From positions 11,112,437 to 11,176,436 of the forward strand of contig CP099840.1 in NCBI GenBank assembly GCA_030062745.1: a stretch of 64,000 nucleotides of DNA, in the 5' to 3' direction. Below the pieces are notes generated by a model. The model worked only from the letters and a program-made list of their open reading frames with translations, had not been told where the DNA came from and did no database searches. Below are positions 1-64,000 of this stretch, piece by piece (within the stretch, counting starts at the first letter, position 1; each line of letters opens with the position of its first letter). The translations under genes and the position numbers were made by a program. This DNA comes from Capitulum mitella (taxonomy: Eukaryota; Arthropoda; Thecostraca; Pollicipedomorpha; Pollicipedidae).

Positions 1-361
1 CTCGTCGCCGATGGTCCCGCTGTATGCGAATTTCCTCCCAAACGTTACATATCCGCCGCAGTTTGGAACTGGAAACGGGACCGGAGTGTTGGCCTGTGTA
101 TCAGCAGTGTGGGGATCAGCGGTATTGCAGGCATTTCGCTCATTTCTCATTTGTTTATGTTTATCGCGTTTGCATACAGTCATCAAGCCTACCGACCGAT
201 GGTGACGTAACCTGAGAAAATGAAGTGCGGTACGCAACGAAGTGGGCACATCAGCCAAGCATGCAAAGCTGTCCCATGGTCCTAGGTTACCGGCACGGTA
301 GGTAAAGTTTCGACACGCGAGGGACTCGCACGTGTAACGCTCTGTTCTCGGATGTCGGCAG

Positions 362-511
362 GAGAACTCCAGCGACGCGGAGGGGTGTCAGCAGGTGCTG
401 CAGTCGATGATATACCCGGCCGGCAGTTCGGCGGACGACAACCCCATGTACGTGCTCTGCTGCAACGACACGTGCAGCTTCACCTGGACCGGCGCCGAGC
501 ACGTCAACCAG
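362..511 (+). CDS. UBR5: UBR5 exon, start of UBR zinc box
   Basis: This exon follows the acceptor ending GGCAG at 361 and stops before GTGAGG, both in phase 0. It encodes QSMIYPAG, then [18 protein letters not shown], the first cysteines of the UBR-type zinc finger. It is the leftmost exon I can support; an exon in 1-361 cannot be excluded. Confidence 0.9.
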
Positions 512-3500
512 GTGAGGGGCAGCAGCGGCTGCGGGAGCTGGCGGTCCGTGGGGCGGCGGACGGCTGTGACGGCTGCCGCAGGAGCTGGGGATCCATGGAG
601 CAGCAGTGGGGTCGACTGTGACGGCAGATGTCAAGAGGCTCTTCTTTGTGCTTGGGTGGGAATGAATGTGGGCTTTAATGATTTGAGTTAATGGAGCTGA
701 TTGTTGTAGGTGTTTTCGATTCCCTGTGTACCGTCTTTGGTTGGTGGCCAGCCTCTTCCCTGACCCCGTCGTCTTGTGCTGCAGGATATCTTTGAGTGCC
801 GCACGTGCGGCCTGGTTGGATCGCTGTGCTGCTGCACGGAATGTGCCCGGATTTGTCACAAGGGACACGACTATAGGGTAAGTAATGTTATGCGTACAAT
901 AATAGAGTTAACCGGTATTCCAGTGGGCACTGGACTGTTTCGTGGCTCGCAGCCTGTTTTATGAAGTCCTACTTTGATTTTGAAGTCTCTTCGCGACTCA
1001 TAATTGTTCTTTGACATAAATCAGGGGTGCTGATTAGAGATCACAGAAATCGTTAGTCCCGTGTATTTGCGGCCATGTCGAGGCGGTGTGTGCTGCGTTC
1101 TGCCTGCCGTTCTCTGGTGAAGCGCGGGCCCGTGATCGTCCGTGGCTCTGACACCTGCCGTTTGCTGTTGTGCGCAGGTGAAGAACACGTCTCCGTCGGC
1201 GTACTGCGACTGCTGGGAAAAGTGCAAGTGCAAGACGCTGATCAGCGGGGCCCAGGCGCCGCGCTACGAGCTCCTCTGTCGACTGGTGGCCGAGACGGAC
1301 CTGGCCAGCCACACCAACGCCCGGTACCACAGCCCAGCACGCGTACAGACACTGGCAGGCAGACGTACAGTGGCTTGACCATCCACACTAATCCCCTACG
1401 CTGGAATCCACCCGTGAGGAAGTGCATGCGCACCTCACGAGCACACCTCACATGCGCATACAGGGAAGTAGACAGGACCTAGCTAGCGATGCCAACATGC
1501 TTTAGAGTACGTCCTCACGGTGGGTGGTAAGCATACCACCATGAACATTGCCTTACCCCGCCAGCTACACTGAAGCCAAGTTGATCAGTCATGACGCCGG
1601 AAACAGTGCATTTTGTCATGACCCTGACATGATATGACTCAGGGCGAAGTTGTAATTGCTGATAAGCAATATGAAAGGTTTGCCATTACCCGAAATATGT
1701 CCTCTTCGCGATGAGGGGGGGATTGTTAAAGAAAAAAAAATATAGAGAATGTCTCACAGTGAAGAAACATCAGTAGTATTATTTTTGTGGCTTTGTCATT
1801 TTTTTCACTTTTTCATTGTCATAGTTTGCTTTTACTGTGACAAACCATGGGAACGTGCGTCAAAGTACGAACTAGCGAGAAGAGAAACATTCGCCTTCTG
1901 TCCGTCTTTTAGCGCTGGTGATTGTCCCTGCTGTGATGGTCAGATGTTTGACTGCGGCTCTCCCTGTCCGCCAGCGGTGAGAACATCCTGCTGTTCCTGG
2001 TGCAGACGGTCGGCCGGCAGACGCACGAGCAGAAGGTGTACCGGCCCCGGCCGCGCACCGCCTCCGTCCGCAAGACGGCCGAGCTCGGTACGCGTGACCG
2101 CCGCCGGTGTCGGCGTCATTGGTCGCTCGCGGCCCTCTGATTCCGCTGGACTTCCGGGCTCGCTGCTCTTCTCCGTCGCCTGATGAAGGCGTTGTGTTTT
2201 GTACGTTGTGTTCTGTCTGCCTTAGGGACGACGTGATGTGCCCGGTGATGTGTGCGTTTGTTCGCCGCCCGGTGGATTGTAGCTGTGCGCCGATGTCCAA
2301 CCGTAGGGGGAATGTTGAAACCACTGACATATCCCGACCATTGGAGATGGCTGGCTGGCTGCCGCAGTTTTCGATTTTCGTTAGGTGATGAGCTATTGTC
2401 TCATGTGTACGGTCTGGCCTCTGCGGGCGTGGTGGCGTGCAGCCGTGATGGTGCTCTGTGACGTGACTTCGGCCGTGACGTGTCGCCGCGGTCGGCCGCA
2501 GACATGGAGATGCCGGACCACGACCTGGAGCCGCCCCGGTTCGCGCGGCGCGCCCTCGACACTCTGCTCAAGGACTGGCCGGCAGTCAGCGCCATGATCA
2601 ACACAGGCGAGTTGCGCCGCACGGCGGAGGAGGCGCCGGGAGGACCTCGCTGACGCCGACAGGCGCGTGGCTGATGGTGGTTGAAGGCTTCAGAGACGTC
2701 GGCTGTTTCGTGCCGCCGCGATGTTATTTGTATTGCTGGTGCCTGTTCGCGGACATCGTTCACCGTTTTTCGTCGTTGAACTAAAGTGCTCTTCGCTGTT
2801 GTTCCCGGCGCCGTTGACGAGTCCTCTGTTCCGCGTGGTCGTTGCCGGCGGTGGGCAATGTGTGACGGCTGTGTTCGTCTGTTTGACAGGCAGCGGCGGG
2901 GCGAGCGCGGCCGGACGGCTGGGTCAGACCGGCACCACACTGCTGGACAAGTTCGTCCACTGCCTGCTGGTCAAGTGCTCCATAGAGGTGGGTCGGACGC
3001 GCCGCACCAGAAGGATGGGTCACGTCTGGAACGTTGATTCTGGATCAGCACGTGAAAAATTGTGGTCTGTTGACCAGACTATGTCTGGTCGTTGCCTGTC
3101 GGCTTTATTGAGATATTTAGTAACGTTTCCTGCTGTATCTCACTTAGGAAATTGTGATATTTTCTCATAACCCATCATCATCATCATCATCATGTATCCA
3201 TTTTTCATATTACGTCTCTCTGATGTAATATGAAATGATGCGTCGCACTCTACCGTACGAGTGGCTCCGTCATCTGGCCGTCAGTGGGTGTTTTGCCCGC
3301 TGTGGGCAAAACACCCACAGCAGGCAAAACATGAAACAGGCAAAATCGCCTCCCTGACGCCAGTGTTGCGTCTGCTGCAGATGCTGAACGTGCTGCTGAC
3401 CACGCTGATCCGGGAGATGCGCAGCCAGCCGGAGGTGGCCACGCCCGTCGCCCGCCGCTTTGTTCGCTCCGTCGCCAGGATCTTCGTCATCCTCAGCGTG

Positions 3501-6500
3501 GAGACGCCGCCCAGCGGGGTCAGGAAGAAGAGGTACGTTGTTTTCCGTCTCGGTGCCGGCGGCCCTGGTCGCGGACGTCGCGGGCTCGAGGTGACCGCGT
3601 CAGGCCGGGCGGTCTCGCCGGCTTTGTGTCGGCGTGATTGGCTGATGACAGCAGCACAGCTGGCTCCGGACTGAGTGATATGTTTGAGGTCGGCTCTCGC
3701 GCTGTCTCCGCCGGTGTTGCCGCCCACCGCAGTCGACTGACGCCAACCTCCCGCCGCCAGCTCGGGCACCAACACGATCCAGCGGTGCCGGCTGGTGTTC
3801 CACAGCCTGCTGTCGCCGGCCGTCGAGGAGCTCTGCCAGACGGCCAACAGCCTGATCGCGCCCGTGCGGATGGGCGTGGCGCGGCCGACGGCGCCGTTCC
3901 AGCTGGCGCAGAGCGGCCAGGAGGCGCTGCACGGCTCTGAGGAGCTGTTCGCCGTGGAGCCGATCGTGGCCAGCGCGGCCGGCGCGGCGACGGCGGCGCG
4001 CGCCCGCAGCCCGCCGCCGGCGCTGCCGCCGCGCGCCGCCGCCGGCCCGCCGCCGGCCGGGCCCTCTTCGTCCGGCGCCGCGGCCGCCGCCTCCGTCATG
4101 TACCAGCAGCTCTCCCGGGACGACCAGGAGGAGAACGAGGGTAAGTCGAGCCGGCAGGCGGTCCGGCGCCGGCCGCTGTCAGCCAAGGGTGTCACGAGAA
4201 GCCCATGCTGATTATAACCACGCAGACCGTATCCGATGTCACTTGATTGGGCAGAGTCGATCCGGAAGGCGAACAACGCCCTCGATCAGTGCAGGTGATT
4301 TGCTAAATGACGGTACACTGAGATAATCGGTTTACCTCCGATTTACACGGATCTATTATTTACACGGATCGTTTCCGGCCGCCGCTCTGTCACCTGTGGG
4401 TGTCAGTCTGTCAGTGTCGGTGCTCGGTGTGGTCCGGACCGCAGGCGGCGGCTCGGAGCTGGAGACCGCCGCTCAATGTCGCCTGTGGATTTCAGTCAGT
4501 GTCATTGGCAGTGTCAGTGTGGTCCGGTCCGCAGGCGGCGGCTCGGAACTGGGGGATGCCGCCGCTCATTGTCACCTGTGGGTGTCAGTGTCAGTGTCAG
4601 TGTGATCCAGTCCGCAGGCGGCGGCTCGAAAGTGGAGGAGGCCGCCGCTCAGTGCCACCTATGGATGTCAGTGTCAGTGTCATTGTGGTCTGGTCTGGTC
4701 CGCAGGCGGCGGCTCGGAGCTGGAGGAGGCCGCCGACCGCGGTGACCGCGAAGAGGGCGGCGGCTACTCGGACATGGAGCTGGACCTCCTGGCCGAGACC
4801 GACTCCGACTCGGACGACAACCAGTCGGCGCAGGACAACGTCTCCGGCGGCCAGCAGAGCGTGCAGACGCGCGCCACGGCCGGCTCCGAGGCGGCGCTGG
4901 CGAGTATCGGCCTCTTTAGCGACGACCGCAGCCCGACGCCGTCCGAGAACGAGGTGGAGGACGAGGACTCGGAGCAGGGCGAGACCGACGACCAGGAGAC
5001 GGAGCTGTTCAGCGAGGACCAGCTGGAGCGGCGCGCCGGGGCCGGCTCCGGCGCCGCCGGCGGCGGCACGGCCAGCGCGCGCGCCAACCTCACGCCGCAG
5101 AGCATGCAGTGGGCGATCCGCTCGCGCGCGCAGGAGGCCGGCAGCTCGCGCGTGACCGGCGGCGGGAGCAGCCTGGTCTACATCGACCCGAGCGCCAGCC
5201 GGCGCTTCACGACCAACGCCGTGCCGTCGTCGGTGCAGAGCAGCGTGCCCGAACCGGTCACCATGGCCACGACGGCGTCGTGCCTGGCGCGCGCGTTCGC
5301 GCTGGTGGTGCGCCAGATTGCCGACTTGCTGAGCGTGGCGCGCGACTGCGGCCAGCCGGACGGTCCGCTGCCGCTGGGCGCTCTCGGCGTCGACCTGATG
5401 GCGGCCGACTGGCGCCGGCTGCAGCTCTACCTGGACCAGCACCTGCAGCCCACCTGGGACTGGCTGCTGGCCGTGATGGACTCGACCGAGGCGCAGCTGC
5501 GCTTCGGCCAGGCGCTGTCGCGCGCCGACCCGACGGCGCCGGCGGCGCCGGCCGCCGGCGGGCCGGTCCCGGCGCGTAAGGAGCGCGGCCGCGGCGCCGT
5601 CACCTTCGCCGACCACCAGACGGCGCGCCGCGACTTCCTCACCTACTGCCTCTCGCTGATGCGCTCGCACAACGGCGAGCACGCCGAGGCGCTGCCTGTG
5701 ATCGACATCGCCGCGCTCCGGCACGTGGCGTACGTGTTCGACGCGCTCATCTACTACATGCGCTGGGGCTCGGAGCTGAAGACGGGGCCGGAGGCGTCGG
5801 CCGAGCGCCTGCTCGACCTGGATCCGGCCGACGAGACCGAGAACGACGACAACTCCGAGTCGGACGTGACCAACAACAACCCGGCGCCGATGGAGACGGA
5901 CTCGGTGACCGACGACGACTCGCAGCTGTCGGCGGCGTCAGCGCCGGCCAGCCGCGGCCGCCGCCACCCGTTCTTCCAGCGCTCCGAGTCGACCCTGTTC
6001 GTGGGCGCGCCGCAGCCGGACCCGTTCGCCGGCTCGCTGTCGGAGGTGCTGCCGCTGGCCGAGCGGCCGCACCTGCTGCAGCCGACCGCGCGCCGCGAAG
6101 ACCTGTTCGGCATCCCGCCGGCGGCGCCGAGCGCCGAGCCGGGCCGCGCCCACCCCCTCCAGGGCATGCCGACCCACCTGGGGCTGGCGTCGCGCTCTGG
6201 CGAGCCGGCCGCCGGCGGCGCCCACTTCAAGCCGAGCGCGGCCGGCGCGGCGCGCACTGCCTTCTCGCCGCGGGCGCGCGCCGAGCCCGAGCTGGGCGCG
6301 CTCAACGAGGGTCTGGGCCACGTGGATAGACTGCTGGAGGCCGGCTCGTCGCTGCTGCCGACCACCGACGGCGACCAGCCGCAGAACCTGTCGACCCGGC
6401 CGGCCGAGGAGGGCGCCGCGCCGCCGCCGCGCGCGCCCATCATCGTCTCGCCCAAGAAGGCGGCCGACGGCGAGCGCCAGCCGGTCAAGAGCGTCATCGT

Positions 6501-9500
6501 GCGCGTCGGCTCCATGATGGTGCACATCGACAAGGAGGCGGGCGGCGCGGACGGCGCGCGGCCGGGCCCGTCCGGCGCGGCCGCGGCCGCCGCCGAGCCC
6601 GGCCCGTCCGGCGCCGACGCTGCCGACGCCGACGTCTCGCAGGACATGCTGCTCGGCCGCTGGCACCTGCTGCTCGACCTGTTCGCGCGCGTCTTCATCG
6701 ACGACGTGGGCCTGGAGCAGGGCTCGGTTATCTCCGAGCTGGGCGGCTTCCCGGTTAAGGAGTCCAAGTTCCGGCGCGAGATGGAGAAGCTGCGCACCTC
6801 GCAGCAGCGCGACATCGTCTTCAACAAGATGGAGCGCGAACGCTCGCAGCTCATCACGCAGACGTTCAAGGAGCTGAACACGCAGTACAACACCAACAGC
6901 CGGCGCAGCACGGCCTCGCACCCGCCGCTGGCCTTCAGCCGGGTTAAGGTCACCTTCAAGGACGAGCCGGGCGAGGGCACGGGCGTGGCGCGCAGCTTCT
7001 ACACGGCCATCGCAGAGGCGCTGCTGCAACCCAAACCGTTGCCCAACCTCGAGAGCTGTCAGATCGTTCAGCTAGGCAAGACCTACGCCTTCTCGTCATA
7101 CCATCACAAGTACAAGAGCAGCCGTGAGTCGTCGCAGCAGCGGGTAGCGCGCGGCCGCGAGGGCCGGCGCACGCTCTCGTGCGACGCGCGCCCGTTCACA
7201 CCCGGCCAGCTGAGCGAGGCGCGCGCCAACGAGCACCTGTCGCCGCACCTGCAGCAGCTGGGCGCGCGCCTGTACCCGCGCGTGCGCGCGCTGCGGCCGC
7301 ACCAGGCGCAGAAGATCACCGGCATGCTGCTGGACTTGTCGCCGGCGCAGCTGCTTCTGCTGCTCGCCTCCGAGGAGACGTTGCGCCAGCGCGTGGAGGA
7401 GGCGGTCGACATCCTGCACAGCCACAGCCGCGAGGCGGCCGCCTCCGAGTCGCTGCTGGGCGACAAGACGCGTCCCAAGGCGTCCGCCCGCCAGACGAGC
7501 GACGAAGACGCGGCCGAGGAGCGCGACCAGTCGCCGCTCTTCTACTGCCCGGGCAAGCGCGGCTTCTACGCGCCCTGGCAGGGCCGCCCCACGCCCGAGC
7601 GTATCAACGCCTTCCGCAACGTGGGCCGCATTATGGGCCTGTGCCTGCTGCAGAACGAGCTGAGCCCGATCTCGATGTGCCGGCACGTGTACAAGTACGT
7701 GCTGGGCCGGCCGGTGCGGTTCCACGACCTGGCCTTCTTCGACCCCCTCATCTACGAGTCGCTGCGGCGCCTGGTGGTGGACGCCGAGACCAAGGGCGAC
7801 AAGGACGGCCTCTTCTCGGCGCTGGACCTCACGTTCAGGTGGGTCTAGCCGCTGGCCGGCGGCGATCGATTGTTAGATGGTGTGATGTCTGTTGATTGAT
7901 CCTGGTTTGTGGTGTGGTTACTTCGGGCTGATCGACGTCGGATTGTCCACGTACTGGGGTATGCGAGTGTCTTGGTTTGAAATCATGCGTCGGCCGTGCG
8001 GCGCTTTCGTCTCAGGCGTGAAGTATTTATGGGTAAGGCCAGTGTGGTTTTCCTCCCACATAGATATTTTACCTGTCTCCTAGTAAGTGCAGTACAAAGG
8101 AAGAACTTCAGAGTGAGGTGTGATGTTACATTCTTTTTGGGCATACGGGGGCTGATTCCGAGCTTTTGAGACATCCCTCACCGAAGGCGGCAACTGCCTC
8201 GGTAGCCCGGTTAGCGCCATTCGTGCTTGGTGTGGCGGTACGGGCTGCATGTGCTGACTGACCCCGGTGGCCGCCTGTGACCCGGCAGTATCGACCTGTG
8301 TGCCGAGGAGGGCGGCTGCACGGTAGACCTGGTGCCCCGCGGCGTCGAGATCGAGGTCACCTCGCAGAACGTCTACGACTACGTGCGCCGCTACGCCCTC
8401 TACCGCATGGTCAAGTGCCAGCAGAAGGCGCTCGAGGTGAGCGCTGCCGCCATGGTCATGTTTCGGGGGGAGGGGAGTATAATCGTCTGTGTGTGGTCTG
8501 TTTGATGTTGCCATCAGCTGACGGGAGCCCGTGTCAGAGCTGGTTTACTTATGATTACAGTGTTGTGCACGTCGGTCAGCGCAGAGGGCGAATGCCAAGC
8601 GGCCTATCAGCCGTCAGTTACGCCGGAATTCAGTACTGTCTTGTGGTCAGGGTCAGTGATTGATGCCGTTATTGGATGTTTGTGTGCTTGTTCGGTAGAC
8701 TAGGGTCTGTGGAACGCTTTACTTCGCGACACAGCGTTGGGCTGTGGAGTGTAGCTGTTTAGCTGCTTTAAGTTTACCAGCCAGGGAAGCCCTAATTATA
8801 ATTAGCCTGATCGTATTAGGCCCATGTTGGCGCAGCCCCGTGAATCGTGCCGTCTGTTCGTACATTTGCGACTAAACGCGTGCACTATTCAACATCCATT
8901 ATGGACGTGTTGTCTCGCGCTGCGGGTGTCTCGTCAGCCCGTAGCTCTGCCGTGAGTGTGTTCCGTGTACCTGGGGCTCTTTGGACACGATCCGTCCCTT
9001 CCGTAACCTGCATCACCCCCTCCTCTGCCCTGGACCAGCGCCGGGCGGGCGCTGCTAACGTTCGTCTGTCTCCCCGGCGGCAGGCGCTGAGGGCCGGCGT
9101 ACTGGACGTGCTGCCGCAGTCGGTGCTGCACCCGCTGACGGCCGAGGACCTCCGCCTGCTGGTAAACGGCGTCGAGGACATCTCGGTGCCGACGCTCATC
9201 TCCTACACCAGCTTTAACGACGAGAGCGGCGAGCCCGGCGAGCGGCTGGTGCGCTTCAAGCGCTGGCTCTGGCAGATCGTCGAAAAGATGACCAAACCGG
9301 AGAAACAGGATCTGGTGGGTGGCGCGGCCAGAATCCGTTCGGTGGTGTCTCTGGTCGACAGGCCGGGCTTGGAATTGTTTGTTTATTAGGGCGCACGGCC
9401 TCTTGGGTTCTAGCGTTCGGTCTGGGTTAGGTCCTGTGTGTCGTCGGGCGTCGATCAGTGATATGTGGGGACTAATTTCTGGATGAATTCCATAATATCT

Positions 9501-9855
9501 GCGGCGAGACAAGAACCTGCGCCGTTGTTCATCTCAGCAACGCGAAATGTCATGGCTACTCGTTTGAAGAGTGCTGGCAGGATGAGGACATGACAGCAGT
9601 TCCGTGCCGTTCGTTCTGACCCCCGTGTTCGCCCTCTGCCAGGTATACTTCTGGACCGGCTCGCCGGCGCTGCCTGCCAGCGAGGACGGCTTCCAGCCGA
9701 TGCCGTCCGTGACGATCCGTCCGGCCGACGACCACCACCTGCCGACGGCCAACACGTGCATCTCGCGACTCTACGTGCCGCTCTACTCCAGCAAGCTCAT
9801 CCTGCGCTCCAAGCTGCTGCTCGCCATCAAGACCAAAAACTTCGGCTTCGTGTGA
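362..9855 (+). CDS. UBR5: UBR5/hyd-type HECT E3 ubiquitin ligase, 3' part of gene (12 exons)
   Basis: The exons are 362-511, 785-877, 1178-1323, 1975-2087, 2502-2606, 2890-2987, 3381-3532, 3761-4140, 4706-7838, 8289-8436, 9084-9314 and 9643-9855. They join in one frame of 1653 codons plus TGA. The order matches the C-terminal half of UBR5: the UBR zinc box ([37 protein letters not shown]), the [12 protein letters not shown] block, [13 protein letters not shown], an acidic [14 protein letters not shown] stretch, PHLLQP, the MLLE domain ([20 protein letters not shown]) and the HECT domain ending FGFV. By family, UBR5 binds N-degrons through the UBR box, recruits PAM2-motif partners through MLLE, and transfers ubiquitin through the HECT cysteine. 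The start and the UBA region lie left of the window. Identity is very secure. Exon edges rest on GT/GC-AG sites and matching phases. Confidence 0.95.
785..877 (+). CDS. UBR5: UBR5 exon, core of UBR zinc box
   Basis: The exon runs from the acceptor GCAG to the donor GTAAGT in phase 0. It encodes [20 protein letters not shown], then [11 protein letters not shown], the cysteine/histidine core that coordinates zinc in UBR boxes. Confidence 0.95.
1178..1323 (+). CDS. UBR5: UBR5 exon, end of UBR zinc box
   Basis: It starts in phase 0 after GCGCAG and ends in phase 2 (CG|C) at a GTACCA donor. It encodes [20 protein letters not shown], closing the zinc box, then a helical segment ([14 protein letters not shown]). 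Confidence 0.93.
1975..2087 (+). CDS. UBR5: UBR5 exon, post-UBR helical segment
   Basis: It enters in phase 2 after CGCCAG and leaves in phase 1 at GTACGC. It encodes [20 protein letters not shown], then [17 protein letters not shown], matching the UBR5 stretch that follows the zinc box. Confidence 0.93.
2502..2606 (+). CDS. UBR5: UBR5 exon with [12 protein letters not shown] block, GC donor
   Basis: It enters in phase 1 after CCGCAG and encodes the conserved [12 protein letters not shown] block, then [12 protein letters not shown]. It ends in phase 1 as ACAG followed by GCGAGT, a GC donor. Reading on reaches a stop without any UBR5 similarity. The only nearby GT would need a poor donor plus a shifted acceptor. 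Confidence 0.88.
2890..2987 (+). CDS. UBR5: UBR5 exon ([12 protein letters not shown])
   Basis: It starts in phase 1 after TTTGACAG and ends in phase 0 at GTGGGT. It encodes a glycine/serine-rich linker and [15 protein letters not shown], matching the UBR5 segment LDCFTHCLIVKC. Confidence 0.93.
3173..3193. repeat. (CAT)7 microsatellite
   Basis: Seven perfect CAT units lie in the UBR5 intron between exons 2890-2987 and 3381-3532. Confidence 0.9.
3284..3318. repeat. Perfect 15-bp stem hairpin in UBR5 intron
   Basis: GTGGGTGTTTTGCCC and its exact reverse complement are separated by five bases. It sits about 60 bp upstream of the exon at 3381. It could form a strong RNA stem near the acceptor. 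No function is known. Confidence 0.85.
3381..3532 (+). CDS. UBR5: UBR5 exon ([13 protein letters not shown])
   Basis: It runs from the acceptor CTGCAG in phase 0 to GTACGT in phase 2. It encodes a helical block that includes [17 protein letters not shown], nearly invariant in the family. Confidence 0.95.
3761..4140 (+). CDS. UBR5: UBR5 exon ([12 protein letters not shown]) with Ala/Pro-rich tail
   Basis: It enters in phase 2 after GCCGCCAG and leaves in phase 1 at GTAAGT. It encodes [17 protein letters not shown], then [21 protein letters not shown], an alanine/proline-rich low-complexity run and an acidic end. It lies immediately before the intron that holds the splice-site array. Confidence 0.94.
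4396..4730 (+). repeat. Tandem array repeating the 3' splice site of the UBR5 giant exon
   Basis: Four units of 83-90 bp each contain a GTSTCAGTGT-rich tract, GTCCGCAG and the first 20-30 exon bases (GCGGCGGCTCGGAGCTGGAG or close variants). AG ends lie at 4444, 4534, 4617 and 4705. Only the last continues into the conserved protein. Read in the exon phase, copies 1 and 2 meet TGA at 4606, and copy 3 shifts frame and meets a stop at about 4743. So three decoy acceptors lie in the intron upstream of the functional one. Confidence 0.9.
4706..7838 (+). CDS. UBR5: UBR5 giant exon: acidic region, MLLE domain, HECT N-lobe
   Basis: This is a single 3133-bp open exon, phase 1 in and phase 2 out. In order it holds the acidic [14 protein letters not shown] segment (about 4774), STEAQLRFG (5487), [16 protein letters not shown] (5662), PHLLQP (6067), [16 protein letters not shown] (6649), [13 protein letters not shown] (6757), [11 protein letters not shown] (6949), the MLLE domain (about 7250-7430) and [12 protein letters not shown] plus [12 protein letters not shown] of the HECT N-lobe (7540-7660). 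Base composition is extremely GC-rich, so several long antisense open frames are shadows. Vertebrate genes split this region into many exons, so it looks like fused exons or lost introns. Confidence 0.96.
8289..8436 (+). CDS. UBR5: UBR5 exon, HECT domain
   Basis: It enters in phase 2 after CCGGCAG and leaves in phase 0 at GTGAGC. It encodes IDLCAEEGG and [20 protein letters not shown], the UBR5 HECT segment before the C-lobe. Confidence 0.95.
9084..9314 (+). CDS. UBR5: UBR5 exon, HECT domain
   Basis: It is phase 0 at both ends (GGCAG acceptor, GTGGGT donor). It encodes [38 protein letters not shown] and the [12 protein letters not shown] segment of the HECT domain. Confidence 0.96.
9643..9855 (+). 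CDS. UBR5: UBR5 last coding exon, HECT C-lobe with catalytic Cys
   Basis: It starts in phase 0 after CTGCCAG and ends at TGA 9853-9855. It encodes [20 protein letters not shown], then [19 protein letters not shown] and the terminal KTKNFGFV. The TGC at 9757-9759 in TANTCISRL is the thioester-forming cysteine by family alignment, so catalysis appears intact. Confidence 0.97.
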
Positions 9856-10152
9856 GCGGCGGCGGCAGCAGCGGCGCGTCATGCGAGACGTTTGCCGCCC
9901 GCCCCACGCGTCTTTGTGATGGTCTCGTGCGCGTCCTCGGTGTCCGTGCGTCTCTGTAGTCTGGGCCGGTCTGGCGCGCTGCGACGGAGGGCGCGGCAGC
10001 GGCACCGCCCGCCCCGCGCACCCTGTTGTGGATGTTACGTTGTCGCGGTGTCATTGTGTCTGCGTCCCCGCCGCTTGGCGTCTGACGTGTGAAATCAGTG
10101 GTGGCAACAACACGATCACTCTTCCGGTTATTATTTGTTTCACAACCTTCAT

Positions 10153-10158
10153 ATTAAA
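10153..10158 (+). terminator. Candidate poly(A) signal for UBR5
   Basis: An ATTAAA hexamer lies about 300 bases after the UBR5 stop. It is the first common poly(A) variant I see downstream. No transcript evidence is available. Confidence 0.4.
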
Positions 10159-10538
10159 AACGGGAACTGGAGACGCTACATGAACGGGTTCTAGGGCGGG
10201 GCGGCCGCGGCCGCGTCCACTCGGTTCAGAGTGGCCGCCGGGCGCGCGGCGCGCAACTAGGACAGGTTGCAACGTGGACACGCCGGATCGCTGACTAGCA
10301 CTGGTCTGACTCAAGGCACAACTGCACGGCGGCGGGCGCGTGGCGCGTCGTGACGCGAGCGTCACCGCCCGCGAGGTAACTGTTTGCCCGGCGCGGACGG
10401 CCCCGGCGCGTGCGCTCCATTCACTGGCCACCGCCGCGCCGGCACACACCGCGCGGCGGGCCGGAGCGGCCGCGGCGGCCCCGCCGGCCAGCCGGCCGTC
10501 CGTCCGGCGCTGGAGTTCGCACCGCTCGGCCGGCGCCG

Positions 10539-10763
10539 TTACTTGCTGACGTGCCGGTTGACGGCGGGCCGGGCGCCGGACGGGGCCGCCTTCTCGCTGG
10601 CGGCGCGGCCGGCGGCGCGCGTCAGGGTGCCGGCCGGCGCGCTGTTGAGCCGCTCCAGGTCTCTCAGCAGACGCGCCGACGCGTCCGGCGGCGACCGCTT
10701 GGCCTCCTCCGAGCTCAGGCTGGTCGAGCTGGCCACTGGCGACACGGCGTCCTCGCACACCCC
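10539..10763 (-). CDS. NOS1AP: NOS1AP last exon candidate
   Basis: It is open in phase 0 after CCGGCAG and ends at TAA 10539-10541. It encodes [20 protein letters not shown], a Ser-rich stretch, the helix [12 protein letters not shown] and VNRHVSK. I see no direct similarity to the vertebrate C-terminus. The call rests on the matching phase, coding-like composition and position. Confidence 0.65.
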   Translation of the reverse strand, partial: GVCEDAVSPVASSTSLSSEEAKRSPPDASARLLRDLERLNSAPAGTLTRAAGRAASEKAAPSGARPAVNRHVSK

Positions 10764-13700
10764 CTGCCGGCGGCCGGCCGGTCAGGTGCCGGCGGAGCAG
10801 TGGAGACGGCTGGGGGCCAATCAGGTACCGGCGGAACAGCGGAGACGGCAGGGGGCCGGTCAGGTGGCGGAGGAGTAGTGGAGACGGCAGGGGGCCGGTC
10901 AGGTGGCGGAGGAGCAGTGGAGACGGCAGGGGGCCGGTCAGGTACCGGCGGAACAGCGGAGACGCCAGGGGCCGGTCAGGTAGCGGAGGAGCAACGGAGA
11001 TTACCACGATGGGTAGGCTACGCAATAAGCAGCTGACGTGAAACTCGTGGATATGACATCATCGATACATTTTAGAGAAATACGGGCTGAGCAGCATGAC
11101 AAGAGGGTGCTTGGAAATCCGCTGAAAGAGCGGAAAGGCGCAGGGGTTGGCAAGATATTGTTTGTCTACGAGTCACGTCAGATCACAAGACTTCGGAACG
11201 GAAGTGGCATTCAACTGACGAGGGGCTCTGCTGATGGAACGGTGATTGCATGAACGACACTTGTAAACGATGTCGAACTAAATACGTCAACACTGCGCTG
11301 TTTTGTTCCGAAACACCGAGATCCAATGGTTACCGAGATTCGTTAATTAATTAACGAATTAATTAACGAATTGTTAATTAAGTTAATTCGCGTTGGGTCT
11401 GCGGCCTCCCGTCAGATTGATCCCTAGACTGCAGGACACATGCATGTTCTACAGACATCTCAAATCCAACTCAACTGTTCTTGTCCCACTTTCGTTTCGA
11501 TACAGCTGTGATGATACGATGTCCTTTGGCCCATATCTCTACACCTCTTGCCTCATTTACATATCTCTTCCCTGGCCCCGTAAACGTCCCCTTTCACTCT
11601 CGATCCTCCCCGTCCCTGACCCATCTTTTCTGCCCTTGTTCCCGTCTGGCCCATAATTCAGCTCGCCTCTGTTTCCTCTGCTCTGTCCCTGGTCCATCTA
11701 CCTCCTTCGTCTCTCATCGACATTCCATATACGCATCCATATCCATTCCTTGCCCTAGCGCTCTGCCAGGCTCCCCCGTGCCTCCCCCTTCCCCGGCCGT
11801 CCCAACCGACGGACCTTGTCCCGGGTGGCGTCGCGCTCCTCCATGGCCTGCAGCTCGGTGACCAGCAGCTGCACGTGGTCGAGCAGCTCGCGGTTGTGCA
11901 GCAGCAGTTGGTGAGTGCGCGCCTGCGCCTCCAGCCGGGCGGCCGTCTCGGCCTGCAGCTGGTCCCGCACCAGGTGCACCTGGGCCAGCGCCGCCTGCGT
12001 CTGCTGCTGCTGCTGCACCAGTCGCTCACGCATTAGCTGAAACACGGCACAACAGTGGACTGAAACACGACACAGCGATGAGCTGAAACAAGGCACAACG
12101 GTGAAGGTAACACGACACAACGATGAGCTGAAACACGACGAAGGCGGTGAACTGAAACACGGCACAGCGGTGTTTCAGTTTTCAGACACAGCAGTGAGCT
12201 GAAAAACGACACAAGACGGTCGGCCGAAACATGGCACGCAGTCAGATGATATCTGGATCAGCTGAAGCACGGCAGATCAGTCAGCCGAGCTCTGGATAGT
12301 TGACACACGACACAGCAGTCAGCCGAGCTCAGGATTAACCGATACACGACAAAACAGTCAGCTGAGCTCTGGATAGTTGACACACGACACAGCAGTCAGC
12401 CGAGCTCAGGATTAACCGATACACGACAAAACAGTCAGCTGAGCTCTGGGCAGACCCGGGCAGGCCCGTCAGGCGGCACCACTGTGAGGCTCTGATGGGT
12501 TGTGACAGACAACGGTGAAGTTCGGCCACGACAGGATCATGTGCGGAAGAAGAAATATTCCGCGTTTGATGATTTAGGGCCGTCTCCCCCCCCCCTCCAT
12601 TGCGATAAAATATCATGACGCCTTAAGGCACCGGCTCCAGATGCAGAAATATGCAAAACGAACGCCTGCCGTGGTAAAATTTTACCCATTTACTGACATG
12701 CTGAAAGCAATTACATGCACTTTTCAGACAACGCTGCAAAACAGCAAAACGCTGCAAAATTTATAAATCGCAATTCATAAGCCGCAAAACCTGGTAAATC
12801 TGGTGCGAGCGAGCCGGCTGCGCCCACCTGCAGCTGATGGTACAGTGACGAGGAGCCGGCCAGCCGGTGCGTCTCCTGCGCCGCCTCTGGCCCGGAAGAA
12901 GAGAGCGCCTCGGGCGAGAGGGTGGCGGCGCGACGGCCGTCCAGCGGACTGGCCGGCACGCTGAGCGCGTCCAGCAGCAGGTGTCGCCGCTCGGCGGCCA
13001 GCGCCGGCAGGCTGAGCGGCTCGAGCCGGCGCCGCTCGGCCGGCGAGGCGGAGAGCCGGTCGCGCCGCGCCGGCCGCCGGCCTTCCGGCGAGCGCGGCCG
13101 CTCGGTTGCGGCGCGCGGCCGCTCCGCCGGAGACTTGGGCGGCTTGCGCGCCTCGGCCGCCGGCTCGGCCGCCGCCGCCGGCTCGGCCGTGAACTGGTAC
13201 GACGGCGGCGTCTCCATGCTCGGCTGCTCCGAGGAGGTGTCCGTCGGCGCTGTGGGCGGGGGCTCGAGTCAACGCGTACTGGGTGTTCCGATACGCTTGG
13301 AATTGGAATCGCGGGTGTTTTGAAGCAAGAGCGTCATTCATCCAACTAGCCGCGACGGTGGACCCGCCTTGAGAATGCTCTGTCGCAAACCTTCCAGAAG
13401 CCATTACGATAGGGAAGACAGACTTGAAACGCATTCTGGACTTCAAAGCGCTTTAGACTGATTTCCTGACGACTGAACAGAAAAGCAATAAGCTAAAGCC
13501 CCGACGAAAAGAATCCAGGCCAAAGCAATCGTAAAAAACCACGAGGGCACGCATGATTTGTTGGCAGGATATTTCGGTCGCGACTGGCCCAGCTCCAGAA
13601 CAACCTATTGCCTTCCCACTTCAAATGAGATGTGAGACGCGCTTTAATACCGCCGTAGATCTCGGCCAGCCTGGCAGGGGCCCGAAAATCGGACGGCCCG

Positions 13701-16700
13701 CTGTCGGCCGCGACGGGATATTCGCAGAATCCGTTTGTCAGAAGCAACGTAAACACGAGGCGGCTGCGGTAGTGCCCGCGGCTGGCAGCGGTGCGGCTGG
13801 CGGCCGGCCGGGTCCGCCACCCACACACTGTCGGCGCCGGCCGCGCTCACCACGTGCAGAAGAGCACCTCCGCCGCGCGCCACCGACACGCCCGCTGTGA
13901 CATCAAAGCCGGCGGCCGGCCGCCCCGTCACGTGATAGCCATTGTTTGACGTCACAGGCGGGCAGAAATATCGGCTCGGACGGCGCGCGCTGCCAAGCGG
14001 CCGGGCCGCTGTCGCCGCGGGGGGCGCGCCGTGCTTTGGGGCCCACAGTTAGTCATGAACGTGTTCTAGGAGACAGAAGGATGGGGCGCAGCAAGGCGAT
14101 TCCCGGAGGATAGGAAAGGCCGTGTTTTACCATTGATTAAGGGATTCGAGGCATGTAAATAGCAAACGAGGAGCTGAAAGAAACGAAAGGAACTCATGAT
14201 TGCTCCAAGCTTAATTCATTTGTGTTTGTCCCGAGGTCAAGCGATTCTGAACTGTCGATTGACGGATCATGATTCAAATCCGTCGATTAGTTTACAAGAT
14301 AACCTGGCGCAAGCAATTTTTACCCTCTCAGTCATCGATGTTTCGCGAGATACCACAGTCAGTGAGTGTTTAAAATGGAATAAAGCAAAATGAGGTGCAA
14401 AAATAGTCGGGAAATTCATGAACAGAATCTTTTTATCGTAGGAATTTGATTCAATGCACCATCGTAAACCAATAAAATTTTTCATTTGGGGATAATCAAA
14501 GACACAGGCAATGAGATCTAAGAATGCATCATATCTGAAGGCAAAAAATATCATAAAAGATCCTGTGCACACAAAGTATGTGGACCAATGATGCTTCCAG
14601 CAGCATGTTGAAATGCTCCATATTCACTGAAAGCTATCAGATTAGCGTTTCACTTGTGCGTAATGTTTCCTCCAACATGAGTTAAGCTCTCACGCCGAGG
14701 TGACGAAAACAGTCGTGACGGAAATGAAGTGCGACGTGTGACGTCATGTCACACGTCACACGAAAGTGACGGAAGTGCTCACGAGATGTAAACTACAGTA
14801 GGGCAAGGAACTGTGTAAACAAATGCAAGCGAAAATGATGCGTTTTTCTCTCCCGGACATCATTGAGCTTTCGTGACAGTTTGACAGAAATATCAAGTTA
14901 TAAATCCAGTCTCTCCACCTCCGGTCGGTGTCTATGTGTCTATGTGTCTATGTCTATGACCCATAACATACTCATATGACTTAAGCAGTTGTGCTTTGCT
15001 GCAACTGATCAGGATGATGTATTGTGGAGGTCTAGCAGTCCAGTCTAGTTCCAGAAATAGCAGCTGAAACGCCAGCTGAGCTAAACGTCACTCAGCCGCT
15101 GACACTGCCTGCTGCTCTCTGACAGCAGCAGTACAGCCGCCAGCACCCAAACGTCACTCAGCAGCTGAGCCACGTGGCACCGCGACACCACGGCGCGACC
15201 CGCACCTCCATGGCACGCGACACCTCAGGGTAGGAATGTGACCTCACGAGCCGACGGCGGCCAACGGCCGTCTGGCATCGCGCAGGTCTCCCGGGGCACG
15301 ACCGTCAGCCGGGACCGCGTCAGTCAGCTCCGGTCACCGGGAGCCGGGCACACAGGACAGGTCCGGCGGCGCTGCGCCACGTTCGCCGCCTCTCGGACGG
15401 CGCCGCCAAGCTCGCCGCGGCGCGAAGTCCGGCGCCGCGCCGCCGCGTCTGCGGCCCGGCCGCGGCGACGCCGGCCGCCGCCGCGCGCTGCCAACAACAA
15501 CGCGGCGGGCGGCGTCCTCCGCGCGGCCCGGCGCTGAGGACCCTTCAGCCGCCGCCAGCCGGCCGGTCTGCCGAGGTCTCGTTTATCGGCCACGCTCTCC
15601 GCCGGTCACGGCCCGGCCGCAGAATGTTGCAGAGACGGCCAGGGTGGACGGGAGGCGTCCAGACGGTCCGCGCCCGCTGCCACGGGCCGACTGAGGGAGG
15701 TGATGTCGACGGTGGTCAGTATGCAGACGACGCGGCTGAGCGTGCGTCGACAATCGCCGCCTGTTCACCGGGACCAGCCCCGAGGTGAAAACTGTGGTGT
15801 TCGCGGGCCGAGCCAGCACTGAAGGGCTCGGTCCCCCAAAAGAATGTCAAGTACCAACAGTGCGGGCAGAGGCGTGGTTAGTCACGCTGATGGCAGTCTC
15901 GAGCATTCTGCGCAAACCAGCGAAATGATTCAGCGCCCAGTAAGTCTGGTGTTAACCCTGGCGCGGATGAAGTGCATACCAGCACCTGCCCTCGTTTAGC
16001 GGAAACCACCAGCGGAGTGTCAGTGGATACGGGTTGTTGGTATCCTCATCAATAAGCACGAGCGGCATGGGAAACAGACCAGTTCGTTTCGACATGGCAG
16101 GACCGTCAAGCTTTGCTACCAGTGGCCCTTTACTTTGAGTGTCCTTTCGCTATCTCTACAAAATTTGTCCAGGCGGAGTCGACTGATGAAGTTGACTGGA
16201 GAACCCTCCACCAGACTTGTGCTCTGATTCGGAGTTATCCCCTTTCACTACGCCACTTGTCACACGACCCTCCGGCAGGCCAGCCCCTTCAGCGTGGGTG
16301 ATACAGGGAGGGAAGTTAATGTTATGTGAGTTCTCTCATGTTCTGCACTTTAAGCAGTCGTTTTCGTTGGCATTCTGAACAGCATTTAGCAGACATTTTA
16401 TTGACCGTATACATTTTTCGCAGAACGGCCACTTGAACAGCACATGGGAGAACTCTGTTCGTATAACTTTTCCTTCCTATACCCGCCCTTGTTAGATGGG
16501 CTGACCTGCGAAACGGTCAAACGGCGGGTGACGTGGCGAAGGGGGATAACTCGGAATCAGAGCACACGTCTGCCTCAGCACCTGCTTCTTCATGGAAAAG
16601 AAAACCAACAGGTGTTCCCCTTCACAAGCGAACGTTTAACAAACTGCTGATTTTCCGTATAAATAACTCAATTAGACGTTAATGGTTCTGTTCGTCGGGG

Positions 16701-19133
16701 CTGGCTAAAGCACGGAGCTCAGCGGAGAGACCTCACAATTTTGCGCGCTTTGCCCAGGTTATCTATGGAATTTTGCTTACGCGGGACGCCTCAGAAGCAG
16801 TTTGTCATGCATCTATCTTTAACCGGGACCAACAGGTCTCTACGTCAGGCTAACCTAAGCTGAGATACTATTCTTGGAAATGGGAATGTTTGGATGCCGA
16901 GCGATTTGACCTTGAATTCTTGGTGCCAGATGGAAGACGCCTGGTCTCATAAATTATTGACTCGTACATTATAGTGGCTGGAAATTTCGGAGTCAGACAC
17001 CCCGATTAGATCAGAATTGATCTGAGATAATTATGAGCCCTTAGGCCAGTCGGCAAGCGCCCAAGACAAGCGAGCAGTCAAGCCAGGACTCAGATATGGT
17101 TTTGGAATGCAACGAGATTCACGGCTCCCTGAGCATCGTCGCCATTACATCACACGTAAGAAACCTGGCGATCATTGCTCACTTGCGTGAAGACTCCTTT
17201 TCTAAAATCCAACAAACCATACTCTTAGTTTTGAGCTCATAATGATGTCCTCGGGACAGTTCGTAAGCCAGATAATTATAATCTTTTAACAATACTCATT
17301 TTGTCGGTTTCTAGACGAGCTTTAACCCGCGCATTGGAAGGGGGTTTCGCGCTAACGCGCATTGGAAGGGAGGTCTAAAAGTGCCCCCCCCCCCGATCTC
17401 GGCAACGGAAAGAGCTAGAGACATGACATTTTATGGACAGGGACTATAACGATTTACATTGTGTACAACTTTCACGACCCTAGGTGGATATCTTCGAGGT
17501 CAAATGGGGTGGAAAACGTAAACTTTCGACACTCCCTCGGCCCGTACAGGCCATTTCAAACAACTTTTCGAACGAAACGGGAAAAGGGTGTTTGTTTGGC
17601 TGTTAAAACGTGGAATACGACAATTTCCATTTATGTGGCGTCTTGACTGAGGATTTTGGGCCCAGGTCATGTCAGGTCATTGATCTATGGCGCCATTTTT
17701 TCATCTTTTGCAGATCAGATTTCGAGCAACACCGGATAGTTTGAGTGTAAATAAGAGCGCTATACGTATTTTTGGACGTATTTTCAGTGAAGGTAGCCAA
17801 CATCGATACATTTGGCCACTTCCAGCGTTTATGTTTATGTATATATGTATGCGTATATATGTATATACATGTGAGTATCAATGTGCCAAGCGTGTTTTTA
17901 ATAGGGTTTTTGAACGCATATTTAATACAAATCGACATATTGCAAAGCAAATCTGGGCCAGGTCACAAAACAGTTGCCTTTGGCGTTTGATGACCTTGAC
18001 CTGAAGTAACTCTGGTATATATGCATGCGTATCCATGTGCGCAAACGTGTTTTTGTTAGGGTCTTTCAATGCATATTTCACACAAGTCGACATGTCGCAG
18101 AACAAATCCAGGCCAAGTCACAAGATATTTGACCTTGACCTTTAATGACCTTGGCCTTCACTGATCTTGGTATATGTAAGCGTATCAGTGTGCGCACACG
18201 TGTTTTTATTGGGGTCTTTGAACGCATATTTCATACAAACTGACATGCTGCAAAGCAAATGTGAATCAGACCACAAGCTATTTGACCTTGACCTTTGATG
18301 ACCTTGGCCCCTACTGACCCTGGCTGCAGTCTTGGTACTTATGCCCGAATGACATTGCCTGATTGTGTTCAAACGGTAGTACTAAGTAGAACGCTAGTTC
18401 TTTCACCAAGTTCCCATTTGTCAGCGACAACCGTCGTTTTCGTTATGTTTGCTTGACTTGAAATGTTTGAAACTTCAAAAACTGTCAGGCCGATTTCCGA
18501 TTTTTTCTGCGTCATTCGACGAGTTATTCAATTGCCATAAAAGTCACGAAGTAGCAGCAGCCAGCTCCGATCCATTCTCGAGATATTCAAGAAAAACAGG
18601 CGGGGGGCACAAAAAGACCCCCTCTCAGTGCGCGTGTAAAAGGCCAATTTTGTGCCCAAGTTGCACTCATTAGCGGTCAGAGGCGGACACCTCTAAGCTT
18701 ATTCAGACACATCGGCGGGGTGATGAACATCAAATTAGCCCCACTGACAACTCAAAGAAAACGTTTCACATTGCTCGACTTTTCAAAAATAGTTTGGGTT
18801 CGTCTGAAAAATGTTGCTGATCACGTTTGCAGCATTCATTTTTTTCTGCGAAATACTCAGAAGCATCAAAGATATCAGTAAGCAAACATTATACCCTGAC
18901 GTCACTTGCTGATACAATGCACACAAGACACGGATGAATAGGGCACCGATGTGGTTTGCGGGAAACCACGCAGAGACTCCTAAATGTAGAGCATTTTGAC
19001 ATCATGTTTATAATAAATCGATTTCCAAGATTTAGATCGCAAAGACTGCAAACTCCAAGTGTGCACAGGAATAGGATGGGACTTATATATATAAAATATA
19101 TGTGTGTGTATGCATAAGCTATATATATATATA

Positions 19134-19182
<49 letters not shown>

Positions 19183-22100
19183 AGACATAGGTACACGCCT
19201 CGCAAAACATAGGAATGCTTCTCATCAAGACCTTGTGTAAGTGCGGCCTGTGGAGCGCAGGCACCATGAGTCACGAACCTCTCCTTCCTCTCTTGACCAT
19301 GTTTTGGACGGATTTTTCAAAGTTTACTCATTATGCTTGGGTGTAGGAACCTTCTTTACTTTCCGAAAATCGAGGACCCGCTCACCAATGCATACCCGGA
19401 TATATTTCGACGTTTTCTCTCTCTGCAACACCACAGGACCAATGTTAAGATCACTCAAAGTTGAATGCGCCACCACCAGACTGGTAGGACCACCACTCTA
19501 CCTGTCTTTTGTCACTTGGGGCGGAAGGCGTTCCGGCAAGGCTGACACCGGCTACTTTTCGAACCATTTCTTTTCATGCAACGCCATAGGATTAATGTTA
19601 AATTTCTTCGGTTAAGGCGGGGGGGAGGGGCACTGTGCCCCCGTGCACCCCCCGTTCCGCCACCTTTGCCTTTTGTGCTCCTACATTCAGGGACACGGTT
19701 TACGTTTGATTCGATGAAGTACTTGTGTCCGCCGCGCCGTAAGTTCTTGGCACGCCTACCACCTGTTCCGCAATACATGTCTGCCTTGCGGTACAGCATC
19801 ACCTGTAGAGCATTCGGTTCGGAGTGGGACGGAGGGCACGAGAGAGTACCGATCCCTTATTACAAGCCCGACGGTATTAACAGAACCGATAATCGACAGG
19901 AGTGCCCGTCTTAATTCAGGAAATATCGGCTCACCATAGCTGTGAATCCATTTTGAAGTCTTGGCGTCGGTGGGCCAAAGGTTCAGACCAAAGTATGGAA
20001 TAAAGATGGGGATCAAACTCTTCAATCTGGTACTAGCTACAGTAGTCACAAAGAGGATATGTCAGTCCTAGATGTATAATGCGCCATTTGACACAAGGAC
20101 ATTCCAGTTTAAAAACACACTTCTGAGGGATAAATTAATCATTATCTCCAGTCCGCAAGAGGTTACTGGCGTTTTTTTCCAACCGCGAAACCGACGCAAA
20201 TAAACATGAACACCTCGAGAGTGCAAAAGCAGCCCGTGTTCCTGCACATGTATATATGCGACCTGTTCCTGTGGCCCTGTGGACAGCTCGCTCTGACAGG
20301 CCCTGAACTCGGCACGGTACCGACGGATCACAGCGTTCTGCCGGCCGCAGGGGTGCCGTGCCCGGCTCACCTGCCGGCTTTTTGGCGGCGTCGGCGCTGC
20401 TCGGCTCGCTGTCGGAATCAGACGGATGGCTGAGCGGCGCGGCCGCCGCCGCCGGCGCCGGCGCCGGGGCCGAGGCCGGCTCGGCGGCGGCGGCGGAGGT
20501 GGCGGCAGCGGACGGCACCGCCGGCGGCGCCGGCGACGGCTGGTCGGCCAGACTGACCTCCAGGCTGTGGCATACCTCGAACGCCTGGCCGACGGTCCTC
20601 ACTACCTCCAGCGCCTGGCTCTGTCGGCGAAACGGCGGGAAATCAGACACGGAACGCTTGGGCGGGGCTGGACCGAAGCGAGCACGACCATAAATGAACA
20701 ACATCAGCAATGCTTTAACTGTATCGTTCAAGTTCTTTCCAAAACGAAAATAGGGGATAAGCTCTAGTCATGTGCACCAGTGCATTACCGAGCATGTGAC
20801 TATCCGGTGGTCTAGGCGATGACAGGTCGAAAAACTTCCGTTCTGAACTTAATGGTACAGTCGGGCCAGCTGGCTGTTTATTTGGGCGTGCGAGCACGCC
20901 AGCTGCCGGGTCACGTGATCTGATACGGCTCGGCCGGAGCGTCACAACCAGGAAAAGACCCCAAGCTGTCGGCTGAACCGTGCAGCACGGCGCATTTGGC
21001 TCACAGGACGTGGTAATGCCGCCACGGAGGTACAAACAGGGCCACGATGGCTGATGATGACAAAAATGCAGCACGGGCTGGGGATGAAGAACAGCGATAA
21101 GTTGTCCAGTTGGGTTTATTAGGACGTCGTGAGGTGGTCTAAACGTTGAAACATGAATGCAGAACAGGCGCGTCAGGCGCCCAGCACCGGCCGTATTTTA
21201 GTGGAGCTTGGCTGCAATCGCGTTGATCCTCCGAACCCGACGAAGTGAAACTACGACCCGAGCTCCGACGGAAAACGACAGAGGCCCTGGGCGCCCGAGA
21301 CTGCCAGTACGGCTCTTGCGAGGACAGTATCCAGACCAGTGGCCAGCCGTACGTGGTACGGTCTGTGAGCCCTAAGCCTGTCCAGAACTGGTGTGATTGC
21401 TCCCGGACCGTCAGTTCAAGACGCTGTGTGACAGCTCCCCTGGCCTGACTGCTCAGAGCCACAGTGTCAGCTCCCCGGACCTGACTGTTCAGACCTACTG
21501 TGACAGCTCCCCGGACCTGACTGCTCAGAGCCACAGTGACAGCTCCCCTGGCCTGACTGTTCAGAGCCACAGTGACAGCTCCCCGGACCTGACTGCTCAG
21601 AGCCACAGTGACAGCTCCCCTGGCCTGACTGTTCAGAGCCACAGTGACAGCTCCCCTGGCCTGACTGCTCAGAGCCACAGTGTCAGCTCCCCTGGCCTGA
21701 CTGCTCAGAGCCACAGTGACAGCTCCCCGGACCTGACTGCTCAGAGCCACAGTGTCAGCTCCCCTGGCCTGACTGCTCAGAGCCACAGTGTCAGCTCCCC
21801 GGACCTGACTGCTCAGAGCCACAGTGTCAGCTCCCCGGACCTGACTGTTCAGAGCCACAGTGTCAGCTCCCCGGACCTGACTGTTCAGAGCCACAGTGAC
21901 AGCTCCCCTGGCCTGACTGTTCAGAGCCACAGTGTCAGCTCCCCGGACCTGACTGTTCAGAGCCACAGTGACAGCTCCCCTGGCCTGACTGTTCAGAGCT
22001 ACTGTGACAGCCGCTGAGCCTGTCCGTCCTGTTCTGTTGTGCTCTGCCGGCGGGCCTGACGACCCCGGACAGGTGTGCGGCCGCCCCCGCCCCCGCCCCC

Positions 22101-25100
22101 GTCCCCGGCGCCCGGGCGACCCGGCACGCGACGCGCGGCCACGCTCCGCCGGCAGTCGCTCTGAGCCGTGTTGTTCTGCGACGGCGTCGGCGACACGGCG
22201 GACGCGGCGGGCAGCGATCTGGGCCAGACCGAGGGAATTTGGCGCGCTCTGGTGCGCTATTTGGCGCGCCGCGGCGCCTCCGGGCGGTTGCGGCCGCGCA
22301 AAAGGCAGACAAACAGTGGGCGCGGTGCCTGCCAGCTGACGTGCGCTTTACGACAAAGTAAGGACCCAGCGGTCACGGTCTGGTGGTCGGGACTTGGCTC
22401 GGGCGCCCGCGATAGGGCAGGATAGAACAGGCCCCCCTGCGGCCGTGACCCAAGAGACTATCCCGACGCTTCTTTTTATAATGCGAGTTTCGAAATCCGC
22501 TCGCTCGGTGCTGTTTTCCTGCGCAATCTTCATGGAGTCATTTTTTCGTAGGGTCTGTCGGCAACCTTGCGTTTTCCACCGCAATCGATCGAGCATTTAG
22601 AGGCTAATGGCCGGATTGCACATCTGCGGTCCGATCAAGATCAAGATCCACAAGATCCGGATTGCGGATCTTGAGGATCTGCGGGGCGCTGGAAAGAAAG
22701 AAGAGTGTCGGTGCTGAAACTGCTTCTCATGCATCGCGCCATCATAAATAGATCATAAATAGTTCGGCATGTCAAACACACCACCTCCATCGTGCTGGGG
22801 GCGCCATTTCAAAGAGCTTGAAGAACGTTAAACAAGCTCCTCTCCCGGATCACCGCATTTTGCACAGAGGCGGTGTTAGGGACTTGAAAATGGATAAACA
22901 AGTCAAACGTTCTTCCAGGACTTCACTACCGCTGAATGGTAATATATTATCCATTTTACTATACCCATTCACGAACTTGGACAGCGTTGTCTCCACTAGT
23001 TTAGTTTAAACGTCTCCAACATGACGGGTTCCAGACTACAACACTCGAACCAGGCTGCCAATTTACTTCCAACGTACTTCCATAGACGGAGAGGTTGTGT
23101 CCGCGACGCGCCGAATTTCACCGAACCAGCTGCTGCGTGACTCGTTTACGTCACCCGAGAATTCGGTTGCCTCATTGGCCTCAGGCCCGCACTGTCAGTA
23201 AATCGGCCACTAATTGCTGCAGTCCATTAATCCACAAGGATTTAATGGACTGCATGTGAATAGGACTTCTACGCTTCTTTTCAGCCAATGGCATGGGGAT
23301 AACGTTCAAGCCTCCGAAAGATGGAGGGTCTAGAAAGGCATTAAAAACCTCCGAAAACCCAAAGATCCCCAGCTTTCCTGGTTATATTTTAATGCTATGA
23401 CACATCGTTTTGCTTTGTAATGTTTATGTAAACTGCTCAACGATTACTCTTAAGGTTAATAAACATACGCATTGGAGTTGAGGTGCAATTGAATTTTAAC
23501 GTTATTCCAACAATTTTCGGTGTCTACAAACCATCGCATTGTCAAATCACGGCGTTGCGTTTTCAGCTCCGATCATGCAATACTGAATTAAATGGGCCAA
23601 ACAATTATTTCGGGTTATTTCACATTGTGAAACGAAAAGATTCATATGTATGATGCGTGATTTAGGAGATGAGACGGATTTTGTCAGCAGCGTGGTTATC
23701 AGTTATTAGAAACGGGTCCGATCACTCATGCTATTCGTAATATAACTGGCATAAATTTCTCGCACTCTTATGTTATGTTTGTGAATACGTGAACAACCAG
23801 TCTACGTTTTCAGGCTGACATGATACAGGTGCAATTTTTGCGATACCACAGAAGATCGGCCCCATTCCAACGTCCTGTCAAAATCACCCTCATCTCTGGA
23901 CCGGCATCCAGACACTGACACCTTTATCTGTATGCCTTGATAACGGCGACTTTTCATCTCTGGGCTGTCACATGGTTGTGCTCAAACAAGCTTTTTTGCC
24001 TAAAAGATATTGCTAGGCCGAAAACATCCCAGCAGTTTCAGTACATTACACCCATTTCACGCCTATTCGCCAAGCCTTTCGGTCTCGTGTCTGGAGCGAT
24101 GCACCACCGTCACGTTCTTTCCTCTGCCGATGCTCAGGCCGCGGACCGGCCGACGCGCCAACTCCCGCCGCAGGTCGGGCCTGCTGCCGCGGACAGCCGG
24201 CCCTCCAGGCGGGCGGTGCCTCACCTCCAGACTGACGTCCTCCAGGCTACCCACGCCCACCACGGCATCGTTCGCGATCACGTCCAGGAACTGGTCGGCG
24301 CCCGGCCCGGCCGCCAGCTGCCGGTTGGCCGGCAGGCCGGCGGCCGGCGCCGGCTCGCCGTCGGCCGCGTCGCGCCGCGCCGCGGCCGCCTCGCCGTCCG
24401 GCCGGCCCGGCTTGATGATGGAGCGGTCCGCACGCGCGTCGGCCCCGTCGCCGCGCGCCTGCCGGTATTTGTCGCGGCCGACGATCTCCGGGTCGCGGAA
24501 CGAGAGCTTCTTGCGCGGCCGCTGCCGCTCGCCGGCCGGCTTCGGCTGCTCCGGTTCGGCGGCCATGTTGCGCGTCATCACGTCACCGTTCACCGTGCGT
24601 CTGGCCGTCTCCAGCATAGGGCGCAGCTAGCGGCCGCGCGCGTCGGCCTCTCACCAGACTGCGGCCCGCCGCCGGCGCGCCGTCGGCTCCGGCCCGGTCG
24701 CGGCGAGGCACTGGCGCGGGCGCGGCGCGTGGCGCGCTCGGGCGGACAGCGGGCGGACGGCGCGGCCGGCCCAGCGCGCTATCATGCTGCGCTCGGCAGT
24801 CCGTGTGGCCGCGCGCCGCCAGACGCCGCTTACTACCGGCCGGCTCAGCTGCCACCGCGGCGGCGGCGGCGGCGGCGGCGGCAGGCTGCCACTGGAGCGC
24901 CGCCAGCAGGCGCGCCACGGTCAATGGTCAGCCGACGGCCGCCGCCGGCCCGCCTACGACCCCGGCCGTCGCCGCCACGACCCCGTCACCCCGGATTCTC
25001 CCAGGGGCACAGCGACCACCAGCCGAATTCTGACCGCTGACGTGGGCAAAAGGTCGCGGCTATATATAAATTCGTCCGGCCTTGTCCCGACCCGTCATGC

Positions 25101-28100
25101 GTGATTAATCCTTGCGCGCCAAATTTGGCCGCGCCCATCCTTCGGGGGTGTCGTTAAAACCGCCGGCGGGCAGAGGATTTTATTTCTACCGCGGAAAGTA
25201 AGGTCACCTGATGACGACGGGGCACGATACTTGCCAGGAAAATCTGGCAGCACTCGAAGTTTGGACTCGGTGCTGTCAGATGTGTTCAATGAAATGCTGC
25301 GTTTGGGCACCATCAATGTGGCATCGTATACGCACAAAGCACACGGAGTTTCTTTTCTATCAACAGACGACATATTGATCGAATAGATCTGTAACAAAAT
25401 GTTTTTTCTAGCCGTCATAGCATACTCATATTGCGCATGAAGTTAGTGATATTGACTGAAATATTTATTGATTGCTGAATCACCAACTATTGCATGCAAC
25501 AGGGTTGAACAGTCCAGTCGAGTCTCATTTATAACTCGACAAGAGCTTTGTCATATACTGAGTACTTACCAAATGATGAAGTGGTTATCGAGTCAGTCTT
25601 GTTAATGAATGTTGGTGCTCATGAAATGAGATCGTTTTGTAGTCAGGTTGTTCCTTCAGCATCAGCCGAACTTAGTTCATGACTCAATATGTGAGTAAAA
25701 GAATTGCAGGCCTTATAAAAGTCTTGGCCATGTAGAGTCGTCGTAAATTTCATCATACACCATATGCACCGTATGATGATGGGTTACATGGAAATCCAGT
25801 ACGTATTGCAGAAAACGAGAATAAAATGCTTTAAAGTAAATTAAAAAAACTTTGGCGTTTTTCTGGGTTGTGAGCTTTCCGTCGACTATGACTGTGTTGC
25901 GTTGTCCGGACAGTTACAGTACCGCACGTGCCCATTACAGTACGACCAAACACCAACCAAAGTCCACCAATGTTGTATTCTTTTAGTAGTCCCTTCAGAA
26001 CTTAACAAACAGCGTAAGCTGTAAAAAATATTTAGATTAGTTTTGAAAACGTTAAAAGAAATTAGCTGCCATTTGAATTTCATGAGCCAGCACCGAATAA
26101 CTCAAAACACAAGTAGTTCTGATTAACAGTTCTTTAAGTGTTTTACCACAGTTGTATCAAATGGGGTGGATGTTTGTCCCTCGCTGTTGACCTTGAGAAA
26201 CAAACAAATTCTTTGACCCATATTTTTATACAAGTATCATCCAAACTGGGTGTTTTTGATTGCTTTGCTGGTTGAACGTGATTGTTTTTACTGCCTGAAA
26301 AACATTGATGCACCTTTTGACGCAACTATAACTGCTAAGCCTATACCTAACGACACAAAGGAATAGCGGTTTATTCCATTGTAAACGAGGACTAAATTTT
26401 TGTTAGGAAAGCAATCAGCACGGGAACAAATAAAGTAAAGCCCTTGTTTGCCTCAACAGTGTCATATAAATGACTTACAAAACCAATGACCCTGCTCCTA
26501 ACACTCTTATGACCGATCGGTTTCCGATCATCCGTTTGCAAAACGAATGAGAGGCACAAGAACTTCAAGCCTGTTTGACACCATCATAAATGATTCATGT
26601 ACAGTGCAACCATATTTAACTAAGCTGTCCGACATAGGCAAACACGGTTTGGAAAAGGAATATGCTGCGCTTAGGCAGGGCTCTTGGGAATCTTAATCCA
26701 CTGCGGTCTTTCAAAAAACGTAAAATACCAAATCGGCAAACCATCCTGCAGTAGTTCGTGGTCCGAACGAAAAAATCGTCGATATATTCCCGTTTAAGAC
26801 GAGTTAATATCTTCTTTTCATTATCGTTTACTTATCTATTTCTCTGCTTCAGACCACCTTCTGAAGATTGCCAGCTGACAGCACTTCCCTGCTCCCTGAC
26901 AGGGGTGTCGATTTGTATTCTTTTGAGAGGACCCCGACCTAGCTAATGCGGATTTGGGTCCACCCAAACTTTTTTGCTCTATCCTCAATACTTTCTGCCG
27001 GTTTTAAAGGGAAATGAGTAATAACAACAAAAAGGACGGCCGCAACAGATAAGAGATAGGCACAAAGCAAAGAATGAAGTCTAAAGCGGTGTATTTCTTC
27101 TATCTTCTATTTAGTCTTTATCTATTTTTTCTTTGTTATATCTTTCTATTTTCTGTATATGTATATTTTTATATACACATACCTGGGGATAAATGCAATT
27201 TCTCGTTTGACAAGTAATAATAAAGAACTTGCAAATTTCCCTTGGTCAAAATAAAGTGGGCTAAATCCGTTAAGAAACCCACATTTGGGGACGTTAGGTT
27301 GTCGGGCCCTCGGCTCAGTCTCCTCAGTCACTTACAGCGATCGACACTCCTGCTCCCTGATACCTATGCGATAGAACATATGTTGACTGTTTCAAGGCCT
27401 ACCACATCAGGTCACCCTTTTGAAACTTAAAACCGTCCAGATGAAAACAGTTTTTAAGGTACAACACACTGGACCGTTTCACGAGAATGAAACGAACTGA
27501 TTTTGTCATACAACAAATCTTTCATGTTGGTACGAGTGCCTTGCCTCTACTGATTCACAGTTTGTTATCATCACGATTCTCGCAGCAATGACTAAAGATT
27601 CCTGTGATATTCAGTGCCGCTTGTACACCCTTTGATGGTGTAAAAACGGCATAAAACACTACTCTTTCTCTCGACAGGGATAATTTTTTTCATGTCATCA
27701 TAAGGGAGAGCGAGGAGAAACTGGATTCAGAGGAGAACAGAAACGGCGCCATAATTTTAGGTTCAGCTCTGCAACAATAACTTGTGGTGCAAAGTCGTTT
27801 TTGCCACTTACGGCCAGTTTGCTTTAACCGAAAATGTTCCTCCCTTTTCTGAATTTTGCTGTGCAACAAGTATGTGAACAATTTTGTTTATGACATGCCA
27901 TCAGCAATGTAGGCAGCGCGCGGTCAGAGGATCAGCTGACCCCTCTTGTGGCTAGATGTTTCTAAAATTCGGTTGTTATGACAAATTAATTGCTTAAAAA
28001 TGAAAGTATTTTAAAACGGAAAAATGCGTTTTTATTTTCCGAATCTCTAGATGTGCACAGGGTTCATTCTACTCGTCTTCAGTAAAATGGTAACGGTAGC

Positions 28101-31100
28101 ATCGAGCCTTTTTATTTTAGCTCTGTCTTGTCGAAAATCCTGGTTACGCTACTTCCTACCATAACCCGTTTGTCAACTCAAGTATCTTTGCTGTTGCTGT
28201 GTAAGGTCGATGTGCAATAGAAGCAGACAATTTTGGTAGCCAAGCCGTCGCGGCAGCTTTCTGATGCATATCAAGCTACGATCTGCTAGTTTTCTTCTTT
28301 TTGGGGCTCTTTTGGGGCTCTCAGGGAGAATGGATACAGCTGTCCCAGCTCTCCTGACGGTGTTCTCATGCTGTGCGTGCCCCGAAATCAGAAAGAAATG
28401 TCACGTAGGGAAATGCTGTAATCTTTTCGCCAAAAAAGGAGAGAAGGGGTAGTAGTACCTGGTCTCCAAGCCATGTTCTTTTCCCTTTACACATATTACT
28501 GAACTAACGTGAAAAGAGGTGTCATAATACGTCTTTTAACACGTGACGGCATACGTCACATTTTGTGGAAGCACAGACAACACCCGATGACGAGGCAATT
28601 TGTTTGACCTGTCCGTCAGCATCCGGCAGTACAAATAAACAGGCTCCCTGACCACAAAAAGCCCGCCGAAACAGCTGACTTGTTCCGGCGGTGACGTCAT
28701 CAGAGGGTGCTCGTCTGTTGCCGGGGAGCCGCTCCTGTGTAGTCTGCCCGGCCTTCCCCGGTGGAGCGACCGGCGCCGGCGGCGCGGCCGAACTTCAAAC
28801 AAACGCTCTCCCCCCCCCCCGGCCGTCGGCCCCGGCCACCGCCATGGCTCACCACAGGCCTCACCGCACTCCGGCAGACGGCAGCTTCCCTCGCCGCCCT
28901 CGGTGAGGCCGGAGCCGGCGGCGGGCGACGCGCGCCCTCGGACCGCGGCGGCGGTGGCGGCTGGCAGCGCGCCGGCCCGGCGAGTGCGATTAAATCCTCC
29001 GCGGCTGCTATTCCTGGCCTAAAACAACAGCACCGCCGGCGACGCGCGGCTGACAGTGCGGCGGAACAGGCCAGCTTTGATCCGTGGCCGGCGACTTCAG
29101 GGGGAGGGGTATCCAGACTGAACAAGAACGGCCTTGGCAAGCCGTGTTTTGGACCGCAGACGACTGCTTGCGGACCGTCGATAGGACTGTGAGTGTGCCA
29201 CGGCAGTCTGCTGGTTACGCTCCAGCCGTGTTCGCCTATTGTCGTGTCACTGCAGGCAGTAACTCGCATGGCACTGACGGGCCTTTTGAAAATGTGCCGC
29301 GTTTTATCTATTTTACGTTACCGAGCAAAAAATGCGGATATCTGGAATAAAAACTTACCTTCTTCAGCGTTTTGAACACGTTGCACCTGCACATTTTGGA
29401 CTGGATCTCTCCAGAAATATAGCTGAAGACCCGGAAGTCCTGGGTATCATGGGATACGTAGAAAATCCTGCGAAATAAATGCAAGATAAAACCAACTACT
29501 TAAACCTGATCTTTAGTAGGACGAAGTAAATACAGCGTTCCTTTAACGTCCTCTCCATCAATCCCAACCGCCAAACATTGCTGCTGTTCTTTATCAACAA
29601 ACCCTTTTTCGTTACACGGCGAGCTCTCTCGAAACCCTCATTGGTAACTTCATTAGGAACGTTGCCTTTGTCCTATGACTCGTCATGTTTTGCTCCCAGT
29701 CGAAATATCACAAAAAAGACGCAAGCCTCGGAGCATGCGAGGGTCCCGCTTCATGATTAGTTGACTACACATGGGCAATTTTCCGGGCATTTAGAAGGCA
29801 TACAGCAGATGGTCTCTTCGTCAAACCATCGAAATAGAAGTATCGATCAAACTGGGCCGCGCAAAACGTTACTGTTCATGGATCAATGTAACGTAAGAAA
29901 CCTGCAATTTTTGGCTAAAAATCGGCAGACATATTTATAAAACCAAAATTTGATAACTCGCTTCCGGACAAACTCTCGTCACGACCGACGAAAACATCTG
30001 TGCCCGCACAATCGCAAGGTGCGCATCCATCAATCTTCGTTGTTCCCGGACGTAACGCGCTCCAGGTCGCAGGGAGAGCCCCAACTGGAGCCAGAGACTG
30101 CAGCCAGAGCCCGGAGGCGGCTGGCGCGGCCCGCTCCGGGCAGCGGAGCCCGGGCCAGGCCAAGGAGCTCGTAAGTCAGCACATGGGTCCTCCTCCAGCT
30201 GGCAGCCCGCTCAGATGCTGTCGCCGCCGCCAGAGCGCGCCATAGATGAGAGATCGACCGACACGGAGGCGTACCCGTTGAGGGTGGCGGCGGTGCTCGC
30301 GGGCAGGGCTAAGGTACGGCTCCTCAAGGTCGGCACAGAGCTGGGTCAAGGTCACAGGAGGCTTCAAGGCCGCCAGATGCTAAACCTATTTGTGAGGTAA
30401 GCAGTGGGAGGGTTAGAGATAACAACCCACATGGTTTGGCACTAGAGGACAAGAAAAGATCTAGCAATTTAGGATACCCAAAGACCAATGATAAGCGGCA
30501 GTTTGGAAGAGAATTGGATCAGGCAACACAGGCTTATCGTATTTCGCTAGGTGGAACACAGTCTGTACACAATGCAGTGGGCCAAACCGTACGAGCGCAT
30601 GTCCTAAAAAAACCTGACTTGCGAAAGCAGCGCCAATGACGTCACTGGCCACACAGGAGCTCTGTCTGCCAAAGCCCGGGCTTTGTCCGGGCTTAGGAGG
30701 GCGGCCGGTCGCGCCGCTGTTGGCAGAGCTCGCCTGTTTTCTGCGAAGACGGAGCGGGCCGGCTGGCGGTGCCAGCGGCCTCTCCGGGGCCTGCCGGCCG
30801 ACCCTCGCCACTCGCCTGTGTATCGGGTGGTGCATGATGAGTGGACTCGACTCCAGGGACGGCTGGTTCCGCTGCAACCGGACAGACGGACGGGCTCAAG
30901 GGGAGCGCGCCGATACGGGGCAGACACCATCGAGACGGCGAACGGGCATATGGAGTCGGTGTTTGAAACGGGAGGGCTTGGATTCTGTTACGAGCAGGTC
31001 TAGCATGTGAGATGCCCTAGTGGAGAAAACATTCAGTTATGAACCGAACTTAACCCAGGAATGCGGGCCAAAAAAAAGCTTCAGGATTAGAGCATTTAGG

Positions 31101-33768
31101 AGCGCACCGAAAATCGAGTAATAAAATAACTCGGAGCCGGTTTTCGATAGAGCACTTTTCAGACCAACCGTTTTAATCCTTTTTTGATTTTCATAAAGAG
31201 CAATGCGGCCCAGAACGCTACAATTAATTTCAACCCCGTCAGATTGTTCACTGGCACACAAAATAATTTCCAAGCTAGTGAGAAATTATCAAATCTGAGG
31301 CCCCACATATCGAACTATTGGCACGATCTCAGATTAATGCATACTGCTGGAAAGACGACCATCGCCCTATGAGATCATGTCGCTCACGTCATCCGATAAA
31401 TCAAATTCAGCGACCAAACAGGCATTTCACGATTAATGCGGCTTTCCGACTTGTGACTGGAAGCAGCACACGCTTACCTTCTTCGCTGTTTTTAAGGTGA
31501 CTTCTATTCCCGCAGAGCTCACTTTTATAGTGACGAACTTTTTCTTGATCCCTTTGTTCTTGAACTCCAACTGGATGCAGCAAAAAGCAAAACAAAACAA
31601 GTAACCAAACATGAAAACACTTGTGTCGAATTCCAAATGAATGGTTAGTGCAGTCACAGCCGGCGTTTTTGTTTCGCCTTTTTTTGTTTGTTTTATTGTT
31701 TTTGCTTCAATGACATTGTTTTAGTCCGCGCCATCAGATACGTTCCGGCAGCAAGACCGGCCTAACATTTAGAAAACAGTTTTAGACCATACGATTGCTC
31801 TACTGAGTGATACATAAACTTAGCAAATGACTATTGTCGTGCTGAGTGTTTACCTAAGCCAAAAGAAATTAGTTCAGACTGACGTCGTGATCTGAGCAAC
31901 GAGCTGACTGTCGCAACTGTTGCTTCACCTTATCAGACGCACACAAGCCACTTCTAGCAGTCTAACACTGTTTCGCGGTCAACCCCAGACGGCGATAACA
32001 TAAATATTTCGTTTTTTTCAGCCCTGAATGCGGGGGTACGAGGGGACATGTCTCAGCCTGACCAGCTTACCCGGACCTTCCTCATGGCCTGCACGATGTC
32101 CAGCTTACTCCGGGGCGGGGGAATGTTCATCGATCCAATGTACTGTCGACAGAGTGAAGGAGGTCAGTTCCATGTAATGTACTGTCGACAGAGTGAGGAA
32201 GGTCAGTTCCCGGATCCATCCAATGTGCTGCCAATAGGATGATGGAGGTCGGTTCATGGATCCATCCGGTGTCCTGTCGACAGAGTGAAGGAGGTCAGTT
32301 CACGAATCCATCCACTGTGCTGTTGACGGGGTGATGGAGGTCAGTTCACGAATCCATCCAATGTACTGTTGACGGGGTGATGGAGGTCAGTTCACGGTAC
32401 CTGGCAAACAGCTCTCATGGGACGCCGGTCACCGGCTCGGCGACCCCGTCCTTCCGATGGCCGACGAATGCGATTTAGACGGGATTTCGTATCATTTGAT
32501 TTTAAACTTTATTCATTATTTCAGGGGTGTAACGCATCGATTACAACCCAGCTATGTCGCAAATACTACAATAATGAATGCGCTGAATACCGCAATTTTT
32601 CGCAATATCTACAAATTCCAGTCCAAATACGTGAAACGTCAGACAAAAGTGTTGCCGCAGCATGCGCCTTGGTTGTTATCTGTTGGTATGTTATCTGACG
32701 TTGGTATGTGTGTGCTGCTGTTGGTATGTTATCCCCTGTTCCGAAACCAGAGGTGTCGGCGGCAACAGGGAGCGTGACCAGCGCTGTAAACACGCGCGGT
32801 CTGCTCGGCGGGGCGGTGCCACCGCCGCCGGCAGTAATGGCGGCAGAACACGCGGTAAAGGCCGCTTGTTTACGCAGACTGGGCCCCCCGCCCAGTCTGC
32901 TAAAAACTCTGCGTCTCGGCAGTGCCAGCCGAACCCGGAAGCCGCAGTCGCCAGCCGACGGAGTGCGTTCATGAGCTAGATCTGGGACCGAGGCTTGACA
33001 AACACTGTTTCCGTCTCGGCAAGTTAACGGATGAAATGTTTGAACTTTGCAATAGCAAAATTATGAGTGCGCCCTTGTTTGAAACACGCCAGCCTAAAAT
33101 ATGTTGCCTTTGAACTCAGTTATCCTGCAACTTCACTCAACTTTCTGCTTTCTTTCGCATCAAAATAATGCACTATCATTTGAATACGTAATTAATGTTG
33201 TTCTACTCCTACAGGATAGTGCCTCAAGCACCTTGTGGTTTTCACTAAGTGGCATTGGAAGTCAAAGCCATCTATCTAATTAAAACGGTTACGTTAATAC
33301 ACTCCTTTCTCAATCCTTAAATGGGACGTTAATTTCGCACACTTTGTCCTCAGCACAGCAAACACAGGTGAGTCATGCAACTGCAAACATCTGAGATTAT
33401 AGAGAAATATAACCTCGAATCTTAACGAAAGTTGTGAAGCCTTCGTTTTGGGCCTGGCTTTGCTCCGGCGCGTGTGAGGAAGGCTACGTGCACCGAAGCG
33501 TCGCTGCGCTCAAAGACAGTCGGCCTTTGTGACATTGCTGGCTCACCCTAGCTTCAAAGGACAGGCCCTGTTGGAAGGCCTCCTCTGAATGCAACGAGAT
33601 TCTTCCGTCGTCGTTGAAGAAGCCATACTCCTTGGCGTTGGACGCTTTCGCCGCCCTTGGCAGCGTGGCCGCCTTCCGTTCCACGATGGCGTTGTACTTT
33701 TCGCCAGCTTGAGCCAGCACTTGGCGCACGCGGCTGGCGTCTGCAAGCAGAGTCGGCGTGAAGTGCAT
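10539..33768 (-). CDS. NOS1AP: NOS1AP/CAPON-type PTB adaptor protein (9 exons)
   Basis: In order of transcription the exons are 33768-33547, 32142-32071, 31570-31478, 30871-30816, 29467-29359, 20620-20371, 13249-12828, 12036-11815 and 10763-10539. All phases match and give 556 codons plus TAA (human protein about 500). The PTB domain is recognisable: [80 protein letters not shown]. An Ala/Pro/Ser-rich linker and the coiled coil ([30 protein letters not shown]) follow. The family tethers nNOS, Scribble and small GTPases at membranes and synapses. The start codon and exon 1 limits are uncertain. The C-terminus lacks the vertebrate nNOS PDZ ligand. Confidence 0.88.
10778..11000. repeat. 39-bp minisatellite next to the last NOS1AP acceptor
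   Basis: About 5.7 copies of a 38-39 bp unit start TCAGGTRSCGG at 10782, 10821, 10860, 10899, 10938 and 10976. The array stops about 15 bp upstream (on the - strand) of the exon 9 splice junction but does not contain the junction. Confidence 0.9.
11338..11392. repeat. TTAATTAA-rich palindromic tract
   Basis: Iterated AATTAATTAACG units form overlapping palindromes in the NOS1AP intron between exons 8 and 9. Confidence 0.8.
11815..12036 (-). CDS. NOS1AP: NOS1AP exon 8 (coiled coil)
   Basis: It starts in phase 0 after GTGTTTCAG with [20 protein letters not shown], then [17 protein letters not shown] and [13 protein letters not shown]. This closely matches the NOS1AP coiled coil. The donor AAG|GTCCGT is weak. 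If it is not used, the frame continues 19 codons to a stop at 11755-11757, an alternative C-terminus. The acceptor is the exon-proximal copy of a 23-bp array. Confidence 0.9.
12037..12205 (-). repeat. 23-bp tandem array repeating the coiled-coil exon's 3' splice site
   Basis: On the - strand, TTTCAG followed by CTMAT or a close variant recurs with AG ends at 12037 (the used site), 12060, 12083, 12128, 12152 and 12199. Degenerate copies lie between and beyond. The unit is about GTGTTTCAGCTCATCGCTGTGTC, minus or plus a base. Read in phase 0, the copies at 12060, 12083 and 12128 meet stops at or before the exon. Confidence 0.88.
12290..12445. repeat. 77-bp tandem duplication
   Basis: Two near-identical 77-bp units start CTCTGGATAGTTGAC at 12290 and CTCTGGATAGTTGAC at 12367. 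Weaker CAGTCAGCYGAGCTC half-units are inside. It continues the low-complexity zone upstream of NOS1AP exon 8. Confidence 0.85.
12828..13249 (-). CDS. NOS1AP: NOS1AP exon 7 (low-complexity linker)
   Basis: It enters in phase 1 after CGCCCACAG and leaves in phase 0 at GTGGGC. It encodes [13 protein letters not shown], then Arg/Ala/Pro/Glu-rich repeats and LYHQLQ. The end joins the coiled-coil exon as [18 protein letters not shown], like the vertebrate HQMQLLQQLLQQQQQQTQ. Most of it has low conservation, and the assignment rests on phase and context. Confidence 0.8.
13640..14045. promoter_or_regulatory. GC-rich island with CRE and E-box
   Basis: This CpG-rich intronic segment contains CACGTG at 13929-13934 and a full TGACGTCA at 13947-13954. 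It may be an internal promoter or enhancer. The open frames here have no coding support. Confidence 0.3.
15235..15830. promoter_or_regulatory. GC-rich island in NOS1AP intron 6
   Basis: About 600 bp of CpG-dense sequence lie in AT-rich surroundings. No exon can be defined. It is a possible regulatory island. Confidence 0.25.
16205..16582. repeat. Long imperfect inverted repeat
   Basis: TGTGCTCTGATTCGGAGTTA near 16218 recurs in reverse complement near 16545 (ATAACTCGGAATCAGAGCAC), and similarity extends over about 80 bp per arm with about 220 bp between. It could be a foldback or miniature element. No target duplication identified. Confidence 0.6.
17322..18640 (+). mobile_element. TTAA piggyBac-like miniature element, family 3 copy A
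   Basis: The left TTAA (17322-17325) is followed by CCCGCGCATTGGAAGGGGG, about 30 bp of extension with a second GCGCATTGGAAGGG, then the AAGTGCCCCCCC hairpin region. The right end carries GGGGGGCACAAAAAGACCCC and a decayed terminus (GCGCGTGTAA). Inside are repeated TGACCTTGACC motifs at about 17991, 18130 and 18283. There is no transposase frame. Copy B at 50.9-52.5 kb is inverted and matches along its length. Confidence 0.75.
19080..19185. repeat. AT/TA microsatellite
   Basis: A long (TA)n run with GTGTGTGT interruptions. Part of NOS1AP intron 6. Confidence 0.9.
19560..19700. mobile_element. Possible end of a hAT-like miniature element
   Basis: CATGCAACG...TTAATGTTAAA is followed by G-run/C-run hairpins and GGTTCCGCCACC-like sequence (TTCCGCCACCTTT). 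The same arrangement recurs inverted at 61.95-62.09 kb, and a related end lies at 35.6 kb. Limits not defined. Confidence 0.35.
20371..20620 (-). CDS. NOS1AP: NOS1AP exon 6 (end of PTB domain and linker)
   Basis: It starts in phase 0 after GCCGACAG with [18 protein letters not shown], the C-terminal PTB helix. It continues as an Ala/Pro-rich run and an acidic DSDSEP segment. It leaves in phase 1 at GTGAGC. Confidence 0.93.
21433..22008. repeat. 36-bp minisatellite, 16 copies
   Basis: Sixteen contiguous 36-bp units (GACAGCTCCCCTGGCCTGAC then TGYTCAGAGCCACAGT) vary at a few positions: CTGGCC/CGGACC, GYTC and GTC/GAC. Since 36 is divisible by three, both strands stay open (12-residue repeats such as [12 protein letters not shown]). 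No start context, splice sites or family similarity supports a protein. It lies in the 8.7-kb NOS1AP intron 5. Confidence 0.93.
22025..22330. promoter_or_regulatory. GC-rich island beside the 36-bp minisatellite
   Basis: CpG-dense sequence directly follows the minisatellite, with GCCCCCGCCCC Sp1-like runs and several GGCGCG motifs. Regulatory function is inferred. Confidence 0.25.
24225..24617 (-). CDS. Candidate alternative first coding exon within NOS1AP
   Basis: The ATG at 24617 has an in-frame TAG four codons upstream. It opens 131 codons ending at a good donor (GTCTGGAG|GTGAGG) in phase 0, compatible with the phase-0 acceptors of NOS1AP exons 6, 8 and 9. The peptide has a basic [19 protein letters not shown] motif, then GRDKYRQ, an Ala-rich run and [21 protein letters not shown] do not recognise a family. 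It lies in a GC-rich island with a TATATATAAA tract about 440 bp upstream, so an internal promoter is plausible. An independent gene is the alternative. Confidence 0.45.
24618..25070 (-). promoter_or_regulatory. GC-rich island with TATA-like tract upstream of the 24.6-kb exon
   Basis: About 400 bp of CpG-rich sequence precedes the candidate exon. A TATATATAAA tract at 25061-25070 reads TTTATATATA on the - strand. Promoter activity is inferred only. Confidence 0.3.
28680..29110. promoter_or_regulatory. GC-rich island with CRE upstream of the PTB exon
   Basis: This CpG-dense segment has TGACGTCA at 28692-28699. It lies just downstream (on the - strand) of NOS1AP exon 5 at 29359. Its open frames show no family similarity. 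Confidence 0.25.
29359..29467 (-). CDS. NOS1AP: NOS1AP exon 5 (IFYVSHD)
   Basis: A 109-bp exon from the acceptor TTTCGCAG (phase 2) to the donor GTAAGT (phase 0). It encodes [17 protein letters not shown], then [13 protein letters not shown], among the most conserved PTB residues. Confidence 0.95.
30816..30871 (-). CDS. NOS1AP: NOS1AP exon 4 with GC donor
   Basis: A 56-bp exon after GTTGCAG in phase 0. It encodes [18 protein letters not shown] and leaves in phase 2 as CACAG followed by GCGAGT, a GC donor. Joined to the next exon it reads [13 protein letters not shown], the family's [13 protein letters not shown] block. Confidence 0.85.
31478..31570 (-). CDS. NOS1AP: NOS1AP exon 3 (PTB beta strands)
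   Basis: A 93-bp exon, phase 0 at both ends: acceptor CATCCAG, donor GTAAGC. It encodes [20 protein letters not shown], then [11 protein letters not shown], aligning with YEFKAKNIKKKKVSIMVSVD of the vertebrate protein. Confidence 0.93.
32071..32142 (-). CDS. NOS1AP: NOS1AP exon 2 (YIGS)
   Basis: A 72-bp exon, phase 0 at both ends: acceptor CTGTCGACAG, donor GTAAGC. It encodes [20 protein letters not shown], then RKVR, matching the family's YVGSLDVPRP...AAMRRIR. The acceptor is the exon-proximal copy of a 46-bp array. Confidence 0.93.
32135..32398 (-). repeat. 46-bp tandem array repeating NOS1AP exon 2's 3' splice site
   Basis: Six copies lie on the - strand with AG ends at 32143 (used), 32182, 32228, 32274, 32320 and 32366; spacing is 39 bp once, then 46 bp four times. 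Each contains GAACTGACC, a pyrimidine tract, CAG and a variant of the exon start TACATTGGATSGAT. Read in phase 0, copies 2, 5 and 6 hit a stop within the array, so only the proximal copy is productive. Confidence 0.9.
33547..33768 (-). CDS. NOS1AP: NOS1AP exon 1 candidate (start of PTB domain)
   Basis: It ends in phase 0 as GAAGCTAGG before [25 protein letters not shown] followed by SFEAR resembles the family's DDG-RIPLH-E-AFQ-G-FEAK start. From the ATG at 33766-33768 there are 51 residues before NDDG, against about 10 in human, so either the protein has an N-terminal extension or the real exon begins at an internal acceptor such as TTGCAG near 33735. Confidence 0.7.
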
Positions 33769-33828
33769 CACAGCCAAACGGCACCGTCTACGGGCACGCA
33801 AGCAAAGCGGTCCGTTCCCGAGCACTCG

Positions 33829-34605
33829 TCACAAACGGTCGCAGTACCCGGGGCAGCCGGGACAAACGGTCACAGTACCCGGGACAGCCGAAACAAATGG
33901 TCACGGTACCCGGGACAGCCGGGACAAACAGTCACAGTACCCAGGACAGCCGGAACAAATGGTTACGGTACCGGGGACATCCGAGACAAACGGCCACAGT
34001 ACCCGGGACAGCCGGAACAAATGGTTACGGTACCGGGGACAGCCGGGACAAACGGTCGCAGTACTCGGGACAGCCGGGACAACCGGTCACGGTACCTGGG
34101 ACAGCCGGAACAAACGGTCACGGTACCGGGGACAGCCGGGGCAAACGGCCACAGTACCCGGGACAGCCGGAACAAATGGTCACAGTATCCGGGACAGCCG
34201 GGACAAACGGTCACAGTACTCGGGACAGCCCGAACAAATGGTCACAGTACCCGGGACAGCCGGGACAAACGGTCACGGTACCCGGAAAGCCGGGACAAAT
34301 GGTCACGGTACCCGGGACAGCCGGGACAAACAGTCACGGTACCCAGGACAGCCGGAACAAATGGTTACGGTACCGGGGACAGCCGAGACAAACGGTCACG
34401 GTACCGGGGTCAGCCGGGACAAACGATCACAGTACCCGGGACAGCCGGAACAAACGGTCACGGTACCCGGGACAGCCGGGACAAACGGTCACAGTACCCG
34501 GGACAGCCGGGACAAACGGTCACAGTACTCGGGACAGCCGGGACAAACGGTCACGGTACCCTAGACAGCCGGGACAAACGGTCACAGCACTCGGGACAGC
34601 CAAAT
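33829..34605. repeat. 30-bp minisatellite, about 26 copies
   Basis: The unit is GACAAACGGTCACAGTACCC followed by GGGACAGCCG, with frequent KpnI-like GGTACC variants. All three + frames stay open because 30 is divisible by three; these are not genes. It begins about 60 bp beyond the candidate NOS1AP start codon, so it would lie in its 5' flank or first intron. Confidence 0.93.
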
Positions 34606-34667
34606 CGCTCCATCGCGTGGCACCGATCGAGCCACATCTGGTCAGCTGACCCGTTGGGAACATGCTG

Positions 34668-34735
34668 GGAGAGAAACGTAGCGTTTCTCTAAAGTAGAGA
34701 GAAACGCGTAGCATCCTGTTCAGAGAGAAACGAGC
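34668..34735. repeat. AGAGAAACG short inverted and direct repeats
   Basis: A near-perfect hairpin GAGAAACGTAGCGTTTCTC is followed by two further AGAGAAACG copies. Function unknown. Confidence 0.7.
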
Positions 34736-34739
34736 ACAA

Positions 34740-36820
34740 TCCGGTCTGACGCGGCCAAGCAAGGCCCACCGGCGGCAATCCTGCAGATGTTCTCGAAAAC
34801 AACTGCAGTCGACAGGCAGCCATGCGGCCGCTGTATGTCCTTGAAAACTTGAACATGCGTCAGCGGTGCGGAGGACCAGGTCATTAAGTGGTTGAACGGT
34901 CCGACAGGAATGTTGACAGCAACTGGAAGATGCTTTCTTTTTCATTTTAGTTATTTCATTGGAAGTCAGCTTGCAACCGGCGCTTGGCCTTAACCTAAGC
35001 AGATAATATGATATTTATTTCATACGTCCCACCTATTTAATTTCTACTCTTGACTGCACCAATATCCGCAATGTTTTCACTTGCGCCTCGCAATGACACC
35101 AGCGTTGTTGAGCAGCAGTGACGGAATTTACGGAGCAGCACTAAACCGTGCTCTCGGGACCTGGAATAGCTCCAGGGCTTGAACGGTCGTCTGCCATGCT
35201 CGTAACATCGAAACGTAAACTTCCGCCGGAGATTCGCCTCGTGAAAAATAACCGGCAGCGATAGCACCACTGTTTTGCTTTCAATTTCACGCTTCCTGCG
35301 GAGCTCGTGCGTGTCCTGACGTATCCTGGAAGGCTTCCGGCCGATCTTAACACACCCCGTGGAACTTCACGACTGCACCTTAGTGTGAACTCAACAGTCG
35401 ACGCTTATCAGGAACCGGTGGAACGCATTTGCGAAGTTTATGATAACGAGGAATGAATCATGATGTTCTCATTCCTTAAACGATTTCCATTTAAATTTCA
35501 GAATGATTGCCATTTTGCTCATGTGAACCGTCGTTTGTATCAAAGCATCTTCTTCATTTCTATCGGCATAAGTGGTACTAGCCGCTAGCGGGCCCAAACA
35601 AGACTGTTTCACCCAGTGACGGAGGAACAGGAGGAACGGGGGCAGCCCCCCTCCCCGCCCAACTTGCAGACCGGGGGACGTAGCCCCCAACTTTGACGAA
35701 CAAGATGCATTTTGCTAACAGCACAACTGCTGCTGTAACTGGCAAGCGAAAGTGATGAACATGATCCCTTCTTGTCATTCAGCTGCTATGCGATATGATA
35801 TACGCACACCACATATGGCTTATGCGGGTATGTGGGGCCCGAAGCGAAAGAAGAAGAAGGTAGTTAGCAGCCAATCCCGGAACAATGTAGGATGTTTCTG
35901 CCCGCTTTTCCGAAGCAACATTGACGTACTCCTGGCCAGTCATAACCCAGACCTCCGTGCAGACTGGGGTTTAATTGGTTGAATTTCGAAGTGAGCTGCG
36001 GGTGGAAGAGTGTCGGAACAGCAACACGCTTGTTTACGGCGCGTAATTTATGCAGTGCGTACATAACAGGATCGTCCAGCCTTGGGTCGCCCATTGTCCA
36101 GTACCGCTGGCGTGGAGTGTAACGTACGCGGAGTTTGTATGAGGACATGAGACGGTATTAGTTGACTGGTTTCAGTAACCCAGAAAACGAAGCGCCAAGC
36201 CCATGTCATTCGGCCGCTGGAGCTTGTGAAAAGGCCTGCTTGAGACCCGCACGTTGCATTATTCATGAGTCAAGAACGTACGATAGGTAGGTTTACACCC
36301 TCCTACCTACCAGCCCACTTACCTTTTAGGCAATACCTACCTACGTTAATATTGCGAGCACATGTAGGTGCATAGTCAGGGACATTACCAGATACTCAAA
36401 ACCGCCGTATATTACAAAAGTTTACATTGTTATAAGTATGCAAAAAGCTGAATTTAGCAGTGACGTAGCCATTGCTTGAAGTCTGGTAGGAGTGCACAAT
36501 ATTGAAAACCGGAATGTATCTAGGTTTTTGCTTTCATTTTTCCTATATGAGGGATCTGATTTTATGATGACAGCTCTCATTTTGAGGACTGACGTACACT
36601 ACAAGTCCCAAGATAGGGGTGAATTCATTGCAAAATTCAACCTTGCATGGATGGTGGAGATGTGAATACCTGACCCCGAGCCTACACAGTAGGCTGGTGC
36701 ATTACTCTCAGAACATGAGAACTGCGAACGGGTATTGAACGTCGTGCTACATGTTCGGGGCAAACTGGTGTTCAGATCTGGATTCCAAGAATATTTATGT
36801 TTGTATGTTGATAGTAAGTA
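34740..36820. other. Gene-poor segment
   Basis: Apart from the 35.6-kb element end and GGTAGGT/ACCTACC repeats at about 36.28-36.35 kb, I see nothing that can be named. Confidence 0.5.
35608..35695. mobile_element. Possible hAT-like element end
   Basis: CAGTGACGGAGGAAC leads into GGGGGCAGCCCCCC and GGGGGACGTAGCCCCC, like the end at 19.6-19.7 kb. Only one end is visible. Confidence 0.3.
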
Positions 36821-36823
36821 TAT

Positions 36824-38042
36824 TTAACCCTATTCCCGATAGGGGGGGGGGGGCGGAATCCGCCCCCCTTGGGTTTTTTGCTTGCCAATTCCAGGCTTTT
36901 TGACGCAGCTTCACGAAACTTTGTGACTTTTCCTAGCTATCCTTTCTACGTGCTGTGACAAAATTTCACAATTCTACTTTGCTCAGGAGCGGAGCCAGGG
37001 AACGTTTTTGGGAGAAACCTCAGGCCATTTTTGGCCATGTTGAGGGTAAAAGGGAAATGTCTGTCAAAAACAGAGTTTTTAAGATACAACTTAAAACTTT
37101 ATATGGATGTATAGCTAAATAGTTCGGCAATGTGCACACAAAATTTTGTTTATCTAAGATCACTTTACACGGTCAGGTCAATGTCAAAAGTCAAAATTTA
37201 TTTTTTTGCTATAATTTCGGCGTCGTTCTTTCAAATGTCAAACCCGGAATATATATGACGTAGAAAGGTACCCTTTACTTGTGTACCAGGTTTCAGCTTG
37301 ATATCAGGTCGGGTCACGGAGCTATGACCTAAAATGTCACTGCGCGTACCTTATATCGCAATAGCCATAAAATGAAATTTTTGGAATAGAGTGAATTCAG
37401 ATGATTGAAAACGTTTGCAGATAGTATCAAATGCACACGAGATCATTCCAGGTGACCCCAAGGTCACTGGAGGTCATTTAAGGTCAAAGGTCACAAGTTG
37501 ATCTGAAGAACGTGTGACCATGACAGTTCCCCCTTTTTCATGTCCCTGGCACCGCCTATGCTAACATTATACAAACATTGCAATACGATTTGTACTTCTT
37601 TAGCATAGCATGACTAGCAGAAGCCAAAAAAGTGTTTTTGCCTTTTTTGTTCATTCAGTTGTTGGAAAATTAATCCTCGTATTTTTGAAACCCTGTGACT
37701 GCCTATGAATTTTCTCAAAATTTCAGATTTGTGGACCCATGGTAAAAGCCCTATCCATAATCTCTCGATTCATACCAGTTTCATTGAAATCGGTCCATAA
37801 ACGACGGAGTTATAAGAGGTCCAAAAGTACCCCCCATTTTGACATTTTTGCCCCCGGTATCCAGAAATCTCGAAATTTTGAAAATTTCTTTTTATAAAAA
37901 TGTAGTTCACGTCGCGGCAAATCGATTGCCGTTTGTTTCGATGAAATCGGACGAGTAGTTCTCGAGGTCTCTGAGGGGGGCCGAATCCGCCCCCCCTGCC
38001 GGGAATCGACCATACCGTCTAGCCCTCCGGGAATAGGGTTAA
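36824..38042 (+). mobile_element. TTAA piggyBac-like miniature element, family 1 copy A
   Basis: It has intact TTAA at both ends (36824-36827, 38039-38042) and terminal inverted repeats CCCTATTCCCG/CGGGAATAGGG. A subterminal hairpin GGGCGGAATCCGCCC lies near each end. The right end is about 30 bp longer than the left. About 1211 bp inside, with AGGTCA at 37461, 37471, 37481 and 37488. No coding capacity, so it is non-autonomous. Confidence 0.85.
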
Positions 38043-38689
38043 TATATTAATCCCGTCGAATGCGTCCGTCGTCAGGGTATTCGGGCTTTAACTCGGTGCC
38101 TGGTAGAGTGGAGCATTAGAGGGCTAGAATTCATATACGTCGCTTGTCCCCACGACAGGGTGTCCCATGAGGCGAATGGATGACTCAGCACCGTGCCCAC
38201 TAGCGCTTTGCACAGAATCCTTTTGAGAGCTATTGATTTGAGATTCGAAAGGCCCAAGGGGTGTTTGGGATCGTAACGTCATCCGACAGCCGCGCTGATG
38301 ACGAACAGATTTGTACACCAAGCGCCTTTGTGACCCTTCACAACACAACTTCACGCCCAAGTCAGATGTTGGTGGCAGTTTGAGAGAATGGAGATGTCTT
38401 TTGAGAGATACAACTAAGAAAAGGGAAACAAACGTTTTGCTCATGGATGTAATTGCCCGGAGGGACGGGGGAAATGTCCCCCCACTTTTTGGCCCGTGGT
38501 GTGGGCGCCTCCTTTATGCCACAACAAAAATGGGCTTCGAGGGAAAAAAGGAAAATAAAAGAAACATCTCTTGACCCCAATCTCAAAGAGATAGCTTAAT
38601 CCGTTTTTTCTCCTCTGTCTCCTTTTTTACTGGAAGAGGACTTTTTAACCTCCTTGACAACCATCAGACTCCAGGTGCCCCCTCCCCTT

Positions 38690-39035
38690 GCATTGATCAA
38701 CCACTCCTCGTGGACACGACGCCCCTTACAGGTAAGCGCTCTCGTACATGTCAGGTAACCCTCGCATGTTCGACGCCCTATACAGACCAGGCAGCCCCTC
38801 TTCTTGTACAAATGAGACTGTTGTAAAGAATTTGGCTTCTCGCATAAACCAAACACATCTACGATCCAGGCGCCCCCTTACAGGTCAGGCATACTCCGTA
38901 CAGATGAGCCACACCTTGGGGGCTCGGCGCCCTTGGCGAGCGAGGCGCCCCGTACAGATCAGGCACCCCTCATGAATTTGGCTCCCCCTCTAGAGACCAG
39001 GCGCCGTCACGGGACTTCCCGCCCTAAACAGAACA
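38690..39035. repeat. Degenerate GCGCCCCNTACAG repeat
   Basis: Motifs like CAGGCGCCCCCTTACAGGTC recur irregularly (about 26-60 bp apart) over some 350 bp. No coding support. Confidence 0.55.
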
Positions 39036-39489
39036 TGCACGTCATACAAGGTAGGCGCTCCGTGCCGACCAGACTGGTTGTGTGCATGTTTATTTCCATT
39101 TTACGTGCTCGTTTTTTACACCTCATCAGACTCACCCTTCGCTGGAACAACAAACAGATTTTACCCAGAGATGTGAGGTATTGGTTGTCATGCAGAGTGC
39201 TTCATAGGAAATGTACTTTCTGAAACACTTGAGAGGTCTACACGAACATTATATTTCCATCTAACAACATCATAACGATGAAACCAATCCATAGACATTT
39301 TGATATTAATCACTACTCTTCATCCTCTGGCCAAGCTGTTTCCACCGTCCCCCGTTATCGGTCGAAGCATATGATGGCGCGTAGGCGTATGCTGCGGACA
39401 ACGCACTTGGCGCCCTCTGGATCCCCGTCAGCCGCAAACTCCGCGGACTGCCATCTCTAGCTGCTGGAGAGAGATCGGGGCACACCTCG

Positions 39490-40420
39490 GCATCTCCGAG
39501 AGCGCCACCGACCAGAGTCAGTAGTCTGGAGATTGCAAACTGTCAGTTGGCTGACTACTCGGCTTGCTTTCTTTCAGCCAGGCTCGAGATGAGGCCGTTG
39601 TGTGCACTGTCGCGCCATCCTTCTGGAACCAACATTATGGCGCGCAGTGTCGAACCTGGCCACAGGTTGTCCTGGAGAAGCTGGAGGTAGGCCGTTCCGT
39701 CCACGATCTGGTTACTGGGGAGCCAGCGCAGCCTGCACTGTGGCCGGCCGACACATGACCTGACCTCCCGGCTCCCGGCGCGCGCTGTTTACGCAGGGGC
39801 TGACTGGCGACCGAAACCGTACGTTCTGCTTATTCGGACTTTGTCTCGGATGGAACCATTTTTCATCTTCCAGATCACAGTGTCTTCAAAGGTGGCAGGT
39901 CAACCGAGAAGCCACTGACAGAAGTAACTCTGTCAGAACGGTGCCTGGCTGTCAGGGGAACCACGATCTGTGTCTGTTAGGGCACCACCCCAGCCTCTTC
40001 CTCAAGATTCTCCAGGCTGTTGTGAGACGAATGCTGAAGTGTTTGGCGATGGTTCTCAGCGATACATCTTTCTTCGCGCTTTAGCACGGCGTGATGAAAT
40101 AGCGAGTCCTGTCGGCTAAATCGCCCTGGGCTAGGTCAGTACAGCCGGATCCAATCTGGGGGCGCACGTGGCCGGCGCTCTCCACAGACCTGTCAACGAG
40201 GCGCTGGATGGTGTTGCGGGAAGGAACTGACCATGGAGACAGCCTGCAGCGGAACTTCCGGCGCATGAAAGTGATGTTCCTTTGCGCGCCGTGCTAAAAA
40301 AACAAATTTCTTGCTCCCCTGAATAAAGATGAATTTCTTTGCCGGCCGCGGCGAGGTGACGGTGGAATTCTGACCGCTCTGGCTGACGACAGGCATCAGC
40401 TACCTCAAAACTGAACCCAG
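39490..40420 (-). pseudogene. Decayed Tc1/mariner-type DDE transposase
   Basis: Fragments on the - strand in shifting frames give, in order, RNTIQRLVDRSVESAGHVRP (about 40220-40160), VSLRTIAKHFSIRLTTAWRI then LRKRLGWCP (about 40070-39990), DEKWF and PNKQNVRF (about 39870-39820), YLQLLQDNLWP and QKDGATVHTTASSRAWLKES (about 39690-39570). This is the paired-type helix-turn-helix, then DDE core, of the IS630-Tc1-mariner superfamily. Several stops and frameshifts make it inactive. No terminal repeats were identified. Confidence 0.75.
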
Positions 40421-40449
40421 ATATCAAAATGTCTGTACATTTTAATGGT

Positions 40450-41960
40450 ATGTTTAAATTTTACATGCATACGACTTTTCATATGCTCACGGTACTCAAC
40501 TAAAAAGTACACTTGTTATAAAACACCCTGTGGCTGACAAGTTAAAATAAAATGCTCGAATGGCAGTTTTCTTCATCATCACTATTAAGATTGTGACACA
40601 TCTAAAAAACTTCCACAATGTGCGATTGCTTTTACCATTGGTGGCCAGATGAGGTAGACTTTATGGATAAAAATCAGATGTGACGCACTTTTTCTTACCA
40701 GGATCAGCAAACAAAGTAGTAGAAAGAAATGGCATCAAAAGTTTGAAATCGAGTGTCACATTATCACCGGAGCACAAGCAAAAGTGTATCGCTTCATCTG
40801 GCTCCTTGACACCGCTTATGTCCGCGTACATGTATCTAAAAATAACATTGCATTGATATATGTGCCCTTATATCCGTAAATATGTTAGTAAACTAACAGT
40901 TTTATTCTAAACAGACGGCGCCCTTCCTTGAGTTCCCCCCCCCTCTCCTGGAGTCTGGCGCTCCTCCTGGACGAATGGTTCCCTCCACCTTCCGTCACGT
41001 TCCTACACCCCTCGTTTTGCTTCAGCCGTGCCATTTTGGCCCTGGAAAGAGCATATTGCATGGAAAAACAAAATGTGAAATACCTCTTCCCTTCTACCTA
41101 ACTGTTCGTGGATTTCTGGGCTGATGAATTTTGCTCCCCAGCTTCAAAATCGCTACTACGTCCCTGGTTCCACCTTAACACATGTTATGACTGAGACAGA
41201 CGGGTTGTAGCCTGTAGGGAAGCTTTGGGTGATATCGGACGGTTGGTAATTTCAGACACCCTCAATTCTTCGCCACGGTTAGACTCACGTCCAAAATACT
41301 ACTTTTTTGGAATTGGCAAGAATCCAGCATCCCTTGTTGCCGCATTGCGCATACAAGGAGTTGCATGTTTTAGGTGAACGTTTTTTCTTTGAATTCAGTT
41401 TGCGTTTTTAAAATTTCCGATTTTCTGTCGCTTTGCATTGAACAATCCACAGGTAGGAATGTGCTCCATTATCACATTTCACTCTATTCGTGTATTTATC
41501 TCATTTTGGAAGTGGTTGCAAATGGCTCAAACCGTATGCCTCGCCATCATGCCGCAACTTTTAAGGCACCGCCTTTCTGGTAATATTGGACACCGTCTGA
41601 TAATACCCGAATACCCGAAACCTGTGCTTTTACATGAGCAACAAAATATATTTTTATTAAAACCATTTTTATTAGAAATGTGCGGTAGCACGTAAGAACT
41701 GGCCGGCTGGCAGGAGCATAACAACGAATCGACCCGACAATTTCTGGTGCCCAACGGCAGCAGCAGCAGAGGTGACGCGGCAAGCCAACGGCAATAGTAG
41801 AGGCCGTGTGAGGCTGACAGGGGGGTAAATGCCTAGCTCGTGATTGACCAAGGGAATTTCAGCTTAGCGTCAGCTAGCACCGCTTGTATCGGACATGGAT
41901 CGAGTAGATTTGGATGGCCGTCTGAAATTACTGAGCGACGTCCGGAATTACCCAGATTCA
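40450..41960. other. Gene-poor segment between transposase relic and family 1 copy B
   Basis: AT-rich sequence with a C/T-rich tract at about 40.92-40.99 kb. Nothing else recognised. Confidence 0.5.
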
Positions 41961-41968
41961 CAATTTAT

Positions 41969-43184
41969 TTAACCCTATTCCCGGAGGGCTAGACGGTATG
42001 GTCGATTCCCGGCAAGGAAGGGGAGCGGATTCGGCCTCCCCCCGAGATCTCGATAACTACACATCCGATTTCATCGCAACAAACGGAAATCGATTTACCA
42101 TGACGTGAACTGCATTTTTATGAAAAAATTTTCAAAATTTTGAAAGGTGTAGATACAGGGGGCAAAAATGTCAAAATCAGGGGTATTTTTGGACTTTTTA
42201 TAACTGCTTTGTTTATTGACTGATTTCAATGAAACTGGCATGAATCGAGAGATTATGGATACGGCTTTTACCATGGGTACACAAACCTGAAATTCTGAGA
42301 AAATTCATGGGCGTTCACAGGGTTTCAAAAATAGGAGGATTAGTTTTCTAACAACTGAATGAATGAACGAGGCAAAAACACTTTTTTTGGCTTCTGCTAG
42401 TCAAGTTATGCTAAAGAAATGCAAATTGCATCACAATGTTTGTATAATGTTAGCATAGGCGGTGCCAGGGACATGAAAAAGGGAAACTGTCATGGCCACA
42501 CGCTCTTCAGATAAACTTGTGACCTTCGACCTTAAACGACCTCCAGTGACCTTGGGGTCACTTGGAATGATCTCGTGTGCATTTAATATTATCTGCAAAC
42601 GTTTCCAATCATTTGAGTTCACTCTATTTCAAAAAAGTCATTTTATGGCTATTGCCATATTGGGTACGCGCACTGACGTTTTAAGGCATAGCTCCGTGAC
42701 CCGATTTGATATCAACTGAAACGTTATACACAAGTAGAGGGCACCTTTCTACGTCATATATATTCCGGGGTTGGCAATTGAAGAAACGGCGCCAAAATTA
42801 TTGCAAAAAAACAATTCTGACTTTTGACCTTGACCTGACCGTGTAAAGTAATCTTAGATGAACAAAATTACATCTGCACAATGCCCAATTATTTAGCTAT
42901 ACATCCATATAAAGTTTTAAGTTCTATCTTCAAAACTCTGTTTTTGGCAGGCATTTTCCTTTTGCCCTCAACATGGCCAAAAATGGCCTGAGGTGCCTCC
43001 CAAAAACGTTGCCTGCCTCCGTCCCTGAGCAAAATAGAATTTTGAAATTTTGTCACGGCACGTAGAAAAAAAAGCTAGGAAGAGTCACCAAGTTTCGTGA
43101 AGCTGCGTGAAAAAACCTGGAATTGGCAAGCAAAGAACCCGAGGGGGGGCCGATTCAGCCCCCTGCCAGTATAGAGTGAAAGAA
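41969..43184 (-). mobile_element. TTAA piggyBac-like miniature element, family 1 copy B (inverted)
   Basis: It is the reverse complement of copy A over its whole length. TTAA at 41969-41972 precedes the long end (CCCTATTCCCGGAGGGCTAG). The short right end is decayed near 43170-43184, so its TTAA is lost. The internal GACCTT motif cluster at about 42520-42560 is preserved. Confidence 0.8.
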
Positions 43185-43189
43185 AAAAT

Positions 43190-44695
43190 GATTGCAGCTA
43201 AATGAATGCTCACAGCAGCAATTAAAGCGGTTGCATTTTAGATATGAAGGTGGTCTTTCATTTGAATGTAATTTGGTAGACTTGCACCTATCTGAAAACT
43301 ACCTACAACCGATTTTGGATAGGCGTCCGATATTACCCGATTCTCCCGTACTATTAAAGACCAGTCTGTAATGTACATTATGCCTCAAGAACCTCCACGT
43401 AAGGAGGCTCAAAGCGATTTCCCAAAGTTTCCCAGTGTGTCCTGTTTACAGATGTTCGTTACCCCTCCTCGCAACCGTGATTGGACGCCGGCCAACGAAC
43501 GCTGACAAGCGTTCGCCTCCGACCGAAACGAAAGCGTGCGTTCGTTGGCCGGCTGAGGCCCCTATTGCGTGATGTCGGCGGATGACGACAGAATATAGTT
43601 TTTAATAAATTACATTTCCTTAAACTTTAAGGCACCTTTCAGAAAACAATCAGTACTGACACCGTTATCAACGGCATTTTTGGGATCAACCAAGTCTGTT
43701 CATGAAAAGTCGGTTAAGGCAGTTGCCAATTTCTCCAATGGCAAAACAAGCCCAAAAAACAAATGTAAAACTACAAAAAAAATCTCGCGCGGCCAATGCG
43801 AAACTCAGGAAATACCGTGGCAACCGAGGTAAAACTTAAGCAGCATTGGGATAAAAGCCGCTCGAGATTCAGTCTTTTCTCCATTCCAACGTCAGTCTTA
43901 TACCAACGACGTTGAGGAAGTGAATGTTTTTTGACACTCAACGGATTTTTGTTCGATTTTGTAACTCGAGATGGCCGATCGAACTCCAAAAACTCCTCAG
44001 AAGCGGGCATTTTTCGAATCGAATCTGCAGCCAGTCCAACCACCGTCCTGTGTTCACGCCACCACCATAGAGTTATACGGCCTTGACCGCTAACGGTTGC
44101 TGCACATTTCACAACGGGCAGTAGCGTCCAGATAATTGGTATAAGGTAAGCTCTCCATCATGCTTGAAAAACACGTCATTTGCTCGCCTCGGACTGAGTA
44201 CAGAAAATGGGTGGAGAAAAGTGCTGAAAGTTGGATTGGCAAAGGCCAGGTCGGTCATTCCCATATAATCCTCCCCCGATTATTTGCTCACTGTATTTCT
44301 ACCGCTCCGTATTCGATTTTGATGAAAATAACCTAGAAAAAGCTTTTGTTTTCCGCCAGTTACAAGTTTACACCGCAGCGTTGTGTAAGCCAGCATTGAA
44401 AAGTGCAGCGAACAAAACAGCACACACTGCTCACCGATTGGACTGGGGAAATCTGGGATACCATTGTACCATAATCTGTATGTTTCAGCTGCGTGATTTA
44501 TTTTTAATTTTGCACTTCATGATTTTGCGTTAAAAGCAAAATTTGGGATGGGATGATTCCATGCCACACCCTGTGTTGGAAACACTCACTGTTAAAAGTT
44601 GGTGTGGCATGCCACACCAGCTTTTGAAGTTCATGTGGCGGAGGCCGCACCCGCCCCACTGCATTCTCAGTCCATGGCACAGATTTTCAAGTATA
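43190..44695. other. Gene-poor segment between family 1 copy B and family 4
   Basis: It holds a short palindrome TGTGGCATGCCACA at about 44601-44614 with a partial copy near 44562. No gene recognised. Confidence 0.5.
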
Positions 44696-44699
44696 CCAG

Positions 44700-45923
44700 T
44701 TAACCCGCCATTAGCTGGGAGGGGGGCGTCAAACGCCTCTCTAGCGCATTTTCTAGATATCACCGAAACGAGTGACCGCAGCGCGTGGAAACTTTCAATG
44801 CCTTTCTTTACATCAGTTTGGCACATACCGACAAAATTTGGTGATCAAGGTCGTTCTGGGTCAAGTCAGTGTGACGTGATAACAACAGTTCTCCCTCGTT
44901 TCATAGTTACAGTTAAAATTTTTCGGCAAGGTGACGGCAGCTTGCTTTGTATGTCATGGAAACACGAGCGGTCGATGTACGACGCCCGTGACCTCATACT
45001 AGGTCATCTTAGGTCAGATATTTATGTAAAAAAATAATTTTAGATGATATGCACATGGGAAAAAGAACAGATGGAAAGCATTTCCATGATGTTTGATACA
45101 AAAGAAGCTTTTTCCAGCAGTCAGTGCGAAGATATTGCATGGAAAACTCATGCGGCAGGTTCTTGCAAACAATTCAGCGTTTGCTTACGGTTTGATTTTT
45201 GATAGTTCTGTACCAATGCCAGCTTAGTGAATAAGTCTGTCGTGTCTGTTTGACGCTCCTGGTGGACGATGTAGAAATATCGGTTTTTGCAACCTTGCGC
45301 AACATGTCGTGACGTCAAAGTGTGTCAGAAGAACCAAACTGACTGTTGGGTCGTCCAGAGGCTCCAGATCGAGGTCACTTGTGTGTTAACGTTATTCCGA
45401 ATTTCAGATCACAAAATGTTGCAACATTGCAAGTGCATGGCAATCGGAGCCCTTGAAACCCTTCACCTGTGTTTAAAGCCCTTTGAAAGTGCCTTTTTTA
45501 GAGTCCCCGTGCCAAATGAAGTCGGAAACATATATGACATGACTCGTGAGCACAGACGTCACATTTGACCTAGCCTGTGACCTTGAACTTTGATGATCTT
45601 GAGTCAGGTAGCACTCAGCATAACACACCAAGCCTCTTGAGATAAATTACCATCGAAACGTGAGTCTCGGTCTGTTTTCCATTGTGATCAGGCAACTCTG
45701 AAAAAAAAATCATTTTGGGGGATTTGACCTGATCCGTGACGTCATCAGTGACCCTAAAATTTCAAAAGTATGTGTTACAAAATCGCATGGACCGGTGCTA
45801 TCGATTGTCGTTAAAATCACCCAAAGGTCCATTGATTTTCGAGATAGACGGGGGGGGGGGGTGTTAAACGCCCCACCCCAGTCAATGGAAGGCGGCAAAA
45901 TACCCCAGTCAGTGCCAGGTTAA
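44700..45923 (+). mobile_element. TTAA piggyBac-like miniature element, family 4
   Basis: TTAA is at 44700-44703 and 45920-45923, 1216 bp inside. The left end is CCCGCCATTAGCTGGGAGGG with hairpin GGCGTCAAACGCC. The right end holds GGTGTTAAACGCC plus about 30 bp that duplicates the TGACTGGGG terminal motif. AGGTCA-type sites occur near 44990-45015 and 45565-45600. No coding frame. Confidence 0.75.
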
Positions 45924-46540
45924 ACGGCAATGAGCACGAACACCGGTGGCACATAGGATCATTCCGTCTGGTCTCGACATTCATCTCTCATTTGCCTGAT
46001 CTAGATTAGGTAGAAAGCATCACAGTGAAGCGCAGCGCAGTTCCATAATCATGCGGCGCATTTGAATTACTACATTACCATGGCTAAAGGTAAGTTGCTG
46101 CCCGACGAAATCGCAATCAATCCTTTGTTTAATTGCCACCAGTGTAAAGAATATATCATCCTGTTTCTAACCATACTTTCCACTACTTGATTTTCTAAAA
46201 AATAACGACAAAATCGTAACGATAACGTACCACACAGTAATACCGTGCTGCAGTCGACTGGCGGAGAACAACATTATTCCGCGGCGGAAAATGTAGTGCC
46301 GCCAAGGTTAAGGTTATTGAAATCAAGGATGTGTAGACCCTGCATGCATCTTCAAGCGATTAATGACGTCATATACACGAAAATTCTATTCTGTTGCAAC
46401 AAACTGAACTTGAAGGAACTACTGAATTATTACGCTGTTATATTATTGTATTAGATAATTGCTGGGATATCTGATATCAATATTATTACATTATGACGTT
46501 TAATACTCCTTAGATTACATTAGGTTGCTAGGTTGGGTTG

Positions 46541-46704
46541 CGCTGGACTAGGTTAGATAAGGTTAGGTTAGGTTAGGTTAGGCTAGGCTAGGTTAGGCTA
46601 GGCTAGGCTAGGCTAGGCTAGGCTAGGTTAGGTTAGGTTAGGTTAGGTTAGGTTAGGTTGGGTTAGGTTAGGTTAGGTTACTATATTAGGTTAGGGTAAA
46701 TTTT
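46541..46704 (+). repeat. Interstitial (TTAGG)n telomere-type array
   Basis: GGTTA/GGCTA pentamers run almost without break over about 150 bp, mostly perfect GGTTA with a GGCTA-rich centre. TTAGG is the usual arthropod telomere repeat. The variants and flanking AT-rich DNA show it is an internal, decaying array, not a chromosome end. Confidence 0.9.
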
Positions 46705-46860
46705 TATTTATTGTTTTACGTCACTTTGTAATATATTCCGGTTTTGTTCCGTCATTTCCTTTTCAGATATTTTATTTCACTGCTTTTTTTTGTATTTTTC
46801 AAATTGGAACTTCACTTTTCCATCTTTGTAATATTTTTCCTTTTTTATTATTTTGTTGTT

Positions 46861-46890
46861 TGCTATTATTATTATTATTATTATTACCAT
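46861..46890. repeat. (ATT)n microsatellite
   Basis: About eight ATT units in a T-rich segment. Confidence 0.85.
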
Positions 46891-47799
46891 TATTTTATTT
46901 TAAAGATAATTTATATCGCATTAGTTATTTCCCGAACTTTTTTATTACTCTTGATGAGACCTTGAGTCCGACCGACGACCAATCAGCGTCGAGATCTCAC
47001 GTAAACAAACTATTTAACGCAGAAACGTCAAAAATCCCTACGCGAGCGTCTGGCGGTTAGCATACCCGTGACGACGCAATCTGTTTCGGAGGAAATAATG
47101 TGTGTTTTGGGTTTTTTCGGCTGAAATCGTAAGTAGTACTTATCAATACTGCATTTGAAGCGCCATGCAACCATTACTACGATTATTTTCCCTCGAAGTA
47201 AGCGCTCGGTCAAAATCTTACTGTTGACCCGTCCCATATTTCCTCACATCTCAGCAACACTGGTACGTTGCTCTGTTCACCAATCGCAACACAGACCGCG
47301 GCACGCGTCACCATCGCACTGAAATCAGTATGGCGTCGCGACGCGCTGAGAGCTGTTACCCGAACGCAAACAGCTGATTACTCCCTAAAAACCAACTAAC
47401 AACCAGCAAAAAACCATGCTATCATAGTTGGCCGTGGTTTTGGCCAAGGTTCTTTATGTACTGATTTAAATATTCGTGGTTTGTTAGCCCAGTAATGGGT
47501 TGGCTTTGCTTTGGTTTAGCCAAATGGGAAATGTTTGCTTAGCTTTACTTCAGGATCAACAGGTTTTCGGATAGCTTCAGGTTAGTTTTGCCTCACGTTG
47601 CTAGATTTTTCTTTCAGTGAGCCATTGAAAAAATGGCCCAGCCCTCATGCTTTTATGCACATAGCTTTCGCGATAACTAGTTAAGACATACATGGTATGA
47701 ATCAGACATGAGTAGCAGTCAGTTGATGTGCACATGTATATCTATATATTTGTAACCTTAGATAAATAAAGACTGCTTGTTCGTATAGGTCACACCAAA

Positions 47800-48530
47800 G
47801 CTTTTCTCAGCCAGGCTTCTTTTTGTTAAGAACACACTCACTTTTTATCGTGAGGCGCATCCTTTGTCCATGGTACAGGCAGATGTCTGGTGTCATTAAT
47901 CTCATGGCCTTGGGGCCACGCCAGGTATACGCAACGCTGCGTACAAACACAAATTTCCAAGATGAAGGGCACAATAAGCAAACGCTGAATGGCGCAGAGG
48001 TCAGCCACATGAAACACGGCGGGAACAAATTACGTAAAAGCCACGGGGTCGCTGGGATGGCGGCTCTGACTCGGCCGCGGACGTCTAAGTGGACGACGCC
48101 TCCGTCATCGTTCGACAATGTCCCGATTTGACTGAGCTGCACTGCCAACGGTCAACGGCGTATGGTGCCGAGTCTGGAGCCCTGCTGGCCGGCCTCGGGA
48201 ACGCCAGCAGCAGTACGCAGAAAGCTTTTTTCGTCGGCAGCTGCCGACATCTACAGCAGGTGTTGGAGGGCTTCTGAGGTCTCTGCGCTGCGGCGTTTCT
48301 TGTCTGTGGTTGCCTGGGCCTGCAGCCTGCGTCGGCGAGCCGCTTGGGTCTTCGGGCCACGGTGCTCCTGATTTCCGACAGCCTGGGTGTTTAAACGAGG
48401 ACGCCGAGTCTCGGGGGGTCTCATGCTGACGCCGCTCGCGTGACACTGAGAGGCGGTGTTCCTGCTCCTCGGGCGCTTCCGCCGAACGGTGTCGCCTTCT
48501 ACTCAAATGCATCTTGTCCTAATTTGGACC
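47800..48530. other. Moderately GC-rich, ORF-bearing segment of unknown nature
   Basis: Overlapping frames on both strands (for example 47807-48148 on - and 47823-48131 on +) suggest an old coding sequence or mobile element. I recognise no domain. Not callable as a gene. Confidence 0.25.
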
Positions 48531-48539
48531 GGCATACGC

Positions 48540-50400
48540 TACACAAGAATGGAAAATGGATAGAAAAGGTATGCCATAACAATGTGCCGTGACATACAAT
48601 ACATGACAATGGCATACATCAGAAAAACAATAACGATATAAAACGTCTCAACTTCCTTTTGAACGGAGTTTGCCACGCTTAAACCTTTCTTAAACCAATG
48701 GCCACCAATAGCGAAATGGCAGTGCAAAGCTGCGACGCAATCCAGACTTGTGGACACTACGGCATGCCAAGTGAATGGTGAAAAGGCCTTTTCAAACAAC
48801 TTTAAAGCGTAATTGCACCCTCTAGAAGTGATTTACCAGAGCTTCGCTGTAATCAGCCACCTTTTCTTTTCTTGATCGCGGCGCTAATTTGCACATCGCA
48901 CGGTCTTGTTTTCGAAAATTTGCTATTTTATCTAACCAGATGCTGACGATGTTGGTGACATCTATGCACAACAGAACTATAGGCTGGTTGCTGCCTGGTT
49001 CGGGATACAGTCGGAAAGGAGGACTTACCTTTCTGTTGAAATGGGCGGTAAAAAGAAAGCCCTTGATATCACATTTCTTATATTTGTTCTCAACATCAAA
49101 CAAACACCATGTCTTCAAAAGTTCTAAAAACGAAGACTGCTTCCTCCTCCTTGACCATGGTAACAATGCGTTTCCGTGGAGACGAAACGTGACAATCGAG
49201 GTCGCTCATTTATTCAAGGGAATAACATATTAGTTTTAACGGCTGTATATACAAGTTTGAAAGAATTTCTAGTACTCAAAGGACAGAAAATGCCGTAAAG
49301 GTTAGAATAAAATGCATTCGGTCAATTTTACGCTATGATAAAAAAGATGGAAAGACTAAATGGGACGATGCTTCTCGAATGTTTTCAAAGCCCTCCCGCA
49401 ACCGTCTGTTTGACTAAAACTTTAACGTTCCGGAATACGGTTTGGTCCAACATAACTCAGAAAGTTGGAGCATTTAGTTTAACAGCTCACGACACGTGCT
49501 TCCATGTGCGTCTAACCTTTTGTCTTCAGTAACCATAGATATAAAAGGTTCTGCTTTATCTGTCAGTAACCATGGCTTGAACCCAGGCGATGCGTTTGAA
49601 ATGCTTGCGTCAGTCATGTACCAATGAAGAAAAACAGTCATGACTTTATTACAGAGTCGGCTCAGATTTTGCTCATTTCTATTTAAAGACAACCTAAATG
49701 ATGTCCAGTTCTGAGATATCTGTCGAACAGTTGCGCCGAAATTCTCCCCGTGTAGTTATAATTGAACGACTGATCGGCAATTCAAAGTCCCAGATAACCA
49801 TGGATGGCGGAAGCGGGAGAGGGGAGGGTTCAGAATTCAAAAATTTGACATCGCTCTGGCATTGCATGGAAAGAACCAGATGAAAAACGGCCTTTTCATA
49901 TTCAGAAAACGTTCCGCCGTGTGTGCAAAAGGCGCATTTTTTACCATTTTTGTAAATAACATAACGGATTTAAACATCACCTGAGCATTAAGCAGGTTTG
50001 AGCCATTTTACTGTGTACTAAGACTGTTGACCAAGAAAGTGTAATTCAGCAACATGTTCGAATTACACTCAAGCAAACAACCAAGGCAACAGGCATTCAT
50101 TTGTCTGGTTTTCATCGACAGTATGACGTTCGTTCGCTTGGCTCGTTTACTCCGTCTGAATTAATTACAGCGGTGAATTTGTTTCCGTCTTCTGCAGTAT
50201 TTGTATTGCTTCATTTACCTTCCATAATTTCGAAAAGGTCTATAACTTTTCCCACTACGATTCTGTGAAGTTGAGAACCCGGTCACGCGACCCACACATT
50301 GCCGGCCGTGGACGGTCGTTTACGTACCGCGGGACAAGCACTGTGTTATTTATGGAACAGTTGCTACCCGGTAGACAGCTACAACACATTGTGGTGAGTT
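48540..50400. other. No gene recognised
   Basis: Unique AT-rich sequence. A 114-residue open frame occurs on each strand at about 48.82-49.23 kb, without similarity or splice context. Confidence 0.5.
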
Positions 50401-50404
50401 AGAC

Positions 50405-50500
50405 CTGGGAGTTAGCCTAAGTGGTAAACTTCCAATCCGAAAGTACAGGCAACCTGGGTTAAATCAATCAAGGTCGGCCAAGACGAAGTGATGAAGATAA
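50405..50500 (+). repeat. Possible tRNA-derived SINE head
   Basis: TTAGCCTAAGTGG resembles an RNA polymerase III A box. About 33 bases later GGGTTAAATCA resembles a weak B box (the usual C after GGTT is A). No cloverleaf with a full acceptor stem can be drawn, so a SINE or tRNA relic is likelier than a tRNA gene. Confidence 0.3.
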
Positions 50501-50907
50501 AGCATACTGGTATTTTTCTTTTAGATCTGTAACTATTTTCCACAAAACTTTGTGCGGTGCTAGTCTACATGATTGTACTGTGTTATTCTACATGATGTAC
50601 TAGCCTACTATTCATGATACTCTATGATTGTACTATGATTGTACTAATCTCGAACCACAAGTTCCCTAGGTTAGCTCAAACGAAGTCAAATGTCGGAAAT
50701 GCAGCATTTTGCACTGACTTTTTGTATTACTAATTTCTCGAAAGTATCTCATGGAGACATCGCAGCATGGCAACGGTCGCCGTCGAATAACACGTGTTAA
50801 ACTGTCTTGTGGTACTCGTTCTTACCGTATTCTGTGCATGGGTGTCACCCATAGCGTCACCCGCACTAAACCCTTACCTGGGTTCAAATGGCGAGTACTG
50901 GCGAGCG

Positions 50908-52534
50908 TTAACACGCGCACTGGAAGGGGGTCTTTTTGTGCCCCCCCCCACTTGTTTTTCTTGAATATCTCGAGATCGGATCGGAGCCGGTTGTGTGCTA
51001 CTTTGTGAGATTTATGGCAATTGAATAACTCGTCGACTGACGAATGACGAAGAAAAATCGAAAATCGGCCCGAAATTTTTGAAGTTTCAAGCATTTAGAG
51101 TCAGACAAACATAACGAAAACGACGGCTGTCGCTGACAAATGGGAACTTTGTGAAAGGATCAGCGTTCTATCTAAGATTTCTGTTTGAACACAATCACGC
51201 AACGTCATTCGGGCATAAGCTATGGATGTACCAAGACCACAGCCAGGGTCAGAACCAATCAGTCATGAAAGATCAAGGTCAACCTGCTTGTGACCTGATC
51301 CAGATTTGCTTTGCAACATGTCGGTTTATATGAAATATACATTCAAAGACCGTAATAAAAACACGCATGCGCACTCCAAGGACGTAGCCAACGGCGGGGG
51401 ACATGGGGGGCATGGCCCCCTGAGCCAAGCCGTCGATAATAGATCTATGGCGATTTCGCAGGAATACGTTATTGTGGTCATATGTACATACATATATATA
51501 TGTATATATATATATATTGCAAATCGAACATTATATGTGTCCTATGCGTTAAACATGGGCTAAATTACATAAAATTGCTGCTTTTTCCTACAGATTTCGC
51601 CATATGCCAGTGGCATATACCAAAATTTGTCATTTGGCCCCAAGAAGAAAATCCTGGCTTCGTGCCTGGCGCACACTGATACGCTTACATATACCAGGGT
51701 CAGTGAAGGTCAAGGTCATCAAAGTTCACGGTGAAATATCTTGTGACCTGGCCCAGATTTGCTTTGCGACATGTTGATTTTTATGAAATATGCATTTAAA
51801 GATCCGAATAAAAACACGTGTGCGCACATGGATATGCTTATATATACCAGGGTCATTTCAAGTCAAAGTCGAAAAAAAGGTCAAGGGGCTTTTTTGTGAC
51901 CTGGTCCAGATTTGTTTTGCAATATGTCGATTTGTATGACATATGCATTCAAAGACTGTAATAAAAGCAAAATTTGGCACATTGATACATTTGTATACAT
52001 ATATACATATACAAACAAACATAAATATACACGCTGGAAGTGGCCAAATGTACCGATGTTGGGCACCTTCACCGAAAATACGCCAAAGATGCGTGTAGCG
52101 CCCTTATTTACACTCATGCTATCCCGTGTCGCTCGAAATCTGATCTGCAAAAGATGAAAAATGACTCCATAGGTCAATGACCTGATATGACCTCGACCCG
52201 AAGTCATCAGTGAAGATGTCAGTTAAATGAAAATTGTCGTATTTCACGTTTTAACGCACGGACAAACACTTTTCCTGTCTCCTTCGAAAAGTCATGCGGA
52301 ATGGCCTGGACGGGCCGAGAAAGTGTCCAACGTTGACCTTTTTAACCGGATTTGACCTTAAAGATATTGACCTAGGGCCATGAAAATTGCAAACAATGTA
52401 AATCGTTATAGCCCAAATCTGTCCATAAAATCCCATATCTCTAGCTCTTTCCGTTTCCGGGATGGGAGGCGGATACTTTTGTGCCCCCTTCCAGTGCGCG
52501 TTAGCGCGAAACCCCCTTCCACTGCGCAGGTTAA
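50908..52534 (-). mobile_element. TTAA piggyBac-like miniature element, family 3 copy B (inverted)
   Basis: TTAA is at 50908-50911 and 52531-52534. The left end is short (ACGCGCACTGGAAGGGGG then a hairpin); the right end is long with the duplicated GCGCRNTGGAAGGG unit. Removing the 300-bp nested insertion at 51369-51676 leaves about 1.32 kb, the length of copy A. Confidence 0.8.
51369..51676. mobile_element. hAT-like miniature element nested in family 3 copy B
   Basis: The element spans 51377-51668 (292 bp), with ends CAAGGACGTAGCC and GGCTTCGTGCCTG. Flanks GCGCACTC and GCGCACAC form an 8-bp target duplication with one mismatch. Family 3 copy A has a single uninterrupted GCGCACAC at the homologous place near 18193, an empty site. 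There is no coding capacity. Confidence 0.8.
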
Positions 52535-53722
52535 CCCTATTCCCGGCAGGGGGCTGAGTCTGCCTCCCCTCTGGTTTTCTGCTTGCTGATTTCGGGGTTT
52601 CTGACGCAGCTTAACGAACCTTGGTCACCTTTCCTAGCTATTCTTCCTACGTATTGTAGCAAAATTTCGTAATTCTGTCTTGATCAGGCACGTTTTTGGG
52701 AGACACCTCAGGCCGTTTCTGACCCTGTTGAGGGTAAAAGGAAAAGCTGCCAGAAACAGAGTTTTTTAAATAGAACTTAAAACGTTCTATAGATTTATAG
52801 GTAAATACTTGGGCAACACAAAATACAATTTTGTACGTCTGAGGTTACTTTCCAAGCTCAGGTGAGGGTCAAAGCCATTATTTGGTTTTATAGTAATAAT
52901 TTTGGCGCTTTTTTAGAATGCCAAACCCGGAATATATATGACGTAGAAGAGTGCCCTCTACTTGTGTACCAAGTTTCAGCTTGGTATCAGGTCGGGTCAC
53001 GGAGCTATGACCTAAAATGTCAGTGCGCGCACCCTTTATCACAACAGCCGTAAAATGGAATTTTAGAAATAGGATGAATTCAAACGACCGAAAACGTTTT
53101 CAAATAATATCAAATGCACACAAGATCATTCCAAGTGGCTCTTACGTCACTGGAGATCACTGAAAGTCAAAGGTCGTCAGTTGTCCTGAAGAACATGTGA
53201 CCATGACAGTTCCCCTTTTTTCATGTCTCTGTCACCGCCTATGCTACGATTATACAAACATTGTAATACGATTTGCACGTCTCCAGCACAAATGACTAGT
53301 GGAAGCTAAACAAGTGTTTTTAACTTTCTTGTTAAATCGGTTATTGAAAAACTAATCCTCCTACTTTTGAAACCCTGTGAACGTCTAAAAATTTTCTTAA
53401 AATTTTGAAGGTGTGGACCAATGGTAAAAGTCCCATTCATAATCTCTCAGCTCATGCCAATTTCTTCGAAATCGGTCCATGAACAACAGAGTTATAACAA
53501 GTCCAAAAATATCCCCCATTTTGAGTTTTTTGCCGATCTGTATCCACCCCTCTCAAAATTTTGATTTTTTTGTAAAAGTGTAGTTTACGTCGTGGCAAAT
53601 CGATTGCCTTTGTTGTGATGCAATCGGATGTGTAGTTCTCGAGATCTCAAGAGGGGCGGAATCCGCTCCCCCCCCCCCGTCGGGATCGACCATACCGTCT
53701 AGTCCTCCGGGAACAGGGTTAA
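52531..53722 (+). mobile_element. TTAA piggyBac-like miniature element, family 1 copy C
   Basis: TTAA lies at 52531-52534 and 53719-53722, with ends CCCTATTCCCGG and GGGAACAGGG. It has the same orientation and layout as copy A, 1184 bp inside. Its left TTAA is shared with the neighbouring family 3 element. Confidence 0.82.
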
Positions 53723-54689
53723 GGAAAGCCATGTAATCTAAAGTTCCATAAATTGCTTATTTATTCGAACCAGCCACTTTGTTGAACCGTTATGGTATGG
53801 ATAGTGTATAAAAACAAACAATTACACCAATTTTTATTCTGCAAAAGAAAAATGTTTGGTAACGAAGTAGAAATACAAAAAGCGGACATCACAGTGGTAG
53901 TAACCGCAATAAATCCTGGCCTATAGGTTACAATGGCGATTATCGGCGATGGCCGAGGAAAATCTAACTCTCCCATGGTTCACAACCTTCTTTGGTAATC
54001 GCTAGCAGTTGACTGTTAGCGGACGAAAAAAGATAAATTGTTAGCAGTAACTGTAGACGATGTAAAAAAGAGAGCAATATGTTGGTCCTGGAGATTCTAT
54101 ATAGCCAGGAAAGTCCGCGTCACGGTCAATTTTTTTATCGCTGTCATTATTGAATAGCTGAAATAGCAATTCTATGAATCTGCGTAGCGGCATGCGTAGC
54201 TTGGCCGTCTAAGATCTTATTTCAGCTCTATCGGAAATATCTCAAGCCAAACAATTAATCTGACGACGTTCCTTAACAGCATGACAAATCATTGTTGATT
54301 GGACGCAATTTTGCAAAATTTATGCTGCGTATGTATGCACTTGTGTGCAGAATAAAAACAAAATGCCATGTTTCATAGCGAAATTAGAAACACGACACTC
54401 CGACGATTTGATTGTGGGCGGTTTGTTTGTCTAGCGAAAAACATTTCGGTTGCAGGTGACGTAACGCCTTGGCATTTGGCGAAATCCATGGCACTCAGCC
54501 TCTTCCGAAACAATCGGACCTTTACCCCGTCAGCCAGTCTCCACCAGATGCCGCGATGAATCAGTGTGTAAAGTCCGTGTCAGTGGGGCACTTGGTCATA
54601 TGATCGAACAGACTTCGACAGGAGGTCCGCAGGCGCACCATCAGTCTGTCATCGTGACCATCCGTCCAAGGGTAATGGCGCCGGACCAT

Positions 54690-55000
54690 CAGCTGCAGCA
54701 GGCGCTAAATGCGTCCCCCGCGGAGGGCGCCCCTGTCAGCGTCGCCCGGGCGGCGTCGGTTCCAGCTGGCAGCGGCCGCCGCCGCCTCCCGTCCCTCCCG
54801 TCCCTCACTCGGCTGAGGACGGGGCGCCGAGCCCAGTCCGGGCACAGTGGGACCGAGCTTGCCGCAGCGCGGCGGCCCCACGCCTGGCGCCCGTGTGCGC
54901 CGCAGTTGACCGAGGTCACCGGTTCGTCTCCGGCCGCCGCCGCAGGCCGGGGCGCAGGCCGGCCTGGCTCACGGAAGCTGGGTGGAGGTAGCTCTTCCTC
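54690..55000. promoter_or_regulatory. Isolated GC-rich island
   Basis: This is the only strongly CpG-rich segment in the otherwise AT-rich right third. Open frames on both strands have no family similarity. It could hold a promoter or untranslated first exon, for instance of NOS1AP (about 21 kb upstream on the - strand). That link is speculation. Confidence 0.3.
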
Positions 55001-55029
55001 GCTCGCGGAAGATGGATGGAGATAGCTCT

Positions 55030-57160
55030 TCCTCGCTCACGGAAGATAGGTGGAGATAACTCTTCCTTGCTCACGACGTTTTCCAGCTGGTAAATCGCTC
55101 CCATAACTTGAGATAATTTAACATTATCCCAGTAGTTGCACATGACTGCGAAAGGACTCAAAAGCGTCTTTTTCCCAGCTGGCCTGAACACGTAACGCCA
55201 CTACTGATGGCGGCCATTTGAATCTGTAGTTTTAATGTGTTAAAAAACTAAATATGGACAATACTTAGTGGTTAGCTCATTTATGTGCGCGTTTCAAAAA
55301 ATCACCAACGGAGATAAAACCTTACTAACAGATGAAGTCAGATGTAGGAAACATGATATTAAGCTATAAAATAAATCAACGGTAAGAAGCTCCGAAAATG
55401 CTAGCACATGAAGATGAGAAGAAGGTATGCAGCTGGTTGGCTGATCATGGCTCATGATGTGCGATCGAAACGTACAAAGAGTCCTAAAAAAGTCAGCATT
55501 AGCAATACCACTGGCAAAGAAACGTGCTTGTTACCACACGAGTGCTACACAACGGAGATTAATCAACAATGCTTGCACGTGCCCTAGGCACGGCAAATAA
55601 TATCCGAGTGCAAGTCGATCTAGATAGCAATGAAATGAAAAGCAGCTCATTAAAATACGAGAATCTACTTTCCCCTTCAAAATGTTCCTGATTAAAATGT
55701 CCCGATGCACTCTCCGAGACTTTAAAGATGGAAATGTGATGAGGGCCAGAAGATGATCACATGGGAAGGAGTTTGAAGTGGGTCCGGAGAATGTGCAACA
55801 TAAAGCCATCTGAGAAATATGTTCTGCACTCGATCCACCCGCACTGTGTGGGGATCAGTCGCCCTCACCTAGATCACGCTGCAGTAATCTCAAGCAGTTC
55901 TGACATGTGCAAAGTAAGGTGCAAGCAAAGCACCTGTATTGAATTTTGGTGAAAATTTGATTATCGTGAACATCTAATTTTACTGAACAAGGATGCAACT
56001 TTCCAGAGCTTTTTCCCCTCCTGCCTCCTTCCCGTCCACCAATGCTGTCACTGCTACGCACGAGATACACGTTCCCACGTCAGTTACGCCTTAATGTAGA
56101 GGAGCAACCTGGGACATAACATAAATTAAGTTACAATAGTTGGAAAATGTTTCAGCAGGGCCAACAGAACTGAAGGTTAGGAATGAACATTTACAGTCAG
56201 CTTCCGAGAAAGATATTAAGACTTCAGTATAACAGTGAGACGAAGAAAAAAAACGGTGAGACGCGAATCATTTTTGAGACAGTAATAATTGCTGACCGTT
56301 TTATAATGCCAAGCTAGGAACCTATACAGCTAATAAAAACGTGCAAAAGTAAAAGGCGTACCACGTAAACATGCCATTTCATAACTAATGGATTCCTAGA
56401 GCAGGGCACTGACAAGCCCGTGGGCCCGGTAATGCGTTACCTACATAAATATCATTTAAGCCAGGGACTTCTTCTGACTTGCCACGTGCAAAGCCAAATG
56501 TCCCACAGGGCCGGGAAAATGCCTCGCAGTGAAACGAATGCCACCGGGCAATGAAAATGCTCCTAATTAAGTGTCCACCAAACTGTCACTCTAAGCTGCA
56601 TCATCGCGAACGCCTCATGCAAAAACTAACTGCCCTTGTAGTGAATGTTACGAGCCCTAAAGAATGCCGTCATTTTTTCCATTGCTGAGCTATAGGCGAC
56701 TTCTAGTGCTTGGTGGACGAGCTTCGATTTGGGAGCAGCGCTATCAGTGAGACTTGATGAATTTCCTAGGATTTTTCCCAAAATGATGAAAGATTTCCCG
56801 ACATCCTAAGGTTGGCAATTAACAACGGTGCAAAGTTGCCAAAACGCACATTCAGGCAGGACGAGAACTCTCGTCAAGCACCGAATGCACTAAAGAGTAA
56901 TCTGCAGAAACCAAGCGCGGATTCTGTGGTGCGTTTGAGCACATTTCGGAGAGCTTAACGTAGCAAAAAGGCGTACACAAATAAATAGGCATAATTATTA
57001 GCTATACTGAAGATGACCGCTCCCCAGGATCTTGCCTACCCTCAAGATATTTCCATATTTATTCTTGTAAAGAGTAACTTTCGCATTCTGGCAATGTCAT
57101 GCATGGAAGATTGACAAGGTTTTCCACACACTTGTATTTAACAGTTTCTTTACCTCAATC
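55030..57160. other. No gene or repeat recognised
   Basis: This is AT-rich unique sequence with scattered short frames. Nothing is conserved to my eye on either strand. Confidence 0.5.
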
Positions 57161-57239
57161 CATCTTAACATTTCGTCGTGAGGTGTTTGCAGCGCAAGCA
57201 CCTCCAGTCACGCAGATCCAATTGGTCAGCACTCGCTTG

Positions 57240-57610
57240 GCTCACAAACGGCACTAGGATAAAATGGCGAAATGCAAAAATGTCGACTGCCTTTTTGGCG
57301 AATGCTAGATGCCGAATGATAAAAGGCGACATGCAAAAATGGCGACATACTAAAATGACTAACGGCCGAATGGTAGCATGTAAAAAAGGCGACACGCCAA
57401 AAAGCAGAAAAAAGCCGAGACGGCGAATGTCTGATGGCGAATGGACAAATGACAACGTGTAAAAAATGGCAACATTTAAAAAGCCGATATATAAAGATTA
57501 CACACAAAGCCGACAGATGAAGATGACAGATAAAGATAACACATAAGCCGACAGATAAAGATGCCGAACGGATAGATGGCGAGATGGTCGAGAAATGGAG
57601 AAATGGATAT
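57240..57610. repeat. Degenerate ATGGCGA-rich short-period repeat, arm 1
   Basis: Units such as AAAATGGCGACATGC, GGCGAATG and AAAAGGCGACAYGC recur every 12-25 bp over about 370 bp. The reverse complement type occurs at 60.84-61.33 kb. Confidence 0.75.
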
Positions 57611-58429
57611 GGCCTCTTCGCGCCAGGACAGTCCTCTTTAGTGAGTTGCGAGCTGGTCACTGTAAAATAATTGAGCCCCTCTGGGACCCTATCACGGTGC
57701 CACGGGACCCAAGTGAATGACCTTATCCCCAGGCCATGAGCTAGTTACCTGTTATCTCAGGATCTAGCAATTCGGCCAGAAACTAAATCAAACGGCATTC
57801 GAAAGCCCTCATTACCCATCCCCTCCCCCAAAATAGCAGCATGTATGTTAACCTGTGTTACGTGACAGATACGTAGCGAGGCGTGGAAAAACTTTTAACA
57901 TTGGAGGCGTGGAAAAACTTTTTTACATTGTCCGTCCTTTCGTCCCTTCCCCCTCTCGCTCTTGCACATCGCGCCCGGGGACCACGGAGCTGGGGCTGGA
58001 CGAAATGGCCGGCTAGTTTGCCAGAGCCCAGGTGTAATCGAAGGGCATGCTCTGGTGGGTCGGTCTCCGGCCCACTCGGTGAAGAAACTTCACTACGTGT
58101 TCCTTAGACCCGTCCCAGACCTCATCTGGGGTAATTAGGGATCACCAGTCGTCGTGTAGGATGCGAGGTAGCGGGTTACTCTTTCACCAGGTGTTCTGCA
58201 GCATCCAAGGAGCCGCGTTCCTTGCAGTTCGGATCGGGGTTTTACCAACCGGTGCAGGGCTCCCTGACCAGGGAATAGCAGCTTGTCCGCAAATGCGCCG
58301 GTGTGGATGCACTGTTCCTAGCGAGTGAGCTTATAGTGGCGCCAGGGTTTCAGCATTGGGTGGTGATGCGATAAGGTTGCCTTCTTTGCGCATCCCAACT
58401 GATACGTGCGTAATACACTAAAATTCGTT

Positions 58430-58505
58430 ATATATATACACACGCACACACACACACACACATACGCATATATATATATAAAAATATAAATATGTGTGTA
58501 TGTAT
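58430..58505. repeat. CA/TA microsatellite
   Basis: (TA)n, (CA)n and TATATAAA tracts in series. Confidence 0.9.
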
Positions 58506-58675
58506 ACTAACCAGAACCGCCGGTCTTTGGCGGGCTCTCTGCTAAGTAGAACTCTTTATGAACTGTATTTTAGGAATCCAATCCAATCCGATCCATCCAC
58601 TAGTCCATAGTTCCTGATTACATCCATCCATCATATGAGCGACAGACAGGCAGACAGACAGGAAGTACTGACTTA

Positions 58676-59896
58676 TTAACCCGTCCCGACTGGTGGGGGG
58701 GGGGCAGTTGACTGCCCCACATCAGGTTTTTCTGAGACTGCGAGAGAACCAACTAACACAGAGCTACGAAACTTTGTGTGCCTTTTGCTTCACCAATTTC
58801 ACATCTCGTGTCAAACTTTTGACCTCAGGTCAGGTCAGGTGCCTGACCTGGGTCAGGTCAAACAGACCTATGTCAAAAAAAGTTTAGCGCCCTCTAACTT
58901 TTTTGCAAAACAAGATATCTCAATAATACGTTCAGGGATTAGTGATCGTGATGAATGCAACAAATCTGCTATCTCAAATTTTTCGGAATTTTCCGGATCA
59001 TTGACCTAAGGTCAAGCCCATTTTTATGGCACATCGCTGTTTTTCGGAAACTGACGGAATATTCCATAACATTTTTAGTGTGGAATGAAGCAGACATCTA
59101 GTTACTGTCATTGGGCAAAGTATCAGTGACTTCCAGCCATTGGCCTGAGGTCAGGTCAAGAATAACTGTAGTGTAAATGTACCACCTTCAGAATCGACGA
59201 TGAATTTCTCAGAATGGGTAGAAAATGGCAGAACTAGCTTGCACAGACGTAATTAATACTAACAACCTCAAAAAGTTTAAAAAAGTAGCATATTTTGAAA
59301 ATAAACAGGCTCTCGCGAATAAAGCTCCGCCAACTTTGTAGATTGGTAATTAATCAATTTTCCCAAAGTTCAAGCATGAGAAACCATTACAAGAACCACA
59401 AAGATCAATGAAATTGACATAGATCGTCTTTTTTGGCGAAAATAAAGGAACGCCAAAATTAGTTCCCGTCAATTTGGTACCGCATACGGCAGCGACGCAC
59501 ACTGACAGCTGGCGGGAGAATTACGGTGTCTTTAACTCCACGTTTCGGCGTATATATTGAAGAAGTCTGGGGAATTAGACGTGTATCGGCATCCGCGGAC
59601 CTTTACTTGTGTGCTGGTGCCTTTACCTATGCGTTATTAGTCACAGCCCTTGAGATTCAGGCCATTTCTCGGTCTGGTGCAGTCGGCTATGATAAAACAT
59701 ATATAGGGCGTAAATTGGCTTACATATTATCTAAAACTAAAAATGAGACCAGTTTCGAGCTCTACTCGTCACAGACTTTCCAACAGTATGTTTATTTTTA
59801 TCGTGCGACCAATCGTTCGTGAGTTAGAGGGCGGCAGTCAACTACCCCCCCCAGTCGCCCGTGTTCGAGACGGACCGACGGTCGTGCGCGGGTTAA
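58676..59896 (+). mobile_element. TTAA piggyBac-like miniature element, family 2 copy A
   Basis: TTAA is at 58676-58679 and 59893-59896, 1213 bp inside. The left end is CCCGTCCCGACTGG with hairpin GGCAGTTGACTGCC. The right end has the same hairpin in variant form about 30 bp further from the TTAA. CAGGTCAGGTCA repeats at about 58825-58862. Confidence 0.8.
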
Positions 59897-60835
59897 TATG
59901 GACATTTAAGATGTTCTATATTATTTCGGATATCTATATCTATACATCTTATTTTTGCATCTCAGATACCTATATATAATTCGGTTCTCCTCTGTAGGTC
60001 CACCTGTCCATCTGCCTGTCTATCCATGTGCATGTTGCCAAAGTTCCCAGAAGCGGCCTCAGACGGCACATTGACATTTAGCATACAATGCATTGAAACC
60101 CAAGGAGTGTTCTTCGACCATCGTCATCGCTGTACGATGACGTGGCACCGCTGGCCCGCAGAGTGTTGTCAGAATGCGTTATCACGTTCTGCAGTCTGCT
60201 CCTCATGCTGCATTGAGTCAGTGACTGGGTGTGGGAGCTTTTTGGAAGAAGGTGCGCTTTCACTGGCGATCCCTGATTTTAAGGAGCTGATGACGATGCA
60301 TGGATTACGAACAGTGTATCGTTCATCCAGATTTTCCAGGCACTGGCAGATATGTAACTGGTAAAGCGAGAAATGTTACATCACTGCGCACCAGGTGGCA
60401 GGCCCCGAGCGAAACGAGTCAAATGGGGCAGTGAAGTGGGCCAGTGTCCTTCCGCGCAAAGAAGGTAGGAGCCGGCCGACGGCCGACGGCTGTAATATTG
60501 ACTGCAGTATTCGTTGTAAAGCACGTCATTATTGGAATGAACAGCGCATGACACACTTTGAGTGAATCGGCGTAGCATGGACAGCGAAGTGGACCGCTAT
60601 CCAACAACTGCCAATTGCCACTCCATCTGGTCCGGACTGTTAAGACTGCTTCAGTACATTCTTTCGCATTGCCAGTACCTTATAACAGATCTTTCAGGCT
60701 TTCGCAACGAAGACCTTATGTCAATGAGTTGCGCCACCGGACGATGGGTTTAAGGTACGGGCAGCGAGGCCTGCTGGATATAAATCTAAGCCCAAATCCA
60801 CGTACGCAAACCATTTGGGTATAATTTATCCTAAG

Positions 60836-61325
60836 AAAACTCGTCATTTTGTCATTTGCATTTGTCCGTTTGTCATTTTGGCATGCCGCCTTTTAACATA
60901 TTTTAACGTGTCGTATTTTTTTTATTTTAACATGTCGTCATTTTGCCGTTCGCTATTTAGCCATTCGCCATCTTATCGCCATCTTAGTATGCTGCCTTTT
61001 TCATGTGTCACCATTTTGCCGTTTGCCATTTTACCGTTTGCCATTTTGCCGTTCGCCATTTACCCGTTCGTCATTTTGGCATGTCACCTTTTTTACATGT
61101 CGCCATTTTTGCCTTTCACCATTTGACCATTAGCCATTTTGGCATGTCGCCATTTTAGCATGTCGCCATTTTGCCGTTCGGCATTTGGCCAATTACCGTT
61201 TGAATGTGAAATCTTTTTCGCATGCCGCCATTTTGCCCTTCACCATTTGGCCAGTTCACCATTTTAGTGTGTCGCCTTTTTTACATGTCGCCATTCGGCA
61301 TTCACCATTTGGCTTTCGCCAAAAA
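60836..61325. repeat. Degenerate CGCCATTTTG-rich repeat, arm 2 (inverted)
   Basis: TCGCCATTTTGCCGTTCGCC-like units recur over about 490 bp, the reverse complement of the 57.2-57.6 kb repeat. The two arms enclose about 3.2 kb that includes family 2 copy A. Confidence 0.75.
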
Positions 61326-61944
61326 TCGGTGAAATGAGCTTTGGGTTAAGAAATTCCCAAGATTTTGCCTTATTTCCTTAGATCCCAAGGACGGCGGCAA
61401 CTTTCCAAGAACTTGAGAAGCTTTCCAGGCTCCGGTAACGGTGTTTGGCAGTGTTATGGTGGCTGATGTAAGCCATATATTGATACCGATCAGCTACAGC
61501 CGATTTTGCAACCGACATGTCTGATACAATAAAGTTAGTCTTCAAAAATAAAATCTTCATTTGAATAATAAATGGCTCAAAACGAAGCCCTCCTTTTGTG
61601 ATACAACAAAGCTCTAAGTCTACAGCTGCACAATGAATGGATCAAAACAAAGCCGACCTTTTGAGGCAATTGTTTGAAAGTTACCTTTCTAGAATTTGTC
61701 AGTTGAATATTGATTGGAGTGCATGCAGGCTGGAAAGAGATCACGTGCGCGTGGCCATTGCATACGACTCGGGGTTCACAGAACCTCTACGTTTGACTTC
61801 TTATGTCCCAATTTCGTGTATTGCGCCATATTTGAATATTCGAATGAAGCCGCACAGTTAAGCTTCAAATTACGTCAAAACAAAACAATACACAGCATTT
61901 GGTTACGTCGTATCGGGCCAGATTATATATACAGGATTTCAAAG

Positions 61945-62095
61945 AAGTTTGGCCACTGCAAAGGAACGGGGGGCTCAACGGCAGCCCCCCCCCCCCCCAC
62001 TTTGGGCATCGTTTAACATTAAGCGCACGACGTTGCATGGAAAGAAACGAGGTAAAAACCACGCTTGCCCTCCCCATCTACACAGAGGTTCCACC
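61945..62095. mobile_element. Possible end of the 19.6-kb repeat, inverted
   Basis: GGGGGGCTCAACGGCAGCCC with a long C run, then TTTAACATTAAG and CGTTGCATGGAAAGAAACGA, mirrors the 19.56-19.70 kb segment in reverse complement. Confidence 0.35.
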
Positions 62096-62306
62096 GCTCC
62101 TGCAACTGAGCTGACGACACCCTTTGGGGGAAAGAATGGCATGGCCATCTAACCCATCGCGGTCAGGACATGAGCTCTCAGAATGAGTCTAGCATAGTCG
62201 GGAAGTTCCTTGCAAAAATTTTTAAAGAAGCCTGCTAGCGCTGCCTGGCGACTCGCTCGCTGCATCATTCACTTGAAATGGTTAATGAAGTGATTTCAAA
62301 TCAGTT

Positions 62307-62483
62307 TTGTCGCCCAGAGACGCAGCCGAGGGGGGCACGGGGGCCGGGCCCTCCCCTTAGGCCCGCATTTTTTGTGAAAACCATTGCATATCGTCTTCCC
62401 GGCAGGCGGTTCCCGTATAATTTGTTCACACGGAGCCCCGCCCCCCCCCTTAAGAAAATCCTGGCTGCGCCCCTGTTGTCGCT
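62307..62483. mobile_element. hAT-like miniature element, 161 bp
   Basis: The element is 62315-62475, with termini CAGAGACGCAGCC and GGCTGCGCCCCTG. Flanks TTGTCGCC and TTGTCGCT are an 8-bp target duplication with one mismatch. The interior holds G-run/C-run hairpins. Confidence 0.78.
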
Positions 62484-62489
62484 GTATTG

Positions 62490-63535
62490 TTTTTGTCATC
62501 ATGAATAATCTACGCTTCTTATGGCGCCCTGGTGATGCGTAAAATGATGTAAACAGCATTTCACTTTCTGTTATGTGAATAATCTTTTTGGGGCGGAATT
62601 CGCGACCGCAGCTCAGGGCTAGGTATTTATGCAAGCCAAAGCCCAGGTGGAGAGATGCAGCCATTTGCTTTCCGCAATGAAACATGTTTGTTTGTTTCGA
62701 TTTCCAACCTCCTACATGCTGAAATTGTTATGTAAAGCTTCATAAAACATTCATTTGTCATCAGAACTCTATTTGCAGAACTCTATTTGCTCACGAGGTA
62801 TCAGTAATCAACCAGTCAACTCTGGCAAAGTTCGATGGTGCAGTATCAAAGATTCCTTGTCTTTGAAACGTAAACGGTTTGTTTTAAAAGCGCAAACACA
62901 TTAGGACGGTTTGTTTTAAAAGCCCAAACAAGTTCGTGTAGTTCGCTCATTGAAAGTAAGGAACCAGAACAAAATCCTGGGCAAAGGACTGGTCAACGTT
63001 ATCGTCGATTCTACCCTCAACTAACTTGACCAGATATAAGCCGCAAGAAGGCAGACTGCGTTCGCAACTTCAAATCTGCACGATTCCATAATCGAATCGT
63101 AATGGTTTGGTATTCGTGAGTCATGCTAACTGATAAATCAACCAGTGAATCTAATGATGCATGGAAGACGCAGCATTTGAATTCGCTTGAATTTATATAA
63201 CCTTATTTCACCACAACGACATGTTTTTAGGAGCTGTTTCGTGTTTTTTGCATTGCATACTTATGGCGTTTTTGCCTACCCTACGTATGTTGGCACGGTT
63301 AGCTTTAATTTCCTCGGAATGAGCATCTGTACAAACATCGTCGTAACCATTGGAAACGTCTTTTAATGATAATATGACATCTCAAGGTTTTTCAGAGAAT
63401 TCGTACGCCAAGAAACTTTCGTGTGATCTTCAGACCTTCATCAATTTTGAAATGGTTCGAAACGCAATTGCACAACATTTTGCACTTTGTTTCATTTGAA
63501 TGGAAAGAACGCATGGCTATCGCATCAAAAGGAGT
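62490..63535. other. Gene-poor segment
   Basis: It contains a direct repeat of GGTTTGTTTTAAAAGC at about 62876 and 62908. No gene recognised. Confidence 0.5.
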
Positions 63536-63541
63536 TTAATA

Positions 63542-63908
63542 TTATCCCGCGCCCGGCTGTAGGTTAGCGCCACGACTAGCGGGGGGAGGGCGGTTGACCG
63601 TCCCCAGTCGAACGTTGATCACGAGCAATTGGTCGCACGATACAAATAAGCAGACCGTTGAAAAGTTCGTGACGAGGAGAGCTCGAAACTGGTCTCATTT
63701 TTAGTTCTGGATAATATGCAAGTCATTTACGCCCTACATATGTTTTCTTATAGCCGCCTGCATGAGACCGAGAAACGGCCCGGATCTCAAGGGCTGTAAC
63801 TAATAATGTCTAGATAAAGGCACCAGCGGACAGGTAAAAGTCTGCGGATGCCGATACATGCTTAATTTCTCTGATTTGTTTAATATGAACACGGAAACGT
63901 TGAGTTAA
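63542..63908 (-). mobile_element. Family 2 copy B (inverted fragment)
   Basis: This segment is the reverse complement of the right third of copy A, beginning with a decayed terminus (TTATCCCGCGCCCG) and hairpin GGGCGGTTGACCGTCCC. It is interrupted at TTAA 63905-63908 by copy C. Confidence 0.75.
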
Positions 63909-64000
63909 CCCGTCCCGACGGGGAGAGGCAGTTGACTGCGCCCCCTGAGGTTTTTCTGGGATTGCGAGAGAACGAACAGACACAGAGTCACGAAACTTTG
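63905..64000 (+). mobile_element. Family 2 copy C, left end, cut by window edge
   Basis: TTAACCCGTCCCGACGGGGA is followed by hairpin GGCAGTTGACTGCGCC and GAGAACGAACAGACACAGAG, like the start of copy A. It is inserted at a TTAA that is an uninterrupted TTAA inside copy A (about 59531). Confidence 0.8.

Follow-up and report, generated by a model that had tools for sequence, protein, structure and literature searches.

The window, that is, the whole 64,000-nucleotide stretch of DNA analysed here, carries a UBR5 homologue on its forward strand, with Pfam matches to MLLE (E = 1.3e-18) and HECT (E = 1.2e-10), and a NOS1AP homologue on its reverse strand, six exons of which were matched by tblastn (best E = 1.9e-21, weakest 0.002) using human NOS1AP as the query. 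A further Pfam search of the UBR5 homologue returned HECT again (E = 3e-9), together with a UBR-box match below Pfam's cutoff, and no Pfam family was found for the six NOS1AP stretches searched, nor for the coiled-coil stretch. Exon models, which are not an annotation, were built with a small script that combined generic splice matrices with codon scores trained on exons of the window, and were then corrected by eye. The script chains comprised 28 rows on the forward strand and 27 on the reverse strand, of which 10 and 6, respectively, were retained (some with edges shifted by eye) and the others dropped; one exon on the forward strand and three on the reverse strand were added by eye or by tblastn. 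The resulting hand-checked models give 20 acceptors, 18 donors, and 18 complete introns, which makes an initial statement that three of 19 introns carry arrays about right. Tool-based homology supports nine of the 20 exons, namely the NOS1AP exons at 33740, 32142, 31570, 29467, 20620, and 12036 (tblastn) and the UBR5 exons at 785, 4706, and 9084 (Pfam, with the match at 785 below Pfam's cutoff); the remaining 11 were modelled from coding score, frame, and general knowledge of the proteins, and exons between 511 and 4140 may have been missed. The curated exons (362-9854 and 33740-10539) have a GC content at third codon positions of 0.93 over 2,158 positions, which is unusually high for an animal and probably too high for amphioxus, and the NOS1AP donor at 30816 (ACACAG/gcgagt) appears to belong to a GC-AG intron.

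The NOS1AP coiled-coil exon (11815-12036, reverse strand; acceptor GTGTTTCAG/CTAATGCGT, donor GACAAG/gtccgt) was placed by tblastn together with the exon model. Its translation is 64% identical over 67 amino acids to human NOS1AP (E = 1.9e-21), so that its first assignment to this gene stands. The preceding exon (12828-13249, reverse strand; donor CTGCAG/gtgggc) was modelled from coding score and frame only and had no Pfam match; the intron between the two spans 12037-12827. At the 3' end of this intron lies a tandem array with a period of 23 bp, which runs on the reverse strand from about 12215 to 12037 and ends at the acceptor (12037/12036). The interval originally proposed, 11815-12270, takes in the exon itself. 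A typical unit, CTCATCGTTGTGTCGTGTTTCAG, consists of a YTCAY motif, a T/G-rich tract, and CAG. Tandem Repeats Finder (TRF) reported two rows with period 23 (5.9 copies, 73% matches, score 137; and 7.7 copies, 66% matches, score 135), as well as a row with period 45 (2.2 copies, score 153), whereas among 300 shuffled versions, which could fall up to 30 nt short of the intron's length, any array scoring at least 40 arose in 7, with a maximum of 60.

TTTCAG followed by CTMAT had been said to recur at least six times at a spacing of about 23 bp. From 12215 to 12036 the hexamer is indeed present in six copies, the next base being 12198, 12151, 12127, 12082, 12059, and, at the true acceptor, 12036, with spacings outward from the exon of 23, 23, 45, 24, and 47; exact CTMAT, however, follows in three of the six (12127, 12082, and 12036), and the other three continue with CTCAC, TTCAC, and TCCAC. 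An AG is kept at five of the seven upstream unit positions in 12215-12037 and is absent at 12105 and 12174. Decayed copies further out, also claimed at first, are represented by an eighth, more decayed unit position at 12229-12224, which reads TTTCGG and lacks an AG. In most units, a CAG follows YTCAY after about 18 nt, and general splicing knowledge would allow YTCAY to be read as a branch-site-like motif. With a generic acceptor matrix, three of the five upstream AGs scored above the true site (8.9, 7.4, and 6.8 versus 5.7), one equalled it, and one was lower (4.7); site score alone therefore does not account for the presumed use of the last acceptor. Further upstream in the same intron lies a related 39-bp/77-bp array (12252-12449, reverse strand), which shares GCTGTGTCGTGT with the 23-bp unit and contains, as first reported, a 77-bp duplication (12278-12449; 98% matches by TRF).

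Three other arrays in the window lie at or near acceptors. Array 1 (4421-4735, forward strand) consists of 83-90 bp units before the UBR5 exon 4706-7838; TRF delimited 4499-4735, and the outermost copy was added by eye. Its three upstream copies (base after the AG at 4445, 4535, and 4618) each carry about 33 nt of the exon head. Array 2 (32139-32397, reverse strand; TRF) consists of 46-bp units before the NOS1AP exon 32142-32071 and has five upstream copies (32181, 32227, 32273, 32319, and 32365), the best of which matches the start of the exon exactly over 10 nt. By matrix score, the true acceptor is the highest in array 1, while in array 2 one copy scores above the true site and one equals it. 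Array 4 (10776-11000, reverse strand; 39-bp units, 5.8 copies by TRF) contains no exon sequence and stops 12 nt before the presumed acceptor of the NOS1AP last exon at 10763, an exon modelled from frame and reading by eye; several of its units contain CCTGACC, branch-site-like by eye, along with pyrimidine runs. Elsewhere, the long NOS1AP intron holds a 36-bp array (21428-22011; 16 copies, 92% matches) with open reading on both strands, in which a weak Pfam match to YodE lay below the cutoff and was set aside as likely spurious, and a 31-bp array of 25 copies (33831-34601) lies upstream of the NOS1AP exon at 33740, stopping some 90 nt short of it. Arrays with a period of at least 14 and a score of at least 50 make up 8.9% of the 26,196 nt in the 18 introns.

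To determine whether the repeat units include exon sequence, we took each AG preceded by six bases similar to those at the true site and aligned what follows it with the head of the exon. The match was set against 4,000 draws made at random from the full set of curated exons in the window, the tested exon included. The match was significant for array 1 (seven AGs, including its three copies; P = 0.0000, 0.0003, and 0.0000 at 10, 16, and 24 nt, respectively) and for array 2 (eight AGs, including its five copies; P = 0.0025, 0.0008, and 0.0003). These two arrays duplicate the acceptor together with exon sequence, with P at most 0.0025. For the five AGs of the 23-bp array, the corresponding values were 0.080, 0.097, and 0.102, no better than chance, and we rejected the claim that it demonstrably includes exon sequence. 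As far as can be demonstrated, this array ends at the junction, and the resemblance to CTMAT could be due to chance. The preliminary description had counted three junction-inclusive arrays; the two sister arrays are such, and the 23-bp array, with P of 0.08-0.10, is not demonstrably so.

A process that duplicates 3' splice sites had also been proposed, with the provision that tandem repeats no more frequent at acceptors than at donors or random intron positions would refute it. We made this comparison within the window with a point test, in which a second copy of 24 nt of intron plus 16 nt of exon was sought on the intron side, up to a distance of 700 nt. At scores of at least 28, 32, and 36, copies were found at 3/20 acceptors and 0/18 donors, versus 6.7%, 5.9%, and 4.8%, respectively, of 1,177 intron positions. 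At a score of at least 24, they were found at 4/20 acceptors, one of the 18 donors, and 9.2% of intron positions; at scores of at least 40 and at least 50, at 2/20 acceptors and no donor, with 4.8% and 3.6% of intron positions. The excess at acceptors is not significant, either against intron positions (3/20; binomial P = 0.07-0.15) or against donors (Fisher P = 0.135). A placement test, in which arrays (period at least 14, score at least 50) were put freely along their introns, edges included, was more favourable: of the nine intronic arrays, four have their end no more than 20 nt from an acceptor (P = 0.015, with the 20-nt limit picked after array 4 had been seen), and three overlap one (P = 0.078). 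None of the nine lies near a donor, and the probability of so few is about 0.25. Across seven threshold choices, yielding 6 to 15 arrays, P ranged from 0.010 to 0.027 within 20 nt and from 0.065 to 0.092 for overlap. Earlier placement values (0.0001 at 5 nt and 0.0000 at 20 nt; 20,000 placements) were discarded because their null confined arrays to introns. An acceptor-specific process in the window is thus only suggested, with the placement test speaking for it and the point test not bearing it out.

The consequence of using an upstream copy could be read from the frame. A premature stop would follow from the use of any of the 17 upstream AGs found from 12445 to 12059, and likewise of any upstream copy in array 1 (3/3) or array 2 (5/5). 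When the 300 nt upstream of each of the 20 acceptors are considered, however, 254 of 262 AGs are likewise not open in frame (8/262 are open), and we rejected the idea that stops at all decoys are a sign of selection; being at the base rate, they show a consequence, not selection. Counting the first seven unit positions out from the exon, only 12105 and 12174 would keep the frame open, and these are also the ones that lack an AG, an arrangement with a post hoc probability of 1 in 21, or of 6 in 56 when the out-of-frame eighth position is counted. We regard it as a lead only.

The array is a real feature, most likely brought about by neutral growth of a minisatellite where the intron ends. Specifically, we consider it probable that the 23-bp array is a minisatellite of the 'mirage' type described in amphioxus (Ebner et al. 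2010, PMC3087553), the product of ordinary growth tolerated at the 3' end of an intron. Tandem duplications would have grown there, probably by slippage or unequal exchange, with each new copy falling upstream of the authentic acceptor. The exon-proximal acceptor would presumably be the one used, leaving the mRNA unchanged, and misuse of an upstream copy would yield a frameshifted or stop-containing message, probably removed by decay. Because the message would stay unchanged and misspliced products would decay, growth of the array would be nearly neutral, with the coding sequence on one side as its only bound. Consistent with this, the units of arrays 1 and 2 reproduce the start of the exon along with the end of the intron, which is what tandem duplication across the junction predicts; the upstream AGs would lead to premature stops, although at the base rate; the arrays at or across acceptors have differing units; the introns of the window are rich in minisatellites, which we counted for plain minisatellite growth; and the published amphioxus cases, which have the same anatomy and in which splicing is reported undisturbed, were counted likewise. 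That the arrays lie closer to acceptors than free placement predicts (P = 0.015) is left without explanation by plain minisatellite growth.

It is on this last point that a mutational process acting preferentially at 3' splice sites, through pyrimidine-tract breakage or slippage, R-loops, or spliceosome-linked damage, and repeatedly duplicating acceptors in this genome, would have its advantage. It would account for four of nine arrays within 20 nt of an acceptor with none near a donor, for junction-overlapping repeats at 3/20 acceptors and 0/18 donors, and for units that differ between loci. We nevertheless consider it unlikely, given that the point test is not significant and its scores of 40 and 50 are passed by two of the 20 acceptors only, that strict overlap reaches P = 0.078, that the absence from donors is itself not unusual, that the 20-nt limit is post hoc and the data come from one window only, and that amphioxus mirages hit both boundaries (PMC3087553). 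An extension of the same idea, to which we give somewhat less credence still, would make 3' rather than 5' splice sites the duplication hot spots of this lineage, with about one acceptor in five (4/20 in the window) abutted by an array, an acceptor-tied process writing the arrays, and decay of stop-containing products keeping them tolerable.

Functional readings fare worse. The copies could act as a splicing switch, in which upstream acceptors divert transcripts to decay (unproductive splicing) and thereby tune the NOS1AP level; most intact units, with YTCAY about 18 nt before CAG, resemble a whole acceptor module, all five intact upstream AGs lead to premature stops, both open-frame positions lack an AG, and a human ABCA7 repeat (a variable-number tandem repeat, VNTR) with a donor in its unit changes splicing (PMC5954066). 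However, the eighth position is out of frame and has lost its AG all the same, stops and frame shifts occur at the base rate, and the existence of sister arrays, including one in an unrelated gene, points to a general cause, all of which makes a switch very unlikely. Selection for acceptor redundancy, raised in the preliminary description, would treat the copies as spares, and each array does hold several intact AG copies; yet an upstream copy would not restore the correct message, since none of the 17 upstream AGs leaves the frame open, so the copies cannot act as spare acceptors and such selection is scarcely credible. Tandem repeats often assemble badly, and a wrong copy number or a misassembled array has parallels in an amphioxus mirage aberrantly assembled in a draft (PMC3087553) and in the lancelet PGBD5 locus, known in two versions with different copy number (PMC3902484). 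The PGBD5 repeats, however, were upheld by resequencing (PMC3902484), and the units here have diverged from one another (66-73% matches in the period-23 rows), as artefactual duplicates would not; we judge an artefact extremely improbable, though the exact copy count of the 23-bp array may be wrong.

Several known systems resemble the array. Close tandem acceptors of the NAGNAG kind have AGs spaced a few nucleotides apart; the 23-bp array likewise has successive AGs at a single 3' end, but its nearest AG upstream of the true acceptor is 23 nt away, and what recurs is a whole acceptor-like module. Human segmental duplications contain internal tandem repeats, with units of about 30 bp on average, some of which lie at exon-intron boundaries and can change splicing, but these are recent and variable among paralogs, with about half in coding exons (PMC2812944). 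The VNTR in intron 18 of human ABCA7 is a donor-side analogue, being a minisatellite at an exon edge with the splice site within its 25-bp unit, the first two bases of which are the donor; a frame shift results when one additional unit is used. It differs in repeating a donor rather than an acceptor, and in being a human polymorphism with measured effects on splicing (PMC5954066).

The closest precedent is the amphioxus mirages, so that there is a named system, where the initial description had known of none. Mirages are minisatellite-like tandem duplications at exon-intron boundaries, with units of 10-160 bp, found in several genes (PMC3087553), namely Adh3, the globins BflGb6 and BflGb9, troponin C, and PGBD5 (PMC3087553, PMC3902484; the latter adds PGBD5 and cites troponin C); AG/GT signals are present in the copies and splicing is reported undisturbed (PMC3087553; PMC3902484). 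The 23-bp array shares with them (i) its position as a minisatellite-like tandem array at an exon-intron boundary and (ii) a splice signal in many copies (AG at five of the seven unit positions of 12215-12037, though not at the eighth). Spanning of the boundary by the unit holds for sister arrays 1 and 2, whereas the 23-bp array, as far as can be demonstrated, stops at the junction (P = 0.08-0.10 for its exon-side match); moreover, mirages occur at both donor and acceptor boundaries, whereas in this window acceptors alone are affected. The phenomenon is therefore of a known kind, of which the 23-bp array is a borderline member. The window adds boundary minisatellites in two genes (UBR5 and NOS1AP), with three to four cases in 64 kb and very GC-rich coding sequence. 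If the acceptor bias holds genome-wide, duplication at intron ends would connect with proposed routes of intron gain, a process to which decay has been linked in Drosophila (PMC2809761), and the arrays would offer natural test cases for how the spliceosome chooses among near-equal acceptors.
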